In this document: piece after piece, positions 1 to 64,000 of the stretch
Layout: the number at the start of each line of letters is the position of its first letter
Position numbering within the stretch: position 1 is the stretch's first letter
Origin: Polytrichum commune
Taxonomy: Eukaryota; Streptophyta; Polytrichopsida; Polytrichales; Polytrichaceae
Assembly (NCBI GenBank): GCA_950295325.1
Contig: OX485807.1
Coordinates: 4,466,501 to 4,530,500 of the forward strand
Direction of reading: 5' to 3'
Length of the DNA: 64,000 bases
Translations under genes and position numbers: made by a program
The notes under the pieces: model-generated
Told to the model about the DNA's origin: nothing
The model's input: the letters and a program-made list of their open reading frames with translations, nothing else
Database searches by the model: none

Positions 1-51
1 TTCATATGCTATTGCCTCTCTGTAGACCTCCAATAATTGCTTCACAAATTA
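1..51 (-). pseudogene. Truncated duplicate of the hypothetical exon at 842-1141
   Basis: Read on the minus strand this edge segment translates as FVKQLLEVYREAIAYE. It closely matches two separate parts of the frame at 842-1141: the stretch FVEQLLEAYREA and the C-terminal end AMAYE. The join lies where the longer copy has two direct copies of TTGCCTCT, so this copy looks like the product of a deletion between those short repeats. The rest of the copy lies outside the window. Function is unknown. Confidence 0.45.
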
Positions 52-841
52 GACTTAGAAACTAAACAAATGTATGTTTACCGATGATCCAAAATCCGAC
101 ATGAAATTTAAAGCAGTATAATGAATCCGGCCGGTACTTGACCAAATTGGACAAATTTGACACCCGTCTTTGATTCCTTTTGTTATAGTAATCAACTTAT
201 TTTGAAAGGTCTTCTCTCATAAGAAATTGTCGTAAGTGAAGCTATCAACATAAATTGCTGCACTTGGTTGAGTGAACAAAAATCCTATCGATAAAGAACA
301 ACACAACTTTCCTACTTTAAATTCCCAAACTCTGAATCGAAGAGGTGTGCTAAGTCAGAGTTTCTCACTTTGTGAGTGAAAATCGCACTAAGTTAGGTCA
401 TCTGGAGTGTCTTCACGAACCAAATTTCCTCTTGGTAGTTGTTTCGCCAACCTTATAATCTGCAAGGAGTGTGGATTCTCATGAGAATAACACTCAGGGG
501 GGTAGTCATTGGTTGGAGTAGCAATATACGTGCCAACAAATGATAGGGTATTTTAAAAACATGGGGCAAAAAATTATAAATGGGCTTAAGAGTAATATAG
601 GGTATCAAAAATGGCATTGGACATCTTTAAAGTACTATAGGGTATGGAATAATAGGTAATTTGGAATTATAAGTAATGCAAGCCATTTTTCTATTAACCC
701 AAAGTAGAAATTTACATAATGATAGCATGTGAAAAAAAGAGGAGAATTGAAAGTAATACCCCCCTATAAAATAGTGGTTGTTCGCACCTATATCCTTAAC
801 TTTTTAACACACTGCCCCCCCCCCCCCCCGAGGAATAACAT
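52..841. other. Non-coding spacer with a 15-base C run
   Basis: I see no coding segment here. The stretch is AT-rich and holds a run of 15 C at 815-829, one of about nine dG:dC runs of 11 or more in the window. Confidence 0.6.
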
Positions 842-1141
842 TCAATTAGATTCATAAGCCATTGCCTCTGTTGCAACATGTCCACAACTCATATATATAA
901 TTGACTCGTTCTTCGATTCAGAAGAGAGAGAGAGAGACGATTGCTGATAAACTTCAACACGGTTGTTAAAAAATGTATGGTTGAGATGAGGGACGACATT
1001 GCTATTAGTGGAGATTAATCGTTTAATTTCATCTGCTCTTGCCTCTCTATAGGCCTCCAACAATTGCTCCACAAATTGGTTTTGATCACCTTTGAAAAAG
1101 TTGTCAATCCTGCCTTCCCAGAAGTTGAGCAATTTATGCCA
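842..1141 (-). CDS. Hypothetical reading frame, probably an exon or 3' gene end
   Basis: An open frame on the minus strand of about 99 codons begins KWHKLLNFWEGR after an upstream in-frame stop and ends at a TGA at 842. No ATG opens it, so it is either an internal or terminal exon or part of a decayed gene. The middle (EQLLEAYREARADEIKRL) looks like an amphipathic charged helix and the C-terminal third is serine-rich. I recognise no family. Its partial duplicate at the left edge shows that the segment was copied in tandem. An origin in a mobile element is possible but nothing in the sequence shows it. Confidence 0.3.
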   Translation of the reverse strand, partial: WHKLLNFWEGRIDNFFKGDQNQFVEQLLEAYREARADEIKRLISTNSNVVPHLNHTFFNNRVEVYQQSSLSLSSESKNESIIYMSCGHVATEAMAYESN

Positions 1142-1595
1142 TTTTTATGATATCAAAATATACCATACCTTTGTATTTTGTTGCATATTGTATATGCAAC
1201 TAGACTAATCAAATCCAACCAGGTTGAAACTTTTGTGATGACTTGGATGCTCTCACTTTGATAATTGGGTTTGGCGAATTGCCTAAGGGCCACTTCACAC
1301 TCTTGCCAAGAGCCATGACCATGAAATTGTGAGAGCCCAAAGGAGAGTGTCCAAAGGCCGTCCCAACACACCTCCAAAATCATGTAGTGTGGTCATGGGT
1401 CCTCAAGTGTAGTGTGAATAAAATAAAATGAAAATGAAAATGAAAATGAAAAAGAACTTCAGGGTTTAGTTTGTACCCCGACTTGAATAGGGAGCCCGTT
1501 TCTCTATGCCATGTTCATGTTCGACCAAGCGTCACCTTAAGAGTACTCTACCCTCTCGGGAGGTGAGCTCCTTTAGTTTTCGAATAAGTCGTATC

Positions 1596-2178
1596 TACCG
1601 TAGCACCATAGTTGGTTCATGCAAAAATAATTCCCCAAAAAAAACCAAAAATTATAAGCCCAATCAAACGAAAAAGTGAAATTTTGTATTAGAAAAAAAA
1701 ATTTAATGAAAAATTTGGACTCTTCTAAGCTCCAACCACGTTAACGCGCCATAAGAGGCTTTATGCTAACGCGTTAATGGCTCGGCACCCTACTCACGAG
1801 CTCCACACTAATAGGGATAAAAGCACAATCAACTCGTTATTGTTTTGGTGCCATTTCTAACACTCTTCTCACACATGTCAACGTGCAAATACATACAAAA
1901 GACCTAACACATACAATGTGCAAAGACAAACAAGAGCCACACTAAGTAAGGTTAAGGTGGATACTTAGGTTTAAGGCCAAGAAGTTGCCACGAATGTATG
2001 AAAAAAAAACAACCTACTTGTAGTATTGTTGGACCTTACCAAATAAAAGAATTAAATTTTTTTAAATCATAGGACTGATAAAATTTCATGAACTATATTT
2101 TTAGTTGATGAACCTTATTTTTCAAAAAATTAATAAATATCATTTCGAGGTGCACGAACCAGCTATGGTGCTACGGTA
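1596..2178. mobile_element. Unclassified element with 27-bp terminal inverted repeats
   Basis: The 27 bases at 1596-1622 (beginning TACCGTAGCACCATAG) recur in inverse orientation at 2152-2178 with two mismatches. The 530 bases between them have no coding frame. No clean target duplication is visible beside the arms. It abuts the 3' side of the LINE fragment at 2179-3250 and both lie inside the Harbinger-like element. The superfamily is open; a foldback or Mutator-like MITE would fit. Confidence 0.5.
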
Positions 2179-3250
2179 ATATCTAGGGGGCTATATGGGG
2201 GGGTGTGGGGGGGTGTCCATTGGGGGGAGAGGTCTACAGGGGGTTGTTTGTTGTCTAGCTTCCTTTTGTTTAGTATTAGGTGTGTGAGGTATTTGATGGC
2301 AATTTGATGTAGGTGTTTCATAAGTATTTTGATCACGTGTTTGGGCTAGAAGATATTCTTACGGTGGTTGCCCATATATTGGGCGTATTGGAGTTTTAAA
2401 GTTTGTGTGATTTGGGTGTTTGTGATCTTGGGGTCTTTCCAAAATTGGTTGGACAGTTTATGGTTGATTTGGTCATTAGATGTCCATTTGTCTATGTATG
2501 CGAATTTGGATTGGGTTGGTCTTAGTTCCTGGTTCATGTGTTTCTTATTGATGTATGATTGTAGGTTGCGTATAGCACCCATGTGGGAGCGTGTTGGGAC
2601 TCCATTGAACCAGTATGGCGTAGTATGGGCGGTATGTATCTTAGGGGTGCCGGCAGGTTTGTCTAGGAGGGCTCCACTGTTGGCTAATTGATCCGCCATT
2701 TCATTGCATGTTATGCATGTGTGTGCTCTGATTTTTTTAAATTGTGATTTTGTGTGTGGACCAGGTTATATGGTTGACTATGGCGGCGATACATAATTTA
2801 TCAGGGTGGTTATGTTGGGATGATGGGTGTTTTATGTGATTGTGTATTAGGTATATATTATTAAGGCTATATGTAAAGTTGTAGGTATCTTGCATGTGGT
2901 GTTGTGTACCTTGGATTGCTATTAGGATGCCATTTAGTTTGGTTCTTAGGATGTTTTGTAGGCCTGGGAGTCTCTCCGCAATCCGAAGGTTGTTGGCAGG
3001 AGAGTAGACACCTGACCCGGTTGTATTGCCTATGCCATGTTTGTCAGGGGTTATAAAAGATCCATCGGTGTATATGCATTGTTGGGGCTTGAATTTAAGG
3101 GGGTGGGTATTGTGTAGTTCTATTGGTAGGGGTTGAGTTGGGTGGTTACTTTCCATGTGGTGATAATGTGGGGCTTTGTGCCATACGTGTGTGAGTTTTT
3201 CACTGTTTTCTTAGGGGGGGTAACTTGGTGTAGGTGATTCTTGGTAATAA
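2179..3250 (-). mobile_element. LINE fragment with RNase H domain, internally deleted (copy a)
   Basis: On the minus strand the frame shows an RNase H domain: IYTDGSF carries the first catalytic aspartate, GSGVYSP follows, and a later MADQLANSGAL holds the usual final helix. The glutamate expected in the second motif is Lys here (RTKLNG against RAELN in copy b). After NQFWKDP and YAQYMG the sequence jumps straight to the LINE C-terminus (IKYLTHLILNKRKLDNKQ). The zinc-finger and endonuclease region present in copy b, some 600 bases, is therefore deleted. A C-rich stretch at about 2190-2230 (seen as G on the plus strand) follows the coding end. Dead copy. Confidence 0.75.
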
Positions 3251-3565
3251 TATTGTATAGTCCAAGTATGTTGGCCGTGATTGTATTCTGTACACATGAC
3301 AAATAGAATAAATCAACAATTGTGAGCGTTCGAAGTGCCATGGTCTCTTGGTTTTGTGTTAGGCCTACCTCCAAGAGGTGGTTTTTGAAAAAAGTCCAAG
3401 TGACCATGAAACATGATCAATTCCGTGCCATGTAGACTCTACATCCTCCGTTTGTTCCTCAAGCGTAGTGTGAAGCGAACTTGGACCGGCTCCGCCTTTT
3501 TCACCAATGAGTGCTTGAAGTGCAATGGTCACGGGCTCTCAATCTCATGTGTGAAGTGGCCCTAA

Positions 3566-4133
3566 TATCCAATTCTTTTCAAAATCTTGAGCTCCGAAGG
3601 ATGAAACTACCTATAGATCAATCTTTTTTTAGGATTTCATTTGGATCTTCTGAAAGAAGAAAGGGCATAAATGGAACAATACCCGGAGCAGTCTCTGTGG
3701 CAAACCGCAGCATCCTTGTAGCAATCCGCATACAAATAAACAATTATCACGCTCAAGTATGCCTAAATGAAACAATTGATCCATTAGTTGCACAAATCCA
3801 TTAGTTGCAAAAATCCACAAAAAACAATTGATATTAGTTGCAACCATTTCTTGAGTTGAAGAACAAATAAGCACATGCAATCCATATCATTCGTACCTTT
3901 ATCTATCTATCCCAAGAACATATGAGAGAGACCAAAGAGAGCTAACATCCACCGGGGTCCAACGTGAATGAGAGATGCTTCATTTTTGGGCATAAGCTAA
4001 GTTCATTACCAAGAGCATAAGTCTAAATCTACATACACCATAATAAATTGAACATGAAAAGTTTGTCCAACATCCCGACAAATCTATGTATGATATTCTG
4101 TTGACATAGCACAAGAATCACATGTTATTCCGA
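3566..4133. other. Intergenic, nothing recognised
   Basis: Open frames occur on both strands here but they mirror each other, lack family motifs and show no splice context. I see no gene. Confidence 0.5.
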
Positions 4134-4355
4134 CTACACTAAATGATGTATTTGTCACTAATTTAAGCATTGACAATGTTTCGTTTCATCAATGTTAGGA
4201 TGACGAATAAACCAAACCTTGTTTCAAAAATTGGCATGGATTTCATCCAACTTTCATTCATCCATGACAACACTTGTAAATCAGAGTAGTCTCATTAGAA
4301 GAGTGACCGTAGTGACACAAAATATCTTATAATACTAAATACAATATTTAGTGCA
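4134..4355. mobile_element. CTACACTAA-type MITE, copy 1
   Basis: It begins CTACACTAAATGATGTATTT and ends AATACAATATTTAGTG, inverted versions of each other. The interior shares CATCCATGACAACA-like and TAGGATGACGAAT-like blocks with the copy at 8098-8484. No coding capacity. Confidence 0.55.
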
Positions 4356-5622
4356 TGTCTTTGCCACTATGAAATAGATTTCAGGTATTCGAATCTACTA
4401 GTGTAATAGATTCGGATACTTGAAATCTACCTTATAGTGGCTGATGGCAACAACCATATATATATATCCACTATTTAAATGAGTTTACAGTAAATATGTT
4501 GGATGATCGTGATTAGATGTCCTGCTCTTTGAAGTAGGCTCCCATTAATCTTTCATGAGGTAAGAACAATATCAACTATACAAAAAAAAAAAAAAAAAAA
4601 AAAAACAATATCTACTTCCTTTCATTGATACAAACCCATAAGTAGCATCCACAATCCCAAATTAGTCTTGTGAAATTGAGCTAGGAAGATTAACACAAAT
4701 GTATGTTCATGGTGGCTGGGGCGAAACAACCCGTACATTGGTTTCTAATTTAATTGGTCTTAATTAGGATTAATCAGAATTAACTATACTTAATTACATT
4801 GAATCACACTTAATTAGTTTAAATGTGTATGGAAACTTTGTGAAAGTAGAAGGTATTAACTAAAAGATTATAATACTGAACATACTAAAAATAAAACCAC
4901 TAAATTTAGTTCCATTTTAGAATGACAAAGACCCTTGCAATGACAAGTCACAAAAATCATAACCTCGGTGCTAATGAGGGTTTTATAATATTTTTGACTT
5001 CCTAGTTATTTACATGCTTTATTGGCGATTTCATTTTGAAAATGAAATCCCAGTCAATCGCTTATTTACTCAATGGAAGTGAACATATATATTGGATTTT
5101 GGACCTTGAAGGTGAAATGCACTCAATATGGGATTTGTGGATAAGTGGTCTTCAAGAATGCAAGGGCAATGGTTTTTTTGAAGTCGGGCAGGCGGGCAGC
5201 AGTTTTCGATCGGATCCAAAAAATTAAAAAATTTGGGCGAGCGGCTACCCTTGCCTGAATCTGCCTCCCCTATAAGTTCGATGGGGGTACTTTAGCGTCC
5301 CCCCTCAAAAACTGTGGTATGCAGAGGTCTGTTTATATTCCCAGCTTTACTGGAGTGTCAAGAATGAGGGGTTCTGTGTATGTATTCTTGATGAGTTTGA
5401 GGTTGAGAAGATTCAAGTGACCAGTAACTTGTTGATAATTTTAGTTTATGGTGTTTCACACATTGAACTGATTTGAGTTTGTACTAGTGGCATTTGTACT
5501 TCAACTGCCTCCTTCTCAGGCAAGGGAGGTTTCACATAAAAATTGGTCAGTCTTTTACAATTGCATTTATTTATTTATTTTAATCTACAACTGGAATGTT
5601 TCATAAACTTATATATGAATTA
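4356..5622. other. AT-rich intergenic DNA with poly(A)24
   Basis: It contains a TATA-repeat near 4466, a run of 24 A at 4582-4605 and a TTAATTA-rich stretch at about 4740-4820. The poly(A) could be the tail of a retrocopy, but no matching body was found on either side. No gene recognised. Confidence 0.5.
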
Positions 5623-5839
5623 CTACACTAAATATTGAATTTAGTGTCACTTGCTATTTGGAATTACGCAATGCTATATCTATTTATTGCAATATGTTTT
5701 TTTTTTTACTAACAAAGATCAAATTGGTTGTTTGGACATTATAGAACATGCACATCTTTGCTTAGTAAAAAATAACATTAATAATAGAACGATATAACTT
5801 TATGTAACTCTAAGTAGTAAGTGACATTGAATATTGTAG
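5623..5839. mobile_element. CTACACTAA-type MITE, copy 2
   Basis: The left end is CTACACTAAATATTGAATTT. The right end reads inverted as CTACAATATTCAATGTCACT. Its interior matches the copy at 47910-48146 (TTTTTACTAACAAA, then TTGGTTGTTTGGACA and CTTTGCTTAGTAAAA-like blocks). Non-coding. Confidence 0.55.
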
Positions 5840-6143
5840 TACAACTTCATGTTATCACATTCTACTTTGAAGGCTCAAAGAGAGGTGTGCTTAGATAGCG
5901 CTCTACTCCACTTGTGAATATTCTCACAATGAGTTTGCTATCACTTTCAAGCTCCTTGGCAACTTGAAGACCCCTCACATTATTTGGGCCATGATATTGT
6001 AGGGCATGTGTTGGCTCCTCTAGAAATAGGCCCTTGTCGTCTACCATGACGTCTTTTCCTTACGTGATGTTCTTTACCAATTTTAGAAAAAAATGGGTTG
6101 GCCTTCCTAGATTGGCATGCCTGTGATGTGGATGTGAGGAAAA

Positions 6144-6524
6144 TTGGTACAACAAATATATGACATAAAGGTCCTAGTAAGAATTACCAAGAGAAAGTTC
6201 AAACACATTACAATTACAATAAAGGATGACAGTCGTGAGCTGCAGAAGTTATATAGTGGCGAGTATGAGAGGAATCCTTGTAAGATTGACATTGACAATT
6301 TGCATCCGCCCCCCACCCCCAACGAGGAGTGGTGTTCACAAGAAGGTCCCTTATATCCATGCAAGAAAATGCACTTGAAAGTGGAACAAACAAAATATGT
6401 CCCTTGGAAGCCCACTGATGCATATGTGGAAGCACTGGGAACTCAAATCCTTGGGAGTATGAAGACAAATACTCAAAACATAATCGGTTTGGGGTTGTAT
6501 CTCATCAATGTGACGCTCTCTTAG
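6144..6524 (+). CDS. Hypothetical open region, no start codon
   Basis: A 126-codon open frame with fairly coding-like composition (LVRITKRKFKHITITIKDD near the start, EYERNPCKIDIDNLHPPP in the middle) ends at a TAG. It lacks a credible ATG, which would fit an exon or a decayed transposon gene. I recognise no domain. The opposite strand is also open, so this could be chance. Confidence 0.2.
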   Translation: MVQQIYDIKVLVRITKRKFKHITITIKDDSRELQKLYSGEYERNPCKIDIDNLHPPPTPNEEWCSQEGPLYPCKKMHLKVEQTKYVPWKPTDAYVEALGTQILGSMKTNTQNIIGLGLYLINVTLS

Positions 6525-6635
6525 TGGCTCCAAGGACACCGATTATGTGACGATAAGCACCATTCGATAGCATGTCAAATTCATAAGAAAGATGTGACAA
6601 GAAATCATTGGTTCAATACAATTAAGCCCTTGATT

Positions 6636-6837
6636 ATGTGCCATAATGGTTAGGACTCTGAGGTTGAGTAATAGCATATAATGGCGTCCCTCAATAGGCT
6701 CAGCCAACATGCCTTGCCCAACGATGGCCCCCATTAATGTGCCATAATGGTTAGGACTCTGAGGCTGAGTAATAGCATATAATGGCGTCCCTCAATAGGC
6801 TCAGCCAACATGCCTTGCCCAACGATGGCCCCCATTA
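6636..6837. repeat. Tandem duplication, 101-bp unit, two copies
   Basis: The block starting TGTGCCATAATGGTTAGGAC at 6637 recurs at 6738 with almost no change (one T to C seen). It lies just downstream of the zinc-finger gene ending at 7021, so it may sit in its 3' UTR. The near identity implies a recent duplication. Confidence 0.9.
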
Positions 6838-7020
6838 TACACCCATACTTGTCCTCAGAAAAACCAATAACTAATACATAAAAACCCATCCAAGAGTGCC
6901 CAAAACACCGGATGCCTAGCATAAAATTTGGATGTCATTATGCCATCAGTGGGAGGCAGGTCCTTACAATGGTGGGGGCACTTTGCCCAAAACTCTTGGT
7001 CACTTTTGACACTAAGTCCT

Positions 7021-9580
7021 TTAATAGCTCCTTGGTATATTTTCATCAACACAAATATTCGCGTGCATATCTCTATACTCACTAGAAAGATGGTCCATAT
7101 CTAATCCACAAATAAAGCAACTATTGGAATTTTTCGCAAGGCATTTGTTTACGTGGGCCTCCAGAAGTGCGTTGGTGGTGGAGTTGGCGTTTAAAGATAT
7201 ATGACAAATTGGACACTGCGAAAATTCCGAGCTTCCAGAAGGTACTAATGTTCGGCCACCAACTCCTGCCAGAGAGGAATTGTTTCCTTGTAATTGAGAG
7301 ATTATTTCCTCAGTTTTTTTTTGTACATCTTCCCAAGTCTTCCACAATGCATGTCGAAGATCAAGCTTGGCCTTAAACTCCTCCTCCAACTGCAAACCAT
7401 CTTCACCCTGGAAGCTCATGAATGCTTTCGATGTTGAGAATGAACGCCAAAAACACAAATTTGCGTGGAATTGTTTGGCGTTTTGTAAGCTTTTTGTAAT
7501 GCGGCGTGAACAAGTCAGGTGCTCCTTCAATATGTAGGGCAATGTTTCTGTGAACAACTCAAAGAAAGCAACCCCCACGACCAAAGACGAGTCCTGGCCT
7601 TCATTGATGACCTTCAGATCTCGTAGCCATTTCAGCAAAAGTTCAATGCACTCGCGAACACCTCGTGATACAGTCAAGGTCTTTGGATAGACACCTTCTG
7701 GAGATCGGTGATCAAAGTGATAACAAATCTTTGGGTAGGTGCTGGATTTTTTCATGAATTTCCAAAAATCGGAACTGTTTTGCACTTTCACTGGCGCTAG
7801 ATCATCCTCGTCCAATTTGGCAAGGAGGTCCTTCTTGAGATTCTCCAATTTTCTCTGATAAGCGTCTACGCTGCCATTTGCAGTGTACTGCAAATAAATG
7901 GGTTTCCATATCAGTAACATTGTAAACAAACAGACTACTTATCAGCATGTTTCTTAACATAAGTACTTGTTAAAATGGTTTCAAGTGGAATAAATCATTC
8001 TTAAAATTGGGAGGGGCAGGTTTTTGCTCCACACCCCATGGTAGTTGTCGTCAACTGAAACCCTTGCCAGTTTAATGCCTAAGATTCAACCAATCTACTA
8101 CACTAAACACTGTATTAGTGTCACCAATTCTATTTGTCTTGCTCAATACTAAGTTGTAAACCGCCCATGTAGTGTCACTAACGCTAAGTGTAAACCTAAC
8201 CTTATTTGTCATTCCTTGATATATAAAAAAGAAAAAAAGGTATGATAGATTTCCAATGTTGCAATTATTGTCACTTACTAAGTGATTTTTCATCTAAATT
8301 TCAATCATCCATGACAATAGTTCATAACGCTTATGTTAGGATGCAGAACATATTAAACTTTGTTTCAATAAGAAGTAAGTTGGATGACAGTACTTGTAAA
8401 CTTATTCATAAGAAGTTTCATCAGAAAAGTTACCACAAGTGACATAAAAAAATACTACGTGACTAAATGCAATGTTTAGTGTAGTACTGGTAGCCTAGTT
8501 TCCTGTCCAAATTTAGTTGGTAATTCTGATCAATATCTGGCAAAGTACTGTAAGTTGAAAAAGGAAAATAATCCACATGAGACCTTCATATTATAATCTG
8601 TGGATGTATGAAAAGTGTTTACTTGAAGAATAAGGTGGATTTGACAGGAACACAGTAATCTTGTGTCCAAGTACAACCGTGCAAATTTCTTGATTAAACT
8701 CAAGTTAGGAACACATGAAAACATTTCAAGGTTGACAGTGGACCAATATGATGATTGAATATTTATGATCACTTTTGAGTGCACAAAGACAAGTCAGTTG
8801 TAAGTGGTGCAAATACTCTCCATTTATCATGCCATTACCCACATGGAGCTTTGGGCAAATTACCACCTAAGGGGATGCCATGAAGTAGCGAGGACAAAGC
8901 CTGGTGATTAGAGCCCCATTCACTAGGTTTTGTCCATTTTATCACATGTTTCTTTATTTTGTAAATTGTCCAAATTTTTATACAACTTGGTGCTAGCAAG
9001 TTATCAAGTATCATAGTCCATATGTGAACTCGAAACGGGTTTACGAAGCAGGGCTATGGGAGAAGTGTACCAAGTGTTTAATAAATATCTCTAGTGGTCA
9101 ACAAATTCCATGCACATGGGACAACATGCAATGAACTTGAATTGAAAACCAAGTTAAAATGTTTACCTCTTTAGGCTTTTCATGATTCTGACGCATTTGA
9201 ATGTTAAGGTTCAAGAGCTGCATCATCAAAGCGATTTCTTTGATGTCTTGAACAATTCTTTCCTTTGGCAATGGCAAAATCTTCCAAAGTTGAAAAGCCT
9301 TCCCACTCAGAGCCTTCTCCAACGCCTCAGCTTTCAACTTGATATTTTTCAAAAGTAGTTGATTGTGGCTCAATTGTATATCTAGATTAGGCACTTGCTC
9401 CAAAGTGTCCAATATGGTCTTTATGCATACCAAATTTGTGTTGTTAATACTATCCTTTGTCATGGTTGGTATGCGCTTTAAGATTGTCGCAATTTGCTTC
9501 CAAATAGCCGGCAAAGCAGCAAGAGCTACAGGTACTACTATTTGTAATGCACCCAATGCTAGAGTAACTGGATCACCCAT
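7021..9580 (-). CDS. Two-exon gene: RPW8-like helical N-terminus plus tandem CCHC zinc fingers
   Basis: Exon 1 runs 9580-9167 (ATG MGDPVTLALGALQIVV, 138 codons) and ends at a good donor (AAAGAG|GTAAAC). Exon 2 starts after TTTATTTGCAG at 7887 and ends at a TAA at 7021. Both joins are phase 0, giving 426 residues. Residues 1-37 form a hydrophobic helix, and residues 45-130 form further helices whose spacing resembles the RPW8 domain of plant immune proteins (a membrane-acting four-helix bundle). A coiled middle (about 140-360) is unrecognised. The C-terminus has two fingers, C-x2-C-x16-H-x3-C at 363-387 and C-x2-C-x14-H-x3-C at 395-417; HVNKCL resembles UBZ4-type ubiquitin-binding fingers. The RPW8 link is inference. 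A MITE lies in the intron. Exon structure is well supported; function is unknown. Confidence 0.7.
8098..8484. mobile_element. CTACACTAA-type MITE, copy 3, in the intron of the zinc-finger gene
   Basis: The ends are CTACACTAAACACTG and its inverse CAATGTTTAGTGTAG. The interior matches the copy at 4134-4355 (CATCCATGACAA, TTAGGATG, TTTGTTTCAA blocks in the same order). It lies wholly between the donor at 9166 and the acceptor at 7888. Non-coding. Confidence 0.65.
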
Positions 9581-10662
9581 CGTAAAATCCCGTAATCAAA
9601 TATTTATGGAATAGATTGCTTTGATTTGCAGCCTACACCACATTAAATATGTGTCAGTCAGTTAGCCAACCGTATGAGTGTCAAATATATAATCAAGCTA
9701 ACATGATAACACTTCCATGAATATTGGTCCATTTCTATCATCCCCATGCCATTGTGGATATTCTTGTTCATTGGTCGGATTCTAACAATACCACAACGAT
9801 GAAAAACTGTAACCTATACAACCTTCATGAGAGAAGCTAACTTGAGACAAATGTCAATAGAAATAAGAATTTAAACCTACGAATCGGCAAAAAAAATTGT
9901 TGAAATACTGAGAAATGCAGAAACTGTAGGCGCACAAACATTTATGGAGAGTTCAAAGTGTTCATTGCAAGGTAAAGCTTACATTATTGTTTTGTTGAGC
10001 TGTGATATCCCCAGTAGGTGTAAATTAATCAAATAAAAAAACCAGGCAAAAGCCCTTACAAAGTGCCCACATGGGGCCAGCCATAGCCATATAGCCTCAG
10101 CCAGAACGAAACTAATGCTCCAGAAGGGCCCACCTCAGCACTTGCCACAAGCTTGTGGATGTCGGCTTCATTCTTTGTTGAGCCAATGTAATTTACTGCC
10201 GACGATGCTTTATAAGCTAAGGTTTAAAATTTATCGGCCCCGCAGTTTTGTCACCTCAATGACATTGTTCTTATCATCAAACCTAATTGCACATATCAGT
10301 GTAGCTTACATGGGTCACATAGAAGGCTTCAAAACCACAGATCTACTCAAACATAGTCACCACCCCACCACTCAGAGAAACACAATTTCGAGATGACAAA
10401 AAGTACACAACAGTCAAATTGTAACTCATGTAATGAATAATTCAGATTACAATGTCTTCCTCTCTCTACTCACTTTATGGATGACAACCAACAGCCACTC
10501 GCTTTGCTTTTCTTGAACAACTCAAAACTGACCCACCTACTTACTTGGGCACTAAATCCCTGCATTCCAAGACAAGAAGCCTGAACCACTAGAACATACT
10601 CCAATCACACTTTCATTAAATCTTTCGAAGAACCAGAAATGGAGGTACATAAAGATTTTTAG
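9581..10662. other. Upstream region of the zinc-finger gene; no clear gene
   Basis: It should hold the promoter and 5' UTR of the minus-strand gene starting at 9580. Around 10080-10230 the minus strand has a coding-like stretch (ASSAVNYIGSTKNEADIHKL) that I cannot place. No other feature recognised. Confidence 0.35.
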
Positions 10663-11110
10663 TCACCGTGTATATTTCAAAGTCTCTTCGAGTATGCAAA
10701 CTGCCTCCTCGGAGGTATCAAAGAAATGCTCGAGTTCTCCAATATTGACCAGGACTGTCAATTTGAACCCATACTCCAATCTCGTCGTCTTTCTGGTATC
10801 TGAACACATATCTTTCTGATATCTGTTCTTAACTACAAGCCATGCCATACACCAAGTCTCACAACATAGGAGTGCGATCAAGAAGCGTTACCACGTAAGG
10901 CCCACATACCTCGAAGCAAACAATTGTAGACTTATTGTTGAATCTCCTCCTTCCATAAAACTCTACACGACCTGGCCAACTTAAGGTGAAGGGTGGCGTG
11001 TCACAGATAGCTATGGGGTATTGATGAAACTGGAGAAGGACAAAACTCAAACCCGGGTCGAGAGATGAGAAAAAACTTACAACAAAAGTGAGGATTGAAG
11101 AAGCAAGGCA
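10663..11110 (-). CDS. Possible 3' exons of an unrecognised gene
   Basis: On the minus strand, one segment reads CDTPPFTLSWPGRVEFYGRR and on to STIVCFE, stopping at a donor-like GAG|GTATGT near 10911. A second segment reads LVVKNRYQKDMCSDTRKT through EEAVCILEETLKYTR and a stop at 10663, preceded by an acceptor-like TTGTAG. The composition is coding-like and the joins are plausible, but the phase was not proven and I recognise no family. The 5' end is not found; a hAT element lies just upstream at 11250. Confidence 0.3.
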
Positions 11111-11249
11111 TGAACGCAAAGTATGCAGACATTTTTGTGGTGACAGCCTAACAATACCAGCATGCATGTTTATATTATAGTATTTTGATTCTAGGTATCT
11201 GTATGAGTGAAAATGTGTATAAACAATCCTGACACAGCATTGGCAGGTT

Positions 11250-11475
11250 CTATGATCGGGGAAAACCGGCAGTAAGTTACAAATGAACCGGTTGAGTTTG
11301 AGAAATAACCGGTTGAAGTTCAAGACTGCAGGAAAATTACCAATCATTTTAGAGGGATTTATAGAATATACCCCAATTTAATAAAGCAAAACCGGAGGAT
11401 GTCAACACGTAACCGGTTGGACTTGCAAACACTAGAATCTCAACCGGTTTTGTCCAAAATTCTCCCCAATCACTG
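11250..11475 (+). mobile_element. Non-autonomous hAT element (226 bp), copy 1
   Basis: Starts CTATGATCGGGGAAAACCGG and ends CCCCAATCACTG. The 8 bases GGCAGGTT stand directly outside both ends (11242-11249 and 11476-11483), a perfect hAT-type target duplication. Several ACCGGTT palindromes lie inside. It is in the opposite orientation to the copy at 11789-11993, and the two share most of their length. Confidence 0.85.
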
Positions 11476-11774
11476 GGCAGGTTTAAGCTGAAAAAATCGG
11501 GTGAAGCAGTGTACTGATATTGTTAGAATGGAATGTTTAATATCAATTCTTTAGGTGCTTTTTATGGGTGAATACATTATTTAATTACAGTACCGACTGA
11601 AAAACTTTACCCACGTCCAGACGTGCAGGCATACAGACACAATTATTAGTCTGCAACTTATAATTAGACAATGGTCAGACCTTTCTATGGCACCTTCTTC
11701 TTCCTTTTTTGATTTGATCCTAATGTAGTTCCAGTCACCCGTTGACTTGTTGGAGGAAGTTTGGGAGGCGTAAG

Positions 11775-12486
11775 GGCCACTTCACATCAGTGATTGGGAA
11801 GATTTTTGGGCATAGTCGGTTGAGATCCTAGTGTTTGCAAGTCCAACCGGGTTACATGTTGACATCCTTCGGTTTTCTTTTATTAAGTTGGGGTATATTC
11901 TATAAATTCTTCTAAAATGATCGGTAATTTTCCTGCAATCTTCAACTTCAACCGGTTCATCTGTAACTAACTGCCAGTTCTCCCCGATCATAGCTTCACA
12001 CACGAGCCAAGAGTTGTGACCATGAAATCGTGAGAGCTCAAAAGAAAGTGTCCAAAGATTGTCCCAACACACCTCCAAAATCATGTATTGTGGGCACAAA
12101 CCCTCAAGTGAGGTGTGAAGTCATATGTGATCAGGCCCTCAATCAAATGCTATTTCAATAAATTTTTATTCGTGCGGGACCTCACGCATGATAAAAAAGA
12201 ATAAATCAACGGTTGTGAGCCTTCGGAGTGCCATGGTCTCCCGGTTCTGTGTTAGGCCTACCTCCAAGAGGGAATTTTTGAAAATAATCCAAGTGACCAT
12301 GAAACATGATCCATTTGATGCCATGTAGAAATCCATGTAGACATTACATCCATCTTGCAATCACATAGTCCGTTGGTCCCTTATGCGTAGTGTGAAGCAA
12401 ACTTGGACCAGCTCTGTCTTTTCCACCAATGAGAGTGCTTGAAGTGTAATGGTCACGGGCTCTCAGTCTCGTGTGTGAAGTGGCCC
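11775..12486. mobile_element. PIF/Harbinger-like non-autonomous element, second copy
   Basis: Ends are GGGCCACTTCACA at the left and TGTGTGAAGTGGCCC at the right. TAA flanks the left end; the right flank reads AAA, probably a decayed duplication. It carries a hAT insertion at 11789-11993 only 14 bases inside its left end. Without that insertion it is about 0.5 kb, and it aligns with both outer parts of the element at 1287-3562. Confidence 0.8.
11789..11993 (-). mobile_element. Non-autonomous hAT element (205 bp), copy 2, nested in Harbinger element
   Basis: Starts CAGTGATTGGGAAG and ends TCCCCGATCATAG. The flanks CTTCACAT (11781-11788) and CTTCACAC (11994-12001) are an 8-bp target duplication with one change, and they fall within the terminal repeat of the host Harbinger element. 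The hAT is therefore the younger insertion. Confidence 0.88.
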
Positions 12487-12573
12487 AAACTGTAGTGCAG
12501 ACTGCAGACTGGAATCTTACTATGCATGACACAATGTACAGACACAATGCAGGCCTATATAAAGTGTGTACAC

Positions 12574-12942
12574 CAATGTTCGGACTGGTATATGTATAGG
12601 TGAATGCATGGTATCGATAAATGGTATCAAAGAATCTACTCGGTTAGTATCCAAATTGTAATATCAGTCAAATATAAATATCGGTGAGTATATCATCATG
12701 ATAAAAGAATAATTTTTGTATATCCAAGTTATTGCTTGGGTCAATACTATTTGAAGCCATAAGTTTGATATTAGGGTGATTTTATCTAGGTATAAAATAG
12801 GTTTTTGAATGGTATATAGACCCAAATGGTATTAGGAAAAAAAAATCTTAACAATCCATACCCTATTGGTATCAAAAAATGAAAAATCATTGTTATAGGT
12901 ACCTGGATGAAATCAAAAAAAGATGATATCATTTCAACATTG
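12574..12942. mobile_element. CAATGTTGG-type non-coding element, copy 1
   Basis: Starts CAATGTTCGGACTGG and ends CAACATTG, inverted ends. The interior has the GAATGCATGGTATC and GGGTCAATACTATTTGAA blocks that recur at 19107-19449 and 55165-55640. No clear target duplication. Many GGTATC/GGTATTA repeats lie within. Confidence 0.6.
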
Positions 12943-13545
12943 GCGTTCATCCTAGAGTATATGAATAACATGATTATCGTGCTGCCATAAATGGTTCATA
13001 AGAAGTATTCTAACCTTTCAAAAAAACCTTCATCAAACGTAACTTAAGTTTGAAATTACCAAAAAAAATTTAAAAAAATTCTTCATTCTTTCAAAACAAA
13101 TTTTGTCCCGTCAAACAACATAGCATACTTCAACAAGCTAAGCTTATACTATGGCACTGAGAATAAAACATGGAGATTTGGGATCAAAACGTTCAAATCG
13201 TTAGCATGCTATAGCTTTCAATCCGAATATGAGTTCAACATCTACAATGGTTGTTCATTTGGCACTGTAGAGCATGGAGCTCGTACTCAATATTAGAAAA
13301 ATGAACAAGGTCCCACCTTTTAGTAATGTTATGAGAGTTTCAACATTGCATCTAATTTCTCTACATGTGTGTTGTCAGTGGCATCATTGCCATGGCAAGA
13401 TGTATACATGGTGAACCCAGTTTGTAGAAAAGGCCGCCAAACCTCCATATTCCAATGTGCATTTGCCACATGTGTCAACACGTCTTAGATCATCCATTCA
13501 TTACCATCTCCATAACATGGTTCACTCAAACTCCTAGTCATGGTA
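12943..13545. other. Intergenic, nothing recognised
   Basis: AT-rich, with no frame of note on either strand. Confidence 0.5.
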
Positions 13546-13726
13546 CAGTGGTATAGTCCTACCTCTTTAAGAGACACTCGATAATACGACAACCTCGATA
13601 TAATGACACAAATTATGTAAACTATACTTTTTAGTTAGAATCCACCTCTATAATACGATTGTCATATTGTTAATACGACACTCCCGGACTCCCAGAATGT
13701 CATGTTATAGAGGTAATAAAACCATA
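13546..13726. mobile_element. Pogo/Lemi-like MITE
   Basis: The left end CAGTGGTATAGTCCTACCTC and the right end, read inverted as TATGGTTTTATTACCTCTAT, resemble the ACCTCTATAA-rich ends of plant pogo-like (Tc1/mariner) MITEs. A TA precedes the left end. Repeats of the CTCGATAATACGA type lie inside and recur near 16880. The exact right edge is uncertain. Confidence 0.5.
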
Positions 13727-14262
13727 TATGGCGGGTAGGCCACATGTATAAGTACATAGTTAATATGGAATTTATGTAACTTTCACACATGAAATGTGGA
13801 TAAAAGAAAATCTTAATGTAAAACAATGTTAAAATATGGGAACTAAGGGAACTAGGTTCTCTATCTCAAAACCTAATCAAAGAGACTCATTAGCTTGTGT
13901 CTTTTTCGCAACAATTTTTCACTTAAACCTTAAACCAAGGTGCACAATTTGTTTTCAATCATTTGGAACTTAATTTTAATCAGATTGCTTTGATTTGCAT
14001 ATCGCTAGAAGGTTGTTGAGATTGTGCTTCATTTGGTGGTAGTTTTACTTAATTATGAATTGTATTGGTAGAGTTATGACCGTTTGAAGGTTGGTTGAAT
14101 TTCAAAAGTTGATAGTAAAGAAGTTGATTGACCTCCATGTATTGTAAAAGTGGCATACGTCAACATCATGCTCAGTTGTTAGTTGCATTGTTTATGAACC
14201 ACCCATTAGATTTTACTCTTGCATACATAATGAAGTTGCAAGCCATATTGGAGAAGCTTGAG
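13727..14262. other. Intergenic, nothing recognised
   Basis: No gene or repeat with clear ends was found before the pyrimidine-rich 3' edge of the LINE at about 14263. Confidence 0.45.
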
Positions 14263-16000
14263 AAAAGAAAAGAAAAAATAACGCATGTACTAGGTATCGG
14301 CATGAATGTGAACCCATTGGCCAAATGCTGATCACAACAGTTCGTGATGCAACATGAGGAGTTGTGCCTCCTTTGGGAGTTGGGCTTTGGTGGTGTGCCA
14401 TTTATCCCCTTTTGTCAGGGGGGGGGGGGGTGGGACAATAGCTTGTTTATTGTCAAATTTCCTTTTGTTAAGGACAAGGTAGGTTAGATATTTAATGACA
14501 TTTTGGTGTATATTTTTCATGAGGATCTTGATGTTGGATTTTGGGATTTTGAGGTTGGCTAGTTTGCTTATGAAATGTCTGTGTATAGCTCCCCTTACTC
14601 CGGCTATGATATTAATGAGGGGTTTGGTTTTTCATCCATTATTTTGTATGTTGTTAATTAGTGGGTCATATTTGGTGTGTTTATGCATGAGGCCTTGTTC
14701 GGGGAATCTATCGTGGCAATCTGTGAATTCATTGAATTGAACTATATATGTGGTTGAGGGCAATATAGGTGTTTGTGTTTGGTTTGGGGCTCCGAGTTTA
14801 CAAAGGATATATGGTCTTAATTTGGCTTGGCATTGGCCGGTTGTTTTTGGGCATGTACATTTGAGGAGTCACTTTGGGATTGTTTGTTCGGGTGTTGTGT
14901 TGTTGAGGTTGCCTGCATTGGTTAGTGTGAAGAATCAAGTGTGTTTGTTGGCTTATAATGTTTGGGTGATGAGGTGTACTGCTTTGTTATGTCGTGCAAT
15001 TCTTGGGCCTTTTAGATATGGGTTTTCACACGTGGATAATAGGTGGGGCCATGTGTCTATGTTGTTTTTGTGGCATAATGTGCAGTTGGGGTTTTGGTAT
15101 TTGAGGGGCCATAAGATACTTCTCCTGTGAACACCCATGTATTGGGCATATCTCAAATTCAAAGTTTGAGTGATTTGGGCATTTGTCACACTTTCATTTT
15201 TCCAGAATTGGTTGGAGAGTTTATGGTTTATTTGGTTATTGGATAGCCATTTGTCAACGTATGGAGGTTTATTTTTGGTTGTTACAACTTCACGGGTGCC
15301 ATGTTTTTTTATTATGAATGTGTGGAGATTTCGAATGGCTCCATCATGTGTGGCTGTTGGGCAGCTTGCTAGCCCGTAGGGGGTAGCGTGAGCTAGATGT
15401 ATGTGGGGTGTAGTGGATGCTTTTCCCTTAAGTGTTCCTTTGTTTGCTAGTGTGTGTGCTTTTTCATTTCCAATAATGCATGGGTGTGTGCGCACTTTGC
15501 ATATGTGAATTGAGTGTGGGGTTCAATATATCTGATGTACTATGGTTGCTATGAGGAGTTTATTTGGGTGATGGTGTTGCGATGTTGGGTGTTGTACATG
15601 GTTGTTGATTAAGAATATGTTGTTGAGGTTGTCTGTGAATATGTGTGTCTCAATTTGGGTGGTTTGTATGGATTTAATAACGACAAATATAGTGTTGAGC
15701 TCTGCTCTTAGGATGTTTTGGTATCCCTGTAATCTTTCTAATAGTTGGATACTTTTGTTGGGGCTATATACTCTTGATCTTGTGGTGTTGCCCACTATTT
15801 GACCTTTGATGTTTTTCGAAGGTGGGATAAATCACCCGTCCGTGTATATGCATTGTTGTGGGTGAAATTTAAGAGGGTGGCACTGATTGTATTTGATTGG
15901 TAGGGGTGTTGAGGTGGTATTTTTTGTTTGGGGGAGGGGTGTTTGCTTTGGGGGCATTTTTCCATGCGTTTGAGAATTTAACGCAGAGAAGGTTAATAAG
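14263..16000 (-). mobile_element. LINE 3' half with RNase H, CCHC finger and restriction-like endonuclease (copy b)
   Basis: This is the best copy of a family seen six times here. Read on the minus strand it has, in order: RNase H (IYTDG with a stop beside it, RAELN, FTDNLNNIFL, IGNEKAHTLAN); a finger C-x2-C-x9-H-x4-C (CTLCHKNN to LLSTC) followed by RIARHNKAVHLI; and an endonuclease-like domain (LRPYILCKLGAP, VQFNEFTDCHD, then AGVRGAIH). These are hallmarks of LINEs with a restriction-like endonuclease. RNase H plus this nuclease recalls the Dualen/RandI clade (family knowledge). The tail KYLTYLVLNKRKFDNKQ ends beside a run of 13 C, followed by a conserved 3' UTR of about 150 bases and a pyrimidine tract. 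Several stops break it; the reverse transcriptase is absent. Confidence 0.82.
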
Positions 16001-17838
16001 ATAGTTGTTGCTAATTTGAAGTGGCAACATTAATGGACTATTGATTCCTTCTTGAAGTCCATGTAGATTTCATAAGAGAAATTTGCATATTTGTAAAGAC
16101 TTTTGAAATAATATTATTTATTTATGTGGCCAAATATCTAATGTGTGTTTTCATGAAGTCACGGGGGGGGGGGGGGGAGACTCCTTAGGGAGGGTTGTAA
16201 TTCACATGCAATTGAGGGGTAATATTATAGGGGTATTTTGATGGCCCATATATATTAAATAGACCATTCAATTACCTAATTCATGGTGTTTGAACAATCC
16301 GTATAATTACTTACAAATTGTGACAGGAGTAATTTTTTTTTGGCTCTTAATTTATCAAAATGAATTGAAGTAAAGTAGGAAAATGAAATCCAAGGATTAA
16401 AGTCAAAGATATTTCTAATAATTTGAGTGCCAAACTAAGGCTAACCTATCAAGGAATGGCACCAAGAAACATTGAATTCCAAATGGCAGTGCTTTTGCAA
16501 TGACATTCATAAAATCTAACTTCATTCACTTAGGTTTCAAAAACACTGCAATTACATACTCAATGATACAAACAACACACAAATGCTCAATTATCAACAT
16601 GAAGATAAGTTGTAACACACTGTATATCATATCTAAATAAATATATTGGATATATTATATATGAGCTTATATTAGACATAATCCAATATGACATATTTTA
16701 TTCATCATATATTACCTCTAAAAAATTTCAATAATTTTAGGTACAAATAGTGAACTACACCATATTTTTGGTCGCATCATTCCAACTTATTTTTTTAAGG
16801 CACCCCCCTGGGGGCATGAAGTACCTTGTTATTATGACAAAAGAGGTCCGATTTTGTCATATTATTGAATTTGTGACACCTCGATAATACGATGGATTTC
16901 TCGTTTCCCAAACGTGTCATATTCAAGACGACTTATCAATGCCGCCTTAGTCAATCCACATGAAGGAATTATGGAACTATGATCTTTGGCCACATCTTGA
17001 CATTGGAGCATGTATATGAGGTCCCTCTTCACCACTTGGTAGGAATGCTTGTGGCAGGTCAACTCATACTCATGACCCTCTTCCATGTGTATGCATGTGG
17101 GATTGGTAATGGGCATAAGCATGATAAAGCATACCCAAAAAAAAAATGCTATAGTATTTTTTAGTTTGGATTCCTAAAAGTAGTAGCAAAATGATGATTA
17201 GGTTGGATTGGTGTTCATGGTACCCTTTCTTGTTGTGTTAAGTAGTCAAATACAAAATATCAAATTACATTGATGACTCATTCATCCCACTAGAGGGAGA
17301 TCTTCAAAACTTTCCATTAAAATTAGTGCTCGAAAATAAATGGCTGTAAAATTTGGTTTGGGACATAAATTTCATGACCTTAAATGTTTTGGACTTGAAT
17401 TTTTGTTCAAATTATTTGAATTCATTATAAACTTGAGAGCCCCTTGACAAAATCATTAAGAAGCTAGAATAGTAATAATATTATGTAATTTTATCATACT
17501 TGAAAAAGAATTAGATACTTGTTCAATATCACCTACCCATCACCTACTTGCACACCACTTACACTGTTTTCTAAAATATGTAGAAATATTTTGAAACTAT
17601 TTTGTCAACATAAATTACTTGTCTTTGTGAATCAATATGTTTTGTTAATATTTATGAATTACTTTTCACAAAAATCAAAATTAATATATAGGTATGGATC
17701 ACTTTCGCTTAAACCTTTGTAAGGATCATGGATTGTCCACTTTTATTGCACATCTCATCCCAAAGCATGGTTGTTGACCTTGATGAAATCTTGGTCGGAA
17801 ACAATAAGAGCTTGGCCAACAATTCAAGGACATCAAAC
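16001..17838. other. Intergenic with G15 run and pogo-like fragment
   Basis: A run of 15 G lies at 16163-16177. Around 16840-16930 there is a fragment with the CCTCGATAATACGATGG motif, related to the pogo-like MITE at 13546. The open frame overlapping it on the minus strand (16862-17122) has no recognised motif and I do not call it a gene. Confidence 0.45.
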
Positions 17839-18066
17839 CACTGCTCGGGGAGAACCGGTGGTTAGTTACAGATGAACCAGTTGAATTTCAGAAATAACCA
17901 GTTGCAATTTGAGACTTAAGGAGAATTACCGATCATTTTAGAGGAATCTATAGAAGAATAAACCTCAAATGAATAAAGAAAAACTGGAAGATGTCAACAT
18001 GTAACCGGTTGGATTTACAATCACTAGAATCTTGACCGACTATGCCCAAAAACTTCCCGGGCACTG
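17839..18066 (+). mobile_element. Non-autonomous hAT element (228 bp), copy 3
   Basis: Starts CACTGCTCGGGGAGAACCGG and ends CTTCCCGGGCACTG. The flanks are CATCAAAC on both sides (17831-17838 and 18067-18074), a perfect 8-bp target duplication. The body aligns with the copy at 11250 along its length. Confidence 0.88.
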
Positions 18067-19106
18067 CATCAAACTAAGGTATGAGGGGGTTGTACGAAAC
18101 GTAAGACATACAAATTGAGCATATGAAGCTCTTTGTTCTTACTCTAAACTCATAGAGGCATACTCCCACTCCTCTGTTTAACTTTCAAATTTAGGCTAAA
18201 AGAAAATCAAGATTATGCATCTTGAATTTTCATTCTAGAATCAAAGTGCACCTAAGTCAGGGTTTCCCTTGCCTCAAATGAATAAGACGATGCTATACAT
18301 GTATTTCCTCCCCACCTTCTTGACCACGACCTAATACGTGTGTTTCCTTATGTTCAGTTCTCTTTGTAGGGACATGTTTTTGTACATTTCAACATTTTTG
18401 TGGACATGGGCTTCTTTGCTATTTTTGGTATTGCATTAATGGCAGGCGCATTGCATGGGGTGTTCATTACATGATAGTGTATGTGATGTTGCATTTTGCA
18501 ACTGAAGAGGTACACTTGCTTCCTTCGCAACTCAAGGTTGGGAGATATTTAATTGCATTGACACTTTCCTATCATGCATGACATGTACAGACAAAGTTTT
18601 TGGTTGCAATGGACAAGTACATCTTCTTTGCACATATGAGTCCATACATAATGAATTAAACATATGAAAGTCATGTATTGAACATGGCGTTGTTATTGGC
18701 CGTCAAACCGTGGCATTGTAAGCACCTACGTCAAGGTACTTGTTTGTTGTCCATGGCAACCACATGTATGGCCATGGCAATCGCCTTGAATTGCAATGGC
18801 CAAGTCGCTACAAGCAAATTATCTTCTTCTTCTTCTTCTTCTCCCCCCCCCCCCCCCTTCCCCTCCCCTCTTCTCCTACCAACTTATCAATCAATAAAAC
18901 GGAGGGCGATCCAGTTGTCACAAGTTGATGCTGAGATAAATTGGCTCATGCATTTGATAATTCTACATACCCAGGTCCTAGATTGACCAAAGTGTCCAGA
19001 ATATGTTGCAATTATTATCAAGTGTGTCTTTGGGGAACAAAAGCAACAAGAGTGGTGTTAGGCTCCCCAAGCAGATTGTCGTAGGCCATCTCACAAACGT
19101 ACAAAC
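18067..19106. other. Intergenic with TTC/C simple repeat
   Basis: A (TTC)n tract passes into a run of 15 C at 18843-18857. The reading frames over it are products of the simple repeat. No gene recognised. Confidence 0.5.
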
Positions 19107-19449
19107 CAATGTTGGACTAGTGTATAGGTGAATGCATGGTATCAATAATCAACAATGATGGTATCAAAGAACTTACCTAGGGTATCAAAATTGTAACACT
19201 ACTCAAATATTGATATTTGGTAAGTATGTCAAGGAGAGAGAATCCTTGTATACCCAAAGTAATATTTGGGTCAATATCATTCGAAACTATATTGATGCCA
19301 GGGTGAATGTACCTAGATATGAAAATTCTTGCATGGAATATAGACCCGAAGGGTATCGAAAACAAAATTACCATCGAAAAGTATGAAATCCTCATTATAG
19401 GTGCCCAAATGGTATTAACAAAAACACGATACCCGTCCAACACTGATCA
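19107..19449. mobile_element. CAATGTTGG-type element, copy 2, with 8-bp target duplication
   Basis: Starts CAATGTTGGACTAG and near its right end has GTCCAACACTGATCA. GTACAAAC stands on both sides (19099-19106 and 19450-19457), which suggests a hAT-type insertion. The right inverted repeat lies four bases inside the duplication, an unexplained asymmetry. The interior matches the copies at 12574 and 55165. Confidence 0.7.
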
Positions 19450-19753
19450 GTACAAACGGCCTCCAAGGACGAGAAGCGCCTTGGTTGCACCGAGCCACTC
19501 TTCATCTTCCTTCTTCGTCTTGTGCTAATACGTTATCGATCGCTGAAACAGAGGGTGACCCAGTTGCCACAACTATTCTTGCTCCTTGAATCGCATCCAT
19601 TTTGTGTCCCTCTGCACTCGCACCGCTTCGCATCGACGGACAGCAGGAACACAACACAACGGAACATCAAAAACAGCAGCTCAGACTACTTTAGCGCCAA
19701 CTTCATCTCATCACGGCGTTGCTCTCGTAGGGCTTCAACGTGCTTCAATCATT

Positions 19754-19978
19754 TCACCCCAATTCCACTGCGTGGATGCTGTAGACGGAAGCGGTCAGAG
19801 TGAAGGATTTGGTAATGTTTACTTTAGGTAGTGAGAGAGCCTCGACCACATAATTGAGGCTCTCAAGAAGAGGTGCGAGTTGTTGAGAACAGTTCTCAAA
19901 TGTGGATTCCATTTGGTGGAACTTCTTCTCTTTTGGTTGATCGAGCGCTTCCTTCACCAACTCTTTGTCTCTCACGAC
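19754..19978 (-). CDS. Hypothetical exon-like frame
   Basis: A minus-strand frame reads VRDKELVKEALDQPKEKKFH and on through LAPLLESLNYVVEALSL to a TGA. It is rich in charged and helix-forming residues and looks coding. A 9-bp hairpin (GAGAGCCTC with GAGGCTCTC) lies inside. No family recognised. The plus strand is also partly open here, so the strand is not certain. Confidence 0.25.
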   Translation of the reverse strand, partial: VVRDKELVKEALDQPKEKKFHQMESTFENCSQQLAPLLESLNYVVEALSLPKVNITKSFTLTASVYSIHAVELG

Positions 19979-20270
19979 ACAATCTGAAGATTACGCGGAG
20001 CTACCACCGGCGGCTCTGTCAAAGTGCATTGTAAAGAAACGATCCAAGTCATTCCTGCTTGTACCAATTGCTAATTGATTTAGAGTTCATACCGTCATTG
20101 TCGAGGAGTTGAGAAAACAAAGTGCACATTGAGATTTATGTTATGCACCTCGAAACATTTGAAGGATAAGGACTATACACACAGTGCCTCATCCATCGCT
20201 GCGTCAAATAGCTTTGGTAAATTACAGCATTGGGTTGATTATCGTTTCCAATATTTTTTTCTTTCTACAG

Positions 20271-21973
20271 AGTCAGTTTCTGGGTGAGACACACTATACC
20301 GAGTTTGCTCGAAACCAAGGACAGGTGGTAACTGTGGAAGTTTGCTATGCGAGTTTTGAGAAGTGTTATGTATGTTGTCATTACCCATTGACACACAGAT
20401 TGACAAATTGCACCTAGGAGCCGGAGAAAAGACAACAGGAAGAGCGCAAGGAAGATTGCGCTCTTGAAGTCGGCTAGGACTGCTTGATCTCCTCCTGTTT
20501 GCGTCGTCTTTATCAAAATAGATGGAGACGTAGATTTGTTCACTCGCAACACTTAAAACTCTTCATAAAAATCGTCCAATATAAGCTACAAGCGGACTGG
20601 AGAAGCCGGAGAGTGAAAGCTTGGATGTCGAAGATGGTGAAGTGACGCAGTGAAGGATCAAGCTGTGTTTCTAATGGCTACAATGTTGGAGCTTTTCGGT
20701 CTCTTCTTCCCGGAGGGCGGCTGTGGCTTCCAACATGCCTTGGGTATCTTCAACAAAAATGTAAGCAGTATGCACCAATTCTTACTCAAGTGCCAGGACC
20801 TGTAGTAGGTGTGACAGTCTTGTGATATGACTTCAACAAAAATGGAAGCAATTTGCACAAATATTCTTACCCAACTGCCAGGATCTGTAGTGTGACATTA
20901 TTGTAACATAAATACAACAAGAATATAAGCAATTTGCACCGATGTTCTTACCCAAATGCCAGGACCTGTAGAGTGACATGTATACGATTTGGACCATTCT
21001 TACTCAACTGCCAGAACCTTTAGAGTGACAAGAGTCATGCGACATAACTTGGGAACCGATGATGCTATGACATTTTTGATGACTCACTCTTGAAAAAATT
21101 TAATAGCATCTTTTGTTGCAGCTTCCAGATGACGAGGAGACACATCGCTGCATTTTGGACTTCCAGAGCATGCGACAAATGTACACACACGAAGAGGTGG
21201 AACAGGTGATGCACCAATTGGGGTGGAAAGCTCTTGCCAAACAAGGGGGATGGCGGCGATACTTCAAAGGAGCAGATGCAAGCTCACCTCATGGGGTGGC
21301 TACCATAGCCAAGTTGCCTGCACGCTCCTTTGTTGACGCCCCCAAGCATATCATACTTGATTTTGTGAAAAGTGTGAACCGGCGTGAGAATCGCAATGTT
21401 CTTTGCTGCTGGTGAGAACTTTGTTAACTTTGGAATTCCTAATTGTCATTCTCCTACCCTTCATTTAAAATGTGGTGTTTTAGGGTTTAGGGTTTAGGGA
21501 TTTACAGTCTACTCTTGGAGCACGTGCGAAGTTTCAGCCTTGCACTTCTGAAGAGTGTGCTTTGTAGTACTAGCATTTTTATATTGTGGATTACTTAAAT
21601 CCAGGGAGTTCAGGGGAGAGTTATTTTGATATTTCTATAATTGTACTTCCTCCTGCCATTCTCCTACTCTTCTATTAGAATTGGGTGATTCTATGTGTTG
21701 TTCTGTATCTACCATCGCCTGGGAATGCTTTCTGCAGTTAAGATGCATTCATAGAGCACATGTGGACTATGCGCTTCTGAAGAGTATTTTGCAAGTTTGA
21801 TGTAGTAGCACTTTAGTGCTGTGGGCTACAAAATTGAATACTGTGGCTAACTGCAGGGAACACAGGGGACAGTTACCCTTATCAGGGTGGGAACGGCCTC
21901 TTCTGCAATAGCCTTCGATGATGTTGTCCAACGACAATTTGAAGGATATACGCTCAACAATATTGTTGTTGAG
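20271..21973 (+). CDS. Exon-like segments of an unrecognised spliced gene
   Basis: Three segments have credible splice sites. Segment 1 (20271-20324) follows a strong pyrimidine tract and CTACAG and ends at ACAG|GTGGTA. Segment 2 (21122-21411) follows TTGTTGCAG, continues in phase (LPDDEETHRCILDFQSM, then LGWKALAKQGGWRRYFKG, then FVDAPKHIILDF) and ends at CTG|GTGAGA. Segment 3 (21857-21973) follows CTGCAG and reads GTQGTVTLIRVGTASSAI, ending GAG|GTAGGT, but its open frame does not match the phase left by segment 2; in the matching phase it stops after 17 codons. Either segment 2 ends elsewhere, a small exon is missed, or the gene is decayed. No domain recognised. Confidence 0.4.
20748..21035. 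repeat. Tandem repeat, unit about 75-83 bp, about four copies
   Basis: The core TTCTTACCCAACTGCCAGGA followed by CCTGTAGTGTGACA recurs four times with drift. The spacing varies between about 70 and 83 bases. It lies in the putative intron before segment 2 of the plus-strand gene model. Confidence 0.8.
21479..21499 (+). repeat. Three telomere-type TTTAGGG repeats
   Basis: Three head-to-tail copies of the plant telomere unit lie in a putative intron. They may be a chance or regulatory telo-box-like motif, or a scar of break repair. Confidence 0.8.
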
Positions 21974-22760
21974 GTAGGTGCTTGTGAAAAGTTCACTGAG
22001 TAGGGTCAAACATGAAGGTCACAGATCGAAACCGCGCTGTGTGTTGGAGGAAGCGCATGCTATTCACTTCAAACTATGCAACTACCTGGTGATGTAATTC
22101 TGTCCATGTTAAACATACATAGAGAGCTTTCTGAAAAAATTCCAGAGCATTGTTTAAGTGAGAGTTCTGGGTAAGACTCCAACCACAACAGGATTTGTGA
22201 CAATCTGATCCACTGTCATTCAGATGGTTTGATTGTGGACCAACTAGGTGGGCATTGACAAGGTTTCAAGTTGTCAAATTAGTGCAAGTGATTCCTTGAT
22301 GATGCCTATAGGAGTATATTGATTCCTTTCAGGCAAAGCCTGTACAAGGAGGTACATTGTTTGAACATTTAAGCATTGCGCCACACCAGATGTATCATGG
22401 ATGTAGTCATTTATTTGTATCATTAAAGGGAAAGAGTGTTTGTTACAGAGCCCTGTGTACTGCCTCTTGATATCCTGCTTGTTTGAGGATGAGAAACTTT
22501 AGAATTTACATTCTGGTGCCAAACCCAACATTCCTAGCCAAACTGTCAAGAGTTCATGGCCTGTTCCTGTTTTTTTGTGGCAACTTAGTTTGCACAGTGG
22601 GGAACACTCAAACCTTGGCAGATGTTATTGCTTTTCGGTTGCACTGCTATGAACAGAGCTCAAATAGCAGAAATGAAGAATAATAGCAAAATCACTAATT
22701 CCAAGCGGCTCACTAATTGTTGTCAATTGCTCACTAATCTCAAGTGGCTCATTAATTTGG

Positions 22761-22870
22761 TGTAGGTTACAAATTTTGTGGATGCGGCTTATGAATCTGG
22801 TGTAACTTACAAATTTTGGGGATGCGGCTTATGAATCTGGTGTAACTTACAAATTTTGGGGATGCGGCTC
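22761..22870. repeat. Tandem 40-bp repeat, about 2.7 copies
   Basis: The unit containing TGTAACTTACAAATTTTGGG and GATGCGGCTTATGAATCTGG is repeated with a period of 40. The last two copies are identical over most of their length; the first has small changes. Confidence 0.88.
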
Positions 22871-22879
22871 AATGCCCAT

Positions 22880-25014
22880 GGATGGAGTGGCTTTGTAAAA
22901 CTTAAGTGGCTGAATAGTAATTTGTGGCTGACTAAATCTTATTTATGGTAGTTTACTAATAATTGAGAAAAGCTTAATGAACCCCCCTTAACACCCTTGT
23001 CGTACCCGAATAAATTACCCACTCAATGGCTGGATGATACTTAAGTTATTGCACGATTGATACCCGGCTTCTTCCACCTCTCATGGCTGTTGAAATACCC
23101 GACTCCCCCTTCTCGGTGCAGGATACTCTGTCCTTGGTGGCTTAGTGCAGCTCCTCTTGTCTGTTCCTAATCGCTATGTTTCAGTGTTGTGTCCTCCGTG
23201 GCTACCCCTTGTCCTTCGGTGACGACTCCTTGGTGTTGTTGCCTTAGTGTTGGGCTCTCTGTGGTTGTGTCTACTTCTCTTCGGTCGTAATGTTGGACTA
23301 TTAACAACCGTTACAAAAATTTGTAGAAAAAAAACCAATTTAATGTATTTTAATCATATTTTAAGCAAATTCTAGACAATTATGTGTTCAATATATTTAC
23401 TTGCACACTACTTGCAGCATCTTCTAAAATATTTAAACTTTTCTTGGAAAAAAAATGTTGGCAATGTAAATTGCTTGGTTTTTAATATCAATGTGTTTTT
23501 CAAATGTTTATGATTTTTTCCTTCACAAAATTCAATGCTAGTATACAATTAAATTTTTTTTTTGCTTAAACCTACGTAGGGTAATGGAGTTGTGTACTTG
23601 ACTATGCCTTCGCCCCTGGTAAATAAGTTCTTTGACTGTAATTGGAGGGCACGTATTACTTTGGGTTGTACTAATGGCAAACGTATGGTTCACCCCTGTT
23701 TGTTGGGTTTCTCAATGCAAGTTTGAGGTGGAGATGGTGAATGATAATGTCCCCACTGGCCCCCTCCTTGCAATTCAATCCCCATTGTTGATGAATGTGG
23801 GGGAGAGGATGTTTCCTATGGTGACACCCAACCATCCCGGACCATGACGGTTTCTGCTTGAACATGCAAAAACCCCATGTCCACATGTTCCCCCCACTTG
23901 TGCATTTATTGTCTTCAAAATCCATCACGGAACATGCGTCTCCCCCTCACCGTTCCGTCTCACTCTCACTAAAGAAATCTCCCATTCCACGTCGCATTGA
24001 GTTTAAACTTTAAAGGGGGATGCTCATGTTGGAAGCTTGCGAGGACAAATTTGGTCAAAAGTAACCAACCAATCCCCTCCCATCTGCCCCCTGGCAATGG
24101 ATCCAATTCCCTCACAAGTGGTTCCTAGGAAGTTGGCACCACCTAGCTTTCATTGTGATGAGAATGACCCCTCTCTCTTGTGCCTCTATGTTGTTGACGG
24201 CTCCATGGAGGGCCGGTTAATGGGACCACTGAATGCAATATTAAAATTATGTATTAAATTTTATGGAGTGCATTGCACACATTTATGCATTGCGGCAGTG
24301 GGTTTGGGACATCCCTATTTGAAATAAAGAGTCTTTTATTATTATTTAAAGTTTTGCATGCCAATGTTCTCGTGCAATATTCAACATGCTATTAGTGCAA
24401 TCTACACTAAATAGTCCTTTTATTGTGTGCCACATTAAAATTTTAGAGCCCACACTATCTCTCTTAATGAGAATTAGTGTTCACCACATTAATTCTCAAC
24501 CTCCACTAAAGTTTTAGTAGAAATTTGGCTTAGGCCACATTTATTATTTTTTCTAGAAAATTGGTGTGGGTGCTCACTTTATTTTGTGTTGCATTTATGC
24601 TTAAACTAATATGCAATGTGTTGGTTGTAAGTCTTCATGAAGTCTTAAAGGAAGACCTGAGGTGTTGGACTCATAATAATTCCACCTTCACAAGAAAATT
24701 GGTGTGTCCCACTCTAATTATTTTTTTGCTACTTTTCCACCACACTAAAAGGATTACATTGTTTATGGTATTTAGTGACATGTAAATTATTTGCGAAATG
24801 CCTCAATTAGATGCCATGAGGTCTTAAAGTGTCACGTTCACTAATTGCCAATATGATATCATTCATCAACATAAGTGACAATTTCAAGTGAATTTAATTC
24901 TAGGGTGCGGGGCATTTAGCTTACCACGTTGCTAAAATTGGGATCATAGTTTTGTGGTTTAGTTTGCAAGGGATAGCTATTATTGACCATACTCATGACA
25001 AGTGTCATTTGTTT
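22880..25014. other. Gene-poor stretch
   Basis: Short frames on both strands have no motifs. Near 24395-24516 there is a possible further CTACACTAA-type MITE (left CTACACTAAATAGTCC, right AAGTTTTAGTAG), not firm enough to list separately. Confidence 0.4.
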
Positions 25015-25280
25015 GTATTTTAGTATGCAAGAGGAAAATATTCTTGAATAGAATAATCCAAGGTGTCATTTATGTGCACTTTAATCGGCTTGTGCACCAA
25101 TCTTTGACATAAGGCATGCACCTCGTAACACTATTGAGCATACACATGCTAAGATATTAGTCATGGCAATTGAACGCCGATAATCACGAGGTGACTCTAA
25201 TGGTCGACTTGTTGGTCATTGTTGCAGCCTAGCATACACCACAAACTAGGGTAAGTGACATTGAATTCCATGAACAGTGT
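25015..25280 (+). repeat. Dispersed repeat family A, copy 1
   Basis: The blocks GCAAGAGGAAAATATTCTTG, GACATAAGGCATGCACCTCG and TAACACTATTGAGCATACAC recur in the same order at 46430-46640 and 55015-55165. No terminal repeats or coding sequence seen. Confidence 0.7.
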
Positions 25281-25299
25281 ACTTTGTGTACTTGCCAAC

Positions 25300-28200
25300 T
25301 ATTTCCTTGGGTGTTCCCCACTTACCACATGGTCTCCATTGAAATAAGAATTAAAATTTTATGTAACTTGTGACTTATATATATATATATACCCCAAAAT
25401 TCTATAATGGAATAAGCATCTAGCACCCACCATTGCTCAAAAGCCACTTGCATGACATCCAATGACCGTAACCCTGGAGCGGCCATGGTCGTTTATATCT
25501 AGTTCTCTTGCTTGCTATTGGAGGTGTCCCTCCATGACTTCCATGGGAGCGGGTTAATAGATTTTTATTTCTTAATTATTTTATTGTTTAAAAATAATAT
25601 TGTTCATGTACAAGGTTGGTTTGTACAAGGTTGGTTTATTTTATGTAAGTTGTTTGTGGAGATTGTCATTGAAGACTTAGGGGTTGGACACATTGTATTT
25701 CATTTACATTAATTCCACTCCTTGTAGACATTTATGTGATGCACAACAATTATTTCTACTTTATTTTTTTGAAATTGTGGGCAACAATGTTTGTGGTGCT
25801 TTATATGGGACCCCCTTCATCAACTACTTCCATGATTTGAAACAAACAAATTGTGCTTAATGACCATCAATATAAAAGCATGGTTGTGATCTTTTGTTAG
25901 TTTGGACCTTGCACTCCTTGAGATCGTTAACACGAGAATGTGTGGGTCCCCTTTACTATCAAATGCCTCCCAATAGTGGAGAGTCCGCCACACACATTAC
26001 CCTTTCTAATAGTGTTGTCGCCATCATGGACAATCATGCCATGTGTCATTTGGTTTTTGAGGTCATCCATCATTTTCCTTCATTTTCTCTTCATGATGAG
26101 GCCATCCTTAGTAATCTGCATGTTATTTCGACCATGTGGAATTATAAGGATTTCGATATGCTCTCAATTTTTGACCTGTTATGTTTTTTGTCCACCATAA
26201 TGGAATACAACATGCTGGAATCCATTTTCATGTTGATCTCTCCCACGGCCATTGAGCTCAGGTCTATCTTGTAGCTTTGTAGTTTTCATGCGCCCCCTTG
26301 GATTCCATTGGGCCCTACGTGGGGTCACCAAATCATCCCCCCCCCCCCCTTACCTCTATTGTAGAGAATGTAGTATGATATGGGGGTAGATAATTTTCTA
26401 CTGTGTCGGTGCACATGGCTCCACCTAACTGACACACATTCCTCTTGTGTGTTGGGACATACGTGGTTTTAGATCTTTGTGAACCAATTCATCGTGTTGT
26501 GGAGGTCATTGTTTGTTTGGTGGACGCAAAGACAGGATGTCCCACCGTTATCAGTAGAACTTTCCTTGGTCACCATGACATAGAGGTCTTGGGCAACGAA
26601 GTGCCCCTACAAATCCATGATTCCCAAGAGGGGGAAGGGGGGGGGGGGCGTTGATGTTTGAGACAAAACCTATTTCACACAACGCACTCCATTTTGTTAC
26701 TAGTGTCTATCATTCATTCGTGGCAAGTATTTTTATTTTTTTCAATGTCATTAATGTGGGATTATTTTTTTTCCTTTCCATGGGATGTCTATCATATGTT
26801 GTTCCATTCAGGTGTTGTTGATGTTTTCTTCACTCGACTTGCTTATCAACTATGATCTAGGCGAGTGCAATTGCACATGTCATACTTTTGTGAGTTCATG
26901 GTTTATTTGCATGAGAGTGCATCTACTTGGCGGGTTCTAGATACAGTGAGCACCTCCTAGGTCATTGTGGGTTGTTTGGATGCTAGTCGTGATTTGCATG
27001 TTAATCGTGTGTTCCTTGCCAACACAGGGTTGCCCCGGAGACATGTTCATGTCATTGTGTGATTAGCATCCATGAAAGAATGGTGTACTACCAACTTGGC
27101 AGACAAAACACTATCGAGTTTCCAGCTCACGTCCCTTCATCTACATGGCCGGCAATCATTGAGCCCCTTTTGCCGACTTCTATAATCACTTGCACATCGG
27201 CGTCCATTACACTTATTGTATTTGGTTTTGACACTTTGCGGGAACATTTTTTTACAACTTGGTCCACGTTCCCTAATAGGTTTCTATCCCTAATTTTTTC
27301 CATCTCATCTTCATCCTCCATATGCACGTGTTGATCCTACATTATGTTTTTCATTCTACCCATTCTCGACATGGGTCCCTCATGTACAAATGCATTTTCC
27401 TCGGAACACGTACGTATGGAACCCAACAAACCTGTGTTGTATTTCTATAGGACATTTTTTCTAAACTTTCCATTAGGTTTAGGGACAACCAATTTCCCAC
27501 TCAATGCATTGAGGTTTGTGATAAGAGAACAATTAGGTTCTAGGGTACTGTAGGGATTATGTTTTATGGTGGTGCATTTTTAAATAATTGTTTTTTTACT
27601 TAAACTACAATCTATACACATTGAAAAAAATTAATGCAATATGCTCACTCATAGATGATCATTGTCAGTTATAGTGCACATGTTTAGAAAAACTTGAATT
27701 TTGATGTTATAATAAAATAAAATAAAAATGTACATGTATACACATATGCAACAACAACATACTTGCACATACTCTACAGGTAGTATATGGTCATAAAGTT
27801 CCCATATACGAATCAATTAGCCTAATTCTCTGAATCTACTATAGCAATCGTAACCATCTACTCCATCATTGGGGTGGTGAAGTCCAACGACTGTGGGTCC
27901 ATCCCCTTTGGTGCACCCACCTTGGGTGCATGCATTGTGACCCCCACTGCGGCATGAGTATGCGGTTGGCGATGCACATGGGATACTACTCGCATTGGGT
28001 GCATCCATAGAATGTGGTCAATTCTTCATTTGCTTAAACAAGCTCCTTGTGGTTTCATCGTTCGTAGTTGTCTGCATGATATCATGTGACCTTGGCAAAA
28101 CATGATTGCCTTGCAAAAACCATGCAATATGAATGTATTTGAGAACCCCCATCTACACAAGTTGAGATAAAATGTAAAGAGTACATTTTATCGTGTACAA

Positions 28201-30375
28201 GTTTCTTTTCTAACCGCAACAACTTGCTTTAGTGGGGCCATTGACACTCTCCCAAACGTGTGTTCGTATGCCCAATTCCAAAACGTCCAATAGATTGTAG
28301 TTGGAGAAACAATGTTCCCAAATTGCAAAACCATGAACTTGGCCTCCTCCCATTGCAATTTTTTTTCCCTTGACTACAAAAAAATCTTCTTAAGGCCAAG
28401 TTCTATTGGCCATTCCAATGTGCATTTTCCCACTCGTCGCTATAACACACAATGGAGATTTTGTTAATTACGCTTACATGGATTTACAACATAATATGCA
28501 TACCCAAAGGATTTAGAACTCACTAGTAGCATGTTTTTGTAAGCCATGCGGTGGTGCATGTATTGAGACATGATTTTTTTGTGTAAGTCCAACCTATCCA
28601 ATTTGGATGTCTAGAAATTCACTCCACACATTTATGTCACAAATTGTGACTTGACAAAAAACCTCTAACAAATGTATGCAATAATGAAAAATAAAAAATG
28701 CAGCTAACATATACAAATACAAATACATAGTGTGTTCACAATATCATACACCACAAATATGTGTAGATGGTCCACCTCGTCCAACTCTTTAGGTTGTACG
28801 CAATATCTTTGCTTCTATGTGCTTTTGCTCAATAACTTTGTTTTTCATTTGTCCAATAATGAGGGTTGAAGGCAACATCCATGGTATGGAGGCCTTGTGG
28901 GCCACTTGTATGTGAATGTATGGAGTAAATGAGGAAGACATTGCAATGCATGCCACCCAAAGTCTTTGGCCGCAACACATATGTTGCAAGCATTGTTCGA
29001 TGTGGGATCCATTAGAATAACAATGAATGTCATCAAAAAATTTACAACATAATATGACCATTGGTATGTACTACTGGAAAATATATTGATTGTGAGATTG
29101 TGTTTGGCATTTCGTAAGTTGTTGGAACTCATTGAACTACTTGTAAGCACTCCACATGCACCTAGTGTGTCACATGACAACCATGTTCGGAACCTCGCTC
29201 AAAGCATACACAATCATAATACACACACCAAGCATAACAATTCAATGTGCACTACCACATAAACCACAAAATTCAATAACAACTTAGAGATATGAAGAAC
29301 CATGCCATGTCAATGAAAGATATGTACTGTCAAAAGCAACTCATGGTGCTCGAATATACAATCGGCAATGACTCCATCTGATTGTCCATAGAAGAGGCTA
29401 TCGTAAGCAAATCCACCACGTGACTTGTTGGACAATGTGACTTGTACTCGTAGGGACATGTATTATGGGAGGTCAAGTGCATTTATTGGATCCCAAAACA
29501 TAGACATGTGGACTAATGCCACACATTTACAAGTATTGGAAAATTTGCAATTCACATGGTTACCATCAGTATGTCACATAGCCGCTCGAAAGGATGGTCC
29601 TTGCGTATGTGGCGAAGCCATGTCTACATATTGCGCCAACCTCTCTAGGTGGGTCATGACTTCCCGTATTGTTCTTATACTAGAATGTCACGCATAATAC
29701 ACAAAATCATGCATACAAGGAGGTACGATCTGCAAATACATTGTTGCGACACTTAGTCACCACTAAGATCCTACAAACCAACTCATATGAAAGAACATGA
29801 ACTACTGTGGCCCACCTCAGAATATAATAAACATGAAGAACAAAAACCATGTGCTCTTGCAAGGGTGCATGCGCTAAATGACATAACCCATCACCTTATT
29901 TTGTTTGTGCAATTAAAGGTCGAACTGCGAACCACGACAATCATATTGTCGATGCCATCACGCTAGAACAACAATAGCACCAGAAGAGTAATGCTTGGAT
30001 ATCCAGCCGGAATGATGAGGTTGAGTGTCTACAGACATCAACTTAAATTAATATTACAAATATCCAAAACAACATAATAAAAAAAATTAGAGCTAACTAT
30101 CTAAAGGTGGCATTATGATGCACAGGGCAATTTCATGTTAACCCATAATCTTTGCAATGACTAAGGACGACTTCGAATATATTGCAAACCCCTCCTCTAT
30201 GTAGTACCTTACAATAGATTATTAACACTACATAAGCTTGTGTAGAGTGAGAATTTACCATATTCCGGCAAAAGTGTAAAGTGAATTGAAGTAATTCCGA
30301 CAAATTATGTCTATTGTTTTCAAAATAATATGACATTTTATTTTTTATTTTTTTGTGTTGGACCTGCTATCAACC
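25300..30375. other. Decayed, gene-poor region with scattered coding remnants
   Basis: Several minus-strand pieces look once-coding but are broken. At 27127-27327 one reads KIRDRNLLGNVDQVVKKCSR. At 27817-28008 one is rich in Cys and Gly. At 28789-29180 one has VVNFLMTFIVILMD followed by SNNACNICVAAKDFGWHAL and a His-rich end, faintly recalling the central part of hAT transposases. None can be assigned firmly. Runs of 13 C at 26337-26349 and 12 G at 26637-26648 are present. Confidence 0.3.
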
Positions 30376-30376
30376 T

Positions 30377-30430
30377 AGGGTACTCGGATGGGTGACCATG
30401 CTAGCACTTGATTTTTGGTGCACCCTACCA
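30377..30430 (+). repeat. 5S rRNA-like fragment (3' half)
   Basis: TACTCGGATGGGTGACC matches the highly conserved internal control region (box C) and following part of plant 5S rRNA, and GGTGCACCCT follows about where the 5S 3' end would lie. The 5' half of 5S is not visible. It could be a 5S pseudogene, a 5S-derived SINE, or a fossil of the Cassandra class of short LTR elements, which are known to carry 5S sequence. No long terminal repeat pair was found. Confidence 0.55.
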
Positions 30431-30898
30431 CCTTTAATCCACCCAATCATATAGTGGTAGTTCCAGTGAACCGAATATTTTTAACCGGATATGTGGGAAC
30501 CTAGGGGCTTACCCTTGGCAAAGATAAGTGTTGGCTAGCTTGTCCACGTATGTTCAAGGTGATCACCTTTGAAAGGAGGCAATAGTCTTCAGGGGCCCAT
30601 TTTGAGATTACATATAGACTTAGACCAACTCAAAGATTAAGCAACACCATAATTCATGCCAATGGCAACATTGGAGTTATCTTTTCTTTCCTTCTTTCTT
30701 TTTGGACCTTGTTGATGTAGATGAAACATGTGTCATATGGGTTTCAAGCAACAATAGAGGAGGAAAGCAAGAGGAGTTGTGATGGTTGGGAGTCCTTTGC
30801 TTGGAGGAATACATCCCAAACACCAAAAGCATTCAGTATAAGAAAAAATTAGAGAAACTAGGAGTGGAACTTGGACTTGGCCATTAAATGGCCATTAA

Positions 30899-31308
30899 GG
30901 ATGAGTTTCCATGTAGGCTACTCGCCCACTAGATTCTAGGGAATAATGGGTTGGAGTTGTTCACATGTACTTAAGCACAAGCCGCAAGCCAACCACATTC
31001 TAGTGGTCCGCTAGAATGTGAAGGGTTGTGGACACATGCAGCTAGACTTCCATGCGCCCACTAAAGAATCTTTAACCTACAAGTGTTGGTCACCGTAGGT
31101 TTTGAACACTGATCTCAAAAAGAGGGGGGAAGTTTTAACCTAGAGAAGGAGGTTAGTAGATGGGCCCGGATTTGAGAAGATGGGAGTAGCTAGTTGACAA
31201 CTTGGCACATGCAAACCCTACCCCACCATATTCCCTCTACACTTGGGCAAGTTTGTCCTTTATCACACTAGAATTTGGTGGGCGAGTGGCCTACACAAAA
31301 ATTCACCC
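30899..31308. mobile_element. PIF/Harbinger-like MITE (410 bp)
   Basis: The left end GGATGAGTTTCCATGTAGGC continues with ACTCGCCCAC. The right end is its inverse with a few changes, so the terminal repeats are about 40 bp. TAA stands outside both ends (30896-30898 and 31309-31311). Non-coding. Confidence 0.8.
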
Positions 31309-31311
31309 TAA

Positions 31312-32257
31312 GCCGACTATAAGTAGCACTACATACAAGTACAACGCAAATGTGAACTCTAATTAACTTATACGGGCTTATTTAACTTTCAAATTTCTTT
31401 TACCCATTTATTTATTCTCATTTCCTTTTGCACACTATAGTTGTTTCCTTTGTGAACTTTCCATACACCAGCGTTATTCAAACACCTACCTTTGGGTGCA
31501 AAATGGTTCCCAAATGAACTCTTCTAGTATAATTTTAAGGATTAATAGAACAGCTCATGCAATATGATACTCAAAAAGTTAATGTCTAACACACATTTTA
31601 ACATTACTGGCCACTCTAGCCACACCCATATAACCACTTGCATATAAGAAAATTCGTCGTAATTTGAGGCTTTATCACCATCATCTCATTCTTATGGCAC
31701 TAAATTTGTGCAGGAATTCATAATCAACTGAAATTCTCTTCTTGGATCTGTTGCATATCAGGAGAGGCCAACCCTCCTGAAAGTACCTGCAACATCCTCG
31801 TCTAAATTGGCATTAAAATAAAACCAAAGATGATTTCATTTGACTAGTCTCTAGTTTTTCAATTGCTATAAAGTATTCAATATTTTGTGGAATATAAAGA
31901 TGAAAATGTGTCTGTTTCACGTAGATTCTTCTTCAGCCCTTTCTATGGGGAATCCTCTACCCATAAGGACTATGAAGGACTTCCTCTGGGTCCAGGTTAG
32001 TCCAATTTTCTGCAAGCCCCTCCAGAAAATTTGGTTTATGCTGTTTGTCAGGATGCTTTCCCTTTGGTGGTTGTCCAATGTTCCTGGTGCCAAGGGAAAG
32101 CATCACTTCATAGAAACAATCACCATGTTCAGAGACAGATATGAAAACATCAGGTGTAATATACAGAATCCTCAACCTACATCTTTTAAACCTACCTATT
32201 CCTATGGCCCACTATAATTTTGACATTCTACAATAATTTTGGTCAATATTACTTTTC
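31312..32257. other. Non-coding or weakly coding stretch before the PPR remnant
   Basis: On the minus strand at 31957-32175 there is an open stretch (LEGLAENWTNLDPEEVLHSP) that I cannot place. It may be an exon, but there is no supporting splice context or family match. Confidence 0.3.
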
Positions 32258-32261
32258 TTGA

Positions 32262-32883
32262 CTGTGTATGCTCAAATCATCACATTCCAGGAAATGACGT
32301 TACGATTTGTCAATCTATCCAAAGCTTGCCTTGCCTCCTTGATGCTCCCACACGTGGCATACATCTTAAGGAGAGCCGTCCCTACGCGCACATCTGACTC
32401 AAGTTTATCATGTCTGATATGTAACTTACATGAACTTCTTTGCCCCATTCTAGAGCTAATGGGCTCGCACATGCACTCAGGATGCTCAAGTGATTTCATT
32501 TGGCTATGCCCTTCTTGTCGCATTTGATTGAAAGTTTCCATTGCGTCTTTAGCATGATTGTGCTGACCATAATCTCCAATCATGATGGTCCAAATTTAGA
32601 CATTCTTCTGCACAAGATCATCAAATGCGCGACGTGCATCCTGCAATCTCCCACATCTAATATACACACTCAGTAGGTTGTTTGCCACTAATATGTTTTG
32701 CTCCATTCTACTCCTGATGATGCAGTCATGAATTTGCTTGGCTGCCACAAGGTGTCTCTTCTTGAAGTACCACATTAAAATTTCGACAAAGGTGTACGAG
32801 TCCATAGTATTATTGCCTTGTTGAATACGACCCTCCTGAATGGCGATGGCTTCACTGATGGCAGTTGTACTTTCTATGTGCAT
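32262..32883 (-). pseudogene. PLS-class pentatricopeptide repeat (PPR) gene remnant
   Basis: Read on the minus strand it has consecutive PPR units: DSYTFVEIL, then LVAAKQIHDCIIRSRMEQN, ILVANNLLSVYIRCGRLQDA, MIGDYGQHNHAKDAMETFNQ, and SDVRVGTALLKMYATCGSI followed by NVISWNVMI. This order is typical of PLS-class PPR proteins, which bind organelle RNA and often direct C-to-U editing. A stop separates the third and fourth pieces, and the spacing in the next unit is short. No N-terminal targeting sequence and no E or DYW domain are present. It is a fragment of about 200 residues against the usual 500 to 900, so a broken gene copy next to the PMI1-like gene. Confidence 0.8.
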
Positions 32884-33192
32884 ACCAAATCACTTTGTAG
32901 AATTTGCCTCCACTCTCTGGCACTAGTTGGCAGAGTATTTCTATATTCATCGTTGTCCTCGGATAGCCTGACTCATCAATAGATTCTTCATCAGACCAAC
33001 CATCCCATATAGTACTATGTTCTAAAATTAAGTGCAGAATAATGCCCAAAGACAGGTATTTCAGTCTACAAAATTATTGGATATAAACCATGTGCAATCT
33101 TTACATATCTTACATACATAGTGTTTCTTGAAGAACCATCTTACTTCAGGTGCACTCAATTAAAACTTACGTAGTGACTCTTGTAAAGCAAA

Positions 33193-33790
33193 TTGAGAGA
33201 AGTGAGCATTGAACAAACCCAATCCTCGTACTCATCCAGAACAGAGATTTGGATACACCTCCAGTCCGAATTACAGAATGCATGCTTGACTTCCACATTC
33301 AATTGTTTGAAGGCTTCCATCACAGCAAGGCATGGTGGTCCATCTCTTTCTTGTCAGTCAAAAACACAGCTCACTTCTAGAGTTACGTGGTCATGACAAT
33401 ACCTGATCCATCGTGTAGTGTCTTGAGAATCTCTGCTTCGATGACCAGCATGTGATTGCATTTTGAGCCTTGCCTTCACCCAGGGTGGACTTGAGGAATA
33501 CTGTACCCAAAGTCTTTTTCTTGTGACCTTGGACTCCTCTGTAGGCACCAACAATCAAGGAATTATATATTAATTTTACCACTATGATGATTTAGCCATC
33601 TTCGCTCCACTTCAAAAGATGCAAAAAACAGATTGAATCCAAGACGATGTTTCACTTAAGTCCCTATGACCTCCTACAAGTAATAGATTTTGTCTTCCCT
33701 TGTTGCTGTAAGAGATAAAACTTGTTGCAATGTAAACCATAACCAAGCTGCGCTATAACTGTGTGATGAACGAGTCCTTTGGAAGAAAAC
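33193..33790 (-). other. Unassigned exon-like segments
   Basis: Between the PPR remnant and the PMI1-like gene, the minus strand has a segment after GCCTACAG that reads GVQGHKKKTLGTVFLKSTL or, in another frame, EESKVTRKRLWVQYSSSP. Further on comes CLAVMEAFKQLNVEVKHAFC, faintly like the ACT-type domain ending some bHLH proteins. Frames and joins cannot be settled. They could be last exons of the PMI1-like gene or another remnant. Confidence 0.25.
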
Positions 33791-33851
33791 TGTACATTTG
33801 ATTTTGATTTCTGTTGTCACACAACAAGGTTCATTTGTTCCCGAGATTTAC

Positions 33852-33973
33852 CTGCACATAAGTAAAGATTGCATCCATACCCTCAATCATCATCTTGCCA
33901 GTGACATCCTCCATAAGCAAGGTTACCATAGCCTCGCTCCAACTACTGCCACAGCCATCCATGCAAACCAAAC
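33852..33973 (-). CDS. Possible further exon of the PMI1-like gene
   Basis: A minus-strand segment after ACTATGTAG reads LVCMDGCGSSWSEAM and MEDVTGKMMIEG, ending at GTGCAG|GTAAAT. MEDVTGK recalls the LEDITGK motif near the PMI1 C-terminus. How it joins the previous exon is unclear: one possible donor (GATGC|GTATTC) gives an in-phase join with a short intron of about 73 bases. The rest of the family's C-terminus was not found. Confidence 0.35.
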
Positions 33974-33999
33974 CTACATAGTAAGAAGACCTGTTCCTC

Positions 34000-36900
34000 C
34001 TAAGTGTACAAGGCCCTTGGGACGATGCGATTTGCATCACGAATACGCATCACTGGCACTATTTCTTTTCCCAAAGAAGGCACCAGGTTCATAGGGACAG
34101 TAGAGGAGTTATAGGGAACCAGTGCAAGCTGCGGGGGATTGTCAACAAAGACTTCATCATCCAAACCCCATTCTTCCATGAGAGCTTTGGTTTCCTCATC
34201 TTCGAGCAGCTTCGCCCGTGTTCTGCTGCGCATTGCTTGTGTCGCTTTTTGAAGCTCTGCCTCAGCTATTTCCATGATAGATGCCATTTCTGTGTCCTCT
34301 TCACTCCCCCAACCTGATACATCGTTGGGACATGACCACCATGTTAATGATGGTAGAAACATACACAAGACTTTGAAGACTGGAGGCTTCACCTTCCCAA
34401 TTCTTCCAAACCCAGTGATTGAACTGGTTGAACTAGAGAGAGAAATTGGAGATTTCCTTGTAAAACTTGTTCATATTCTTGCAGTGGTGTGATTAGGGTT
34501 CACTAGAGCAACCTCGATATGCTTTCAAATGAGGTTACATCTTGCTGCATGATGTCATCCATTCTGGCACTCAAAACGCGTGAATCCTCCGAAAAAAGAG
34601 ATTCGTCAGTGTTGCAACTTTGTAAATGGTAGCAAGCTTTCTTGCGCGTGGGCTTCTAAATTATGAGCACCTGCATCATAGATGGATTGCTACAGTAATA
34701 TACTCCACCATAGTGACATGGTTATAACCATCCATCACTCCACTAAGCTTCCCAGAATGTAACTTTTACAATTTCGTAGACAAGAAACTGACCTTCATTG
34801 GCAAAGTCTTCAGTCGTCAATGTTTGCTCCTGGATGGCTTTTCCTCCTGCTTCAACATTTGGCTTGCCCTGCATCCCTTGCATGGTGAACTTCATAGACT
34901 CGGGTAAGAGGAAGTTCAGATCCAGACCGCATTCAATAAGTGCCTCCTGTTCAAACTGCTGGAGGCGTAAGGCCCGTGGTGAATCCTCTCCGCTTTCAGA
35001 ATCATCTTCCAGGGAGGCTACGTCATCCCCCAGAAGGCTTAAAAATTCCCCAGCCACAATGTCCAGATCATCATCATCGACAGTGGCATCCTTATCATTG
35101 TGATTACTGTCCTTTTGTAATATGGATGATTGCACAACAACTTTGGACATCTGTTCTTCTTTCACTTTGAATTCCTCCAATACCACGTTTATCTCCTTCT
35201 CGTCCTCTTTGTGAATCGCTATGTACCCTTCTGGACGATTTATAGGGTGCCCTTGCGTGGTGCCAATTGGCAAACCTACTGGCACTGAGCTCAGAATCTC
35301 CTCCAAGTTCTTCACGATTGCTTCACTCGACTGAGGATCCTGTGCCTCAACAAAATCTTCACTTTCCTCTTGCTCTTTCTCTTGCTCTTGCTCCTCCGGT
35401 CGGGCTTTGGTCTCATGTTGTTCCATTTTGTGGTCAGACATGGGCTTGACATCGTCCAAAATTTGTTCAGCCGTAATTTGGTTGAGTTCATTCGTAACTG
35501 CTTCCGCATTGCTCTTTTGCAGGGTCTTGCCACTATGCACATCGTCGGCTTGTACAGCGGCCTCTGACTCAATAACCACATCCACGCCAACCTGAGCTCG
35601 CAACACTTCACAATCTGCACAACAAGTTCGTGCATCCCAAGTGAGAAAATCAACTTCATAAATTGCAATAAACCTACAACAACAACAAAGTCGAGAAGAA
35701 ACATATACACATACTAGACATGTGCAGTATACATTCCACAGGTGTGAAGTACATACAGACTCTGCAAATGTTACACATGTAGGTCTCGCCATAGCCAGAA
35801 AGGTGACGAAGTGCTCGTAACAAAAATTCTAGGTGCAACTTATTCCAAAAAATAAAGTTCATCATAGGAGAGGAGGTGATTCAGTAGACAAAACACACTA
35901 TCGAACTCCCTCATGCCACCAACACGGTAAGTACATAGTTATGACTGCTTACCTTCTATTGAATCTTCCTCCTCCTGAGTGTCTGACAGACCTTCGACAG
36001 TGTCTTCTTCAGCTTTAGGGTCATCATAGTCCACAGGAGCCACCAAATCCGAAATAGTACTCGTTTCATGCCCCTGATGGACCACTGTAAAATCAGCGTA
36101 CGCACCTTCATCGTCATAGGAACTGTCTGTGTTAGAATAGTCCGTGTCTTCATGAAATGTAATAGGTAGAATTGGTGCACGCCCCTGGTTAGCAGCAGAT
36201 TGGCCGAATGAAAGCCTTTTCTGGATTTCGGGAGAAGGATTAAAAGAAGGACGTGTTTGGCCCTTTTGGTTGCTCTTTCTGGCGCTGATGGGACCATCGT
36301 TGAGGCTGAACTCATCGAGGCTAAGATGCTCCATCCTCATGTACTCTCCATCCACAGGCATTTCAGACATTGCAGGAGAGAATTCGAAATTGGATGCACG
36401 CCCACCCAGCGTTACTGCCTGAGGAGAATTTGGCATACTAGTGAAAGACCGCAATGGCCTCGACATTGGGGAATCGCTGAACCTTGCACTCGACAAGCTG
36501 CTTACTGGTTGGGAATCTTTGTTCAAAAGCTGGAACCCAAATGTCACAATGAGTGTGCCTCCTTTCGCCTTCCCTGTAAGCTTGAAGCTTGTAGTCCAGC
36601 TATGGTCACTCTCATCGTCAGACTTCTCCTCTGTGGTGCCGGGGAGCAGCCGGCTGAGGTCCAGTCTGTGTTTTCCAAGGACAAGCTCGTCAACATCCAA
36701 CGCAACCACAGCAAGGTCGAAATTCTTGGGCATGTATTTCATGCCATGGGATTCACTCCTGGAGCCATACACGGTAGATTTCAGTTTCAGAGTCTCCTCA
36801 AATTCGGCTAAGCCTTGGTACACACGGGATGGCGTGGTTTGTGCTTCCGAGTCTTTTCGTTTCCATTGGACCGACAGTCGAAGTCCGCTCATTGCAGCCG

Positions 36901-38338
36901 GAAGGTTCTCAATTCCATGTACATGCACAATGAACATGCAATTGTATTTTTGCTGGCCGATGTGAGAGAACACTCGAAACGGCTTCCACTTCCACAAGCT
37001 CTTCTTCTCCTTGGGTGCCTCAAGCTTCTTGCTAAACTGCAGATTGTCCTCCAGCCATGCCGGGAAATTGGTCACTTCTGCCAAATTCTTCTCAAACCCT
37101 TGAGAATGCCATGGCTGCAAACTACGCTCCTGCACCGGAGGCTCCAAGCTGTCTCCATCGATATCAAGTCTGTACGTCGAAGCTTTCCTTTCAGACTCAT
37201 ATGATGACCCCGGCAAAGACGTAGACAAAACCCGTGACGGAATTGGTGGTCTCTTTTGATGAGACCTCAATATAGTAGCTGCTGAGGAAAGAGCCAGATG
37301 TGTTATCCCTCCTGGTTTGTAAGAATCACTAACCCCACGGGGTGACACTGTGAGCTCCGGCCTCGAAAGCTGGTAAGGATATTTCGAGATATTATCCAGT
37401 TGAGCATTCCTCTCATAGCCATTTCCAGATTCTTCGATCCTGCTCAAGTAGCGGGACTGAACTTCCTCCATCGGATAGCCAAGGTTGAGAATCCCCTCAC
37501 TTAACCTACTTCGAGGACTTCGAGAGATGGGCACATCACCCCTTCGGCCTCCAAGTCGAGGAGTTCCAATTTCCTCTGATCTTCTACCCTCGAGGTAAGG
37601 AGAAGGTGGAGCTTCTTCACTTCTTCGAGCACCCAAATACGGAGAAGGTGGAGCTTCACCTCTTTGTGCACCAAGGTAAGGAGAAATTGAACCTTGGCCT
37701 CTTCGGCCAACAACATGGTGAGCATCTTCACTTCTCTGAGCACCCAAGTAGGGAGACTTTGGTTCAGAATTTCTCATGGCACCGAGGTATGGAGACTTAG
37801 GCTCAATCAATGGTGGCCGACCATCCCCATCCCCCCTTCTGCTTCCTGCCCTGCCACCAAGGTAAGGGCTTCTAGGCTCTTCGCTACCGCTACCACCACT
37901 TAGGCTGACAATCACCGGAGTTCTAGGTGGTTCATTCCTGCTGCCTACCAGCCCACCGAGATATGGCGATGGTGGACCACCTCTCCTGCCACCGAGGTGT
38001 GGTGATTGGGGCTTTGATGAGCTCCTCCCATAGCTGCCAAGGCTGGGTGACTGTGGCTCTTCGGACCGGCTGTCTCTTTTGCTGCCGAGGTAAGGTGATG
38101 GAGGTTGTGCTGCTATACCACCGAGGTAAGGTGACACTGGCTCCTGTCCCCTCGGCCCTGACACGCTGCCGAGATATGGCGAGGATGGAGTTTCTTTACT
38201 TGAGGATCGACCATGGTTCGGCCCTGGCCCTGTCCTGTAGAGAGCTTGGCTGAGCGCCTCCAGCTCCTTCAGCAGCTGCCCACCTGTTGTGTCATCTCGC
38301 CGCCCCATCGCCGGAGAAAGTGGTGTTGTCTTTCTCAT
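34000..38338 (-). CDS. PMI1: PMI1/PMIR-family protein with NT-C2 domain (chloroplast photorelocation)
   Basis: PMI1-family proteins are plasma-membrane and actin-linked factors for blue-light chloroplast and nuclear movement. Exon 1 (38338-35953) starts MRKTTPLSPAMGRRDD. LLKELEALSQALYRT at 22-36 is the family's N-terminal signature. Residues 53-264 are a lineage-specific SPYLG repeat. Residues 447-605 are the NT-C2 domain (WKPFRVFSHIGQQKY, NLPAAMSGLRLSVQW, FEETLKLKSTVY, GKAKGGTLIVTFGFQLL). Donor GAAG|GTAAGC. Exon 2 (35614-34793) joins in phase 1 and is acidic (VAGEFLSLLGDD). Exon 3 (from 34313) has AELQKATQAMRSRTRAKLLE, ALMEEWGLDDE and SLGKEIVPVMRIRD, then a stop at 34000. That gives 1,173 residues, but the family's last part is missing or spliced to further exons. 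Confidence 0.92.
37547..38182 (-). repeat. SPYLG peptide repeat array in the PMI1-like N-terminus
   Basis: About twelve clear copies of S-P-[YHS]-L-[GE], usually followed by G/A/S and then a basic stretch, lie at residues 53-250, with degenerate TP versions up to 264. Spacing varies from 10 to 30 residues, so it is an interspersed motif array rather than a strict tandem. Each motif is a potential proline-directed phosphorylation site. Confidence 0.9.
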
Positions 38339-39873
38339 TTCTCCACATTCATATATCTCTCATAACCATGTTTCTACCTACCCTTCACTTCACTCCTCTT
38401 GATTTCCTGCCTCATAGATGAAATCCTATGCTCAATTATGCCTTTCACAAAGGTCTTGGATCCCCCATATTGAGTTCCCTTGCACACTTCGATTGATTGT
38501 CCGCCGTTTCATTTACTCCCCCCTTTGCATCAGAGCTCTGTCCCTGAGGAGCTACTGAGACACTGGATATTTGAGTATTTCGATAACCAACCTCCCTCTG
38601 TAAGAATCACGACCGGATACATCAGCAATTCTCGAGGATTGTCTCACCACGATGAAGGTGAATATCCAAAACGATCCACTGATCGAGTAATTATTGTTTC
38701 AGTGAACTTGTACAACTCGTCGTGAAAATTGGCGCTTGAGAAACCACTGTCGTCCTCCACAGTCTCCAATTCATCAAGCAATAGACAAATTATTCCACCC
38801 TCATGTGTGTGCAAACCCCTACACGACACTCAAAATTTTGAGCTGCGTAGAGGGTTTTCCGCTCCCTTGCCAAAAACGGGTTTCACGACACACTGCGGAT
38901 GGGATAGTAACGTGAAATCCGAATTTTTGGCAATGAGTAAAAAGTTGCGAAAGATTTTGAAGTAGCTCAAAGGAGGTGAAATTCAAGATTTACATATTCC
39001 TGAGTCGCGAGACGAGGTGTTCCGCATGCAATGAACCAAAAACTACCGAGAAAGACGCATGCATCGCTACTTGTCAGAAGATATGGTGGACAACCGTTCC
39101 AAGGAATCCCCTGTACCGGTCACACAAGATCACGTGATTGCGAAATCCTCGACATGCAATCAGGTGACCTCGTGAAGTTCGAATGGAACTCTAACTTACT
39201 GGGCGAATCATTGCCAAAGTGTTCCTCAACCCTAAATCCGTGGATACTTTCCTTGAATGCGTAGGCTTCGCAATACAAGACTAGACACTCTTCTGCAGGC
39301 GGAAGCTCCTTTACAATTTCTGAGCAGCTTAGCTATGACAAACGAAATTCTCTACCATGAGAACTCAGCTTCACCTTACAAATTCCTGGAGGACACACAA
39401 CCCCAGGACTGCGAGAATCTTCGACATGTCTATTGGTGCTCGGCAATATCAACAACCAATCTCTAGTGAGCCACTGCTGCACTGGTGTGTGCTCGGATCT
39501 GAATCAAACCCGGGCATCACCATGACAACATACATATAGATATATATCGAGTTTTCAAGAATCAGGCGTACCTACACAGGTCTTGTATCTTTCTCCGTAG
39601 GTTCTACTTTCCACTTTCGAATCCCCCAAACCTTGCACAAATCTGCCTCGAGTTCCTCCTGTCAGATTCACCGTCTCCTTGCGCTCTTTAAAGTGGAATT
39701 CCCCAAAATTGGGGGCTTGCTGGGTCTTTCTTCAGCAACACCTGCAACAACCATGCACGACAAGCCACCATGAGAATCCATAATAAAAAAAACAGGATCG
39801 CTTCACTCACCCATTTCACAACGAGAAATCCACAAGCTCGAGAAACCTGCAATACAACACTAGCTCTCTTCAC

Positions 39874-39920
<47 letters not shown>

Positions 39921-40773
39921 GAATGCGCAGTTCCCTACACAAAACAAACGCTAAAGTACAGACAGAGCTGCCTCTCTCAACTCACACGCTCAAGCTCCGA
40001 AGCTGTACCACCGCCGAGCTAAACCCACCCCTTAAGATTACGCCCCCACTCAATCCAGCTTATAGAAACCTCGCAACAAACTAACCCCCTCCCAAATACT
40101 CATCATCGTCGACACTCAATCAAGCTGTGGACCACTCACTCACAATGTGTGCTTCCAAAGGCTCCGATCCCCACTCCTCATAGCCATGGCAGGCAAGCAG
40201 GGATGGATGTCTCATTAGTGCCAGCGCGCTAACAAGTTAATTTCGTAAACTTCGCCAACAGGTTAGCGTCTGGGTCAACACCGCTCAAAATCGCCCTCGA
40301 GCTCCTCTCACCCGCTTAAAACCAAACCAAATCAACCCAAAAGTGGTAGAGAAAACTGCAGCTGAAGGTAACTACCAGTAGCAGTATTTTATACAAGTAG
40401 AATCATAATTCGGCTTCAACTACACTTCGTAATCATAATAATCCGGCTTCTACAGATCTACTGTAGAATTCAGAGCTGGTCCCAAACCAAACCACCAACT
40501 TCGTCAAACGCGCTGAATTGTCCACAACCACACCTTTCTTCCACTTGTTCAACCAAGTCCTCATCACTGTAGCCCACTACCATCCATAATCATCATCATC
40601 ATCATCCTCATCATCTTCGACACACCGCCATCCGGGAGGACAAAGTTAAGTTAGCCTCATTGCAATCTTCCAACCACCTTACTTACTAACTTACTTCCTC
40701 CTCCTCCTCCTCCGTGGCCCTGCTGCACGACCCTCGGGCCCTCCTCGCCTAGCACCGCCTCTCTGGCAGCAAC
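38339..40773. promoter_or_regulatory. Intergenic region between divergent genes, likely 5' UTR and promoters
   Basis: It lies between the PMI1-like start (minus) and the plus-strand exon at 40774. It holds a (CT) microsatellite at 39876-39914, which is (GA)n in the PMI1 sense as often seen in plant 5' UTRs, plus ATC repeats near 40588-40616 and TCC repeats near 40695-40713. A donor-like CTGTGTAG|GTACGC near 39575 on the minus strand would fit a 5' UTR intron. A TATATATC stretch lies close by. Exact transcription starts are not resolved. Confidence 0.45.
39876..39914. repeat. CT/GA dinucleotide microsatellite
   Basis: About 19 CT units. In the sense of the PMI1-like gene this is a GA tract upstream of the start codon, a common feature of plant leaders and a possible binding site for GAGA-type factors. 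Confidence 0.9.
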
Positions 40774-41109
40774 ATGAGGCATCGAAAAAGTTGCAACTTT
40801 GACACCCAAGGTGGATGTGAATCTAGGACATCAGAGAACGGTACTAATAATAAGTCTGCAGGGGATTATGATGAAGATGGCAGTGTGGAAGAAATTGAAG
40901 GAAACCTCCTTCTCAACTTAATTGGTCCTGATCACCGAGGAGTGGAGGAGAGTGATCACCATATCCATGTGAATGCGCCTCCTTCTTCGCGCTCCCTTTT
41001 CCATGGAGGCCTTCGGAGGCAAGACGTGGGGCCCACCCCTCCCGGAAGGGATGGGCCCCACCTTCCACGGCTTAGACGGCCAATGTTGCCCTCAGCACTG
41101 GTGAATACG
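40774..41109 (+). CDS. First exon of an unrecognised gene, divergent from PMI1-like
   Basis: A true ATG opens 112 codons (MRHRKSCNFDTQGGCES, then DYDEDGSVEEIEGNLLLNLI and PGRDGPHLPRLRRPMLP) ending at ACG|GTAGGC in phase 0. The region is more GC-rich than its surroundings and follows CT/TCC-rich leader-like sequence. The first part is polar, the middle acidic, the end Pro/Arg-rich. No family recognised. The downstream exons were not found; the putative intron begins with nested transposons. Confidence 0.45.
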
Positions 41110-41156
41110 GTAGGCTCATCACCTGGCTACATCGTTATGGTATTTTGTGTCACTTA

Positions 41157-41573
41157 GGGCCGGTTCATGGCTGGGGATTCGTGGCACTCAAGTAAAATCA
41201 TCCATCCAAGATATCGTGGATGAAGTGGCTCCAATAAAAAAAGCCCCCCTATGGGGTTGAGGGCCGATTCATTCGAATGTGACGTCACTAGACTAATTCG
41301 GGGTCTTTGACTCTATTTCCGGAATCAAATTGCCCAAAAATAGCCATTTAGATGATTCCTGTGTTTTTTTCATCCGCACGGATGATTTTACTTGAGTGCC
41401 ACGAATCCCCGGCCCCGGTTCATGGCCTGATCACACCAAACTTTCCGTCCAGTTCCAGCCGTGAAATTGTTGGGGAATATGTTCAGAATTAGATGTTGGC
41501 CCACCACTTTTCACATTATTAGAGCCGGAGATGTTGACGGATGGTGTCAGAAGTGGTTGGTGTGATCAGCCCC
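41157..41573. mobile_element. PIF/Harbinger-like MITE, family GATCACACC, split by a Mutator-like MITE
   Basis: Starts GGGCCGGTTCATGGCC (interrupted) and ends GGTGTGATCAGCCCC. TTA flanks both ends (41154-41156 and 41574-41576). Without the inserted 246-bp element and its 9-bp duplication it is about 162 bp. Related copies lie at 59954-60266. Confidence 0.82.
41169..41414. mobile_element. Mutator-like MITE (246 bp) with 9-bp target duplication
   Basis: Terminal inverted repeats of 35 bp (starting GGCTGGGGATTCGTGGCACT) differ at one base. CCGGTTCAT stands on both sides (41160-41168 and 41415-41423), the 9-bp duplication typical of Mutator-like elements. Near-identical ends imply a young insertion. 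Confidence 0.9.
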
Positions 41574-41576
41574 TTA

Positions 41577-42604
41577 GATTACAGTGAATAATTACACCAG
41601 TTGGTCAAGAATTATAACCCAAGACAAGGTTACTTGAGGCAACGGTTGGTATGCTGGACAAGATGGAAATTTTTATTTTTTTAAATGTCTCAAGTTGGAG
41701 TTCTTCGTGGGTCAAGTTTCTTTTCCAAGGGTTTGAAGTTGCCCAAGAAACTCGACCTTCACAAAACTCCCCTAGCATAAAGTGTTGCCACATAGGTAAC
41801 CATGTCATTTTTCATTCATGCTTGGAATTCTCCACTAGAGAAGTCTTGGTTGTAGTGAAAACCCTAGCTAGTGAAGAACTCATTTTGTATCAATCGTATT
41901 GCTCCATTCCCCTAAGATTCTTGACTAGTGCATTTCTTCACCCTAGTCCAATTCAGCCCTTACTATTCGGAGTTGGACCATGCTATGATTGTTTGTGTGA
42001 GATGTCTAATAATTTTACTCAATGAAGTCATTCATGATCAATAATCTTCAAACAACGTATGTGATTTTTGTTTGGTAGAGATTGAAACCTATGACCAGAC
42101 TTTGTAACATCACGTAATTCAAAATAGTTTGTGAAACTAAACATCATAAATGGTGTAGTGTGACTAATACTAATTTGTTGATATTTGTAAATATTCAGCA
42201 TTAATTTTTCAAATTTGATATTTTTTGGAATATTGGACTAGACTAGTCACATAAATAAGCTATTGCAATAAATAATAAAGAAGAACATTGGTGTCTATTT
42301 TGATTGGCATTGTAAACAATAATCTCTGCAATAAGATACACACATGCATATCAGTCTTCATGTGTTAGTATTGGTGGCATAACAACGGTGGCAGAAGCCC
42401 ACATAGTGAAAATGCAAGTAACAATCATTGAGACACATCATTCACTCTAAAATCATTCATTCAAATAGTCCACCCTAATTTGATGGCAATTTATTTAAGT
42501 ACCCACACTAAAGAGAATAAGAACATATCATATAAAGATTATCTAAATGTATATAACTCAAGAGTGATGATTGTGGCTCCAAAGATTACTCTTTATTGAA
42601 TTGT
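41577..42604. other. Intergenic, nothing recognised
   Basis: One open stretch on the plus strand (41651-42025) lacks motifs and has no splice context. Confidence 0.45.
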
Positions 42605-42920
42605 ATATATGTAAATCTCGATAAATTCTCAAAATCCGGATTTTTTGGTTGCTTCAGTTTTGTGGGCGGATCCATCGATACACTTCCAATATGCCTGAAT
42701 TTCATGGGAGATATGTGACTCCTCAATGCTTACTTGAGTGTTATGTTATTAAAATATGATGGAAACATTGAGATATCTATTCATTTGATGTTATATCTAT
42801 ATAATCTATATAACAACGTGTTAAAAAATGAACACATGCACATTCGATTGGAGGATCTTACGAAGGAATTTAACATGTTGTAACTTTGGACTTGGACTTG
42901 TTCTAGTTTTACTTAATAAA
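42605..42920 (+). repeat. Dispersed repeat family B, copy 1
   Basis: The blocks GGATCCATCGATACACT, then TTTCATGGGAGATATG, and at the end ACTTTGGACTTGGACTTG recur at 47313-47650 (inverse) and 55995-56355. No terminal inverted repeat or coding frame seen. Confidence 0.75.
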
Positions 42921-43164
42921 TATTAGTTTGTGCTCAAAAATTTGTGTTGTCCTTTGTCCTTCCCTTTCGCCCTCCAACATGAACTAGAAAGTTGCAACAT
43001 CCGTGCAAAAGAATATTTTATTTAAAATAATAAAGCTCACACTATAGAGAAATAAGAAAGGAATGTCGGTATGAAAAGGCTACATTGGCTAACCACTAAC
43101 CCAAAGCCCGTGTTGTGGGTGGACCAAATTTATAGTAGGTGAGGATTGTATGGTGCCCTTCATT

Positions 43165-43700
43165 AGAACTTAGGGGGAGGGGGGGGGGGATTCATGTGTT
43201 TTGAGTTTGCGATTATTTAGGTCTAAACATGAAAGGTATAAAATTAATTTTGGTAATGGATGAGAATTTTGATAGTATTTGAAGGTCAAGTAGGTGTTGA
43301 ACCAATGGATTGTGAATGGGGCCTTTGACTCTGAGTATGAGGATGATAAGGGAGGAGGAAGTGCATTCCATGCCGAGTGTTGTAGTCGAGTTGAGAGAGT
43401 TGTAGTCGAGTTGTATTTGGATCACTTGTTGAGCTTATGGGGGAGAAACAATCATTGCAATATGTAAATTTAATGAATTATATTTGGGCAGTTGGGGAGG
43501 AGTTAAAAGGGGTGTAGAGGGGGCACCTAGTACACAAAGAGTATACGAGCAAAGGTGGGATAAACAATGGCATCGAAGAACATGAAATGTACACATCATG
43601 GTAGATTTGGCTAATTCAATGGTTGATCTTAAATGGACGCCTATATTTGAGTAGTGCATGGTTGAGTGTGAATTTAAGAACGGACACCAAAAAGACACAT
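43165..43700 (-). mobile_element. LINE fragment, endonuclease end (copy f)
   Basis: Minus-strand pieces YTLCVLGAPS and, in another frame, FIKFTYCNDCFSP and TIKILIHYQN align with LCKLGAP, VQFNEFTDCHD and NIKILMKN of copy b. A run of 11 C (plus-strand G, 43179-43189) follows where the coding end is expected. Strongly decayed, with at least one frame change. Confidence 0.62.
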
Positions 43701-44317
43701 GTTGTAAAAAGATCAGAGCACATGCTCAGAATTTGCTAAACATTCTAGATAAAATAATCAACATACTTGGAGAGACCTATATGATCAGTAAATAACTCAA
43801 AGAATCTTCACTTCGGACAATGAATAAGATACTCACAGAGCTCCAAAAATTATGAGGAAAGTGGCTATGAACTCGATTTGGATTTGCTACCCATCGCACA
43901 CTAATTGCGTGCTTTCGTATCATACAAGAAGGCCCGTTGAAGACCCGCTTACCTTAGTAGCCACGAAGGAACTGTGGGAGAGAAGAAAGAGAAAAGCTGT
44001 AGGAATCTTGTATAAAAATGTGGGCTTATTATGTGGGTGGTTTGAGTCACAAGCCATACTTATGACATGGTTCTGGCATGACAGCTTTCAAGTGCTCAAT
44101 TAATGAAACTCATACAGTTTATGAGCTAGATGTGAGTCCCAATCACTTGGGCTGTCATCAGCTTCATGATTGTCCAGGGAAGATAGCTGGATATAATGTT
44201 ATTGATGCTTTTAATATCAACCTTGAATAAAATAGAATAAATTGATCATATAGGCACAAGTTCTAGTTGTGTTAACTTAGAGTGATGTTATATTTTTTAG
44301 CACAATGTACTCCAATC
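43701..44317. other. Intergenic, nothing recognised
   Basis: The open stretch at 43852-44103 on the plus strand has no recognised motif. Confidence 0.4.
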
Positions 44318-44977
44318 CTATGTTCGGGGAAAACCGACGGCTAGTTCATTATCAGCCGATGGATTTCCCCTCATGGCCGGTCCAAATTTCCAACCATCGG
44401 ATGGCAATCCGACTGTAATTTCAATCCTCCGGCAATTAGCCGATGGACCAGAAAGTGTCCCGGAAATGTAGCCGATTCTTCTTGCGAGTTACTGGATTTC
44501 AGCCGGAGCATCCAAAGCGCTATTTGTCTGGGGCATCTGATGATGCACTTGAGGAAGTACCCTAAACCTTAAACTTTTTGAATTATGCAACCTTTTCATG
44601 ATCAAATCCAATTGCTTCTATGAAGAATTGGGGGACCCTTGGCCTTCAAGCGGTGAAGGCATTGCTAGGTTCAATTCCTGCCAAGGATATTAACTCTTCA
44701 AATTTAAAGTTTTGAACATGCCTTTCTTTTCACTTATTCAAGATTTTGTACTAAGAAATGATTTCTAATAACTTTTCATACATTTTTTTAAACAATTAGT
44801 GCCGTTATGAATTCCATTTAATCGAATATTGGCCAATGAAAATATGAAAATATAGGCAATTGGCCGATTGATTTTACAAAAGACCGGCTCTTGCCGATGT
44901 GAATTGGAAAAAATCTGACCCTTCGTAGCAACTACCGGCAATTAGCCACTAAGGCTTCAAAAACTTCCCGAACTTTG
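44318..44977 (+). mobile_element. Non-autonomous hAT element (660 bp)
   Basis: Starts CTATGTTCGGGGAAAACCGA and ends CTTCCCGAACTTTG. CTCCAATC flanks both ends exactly (44310-44317 and 44978-44985). The interior is rich in CCGGCAATTAGCC-type motifs and contains GCTAGGTTCAATTCCTGCC, which also occurs, inverted and diverged, in the coding relative at 48603-49842. No transposase. Confidence 0.87.
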
Positions 44978-44999
44978 CTCCAATCTCATCATCTACACA

Positions 45000-45564
45000 T
45001 AGTTTTTTGGTGTTTGTTCTTGACTATAAGCTTTGCCATGTACCACTTAAATTTAAGTGTCTAATTAAGAGAGTGGCCACAAAAGGCATGCCACATGAGG
45101 TCCACATACTTTATGATATGAAATGTCATTGAAAGGAGCATGTTTATTCCATAAAGGTGGTCAAACTTATTTCTATTACAAGTTTGATAGAGTTTATTAT
45201 AGGCTACTTATGAGCCAAGTAAAAAGAATTGCCCTAGGGAGTGGACTCTTCATACCACATATGAACTATGCTTTGAACATGCTCATGGATCTACTCCAAC
45301 ATCCAAATTTAGAAAAAATGTATTTTCATTAGTGCCCCAACTTGAGAACTTTAACTTTGTAACGGTTGGATCTTCCAATATTTTGTATCCATGAATATGA
45401 TGAAAATTTTGGTCATTGGATAGAATACATGATTCCTGATGGATGTCACTCCTTGGTCGATGCAATTGTAACTTATTAAAGTTGTTTGCTTATGCACGGC
45501 CCCTCAACTTGCCTTTGTACCATGGGAATTTGTTAGAGACTCCTCCTATTATTACTTCTCCCAT
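45000..45564. other. Intergenic, nothing recognised
   Basis: Short frames on both strands lack motifs. It leads into the long hairpin at 45565. Confidence 0.4.
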
Positions 45565-45813
45565 GGAGGCCACACACATGTGAAAACGGAGTTTGGTATG
45601 CCAAAGCAAAAGAATTTTGGCCTTCCACATGTGCCTAGCTTCGAGGAGCTTGGTTTCAAGGTTGGTCCCTCTTGGATGTTTATACCCAATAAAAGAGGGA
45701 CCAACCTTGAACCAAGCTCCTCGAAGTTAGGCACATGTGAAGGCCAAAATTCTTTTACCTTGGCTTACCAAACTCCGTTTTGAAACTGGTGTTTTCGAAT
45801 GTGTGTGGCCTCC
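45565..45813. repeat. Long near-perfect inverted repeat (hairpin)
   Basis: The left arm (45565-45673) and right arm (45693-45813) pair over more than 100 bp around a 19-base loop. The match includes GGAGGCCACACACA, GGAGCTTGGTTCAAGGTTGG-like and GGTCCCTCTT blocks. The main difference is an extra stretch of about 13 bases in the right arm. Transcribed from either strand it would form one long hairpin. It could be a young MIRNA-type locus, a foldback MITE, or an inverted duplication of a gene fragment. Confidence 0.9.
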
Positions 45814-45958
45814 CTTTTTATGAGAACAAAGAATCGATTTTAAACTAGTAGCTTTTGCAGCATCTCATTGGAATTGATGTACTATAACTTTTAAGTTATC
45901 TAGAATTACTCTAATGTGGGACCATCTATAATAGGTGAAGGTTCAAGCTCATTTTATA

Positions 45959-46356
45959 CTACACCGATTATCCCAATTAGTGCGTGTGGTACTAATTTCT
46001 AAAACACACACTATTTTGTCAAGTCTCAAAATTAGCGAAGGTTGAACTTTTGATTGAGTGATACTAAATTCAAAGATACATGCTCATTTACCATACATTT
46101 CAAGAAAATTAGTGTGTCTTCTAAGGTGTGTGTAGAATGACAATGAAAAATTACACTCAAAAGTGAATAGTGCCAGTACTTTCAGTGAATAATGCTACTA
46201 TGAATAGAATTTTCCATGAATAATGTTGAGACGAACATCGGTTCCTAGATCATTTGGTGGCACTAATTTCATAGCATAAAGAAATGTAGTATCACCTTCA
46301 CTAATTTCCCCAAGTCGCTATTAGCCCTCCCTCACTAATTGGGATAATTAGCGTAG
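45959..46356. mobile_element. CTACACTAA-type MITE with long ends, copy 4
   Basis: The left end CTACACCGATTATCCCAATT and the inverse of the right end CTACGCTAATTATCCCAATT are almost the same over 25 bases. The interior contains alternating GTGAATAGTG-like motifs. No coding frame, no clear target duplication. Confidence 0.7.
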
Positions 46357-46429
46357 GTAGTCTATGTGAAATCCAATCATCTTTGCATATACCTTGGCTA
46401 AAATGTCATCTGCTATAGAGTCAAAATTC

Positions 46430-46640
46430 CATTGCAAGAAGCCGTGCATATGAATGTCGTTTGTGTACATTTTAATTAGCTTGTAGACCATTGTGTAACA
46501 TAGACTTACATCTCATAACACTCTTAAACATATTCATGCCAAGATCTAAGTAAGCACAAGTGATAAGGCGACATTAATGACAAAGTTGTTGATCATTAGT
46601 GTAACCTAGCATATGCCTCAAAATAGGGAAAGTGACACTA
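46430..46640 (+). repeat. Dispersed repeat family A, copy 2
   Basis: Contains GTACATTTTAATTAGCTTGT, ACATCTCATAACACTCTTAA and TAACCTAGCATATGCCTCAA in the same order as the copy at 25015. Confidence 0.65.
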
Positions 46641-47029
46641 TTACGCATGTGAAATTAAATACCATAATTGATTTACACGGATTTGGGGTTAGGATGTTGA
46701 TTATGGGACTGTATGTGCTTTAAAATGAACCTTTGAACTATAAGGTATGTGGGTGTTATTCGCTTACTTTTCTTAAACGTACCTATTGTTTCATCATACA
46801 TTTGCTAATGAAGCACAAACTCTAAGAGGTAAAGTTGCTCAATAGGAGATGGAGAACAAGGAAACAACAACTTACATGGTTGTCACAAACCAGGCAGAAA
46901 TCCTTGGCCCCATGAAAGTTATTGTTGTTTATTGGCAAGTTTGCATACATTCATTGACAAATACGTTCATTTTGAGTGATCAAAACTTATTTCAATGTTG
47001 TGTCTCATAGTAAGTTGTTTATCATTTGC

Positions 47030-47275
47030 TTCAAAATGCCATCAAATACCTCACATGCCTAGTCCTAAACAAGAGAAAATTAGATAACAAACAAACACCC
47101 ATCCCCCCACCCTAATAAATTGGGATAACTAATGCACCACCAGAGCCCACCTCCCAAAAGAGGCATAACACCTTATATTGCATCACGGAACACTGTGATC
47201 AGTGTAAGGCCAACGGGCTCACATTCATGCCGGTATGTATATATGGGCGTTATTCTTCCTTTTCTTCCTTTTCTT
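47030..47275 (+). mobile_element. LINE 3' end only (copy c)
   Basis: Encodes IKYLTCLVLNKRKLDNKQTP, then C-rich sequence, then a 3' UTR that matches copy b (GCACCACCAGAGCCCACCTC, TTGCATCACGGAACACTGTG) and ends in a CTTCCTTTTC-type pyrimidine tract. A typical 5'-truncated LINE insertion. Confidence 0.8.
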
Positions 47276-47312
47276 TATCATTTCATTGAATTGACATATA
47301 AGTAAAATTGGA

Positions 47313-47650
47313 TTAAGTCCAAGTCCAAAATTACAACATGTTAAATTCTATCGTAAGATGGTAGGATCCTCCAATAAAACGAATGTGCATAGTTGAGTAT
47401 GATATTATTATAATAGTTGTTTTGATTCAATTTTCATTACTTAATTTTTAAACATATAGATTTAACATCAAGACAATTATTTATATGCTATGCCCTCATC
47501 ATATTTCAATACCATAACATTCAAGTCATCACAAAGAACTCACATATCTCACATAAGATTTAGATGCATCGGAAGTGTATTGATAGATCGCTCTTAGAAT
47601 CAAAGCAAACAAGAAGTCCAAATTTCGAGAATATGTCCATATTTTCTCAA
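47313..47650 (-). repeat. Dispersed repeat family B, copy 2 (inverse)
   Basis: Starts AAGTCCAAGTCCAAAATTAC and contains GAAGTGTATTGATAGATC, the inverse of blocks in the copies at 42605 and 55995. Confidence 0.7.
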
Positions 47651-47909
47651 ATATGAGTTGATGGTGCATTTGACTTCAAAGAAAAATTAATTACAAGCAT
47701 GAACAAAGATGTGGTGAGACTGCCACTATACTTTATCACAATATAAGGTAGATGGGTCCTAAATGGTTACTTTTTCTGACTAACCCACTTCTCCTAGGAT
47801 ATGAATCACATGATTAGAATGAGATGGTCAACAAATAAAGCCCATAGCTCACAATTTTTTATGTTTAAATGAACATCTCATTTCTCAAATTCAACCTATT
47901 CATCTGTAA

Positions 47910-48146
47910 CTACACTAATTATCCCAAGTAGTGCGTGTTATTATTTGGAGTTATGCAATGCAATGACATCTTACTCATGAATGCAATTTTTACTAACAAA
48001 ACTTCATTAGGTTGTTCGGACACTATAGAACGTAAATGACTTTGCTTGATAAAATACTACATTCTCATTAATTACTTATACCACTGCGTAATGGGTGCGT
48101 ATCTCTGAATAATAACACACACTAATTAGGATAACACACAGTGTAG
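47910..48146. mobile_element. CTACACTAA-type MITE, copy 5
   Basis: The left end is CTACACTAATTATCCCAAGT. The right end reads inverted as CTACACTGTGTGTTATCCTA. The interior aligns with the copy at 5623. Confidence 0.65.
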
Positions 48147-48602
48147 CGGTAGTTTCTCCCCGGTCATTGATATGTCATCATGTACCAAACATACTCCCCT
48201 TGGTTGTGTTTGGAACTTTTGAAGCTTTCAAAGCCAAGAAGGGGAAAGCGCCAAGACTTAAAAAGGAAAAGAAGATGTCAAAAGGCAACTTGGTCGGTTT
48301 GTCGATCTACAAGGATCTCATTGAGAAGGTGTACACAAGAGCATTTGTCTCAAACTACACTAAAAATGGTCTTATTAGTGTGGGGCACAGTACTTGACTA
48401 GAGCCCATTATAATTCTCATGACAATTTTCATAATGAGAATTCATGCATGCCACGTTAATGATCACACAAAGCTAGCAGAGTATCTCTAAGTGATCACCT
48501 CTACTCTACATGGAGGATTCTCGTAAAACACTAATTAAATCCTTGCACCTTCCCCCCAAATGTCAACTATGCAACCAACACCAAAATGACACATGGTTGC
48601 AT
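48147..48602. other. Spacer with a short coding-like frame
   Basis: A plus-strand frame ending near 48397 reads KAKKGKAPRLKKEKK and LVGLSIYKDLIEKVYTRAF. It lacks an ATG and a recognised family. It may be a scrap of a lysine-rich host gene. Confidence 0.25.
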
Positions 48603-49842
48603 CAGAGTCCGGGGAGTTTTGTAGAGAAAACGGCTATTTGGCGAGCTTTCTGGAGTTTGCTCGGATTTTTCAATTTTTACCCGGAAGTGGGCCTAGAGAG
48701 TGCAAAATTTATCGGTTGATAGTCCCCATTTCCTAATGTATTTAGGCAATTAGTCGACATTTGTTTTTTCATTTATGCAATTTCCAAAAGGTCTAAAGTG
48801 GGGCCGGTTTTATATTTTGGTGGTGGATGTATCACTGTCATTTTTTTTCTTCCAAGTGTTTACGATTAAATAATGTGGGCATTCACTCTCCATTTTTTTT
48901 CATCTAAACAATATCCTTAGCAGGAGTTGAACCTGGCAAAGCCCTACCATATTAGGGCTAAGGATTTAGCCTTCGGAAAATACAAGCACCACAAAAGGGT
49001 CCAAGTATTATCCGGAGGCTAGTTAGTATTGAAAAATCACGAAATTTGCGTACCATTGCCGTTAGTATCAATTGCCCCAAACGAACAAGACACATCACTC
49101 ACACTCACTGTATTAGAAGAATTCAAATAAGAAGAGGGATTAACATACAAAAAACTGTACTTACTGTCCTTCTTCCAAAGTGGGATAGCGTCACCAATTA
49201 TGTCATCTACCTCCTCATTTGGCCCTTCCAAGGCAATTCGCAGCATTGCATCGAGATTCTTACTACCCAACCTATTTCTAACTTTGGTCTTGATCAAATT
49301 CTGCACACTGAAAGCACGCTCACATGTCGTTGTAGAAACACATTACACATGAGCTAACTCTGCAAGAATAAGGAGGTTGGGGTACCGTGCTTGCAAAGCA
49401 TGATTCCAGATTATCATGCCCCACAAATCCCTGAAATTCTTACCCCCCATTCCATAGTGCACTGAAGCTTGAAGGCTAAAAATTCACGCTTACATGTTGT
49501 TTGGTCCACAAGAGGAGGAAGTTTAAAGCTTCCATGTGAGTAACCCTAAACCACAAGCCAACAAGGCATAGTCTCCAATTGTGCATAGTATTGAAAAAAA
49601 TACCTAAAATATATATATTTGGTCGGCTGCCTGCCGTGAAAATAAATTTTCAATCGGTAATTTGCCGTGGATACTCTAGGGCAGCTTACCTTAATGCCGG
49701 CATTTTTTTTCCCCTAATCGGCCCATTTCCGTAAACCTTGATTTTCTTCCAAAACCCCTTCCTAAACTTTCCAATTGCATTCGGAAATTCTCAAAATCAA
49801 CTGGCTAGCTTGTAACTAACTGCCGGCACTACCCGTTCATTG
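48603..49842 (-). mobile_element. hAT transposon with transposase C-terminus, internally degraded (1,240 bp)
   Basis: Ends are CAGAGTCCGGGGAG and, inverted from the right, CAATGAACGGGTAG. GGTTGCAT flanks both sides exactly (48595-48602 and 49843-49850). On the minus strand the C-terminal hAT dimerisation region is clear: YPNLLILAELAH, then TTTCERAFSVQNLIKTKVRN, RLGSKNLDAMLRIALEGP and DAIPLWKK, broken by at least one stop. The N-terminal zinc finger and most of the catalytic part are missing. The right end carries GCCGGCAGTTAGTTACA, shared with the small hAT elements at 11250, 11789 and 17839, so this is the best coding relative of that family in the window. Confidence 0.88.
49037..49402 (-). 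pseudogene. hAT transposase C-terminal region
   Basis: Signature CERAFSVQNLIKTKVRNRLG followed by LDAMLRIALEGPNEE is the conserved hAT dimerisation motif. The frame has a stop just upstream of CVSTTTCERAFS and no complete gene remains. It lies wholly within the element at 48603-49842. Confidence 0.85.
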
Positions 49843-49850
49843 GGTTGCAT

Positions 49851-50739
49851 CTACTTGCGTGTTGTCTGGGTTAACACCTTAACAACCTCCACACCAATAG
49901 ACACATCAAAGTAGTCCACCTTCTCTTGGAAACCCTTCAAGATATCATTCATATTCAAGTCTATAAAATTGCATATGTCAGTGCACAAATGACTACCCAT
50001 ATGGACCATACAATCCTTTTTGGGCTATTACCATGTACTTGTTATGCTCGCAATTGTACATCACTGACATTTAAGTATATTTGGACAAACTACTTGTTAA
50101 AAAATAATAAAGATGTGCACTTGTGGGGACTTAACGTTATTCAACTACATGGTTTGTGTTCCATTCTATATTGAGCCTATGACTTGGGCCTTCATTTATC
50201 TTACCTTCATGAGAAAAAACTTAGATAATAGGAAGAAATTGTCGTCATTATGAATAGTGAATAGTGTCAATATGAATAGTATGAATATTGTGAATAGTGT
50301 TGATATTGTCAATGAATAATGTTGCTATGAATAGTATTTTCAGTAAATAATACCCATATTCCTAGGAATATTGTCGGAATGAACAATGATTCTTTCGAGT
50401 AGGTTGGGAGTATAACTCCACGCAAATTTCCAAGTGTCAACCTAAATGTATGGATAGTAAATGAACATTACTACTTTGTTCATGACCCCACCAAAAAAAT
50501 TGGCATATTCCACTTTGGTGAAATTGACACCCTCTGCCATGACCTTTTGGGGGCGAGACATGGCTCTGCCCCCAATGAACTAGGGTTGGTGGCCACATGG
50601 TTGAATAATGTCATGGACAAAAATATCAAACAACAATAACAAAAGCAACAACACAACAACCAAAACTTTGACTGTTTGTATTTCATGTTCAATAACCACC
50701 ATATTTATGAAGTTTTGTGATTTAATGTGTGTCATATTG
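49851..50739. other. Intergenic; GAATAGTG-rich stretch
   Basis: At 50246-50385 there are irregular repeats of GTGAATAGTG and TGAATAATG type, like a stretch at 46150-46240. No gene recognised. Confidence 0.45.
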
Positions 50740-51110
50740 GCAGTTGACATTGTCTAAAACTCATGCAATAATCCAAATATACTTAAATCCTCATTACATG
50801 CTCAGCCTACCTTCGACCATACATCCCTCGTGTACTTGGAACCCGCCAAGATTCTCAATCACCCTTCCTACCCTCCTCCAATATTACCAATCAATTCAAT
50901 ACCCCTCATCGCCATTACCTTTGGTATTAGTGCAGCCATGTACTACCCATCTATATAAACACACTACCCGACACTTTGGTTGTTTGTAATTTTAAATTTT
51001 AAATCCGTTGTGCTCTCCTTCCAATGCAATTAAATATAATTCTTTCCTAATCCTCAACAAACATAAACTTGACAAGAAACAACAACCCATTTACCCCCCC
51101 CCCCCCAACA
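50740..51110 (+). mobile_element. LINE fragment, endonuclease end (copy d)
   Basis: PLIAITFGISAAMYYPSI aligns with PLINIIAGVRGAIH of copy b, and FLILNKHKLDKKQQP aligns with the family C-terminus. A run of 13 C (51094-51106) follows directly. Upstream the domain is too decayed to trace. Confidence 0.6.
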
Positions 51111-52328
51111 CACACACATACACAACCTATACATGTACCCCTCACCCCCTCCGATGAAAATACAACCCTTGTATCATAAGGTAGGCAGTACCCCTATTTC
51201 ACCCGTTTGGACAACCATCCTCACATGGATGTTGGCAAATGGGTTGTTTTCCATGCTAATGCATTTACAAGCATTAGGCTCAGGGTTGACACTTAGTGTG
51301 ACTTATGAAAACCATGTGCGGCAAGGCTATAATTGTTTGTGTCGGTATTATCTTGCTAACAAGCAATTAAATGACCCAATCAATTAGGTAATTTTTTGAT
51401 TGTGCATATTTTGTAGTACCTTTCAATTCCTTTGAAAGGTTGGGGTTAGTCATTTTCATGTACAATATGTTTATTATAAACCAACAAGCAATTTGTCACA
51501 AGAGTGCTATACCCGATGATTGTGCTTCACACATGGCCAATTCTTGTTAATTGTCTAATTGAGGCCAAAATTTGGCTCATTTAGAAATAAAAATAAAACC
51601 ATCTCAAGAGGCATAGCCAATAATTCATTGCAATGCAATTTAGCCCTATTATTATCCTCCACTATGGGCATGACGGGGGAGTTTAAATGATATTACCCTT
51701 TTGTAATTTTTACATCATGATATCCTAGAAGTAATGTAAACTCAATTTCATGGAATTTAAAACAACCTACATTATATTGAACTCAAAGTCATATATTTTG
51801 GGGGGCCTATTTTATTCTGAAACTGCTTCAGTTTCTTGATAGCATTGAATCATTAAAGCCCTATCTTTGGCCACACATAGTTTCTAATTCTTAGGGAGTT
51901 TCGACCCTAAGGCATTAACATTTCTTTCTCTTCTCTTCCTTTCTGTCCTTATAAAATGTTCTCATAGATCCACCCAGCAATGTAGATTATTGAGTTGTGA
52001 TTCACCTAAAAATGGTTAACAAATTTTGAACACACAATCAAACGTCATTTAAACATGTGCCTTTTTGATGTCCATTCTTGGATTCACACCTAATCACACG
52101 CCACTCAAATATAGGTGTCCATTTCAGATGATTATCGATTGGATTAGGCCAGCGTATCTTATACCTCCTAGATATTGACATGCTAATGCTCTTTGGGTTG
52201 GTCAATATCTTTGTTTTACCATTGACAACATGACATTGACTACTTCAAAACTTAATGCTGAAATCTTTATTTCATTTTTAAAAAAATGTTATTGATGCAG
52301 CATATGAAATCGGAAACCTACTTTAGTA
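51111..52328. other. Intergenic with a short dispersed repeat
   Basis: 52045-52125 contains ATGTGCCTTTTTGATGTCCA and CACTCAAATATAGGTGTCCA, also found near 62510-62585 and inverted at 43610-43695 next to LINE copy f. An open stretch at 51133-51387 has no recognised motif. Confidence 0.45.
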
Positions 52329-52448
52329 CTCCCTCCATCCCAAAATGATTGTCTTACCCCCGAAGTTATATCCCAAAATGTTTGTATGACAAACATTTTG
52401 GGATACAAAACTCCAGGGGGTAAGACAATCATTTTGGGACGGAGGGAG
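52329..52448. mobile_element. Stowaway-type MITE (120 bp)
   Basis: Begins CTCCCTCCATCCCAAAATGA and ends with its inverse GGACGGAGGGAG, with TA on both sides (52327-52328 and 52449-52450). CTCCCTCC ends and TA duplications define Stowaway (Tc1/mariner) MITEs. The whole element folds into one hairpin. Confidence 0.95.
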
Positions 52449-52450
52449 TA

Positions 52451-55014
52451 CTAAGCTAAATTAGGTAAGGGAATGGTTGGTCCACATGACGTCCCAAGCC
52501 CAAGAATCATAAGTCCCAAGAAAATTGCAAAATCCCAAGAGCTCGAGATCCAGAAATAGGGTATCAAATTTTATCAGAATTGTAAGTGTGAAAGGCAACG
52601 TGAGTCTAGTTGATGATAAGTCAAATCTCCGCATTCCAGTGCAAAGATGCAATGTATTTCTTGTAAGGCTACGAGGGTCACTTGTACTTCCAACTCTTGG
52701 ATGGATGTTTTTAAGCATCTTACTCAATCAAGTTCGCCATTTTTGGCACCTGAACCAAGCACGGCTCTCAAAATCAGCATGTTTATGAAGCACATGAAAG
52801 TGAAAAAGTTTATGAGACAACCGCATTTAGGCTTGGTTATCTTACATTACTAAAGTGTGCTTAAAGAGTTTAAGCATGGTACGTGCTAAATCTCTCCATC
52901 AACCAATGCATGTGATTCCATATTACCACGTCCCACAATTTGCATACATTTTGTAGTATGCTTAGATATATTTCAAAATTTGAGGTCTACTAATATGAAA
53001 GACATTGATCATAGATATTTGTAAATTTTATATTAATAAAAAAAACTGTATGAAGTGGTAGCTATGAAGCATGATGTCTCTCACAAGGCAATCTTTGTGC
53101 TCTCTTTATTGTTCATACTTTCATTTGTAGATTTATTGAACAACATCAGATCTCAACTGTGCAGAGACATCATCACCTTTAAGAGTATTTCAAGGAGATT
53201 TATTTTAACCCATTTGTCCATGCTTCTTTATATTCATGTTCAACTTATGTGTGTCGTGAATATTTGTTGGTCCATGCTTAAAAATTCTCTATTTTGTTTT
53301 TTGGCAAGAGATCAAGGTTACCTCATTGAATAATGTTATGAAAGGACTTGAATTTTGAGGATTACATGTTGAGTTTAGTGATCAATATGGAGTGTGTTTT
53401 TCAGATGCTTAGCTCAGGCAAACGCAACAATGAAACAAAGAAACAAACATCATAAAGGATTCGCTACAATGACCAACACACACCACACAAAGGACATCAA
53501 TGGTCCATGCATGCACAACTTTACATATCATATAAGTTAGACGTGCCTAATCCAAATACTTATCTTAATTGGACACTTGTATGTGAGTCATATGTGGATT
53601 GGTATGGCTCACGAACAAATATTAAAAAGACACCTTTGAGCATGTATAGTATATTTAAGAAAACGTATAATCATACGTACTAATCACACAATTCATATCT
53701 CAGGAGAATATAATATTACCTAGTAACCACATGATATCTCTTTCAAAAGAAAGAAGTTGCGATTAAAAAACTATGATAATTTACAGTTGCTTGTTGAAAA
53801 GTTCACCGTATGCAACTTGAGTGCACCCCGTAAACATAGAATCCCGTAATTAAAGAGAAATCGAACCCATGTGATATATGGTCCCATGGAATGCAGCCAA
53901 GGAGTTGTGTAATGTTATGAAGTGGGCTGGTTGAATAAAATACTTACTTACGCCCCATCTACATTACTTAGGGTGAGATACTAGATCATATGATACCTTA
54001 GATATACTATACTAATTATTTGCATTGTATTATATGAGGTATCTTGTATGAACAAGTTAGTACTACACACCGTACCTAGTGAACATGAATTGGTTACGTA
54101 GCCTAGATGGGCCCAATGACATGATTCGTGTGTTGTGAACTTGTGATTAAGTCCAGCCAAGTTTCCAACGTCCATTCAAGACGAGGTTTGTTTTAAATAT
54201 AGTATGCAATCCAAGAACCCAATCAGGACATCCTCAAAACCTTATGGGCCTACCTCGTAGAACAGTATGCACATATATAGGATGTGACAAAAGGTGGTTG
54301 CAATCAAGGTCCTATACTTCACTTCTGACAGGTTAAGACTTATAGTAGAGACACCTATTCCCGATCAAAACCCTATTGGCAATCTATAGGGCACCCCAAT
54401 TTCAATTAGACTGGGATTCAATTTGAATTAAACCAGATCCAACAATGTCATTACATGTGTCTCCCGTTTGGAGTGCTAAAGTAAGGAGGAATGAGCAGTT
54501 CAAATGTGCAATTATGAATGACTTTAGATGTTGGTAGTATGTTTAGGCCAACTTCTGACTTCAAAATGTTTTCCTAAACTTTTGATAGTTAGTTTCAAAC
54601 TTACCGTCTTTCAACCCAATTTTAATCAGGTAAGGCAAAGTACGTGTTGAGGGATCCTTATCCAAAGCTTTCCAGCTCCAACGATCCCATGTGGATCTCA
54701 CCCCACTCACATGACTTACATATATTTTATAGTAATTTTAATTTGAAGAAAAAATTATTGAGAAATTTGTAATCCTCCTAATTTCTTTCTTCCTACACGG
54801 GAAAATTGGGCATCGCCTTATACCTCTCCAAATTTTGCACATAATCTCTTAAGTGATTGGTTATGGACAATTATACTCTACGTTTGATATCACTTACAAC
54901 AATTACTGTAGGTTGTTATGAGATGTGAGATTAGCTATAGTAGAGGCAACTATTCCCAATCAAGACCCCATCAACAATCTATAAGGTCCCATAATTCGAT
55001 CAAGTGGTCATGTA
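52451..55014. other. Gene-poor intergenic stretch
   Basis: AT-rich; frames on both strands lack motifs and splice context. I recognise no repeat with clear ends. Confidence 0.45.
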
Positions 55015-55165
55015 TTTATAAATTTATATGCAAGAGGAAGATATTCTTGAGCATACTAATGCCAAGTGTCCTTTGCATACATTTTAGTCAACTTGTAGAC
55101 TATTGTGTGACATAGGCATACACCTCATAACGCTATTGAACATACTCATGCCAAGATATCTCAAG
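55015..55165 (+). repeat. Dispersed repeat family A, copy 3
   Basis: Contains GCAAGAGGAAGATATTCTTG, ACATAGGCATACACCTCATA and CTCATGCCAAGATAT. It directly abuts the CAATGTTGG-type copies that follow. Confidence 0.7.
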
Positions 55166-55640
55166 GTTAGAGAATATTTGTGTATTTGATTTATTGTTTG
55201 GGTCAAAACCATTCTAAACTATATTGATACTAGGGTGATTTTGCCTAGGTATGAAGGTTCTTGCATGGGTAATAGAGCCAACTGGCATTGAAGAATTTGT
55301 TTTTTTAAATACGCATATTCTACTGCTATAAAATTTTGTGAAAACCTCATTATAATTACCCAAATGATATCAAAACAAGACAATCTTGGACCAACATTGG
55401 AAAATATCAATGTCAAACCGGTAAATAGGTGAATGCATGGTATCAATAGTCTACATCAATAAATTATGGTATCAAAGAACCTACATGTATGTATCAAATT
55501 TTGTAATACCAGTCAAATATTGGTATTTGGTAGGTATCTCGAGGTGAAAGATTCTTCATATACCCATGGTATTTTTTGGGCAAGACTTAATACCATTTAA
55601 ACTATATTGATACTAGGACAATTTTCATTGCGTTGTTTAT
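55166..55640. mobile_element. CAATGTTGG-type element, two partial copies head to tail
   Basis: The first piece ends near 55401 with CTTGGACCAACATTGG. The second starts with ATCAATGTCAAACCGG and holds AGGTGAATGCATGGTATC. Both carry the AAACTATATTGATACTAGG block seen at 19107. Neither is complete. Confidence 0.65.
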
Positions 55641-55994
55641 TGTAAATATTGTGGACATACTTATAGTGTGACTTACCCTTCGATGCACTATGATGTGGTC
55701 CATGATGTACACCATATGCATCAAAATAATGAGGAAACCTTATACTTTAGGAATTTTTTTGCATCAATCTCTCCACATACCTGAGATTTACATAAAATGA
55801 ATTTCTAGAAAATAGTATTCTAAAATGATTTTTTTGGGGGAAATGTCTATTTTCAATGTAGTTGAAATAGTTTTTGGATATAAATCAAGTTCCGTAATTT
55901 TAGATTCAGTACAATCCACGTAGTATGAATTGGATTGCTTTTTGTTGAAAGTCTCTCAAATGTACATTGGTTTTCCATCCAATTTGAATATTGT

Positions 55995-56355
55995 GACCTA
56001 CATCGTAAGCCCTTGATGTTATAAATTGGTTTCTAAGTAAATTTGGACATATTCTCAAAATTCTCAAAATTTGGACTTTTAGTTCCTTCAACTTAATGGA
56101 TCCATCGATACACTGCCAATACACCTAAATCTCATGGAAGATATGGGAATCCTTGGTGATTACTTGAACGCTACGCTACTATAACATGATGAGGAAGAAC
56201 ATATATCTAATCTTTTGATGTTAAGTAATGGAAATATAATCAAAACAATTGCTATAGTATTATCATAATCAACTCTGCACATTATGTCGGAGGATCCTAC
56301 ATTATAATTCAACATGTTGTAAATTTGGACTTGGACTTAATCTAGTGTTACTTCA
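55995..56355 (+). repeat. Dispersed repeat family B, copy 3
   Basis: Contains GGATCCATCGATACACTGCC, TCTCATGGAAGATATG and AAATTTGGACTTGGACTTAA in the same order as the copy at 42605. Confidence 0.75.
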
Positions 56356-56454
56356 ATGTTAGTTTATATATTGGGGGTTGGAATACAATGTGCACCGTAA
56401 TGTTTAAATTAGTGTTAGTTTCCTCATATACAATGTGGCCCACATTATTAACCA

Positions 56455-56620
56455 TAAATAGTGTTGTTATGAAGTTTCTTGCATTTTATATAGATCCAAA
56501 TGGTTTTACAAACGGAAAGTGTTGAATATTTATACCCTATTAGTATAAAAAAATGTGACATCCTCGTTAAAGATACTCAAATGGTATTAAAAAACAATAC
56601 CAATCCAAACACTTTTAATA
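56455..56620 (+). mobile_element. CAATGTTGG-type element, partial copy
   Basis: Shares TATAGATCCAAATGGTTTTA, AAATGGTATTAAAAAACAAT and the CCAAACACTT end with the copies at 12574 and 19107. Left part missing. Confidence 0.5.
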
Positions 56621-59600
56621 ATGTCATTCAATACTATATTAGGTGCATGTTTTTTAACAACCCACAACATTTAATATCGAAGGTACATTGTAGGTTACAA
56701 TATTGTTATACGAATGAAAATAGTGTGCAATGCATTACTATCTATTCGATAAGTGGCTTTCTCTTGCTATGAGCATATGCATAGTGAAGGTGAACCTTAA
56801 CACCTAAACTTATCTTCATAGAAAACCTTCAATCGTCTCAAAGGATGATGCCTTCTTAAGGTCTTGTTTGTTCTCACCAAGTAAACTATCCATCTTGTAG
56901 AGCTTCTCATGATCTTTCCATAAACACCAATATTGCCTCTTAACTTCGAGCCAATTGGGGGTGGTGATTGTTAAAATATCAATTGCTCTTCATGTGAACT
57001 TTGATGTATTCAATTTCAGAACTTAGGAAGTGAGAATAAGCTCTCTGAATATGCATTCTTAAAACTTTCATATGATTTTGTGCCCACAACTAGTAGTGAA
57101 AGAATGTGAACATGGTGAGTGGTTGACATATCACATGTAACCAGGTTTGCACACTATTGTCCTACGTGATGTTGCATACAATGGACTACACTATAGGATT
57201 GTGCATGGGAATTCACACTTTACTTTCACCCACACCATTTTCCATAATTAGTGTAATGTAAACTCAAAAATTGCACTATGTGGTATTTTGCACTGTACAT
57301 TTATAAAGACATCAAGATAAGTACTCCAATTATTTTCCTTCACAAACATACTAAGGTTGAGGAGGCTAAAACCAACCATTGAAGGGTTGGAGCATGGATA
57401 TTGACGTTGGTATCAAACTAATGTAGAATTAATGAAGGCAAATAGAACATGAGTACATTTGGTATTCATGTGTAGCCTCTCTAAAGGAAACAAAAGGAGT
57501 TGCCTAGTTTCCTATAACTGCACCTCGATTGCCCCATTTGTTGGCGTTAAAAATGGCCAAAATAAACCTTGCCATTAGTCTGATGTGGTAGTGACTTGGT
57601 CATAGCCGGTCTAACACACCCCTTTAGCCTGCATCCTCCTAGCCGTTCATTGAGTGTCACTTTAGGCCCAACTGCACAATCTTTGTCCATTCATGCCACC
57701 TGTCATTTTCTAGTTGCTCTGTGTGAGCTTCCCATCCCCCCATCCATTTGAACTTGTCATCCATAGCTCTCAGAGCCCAACTGTGTTGATCCTTGGATGC
57801 GAAAGTCCTCATTCTATAGCCTTGAACCACACATGCTCAACACAAGTCAAAGGCTCCTCCTTCCTTTGACATCCTCCCATCCAAGCGCGTTCCTCACTCT
57901 TCTAGTGGTGCCAAAACAGTAGCGCCTATGTACCCATTCTATCTCGACAATTGGTGGAAATCTAGTTGGATCATTTCCTTTTTGTTTTATTGCCAACTTC
58001 TATAGGGAGATTCACATGTTGTACCTACACACCAAGGGTAAGGTGTTGTGCAATGGAGCTATGTACGCGCATGGGGGAAAGGATGTTGCAAATTTAGAGA
58101 GATCATGGAGCCTTTGGCCCTCCGCCTCACAAGCTTTGGATGTGTAGGGCACGTTGAAAGCCTTATGCTGAATAAAAAGGGCATCTTTCCTCGTTTTCTT
58201 CACATGTTTCACACCCTTTTCTTCATTGCACACTTTGTAAATTTTGCTTTCCTTTATTTTGCGTGCTTTCTCCTCCAAAATGACCTCTCTTAAAGCAACC
58301 TTCTACTCTAGGGAGCCCATGTACGCATCAACAATCGTTACATTGGATTAGAGTAGTTGGTCAAAGACTTTGACCTCTTCCTCTTCACACCATTGTGATT
58401 GTTTGGCAATGCCGGAACTTGCATTATCCCCAAATGTGGCTTTGTCATGTTCTCTATCCACACAAAACCACTTTGCCCTTCTATTACACTCATAGGGTCC
58501 AATGTACCCATCAATAATGGTTCCAATTCCACAACGCATTGTCACCCATCTAGTTGTGTGGATGGAATGAGATCTCCCATCATCTCCTCAACGTGCATGT
58601 CATGCTCTTGATTTGCTTGCGTTGCACTTGGCACACTTGTGAAAGTTTTCGATGGACCCGTTTTACCCGCACAATTCTCGGTGGAATTCCACATGGCCAA
58701 GCAACAATTCGAATTGGGGATCCCATGTCCATTGAATCCAGGGCCTACTAGAGTTGGGCATTCGCCTCAATTCCTAATTTTTCAATGGCCTTTGGAATGG
58801 ATTGGGGTTGATGTTCTTCACAGTTGTGCCATGCTCTATCTAAGATCTCATAACATGCTATGGTTGCTCAAACCTAGGGTTGGCCTAAGAACTTGGTGGC
58901 TTGTCCCATTGCTATTGGTTGCATCTCTAAGTGGGAGCCTACTTGGTGCTCCCTGCTTGTGTGTGGCTTGTCTACCCATGCTTGCATTCTTGTTGGTATC
59001 CATTGCAGGTGCCATAGTTTTACATGACATCCCCGAATGCGGGCAACACCATTGCAACGCTGAGATTGGTTGTGTAGGTGTGTTGAGTGGGGTTATTAAA
59101 AGCCCGGTTGATGCTAAGAGACATCATAGCAGTCACCAAGGTTGCCTTCTTCACCACTCGTGCTTCATGATCCATCATCACTCCCACAAGAGATGTTGTC
59201 ACTCCCCTGAAAGGCCCTCCACATCCGAAAGAATTCTCATGTATATATAAGTCTCGGCTACTAAGAAGGACTTGTGACAAACTACATATTAGAGTGAACT
59301 CGAGAGAATTGTATGTAGCGAGCTTCCTCAGAACACAATTACACTGTCGCATCTCATGACAACATGTATGTTGCATGCTCTTGAGGCCTTGTCTATTTGT
59401 GAATACTACACAAAATGGCTAAGGCCCATTCCCACCACCAATCACAAATGGTTCATACCCATGCTTGTATTTTAAGTCCAAAAGATTGCATGGCGGCTAA
59501 TATTCTAAGGCATCCACGTAAGACCGGCCTAAGTAGAGCCAGGTCCAGAAAGTGAGCCATTGAGCATCCACTGCTTAATTTTCCTAAATCACAACCACCA

Positions 59601-59750
59601 TAGCAGTAAATCATACTTTGTGGTGCCCAAAAGGGATGTAAACAAGCTGCAAATTAAAAACTATGTCCGGTCCCAAGCCATCATTGTGGCTCTCCATTCC
59701 CACATGCACAAGAATTAATACATGCTGAACTATTTGTAATGCCTGATTTG
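56621..59750. other. Gene-poor region with broken coding-like frames
   Basis: At 58012-58545 the minus strand is nearly open, with TIIDGYIGPYECNRRAKWF, REVILEEKARKIKESKIYKV and KTRKDALFIQHKAFNVPY. At 58639-59250 the plus strand is open for 203 codons. The pattern suggests an old transposon or gene remnant, but no family motif is visible. Confidence 0.3.
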
Positions 59751-59877
59751 AGGTATATTCTATTGATTCCTCTGAAATGAAAGGTAATTCTCCTGAAGTC
59801 TTGATCTTTAACTGGTTATTTTTCAAACTCGACCAGCTCATCTGTAACTAGTGGTGGGTTCTCCTCTTTCATCATAG
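59751..59877 (-). mobile_element. Truncated non-autonomous hAT element, copy 4
   Basis: Holds GAGGTATATTCTATTGATTC, the CTCATCTGTAACTAGTGG block and the end CATCATAG, matching the element at 11789-11993. The other end is missing. Confidence 0.7.
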
Positions 59878-59953
59878 ACTAACTTCAAACTCTGATTTAA
59901 TCAAGACAGACCACGACACTGCCGATGCAATTCAGTTGCCTTGCTTACTTTAT

Positions 59954-60266
59954 GGTCCGACTCATGCCCCGATCACACCAAACTTTCCGTCCAGTTCTAG
60001 CCGTGAAATTGTTGGGGATTATGTTTAGAAATAGATGTTGGCCCACCACTTTTCACACTATTATAGCCGACGCCAATGGATGGTGTTTGAACTGGCCAGT
60101 GTGATCATCCCCTCATGTCCTGATCACATCAAACTTTCCGTCCAGTTTCAACCGTGAAATTGTTGGAGGTTTTGTTCAGAAATAGATACCGGCCCACCAC
60201 TTTTCACACTACTACAACCGGAGATGCTGACGGATGGTGCCCGAAGTGGCTGGTGTGATCAGCCCC
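59954..60266. mobile_element. PIF/Harbinger-like MITE, GATCACACC family, tandem pair
   Basis: Two copies with a period of 151 bases (GATCACACCAAACTTTCCGT at 59971 and GATCACATCAAACTTTCCGT at 60122). The outer ends match the element at 41157-41573. The inner junction lacks the first bases of the second copy, so the pair shares one joint. Confidence 0.82.
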
Positions 60267-61349
60267 TCAGGGTTATGACTATGGTAATGATAGAACAGTA
60301 AGGCACGTTTGACCTAAGTTCAACTCCGCAACAAAAATTTGTTAGATTAGACGAGCAGCATGGAGTTCAACCTGACACTTCTTGTTAGTCCGGGTTCTCT
60401 GGAGCCTAGGGGCTGTCCGTATCTTCCAATGAGAATTTTCTTGCAGAATGTGTACTATGTCTCTACATGCAATACTTACAACCACCATGTTGACAGAAGT
60501 ACAATGTACGATGCGATTTATCACTTGGGAGCCGGTGGAAAATATTCTTAACTTAATGCACCAGTGGGGATCTTGAATGATAAGACTGCCAGAATCGGCA
60601 GGAAAAATGATGGAGACAAACAACAAATAAAACAGAGGTGTTTAAAGTTCAATATCTAATACTGAAAAAGGTCTATGTCCTGGCCAGTTGCAGTGGGCCG
60701 GCAGCAGCTGCTGGAATGAAAGCCCATCATGTCTTTGGTTTCCGAAACCTAATTTTAATCTTCTCATTGAATTCTGAGATCTTATCCAAAACCACTTTCA
60801 AGTTCGTATTCATCCAAATGGAACTTTAGCGAGATCAGAGAATTTGCAAATCTAACCCAAGGACTTCACTGAATATGTAACCTTCAAGGCCACTTGGGTC
60901 TCCTTGTAAACCTTGAATTTGCCATGGAATTTTGTACCTGTAGTTTGTTCCCTCTGAAATTCAGGCCTGTAGACTTTATGGCAGGCTTGGGAATCTTGGC
61001 AACTCTCCCCTCTTGTAGTCAAGAGTTGTCGTTATTTCATTCTTTTAATGTAAAAATGGCCTAGATGATCCACCTATTGAAAAGTAGGCAATAAATCACT
61101 TTGACGTTCTTCATGTCAACGTGGACATGGGTAGAAGTTGGTGAACAAACATCGCATGTCAATAAACTATATTAATGTTTGGTGCAATTAAGCGCGGAGC
61201 TTATGGGTATCTTTCCTAAATCCACGGTTGGGTTGCAATACTTTACTCTTACTGTGATGAAATCAAAGGTGCAGATTGCAACTCCTCCCACAACTTTTTT
61301 AGGGTGGTTGTCATGTGTTAGGGTGGACAAGCTAACACGAGGTTGTGCA
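60267..61349. other. Intergenic, nothing recognised
   Basis: Frames on both strands mirror each other and lack motifs. The last 170 bases may belong to the LINE that follows. Confidence 0.4.
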
Positions 61350-62260
61350 CAAACCCAATTCACCTTATTCTAAGGGAGGTTGGATAAACTTCTCTTTGAT
61401 CCGACACTTTGGTGGTGGCTTGAGGTTATTCTTTTCCTTGCATACTCGGCCAAGTTTGGTCCGAAATGGATCACTACTCAAGAGACTCTCAAGAAGTCCA
61501 TCCCTAACAAATGGAGAAATGGGATTCCTCCCTCCACCTCTACGAGTTGGAATACCATTTGACATAAGCACAAGGCTTAGAAGGAAGCAACCTCCTTTTG
61601 GTCTATTATTCATAGGGTGGTGACCATGAATGACTGGCGTAGGTGGATTTCGGTGGAGATTGATAAGAGTTGTCCCTGTTGTGGCATTGGTGGAGCACAA
61701 GTTTTTCAGTTGCCCATTGGCTCAACAAATATGGCGCTACGCGGCTAATATCATATGACAACTCCTTGCCAAAAAAGGTAGCCTTGGTCATTGGAAGTTT
61801 TTCTCAATGATGCAATGTCTTTTTGATTGACCTCTTAGCAAAACAATGAAATCCTTCAATCGTATTTGGTTTTTCTTTAGGAATGGTTTCCCGTGGATTA
61901 TCTGGCGTCAGTGGAATGTTTTAGTCTTTAATGCTATTCAATGGCATGTGAAGAAAACACATCAAGTTGGGTGGGACTTCTTGGTTGACTATGGCAATTT
62001 TGAGTGGCAACGTACCCTTCATGACTTGGAAAAAGCTCCGAACGTTGCTTATGAAGATGTTCTTAGAGATTTGATAAGGTTTGGTGTGTCCAAGGTCTCA
62101 TTGCTACTCATAGCAATTTTGTGGTTACTTGAAAGATTAGGCCCCAGATGGGCATTATTTCTTGAGTCCCCTCGGCTTGTTGTTTTCCTCCGAGGTGTTT
62201 GTTCTTTTTTCATTGCTATTGAATTTGTTTCAATCTGTGAAAAAAAAAAAAACTAAACTT
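61350..62260 (+). mobile_element. L1-type LINE 3' end with zf-RVT domain
   Basis: Plus-strand pieces SFWSIIHRVVTMNDWRRWIS, SCPCCGIGG and, after a frame change, CPLAQQIWRYAANI form the CxxC...C zf-RVT motif that follows the reverse transcriptase of plant L1-type LINEs. Then comes FNRIWFFFRNGFPWIIWRQW and NVLVFNAIQWHVKK, the usual tail of such domains. A run of 13 A lies at 62240-62252. The reverse transcriptase is absent and several breaks are present. It is unrelated to the endonuclease-type LINEs listed above. Confidence 0.78.
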
Positions 62261-63299
62261 TGTTGTGGGCACTTTCAATTCCATAGGCATTATGAAGATT
62301 TGATCAACTCATGACTTGTCTCATCCGGTAGCAATTAACTATTAACAATATTTTAATTTCAAGTCTCAATATCAGAATAAAGATGCAAAATTTTGAAGAG
62401 TTTGAAGAGGATTTTCCCCCCTTAATACAATCACAATAAACCCTCCCAATTGTGTTCATTATTCAACCAATAATCGTTTATATTTTGTGCATATAATCTA
62501 ATATCACTGTGACACATGTCCTTTTGATATCCATTTATTGACTAGCCTTGCAATGTACCACTCAAATATAGGTGTCCATTTAAGCACAACGACCATATAA
62601 GGGCCTTGCCACATATAAGGTTCACCAATCCTAACCTAGTGATGTGTTAACTTTTCTAAGGGTAGCATGGTCATGAAGACAAGGTCAACATATCAAGCTA
62701 TTTCTTAAAAGACTTATCATGCACCTTCAACTAACCATACATCCACCTCATACTCTTGCTAGTTAAATGTTCAATAGTAAGCTAAAAGCATGGGTCAAAG
62801 GAGGGGACATCCCATTCAGTAAGCGGGTGGACAAGGAGGCAACAAAGAGGGTAACAAAGACCAAGTAACCTTTAAACCTAAATTTCAACCCTTCATATCT
62901 TAACACAAATAACATGAACCCAAAGAAGAGAGACAACACCGATATCTAATGTTGGCGTGAATGAGAGGTGCTTCACTTTGATTGTAGCCGCAAGCTCATA
63001 TGTGAACTTGGAATGAATTTACTGAACAGAGTTGCGGAATAGGTGCTACATTCTCATGTCAGAGGTGGTCCCTATAGTAAATAGAGAAATAGGGAGGGGT
63101 TTTAGGCCCTCTTGTTCTTTAAATATTTTAAAGGAGTTGGGTGGGTAATATGAAGAGATGATGGTTTTTTTTGTTTTTTTTGTTTGTTGAGCATGAGTGG
63201 GTGAGGTCATTACTACCATAGGAGTTCTATGCAATTGTCCCACATTGATGAAAGAACAATAAACTTCTTAAAGTTAAAAAGGAATTTTTTTTAGTAATG
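62261..63299. other. Intergenic with one copy of a short dispersed repeat
   Basis: 62508-62585 shares CACTCAAATATAGGTGTCCA and neighbouring sequence with 52045-52125. No gene recognised. Confidence 0.45.
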
Positions 63300-64000
63300 T
63301 AGGTCAATTGCCTAGGACTCATATGTTTGTAGTGGGTATTTGATGGCTATGAGATGAATTTGTTGCATACAAGCATGGGAGAGCATGGTGAGGACATAGC
63401 ATTGCTTAGATAGTTTGGTGTTAATTTTTTTGTGTGGATGCCTCTGTAGATTCCAGCTATGAGGATAGCTAGGGTGACAAACCGGCTTGCGCCTTGCAGT
63501 GTATTGGCTAGGATTTGGAATTGGACTTGTTTGCATTGTAATGCTATTTTGGGGTCTTGATCTTGGCAAAAGGTGACTTCTATGAAGTGGAGGCTAGAAG
63601 GGGGGGGGGGGTTCTAGAGGAGGTGGTGGTGATGATAAGTAGGTGAGGTTTAAGTATGGCAAGGCATTTGCATGGTCCTATTGTACATGTACAATGGTAT
63701 AGCCATGCGGTGGTGGGGTTCCTTGATGTGTTCCAACATTCATGAGGAAGGTGTCGTGTGTCTGGGAGTGAGAGAAAAGTGGTTTTATGTATTTGTCATA
63801 CCACTTTGTTGTGTCTATTTGTTCAAGTGTTGTTAATAATGGTGTTGGCGGACATGGAGGTGGTGACATATGTCTGCTTTTCATAGTGGGCAGAGGGTGC
63901 AATTTGGTGATGGGAATTGATTGGGGTATATTGCATGTTTGCATTGGTGGCCCATATACTCTCCGTATTGGGATTTGAGGCTTTGTGTAATATGATATTT
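63300..64000 (-). mobile_element. LINE fragment with CCHC finger and endonuclease (copy e)
   Basis: On the minus strand, YGEYMGHQCK and SPNCTLCPL (about 63870-63990) match the finger region of copy b. HFIEVTFCQDQDPKIALQCK then QVQFQILANTLQGASRFV and AILIAGIYRGIH (63390-63600) form the best-preserved endonuclease core in the window: Glu, Asp and Lys lie in the expected order. A run of 12 C (plus-strand G, 63600-63611) lies just before it. Stops separate the two parts. The element runs off the right edge. Confidence 0.72.

Follow-up and report, generated by a model that had tools for sequence, protein, structure and literature searches.

What kind of protein carries two CCHC zinc fingers at one end and a strongly hydrophobic stretch at the other, and is encoded by a gene with only one other copy found in its genome? 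The gene in question lies in a 64,000-nucleotide stretch of Polytrichum commune DNA (C5:4466501-4530500; hereafter the window), taken from a genome of 408 Mb with seven chromosome-sized contigs (77.9, 70.3, 59.2, 59.1, 52.9, 44.7, and 42.1 Mb) and the smaller C8 (0.15 Mb). An initial annotation had proposed a new architecture, namely an immune-type RPW8 domain joined to fingers that may read ubiquitin. The ubiquitin half of this proposal finds support in finger 1 and is likely for finger 2, whereas the RPW8 half is not established; what is new is the arrangement around a known finger type. Our leading explanation, to which we give not quite an even chance, is a lineage-restricted protein-coding gene whose product is most likely a ubiquitin-reading adaptor with a hydrophobic N-terminus, an uncharacterised middle region, and two CCHC fingers of UBZ4 type, clearly so for the first and probably for the second.

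Gene Structure and Coding Character

The gene occupies two exons on the minus strand, begins with an ATG at 9580, and encodes a product of 426 amino acids (Table 1). The gene model put forward previously (ATG, phase-0 GT-AG intron, stop) is borne out by the coordinates, by codon usage, and by a second copy in which the splice sites are kept; the positions 9166 and 7888 given earlier for the junction are the first and last bases of the intron. Scored against the codon usage of other long open reading frames of the same genome, exon 1 reaches 0.140 and exon 2 reaches 0.118 in frame, in each case the highest value of the six frames. Both exceed 2,000 of 2,000 same-length draws (maxima of 0.135 for exon 1 and 0.061 for exon 2), taken from window positions 42500-58000, a region assumed to be intergenic and unchecked for gene content.

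Table 1. Features of the two-exon gene, with positions numbered from the first base of the window.
Feature	Position	Strand	Description
Exon 1	9580..9167	-	138 codons; hydrophobic N-terminus (MGDPVTLALGAL...) and remaining N-terminal region; coding-like codon usage
Intron	9166..7888	-	GT..AG, phase 0; contains terminal-inverted-repeat element
Exon 2	7887..7021	-	288 codons and stop; middle region (~220 aa), then two C-terminal fingers; coding-like codon usage
Finger 1	7141..7215	-	CPIC-x16-HVNKC, UBZ4-like; C363/C366/H383/C387 (CX2CX16HX3C)
Finger 2	7051..7119	-	CFIC-x14-HANIC; C395/C398/H413/C417 (CX2CX14HX3C)
Divergence hot spot 1	9201..9350	-	approximately codons 77-127; 82.7% DNA identity between copies vs. 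96.2% in intron; Fisher p=5.7e-9 (post hoc window)
Divergence hot spot 2	7101..7250	-	finger 1 region; 85.9% identity; Fisher p=2.9e-6 vs. intron (post hoc window)

A genome search with exon 1 at E<=10 recovered the two copies of the gene and one further row (E 5.7), and a search with the middle region recovered the two copies and one further row (E 4.9), the extra rows being apparently due to chance. A wider gene family in the genome was considered and rejected, as exon 1 and the middle region match the two copies only. A viral origin was likewise rejected: four stretches matched a pattern, and tblastn found no relative among them.

The intron houses an interspersed, MITE-like element (window 8096-8486) with 21-nt terminal inverted repeats that are 90% complementary. 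Very many copies of this element occur in the genome (it accounts for 42 of the 44 matches listed, with 40 of 5,453 candidates scored). Because it is present in both copies of the gene, the element predates their duplication.

The C-Terminal Fingers

The two C-terminal CCHC fingers described in the initial annotation are present, and all of their putative zinc ligands could be located (residues 363-417). Ligands with both the CX2C and HX3C spacings are found in each finger of the window copy and in finger 1 only of the other copy. For comparison with UBZ4, a profile was assembled from five fingers (one from Rad18, two from Pol kappa, and two from the SNM1-like gene L022), the members of which score 16.7-39.5 bits when left out; a reduced profile of Rad18 and Pol kappa alone gives 14.8-25.6 bits for its left-out members. 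Each finger was shuffled 2,000 times with all Cys and His held in place. Finger 1 obtains 22.7 bits on the five-member profile (0/2,000 shuffles) and 10.6 bits on the reduced one (8/2,000), so that, by profile comparison, it is clearly UBZ4-like, as had been suspected. Its counterpart in the other copy reaches 9.9 bits (18/2,000) and 3.3 bits (187/2,000), respectively.

Finger 2 scores 20.1 bits on the five-member profile (0/2,000), a value that is partly circular because the SNM1-like fingers in that profile were found via finger 2. On the reduced profile, its score drops to 0.7 bits, a value reached by 809 of 2,000 shuffles, and it shows no similarity to Rad18 and Pol kappa past the ligands. 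When the finger tail was used to search the genome at E<=10, it returned itself, its own copy, and then L022 (E 0.09, 40% over 30 residues), the last of these via finger 2. This was the one non-self match in the genome, and it aligns finger to finger with equal spacing; the L022 fingers themselves score 22.0 and 13.6 bits on the Rad18 and Pol kappa profile (0/2,000 each). The case for finger 2 is that the single further match carries paired UBZ4-like fingers and lines up with the tail finger against finger, by which finger 2 is probably UBZ4-like too, if less independently so than finger 1. L022 (C5:22882274) is an SNM1-like gene whose two UBZ4-like fingers precede a SAM domain (SAM_1, E 2.7e-7).

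The resemblance to the UBZ4 fingers of Rad18, Pol kappa, and the SNM1-like protein extends over the CCHC ligands, the CX2C knuckle, the HX3C helix end, and a hydrophobic residue past the last Cys, and the 14-residue spacing of finger 2 equals that of the Pol kappa and L022 fingers. The pattern [E/D]xHxNxC[L/V] is common to both fingers and L022. Finger 1 departs from these comparators in having 16 residues between knuckle and His, and both fingers differ from Rad18 and Pol kappa at the H+2 position, which is Asp in those two proteins and Asn here and in both L022 fingers. The setting also differs from that of known UBZ4 proteins, as the fingers sit on an otherwise unmatched protein.

A Pfam UBZ match was absent: Pfam-A yielded just weak, unrelated zinc models for the fingers, and the L022 fingers are likewise without a UBZ match. 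A PDB search with the fingers gave no match. Hints of exocyst similarity were rejected as being at chance level (Sec15_C, E 0.042; EXO84, E 0.95 for exon 1).

Ubiquitin binding by the fingers is plausible. In the adaptor that we tentatively favour, the fingers would dock on ubiquitin carried by a client, and the N-terminal part would direct the protein to a membrane or draw it into an oligomer. Speaking for this reading are the codon usage and open frame of both exons, the start, splice sites, and 390 codons preserved in the other copy, the scores of finger 1, the L022 match of the finger tail with its shared [E/D]xHxNxC[L/V] pattern, and the N-terminal hydropathy. Counted against it are the score of finger 2 on the reduced profile, the Asn at H+2, the weak finger 1 and lost finger 2 of the other copy, the near equality of dN and dS, and the lack of a Pfam UBZ match.

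The N-Terminal Region and RPW8 Domains

The N-terminus reaches a Kyte-Doolittle hydropathy maximum of 2.27 over residues 5-23, compared with 1.44-1.61 at the N-termini of three RPW8-type proteins from this genome; prolines at positions 17 and 24 break the stretch. The strong hydrophobicity of the first helix proposed earlier is borne out (2.27 over 19 residues).

The likeness of this region to RPW8 did not survive profile comparison. The Pfam RPW8 model (PF05659) matches neither exon 1 nor the full protein at E<=10, and no other Pfam model matches exon 1 at this threshold, at which the HMMER filters remove most matches above ~0.1; bundles of the HeLo type, MLKL, and Rx_N were rejected on the same search of exon 1, so that the profile search suggested earlier against HeLo and RPW8 came back empty. 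Elsewhere in the genome, the Pfam RPW8 model is found in ten places with 30.5-41.1 bits. A profile built from eight RPW8 domains of the same genome (A3) scores exon 1 at 0.6 bits (367/2,000 shuffles) and the other copy at 2.4 bits (106/2,000), compared with 30.8-43.4 bits in the same test across RPW8 subfamilies. A five-group profile gives 3.1 and 4.2 bits. Profile-profile comparison of exon 1 with the own-genome RPW8 domains in hhalign returned 0.7%, against 97% for a positive control, the divergent RPW8-only protein at C2:4429862. Searches of exon 1 by phmmer with MANPD and two small RPW8 sequences gave about zero, and the A3-invariant CxxxC, WL, and DA residues have no obvious counterpart in exon 1 when aligned by eye. 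By Pfam, own-genome profile, and hhalign, then, the predicted domain is not RPW8. No relative emerged among PDB sequences, where the best E values were 0.083 for the whole protein and 0.51 for exon 1.

That the protein lacks a nucleotide-binding domain, as the initial annotation stated, is confirmed: Pfam finds no NB-ARC in it, and the 126 NB-ARC matches listed for the genome (126 scored of 466 candidates) all lie outside the window. The NLR repertoire of this genome is large, with at least 126 NB-ARC matches among those scored, and RPW8-type NLR genes are present; several NB-ARC genes have a kinase-like frame upstream, as judged by eye. These NLR classes suggest a bryophyte, probably a moss.

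Compared with the RPW8/CC domains of plant NLRs (PF05659, PF18052), the N-terminal region is alike in its MxDP start, its length (138 vs. 133-136 aa), and a weak similarity to the MADPI subfamily. It is unlike them in that the profile match, the NB-ARC, and the family-invariant residues are missing here, and in the prolines of its first hydrophobic stretch. RPW8-like domains do exist outside NLR frames in the same genome. The frames at C2:4429862 (L074, C2:4428500-4431000) and C2:4420143 (L075, C2:4419000-4421000) are small neighbours of 255 and 209 aa in which the N-terminal part is RPW8-like and an NB-ARC was not seen; L074 reaches 14.5 bits with Pfam RPW8, below the cut-off. Unlike exon 1, L074 fits the genome RPW8 profile (the 97% control above), and CCHC fingers were unseen by eye in the L074 and L075 frames.

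Residual Similarity to MADPI-Type NLRs

Two NLRs of the genome, at C6:12155708 and C6:13035068, start with MADPI, and a profile of these two sequences gives exon 1 a score of 16.9 bits that no shuffle reached (0/20,000 plain, 0/5,000 hydropathy-keeping), although several profiles were tried and the best one is favoured by selection. The other copy scores 11.3 bits on this profile (8/20,000 plain, 2/5,000 hydropathy-keeping). BLASTP of exon 1 aligns two stretches with E values of 4e-4 and 0.001; the best (27-58 to 102-133) is out of register, and only the other one (73-132 to 82-135) falls in register. In global alignment with MADPIV, exon 1 scores 41 (shuffles: -39.6 +/- 13.1), as against -5 for the other copy, a value that 7 of 1,000 shuffles reach; with MANPD, 4/1,000 shuffles attain the global score of exon 1 and 664/1,000 its local score.

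In phmmer searches, MADPIS finds exon 1 with 14.3 bits, and the best of 177,635 PDB sequences with 14.1 bits (the filters being on for PDB and off for exon 1). MADPIV finds exon 1 with 11.0 bits, a score exceeded by 11 of the 12 PDB sequences listed. Besides the gene's two copies, none of 1,746 control windows, many of them possibly non-coding frames, reaches exon 1 with either MADPI domain, locally or globally; for the other copy against MADPIV, 8 windows do so locally (two being the gene itself) and 18 globally. In a genome search with the MADPIS domain, exon 1 was not among the 13 matches at E<=10. Taken as a lead, the MADPI-type signal points weakly to a diverged CC domain, to which a distant relation is possible.

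This lead bears on an unlikely alternative to the adaptor, in which the protein would be a non-NLR immune executor composed of a strongly diverged NLR-type CC/RPW8 N-terminus (of the MADPI, possibly the MAEPL, kind), the middle region, and a ubiquitin-reading tail, such that ubiquitination of a client or loss of a guard frees the N-terminus to act on a membrane. Besides the MADPI profile, BLASTP, and MADPIS phmmer scores, its MGDPV start resembles the MADPI, MANPD, and MADPG starts of RPW8-type proteins of the same genome, and two coding hot spots diverge more than the intron between the gene copies. The start also resembles the five letters after which the published MAEPL motif is named; CC domains of non-flowering plants need this motif to cause cell death (PMC11218826). 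When compared by eye, MGDPV shares with the motif an acidic residue, a Pro, and a hydrophobic residue at positions 3-5; MAEPL-type CC domains, however, sit on NLRs (PMC11218826), whereas the gene here is without an NLR body. The executor is further weakened by the Pfam, whole-family, five-group, and hhalign results, with a true divergent member recovered in the last of these, by the absence of a phmmer signal for MANPD and the two small RPW8 sequences, and by the missing counterparts of CxxxC, WL, and DA. The top local match is moreover out of register, exon 1 is missing from the MADPIS genome matches, and the best profile is one picked from several. We consider it distinctly unlikely that an NLR-type membrane-acting N-terminus is joined here directly to tandem UBZ4 readers, without a nucleotide-binding switch, as a ubiquitin-gated executor of immunity or cell death.

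Were residues 1-138 nevertheless of the CC/RPW8 type, the protein would represent a membrane executor gated by ubiquitin and not by a nucleotide switch. If they are not, the locus still offers a two-copy orphan gene for the study of UBZ4-like fingers beyond DNA repair. No combination of RPW8 with UBZ4 or another ubiquitin-binding zinc finger was found in the literature, which says little, as most subscription papers lie outside the search; a similarly limited search found nothing that combined UBZ4 zinc fingers with plants and Arabidopsis.

A Possible Link to DNA Repair

UBZ4 fingers are best known from DNA repair, and they would be in unfamiliar surroundings as the ubiquitin-reading tail of a protein that is hydrophobic and lineage-specific. 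The product could instead be a lineage-specific adaptor in DNA-damage or ubiquitin signalling, drawn from the SNM1/Rad18-type UBZ4 world and fitted with an unrelated N-terminal domain. We regard this as unlikely, even though the nearest fingers found in the genome belong to the SNM1-like gene L022: Pfam finds no nuclease, helicase, SAM, or other repair domain in the protein, and so hydrophobic an N-terminus would be unusual in a nuclear repair factor. UBZ4 fingers, with their CCHC ligands, occur in various DNA-repair proteins (PMC4267625), which is consistent with such an origin of the tail. The adaptor with a hydrophobic N-terminus remains our preferred reading.

The Second Copy and Its Divergence

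The only other copy found by genome search lies at C5:4425893-4423434, 50 kb off and in the same orientation. Its ATG and splice sites are intact, and 390 codons align with no indel, despite 79 substitutions; a frame shift and then a stop follow finger 1, and finger 2 is lost. DNA homology between the copies ends at window position 7101, within finger 2. The copies are 90.6% identical across exon 1 and 96.2% across the intron; in exon 2, taken as far as the first gap, 40 of 756 bases differ (94.7% identity), a figure that drops to 89.8% if the part past the end of homology is counted.

The differences comprise 61 nonsynonymous changes at ~920 sites, 18 synonymous changes at ~250 sites, and 49 changes at 1276 intron sites. 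Over the 390 codons, dN (0.069) and dS (0.076) are about equal, which gives no demonstration of purifying selection. The nonsynonymous and synonymous rates both exceed that of the intron (p=0.004 and p=0.027), and the nonsynonymous rate of exon 2 alone gives p=0.07. Divergence peaks in two hot spots, one in exon 1 and one around finger 1 (Table 1), the windows of which were chosen post hoc with the identity profile already known. Diversifying selection may lie behind these hot spots, as may conversion from a copy that has diverged; because the synonymous rate is also elevated, the excess is explained equally well by short conversion tracts or by a third, diverged copy.

That both copies are drifting remnants of a decaying orphan gene whose protein function is gone is quite improbable: dN close to dS, the loss of finger 2 in the other copy, and the lack of any other relative found in the genome for exon 1 or the middle region would fit, but the window copy is open across 426 codons with coding-like codon usage, and two exon hot spots that diverge more than the intron are not predicted by drift alone.

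The duplicated block is larger than the gene, pairing window 7101-14247 with C5:4423414-4430024. Its identity is ~95% in the gene core and lower upstream, where the blocks that extend as far as 14247 are 86.0% and 87.7% identical and 150-base windows, gapped, range from 79% to 98%. Matches at 866-4714 are possibly repeats, since one such place also matches 11994-12489. Elsewhere in the window, many SPYLG repeats accompany an NT-C2 domain (E 1.3e-18) in an open frame of 799 aa (35939-38338), and a short frame at 32272-32583 gives a PPR repeat match (E 1.4e-6).
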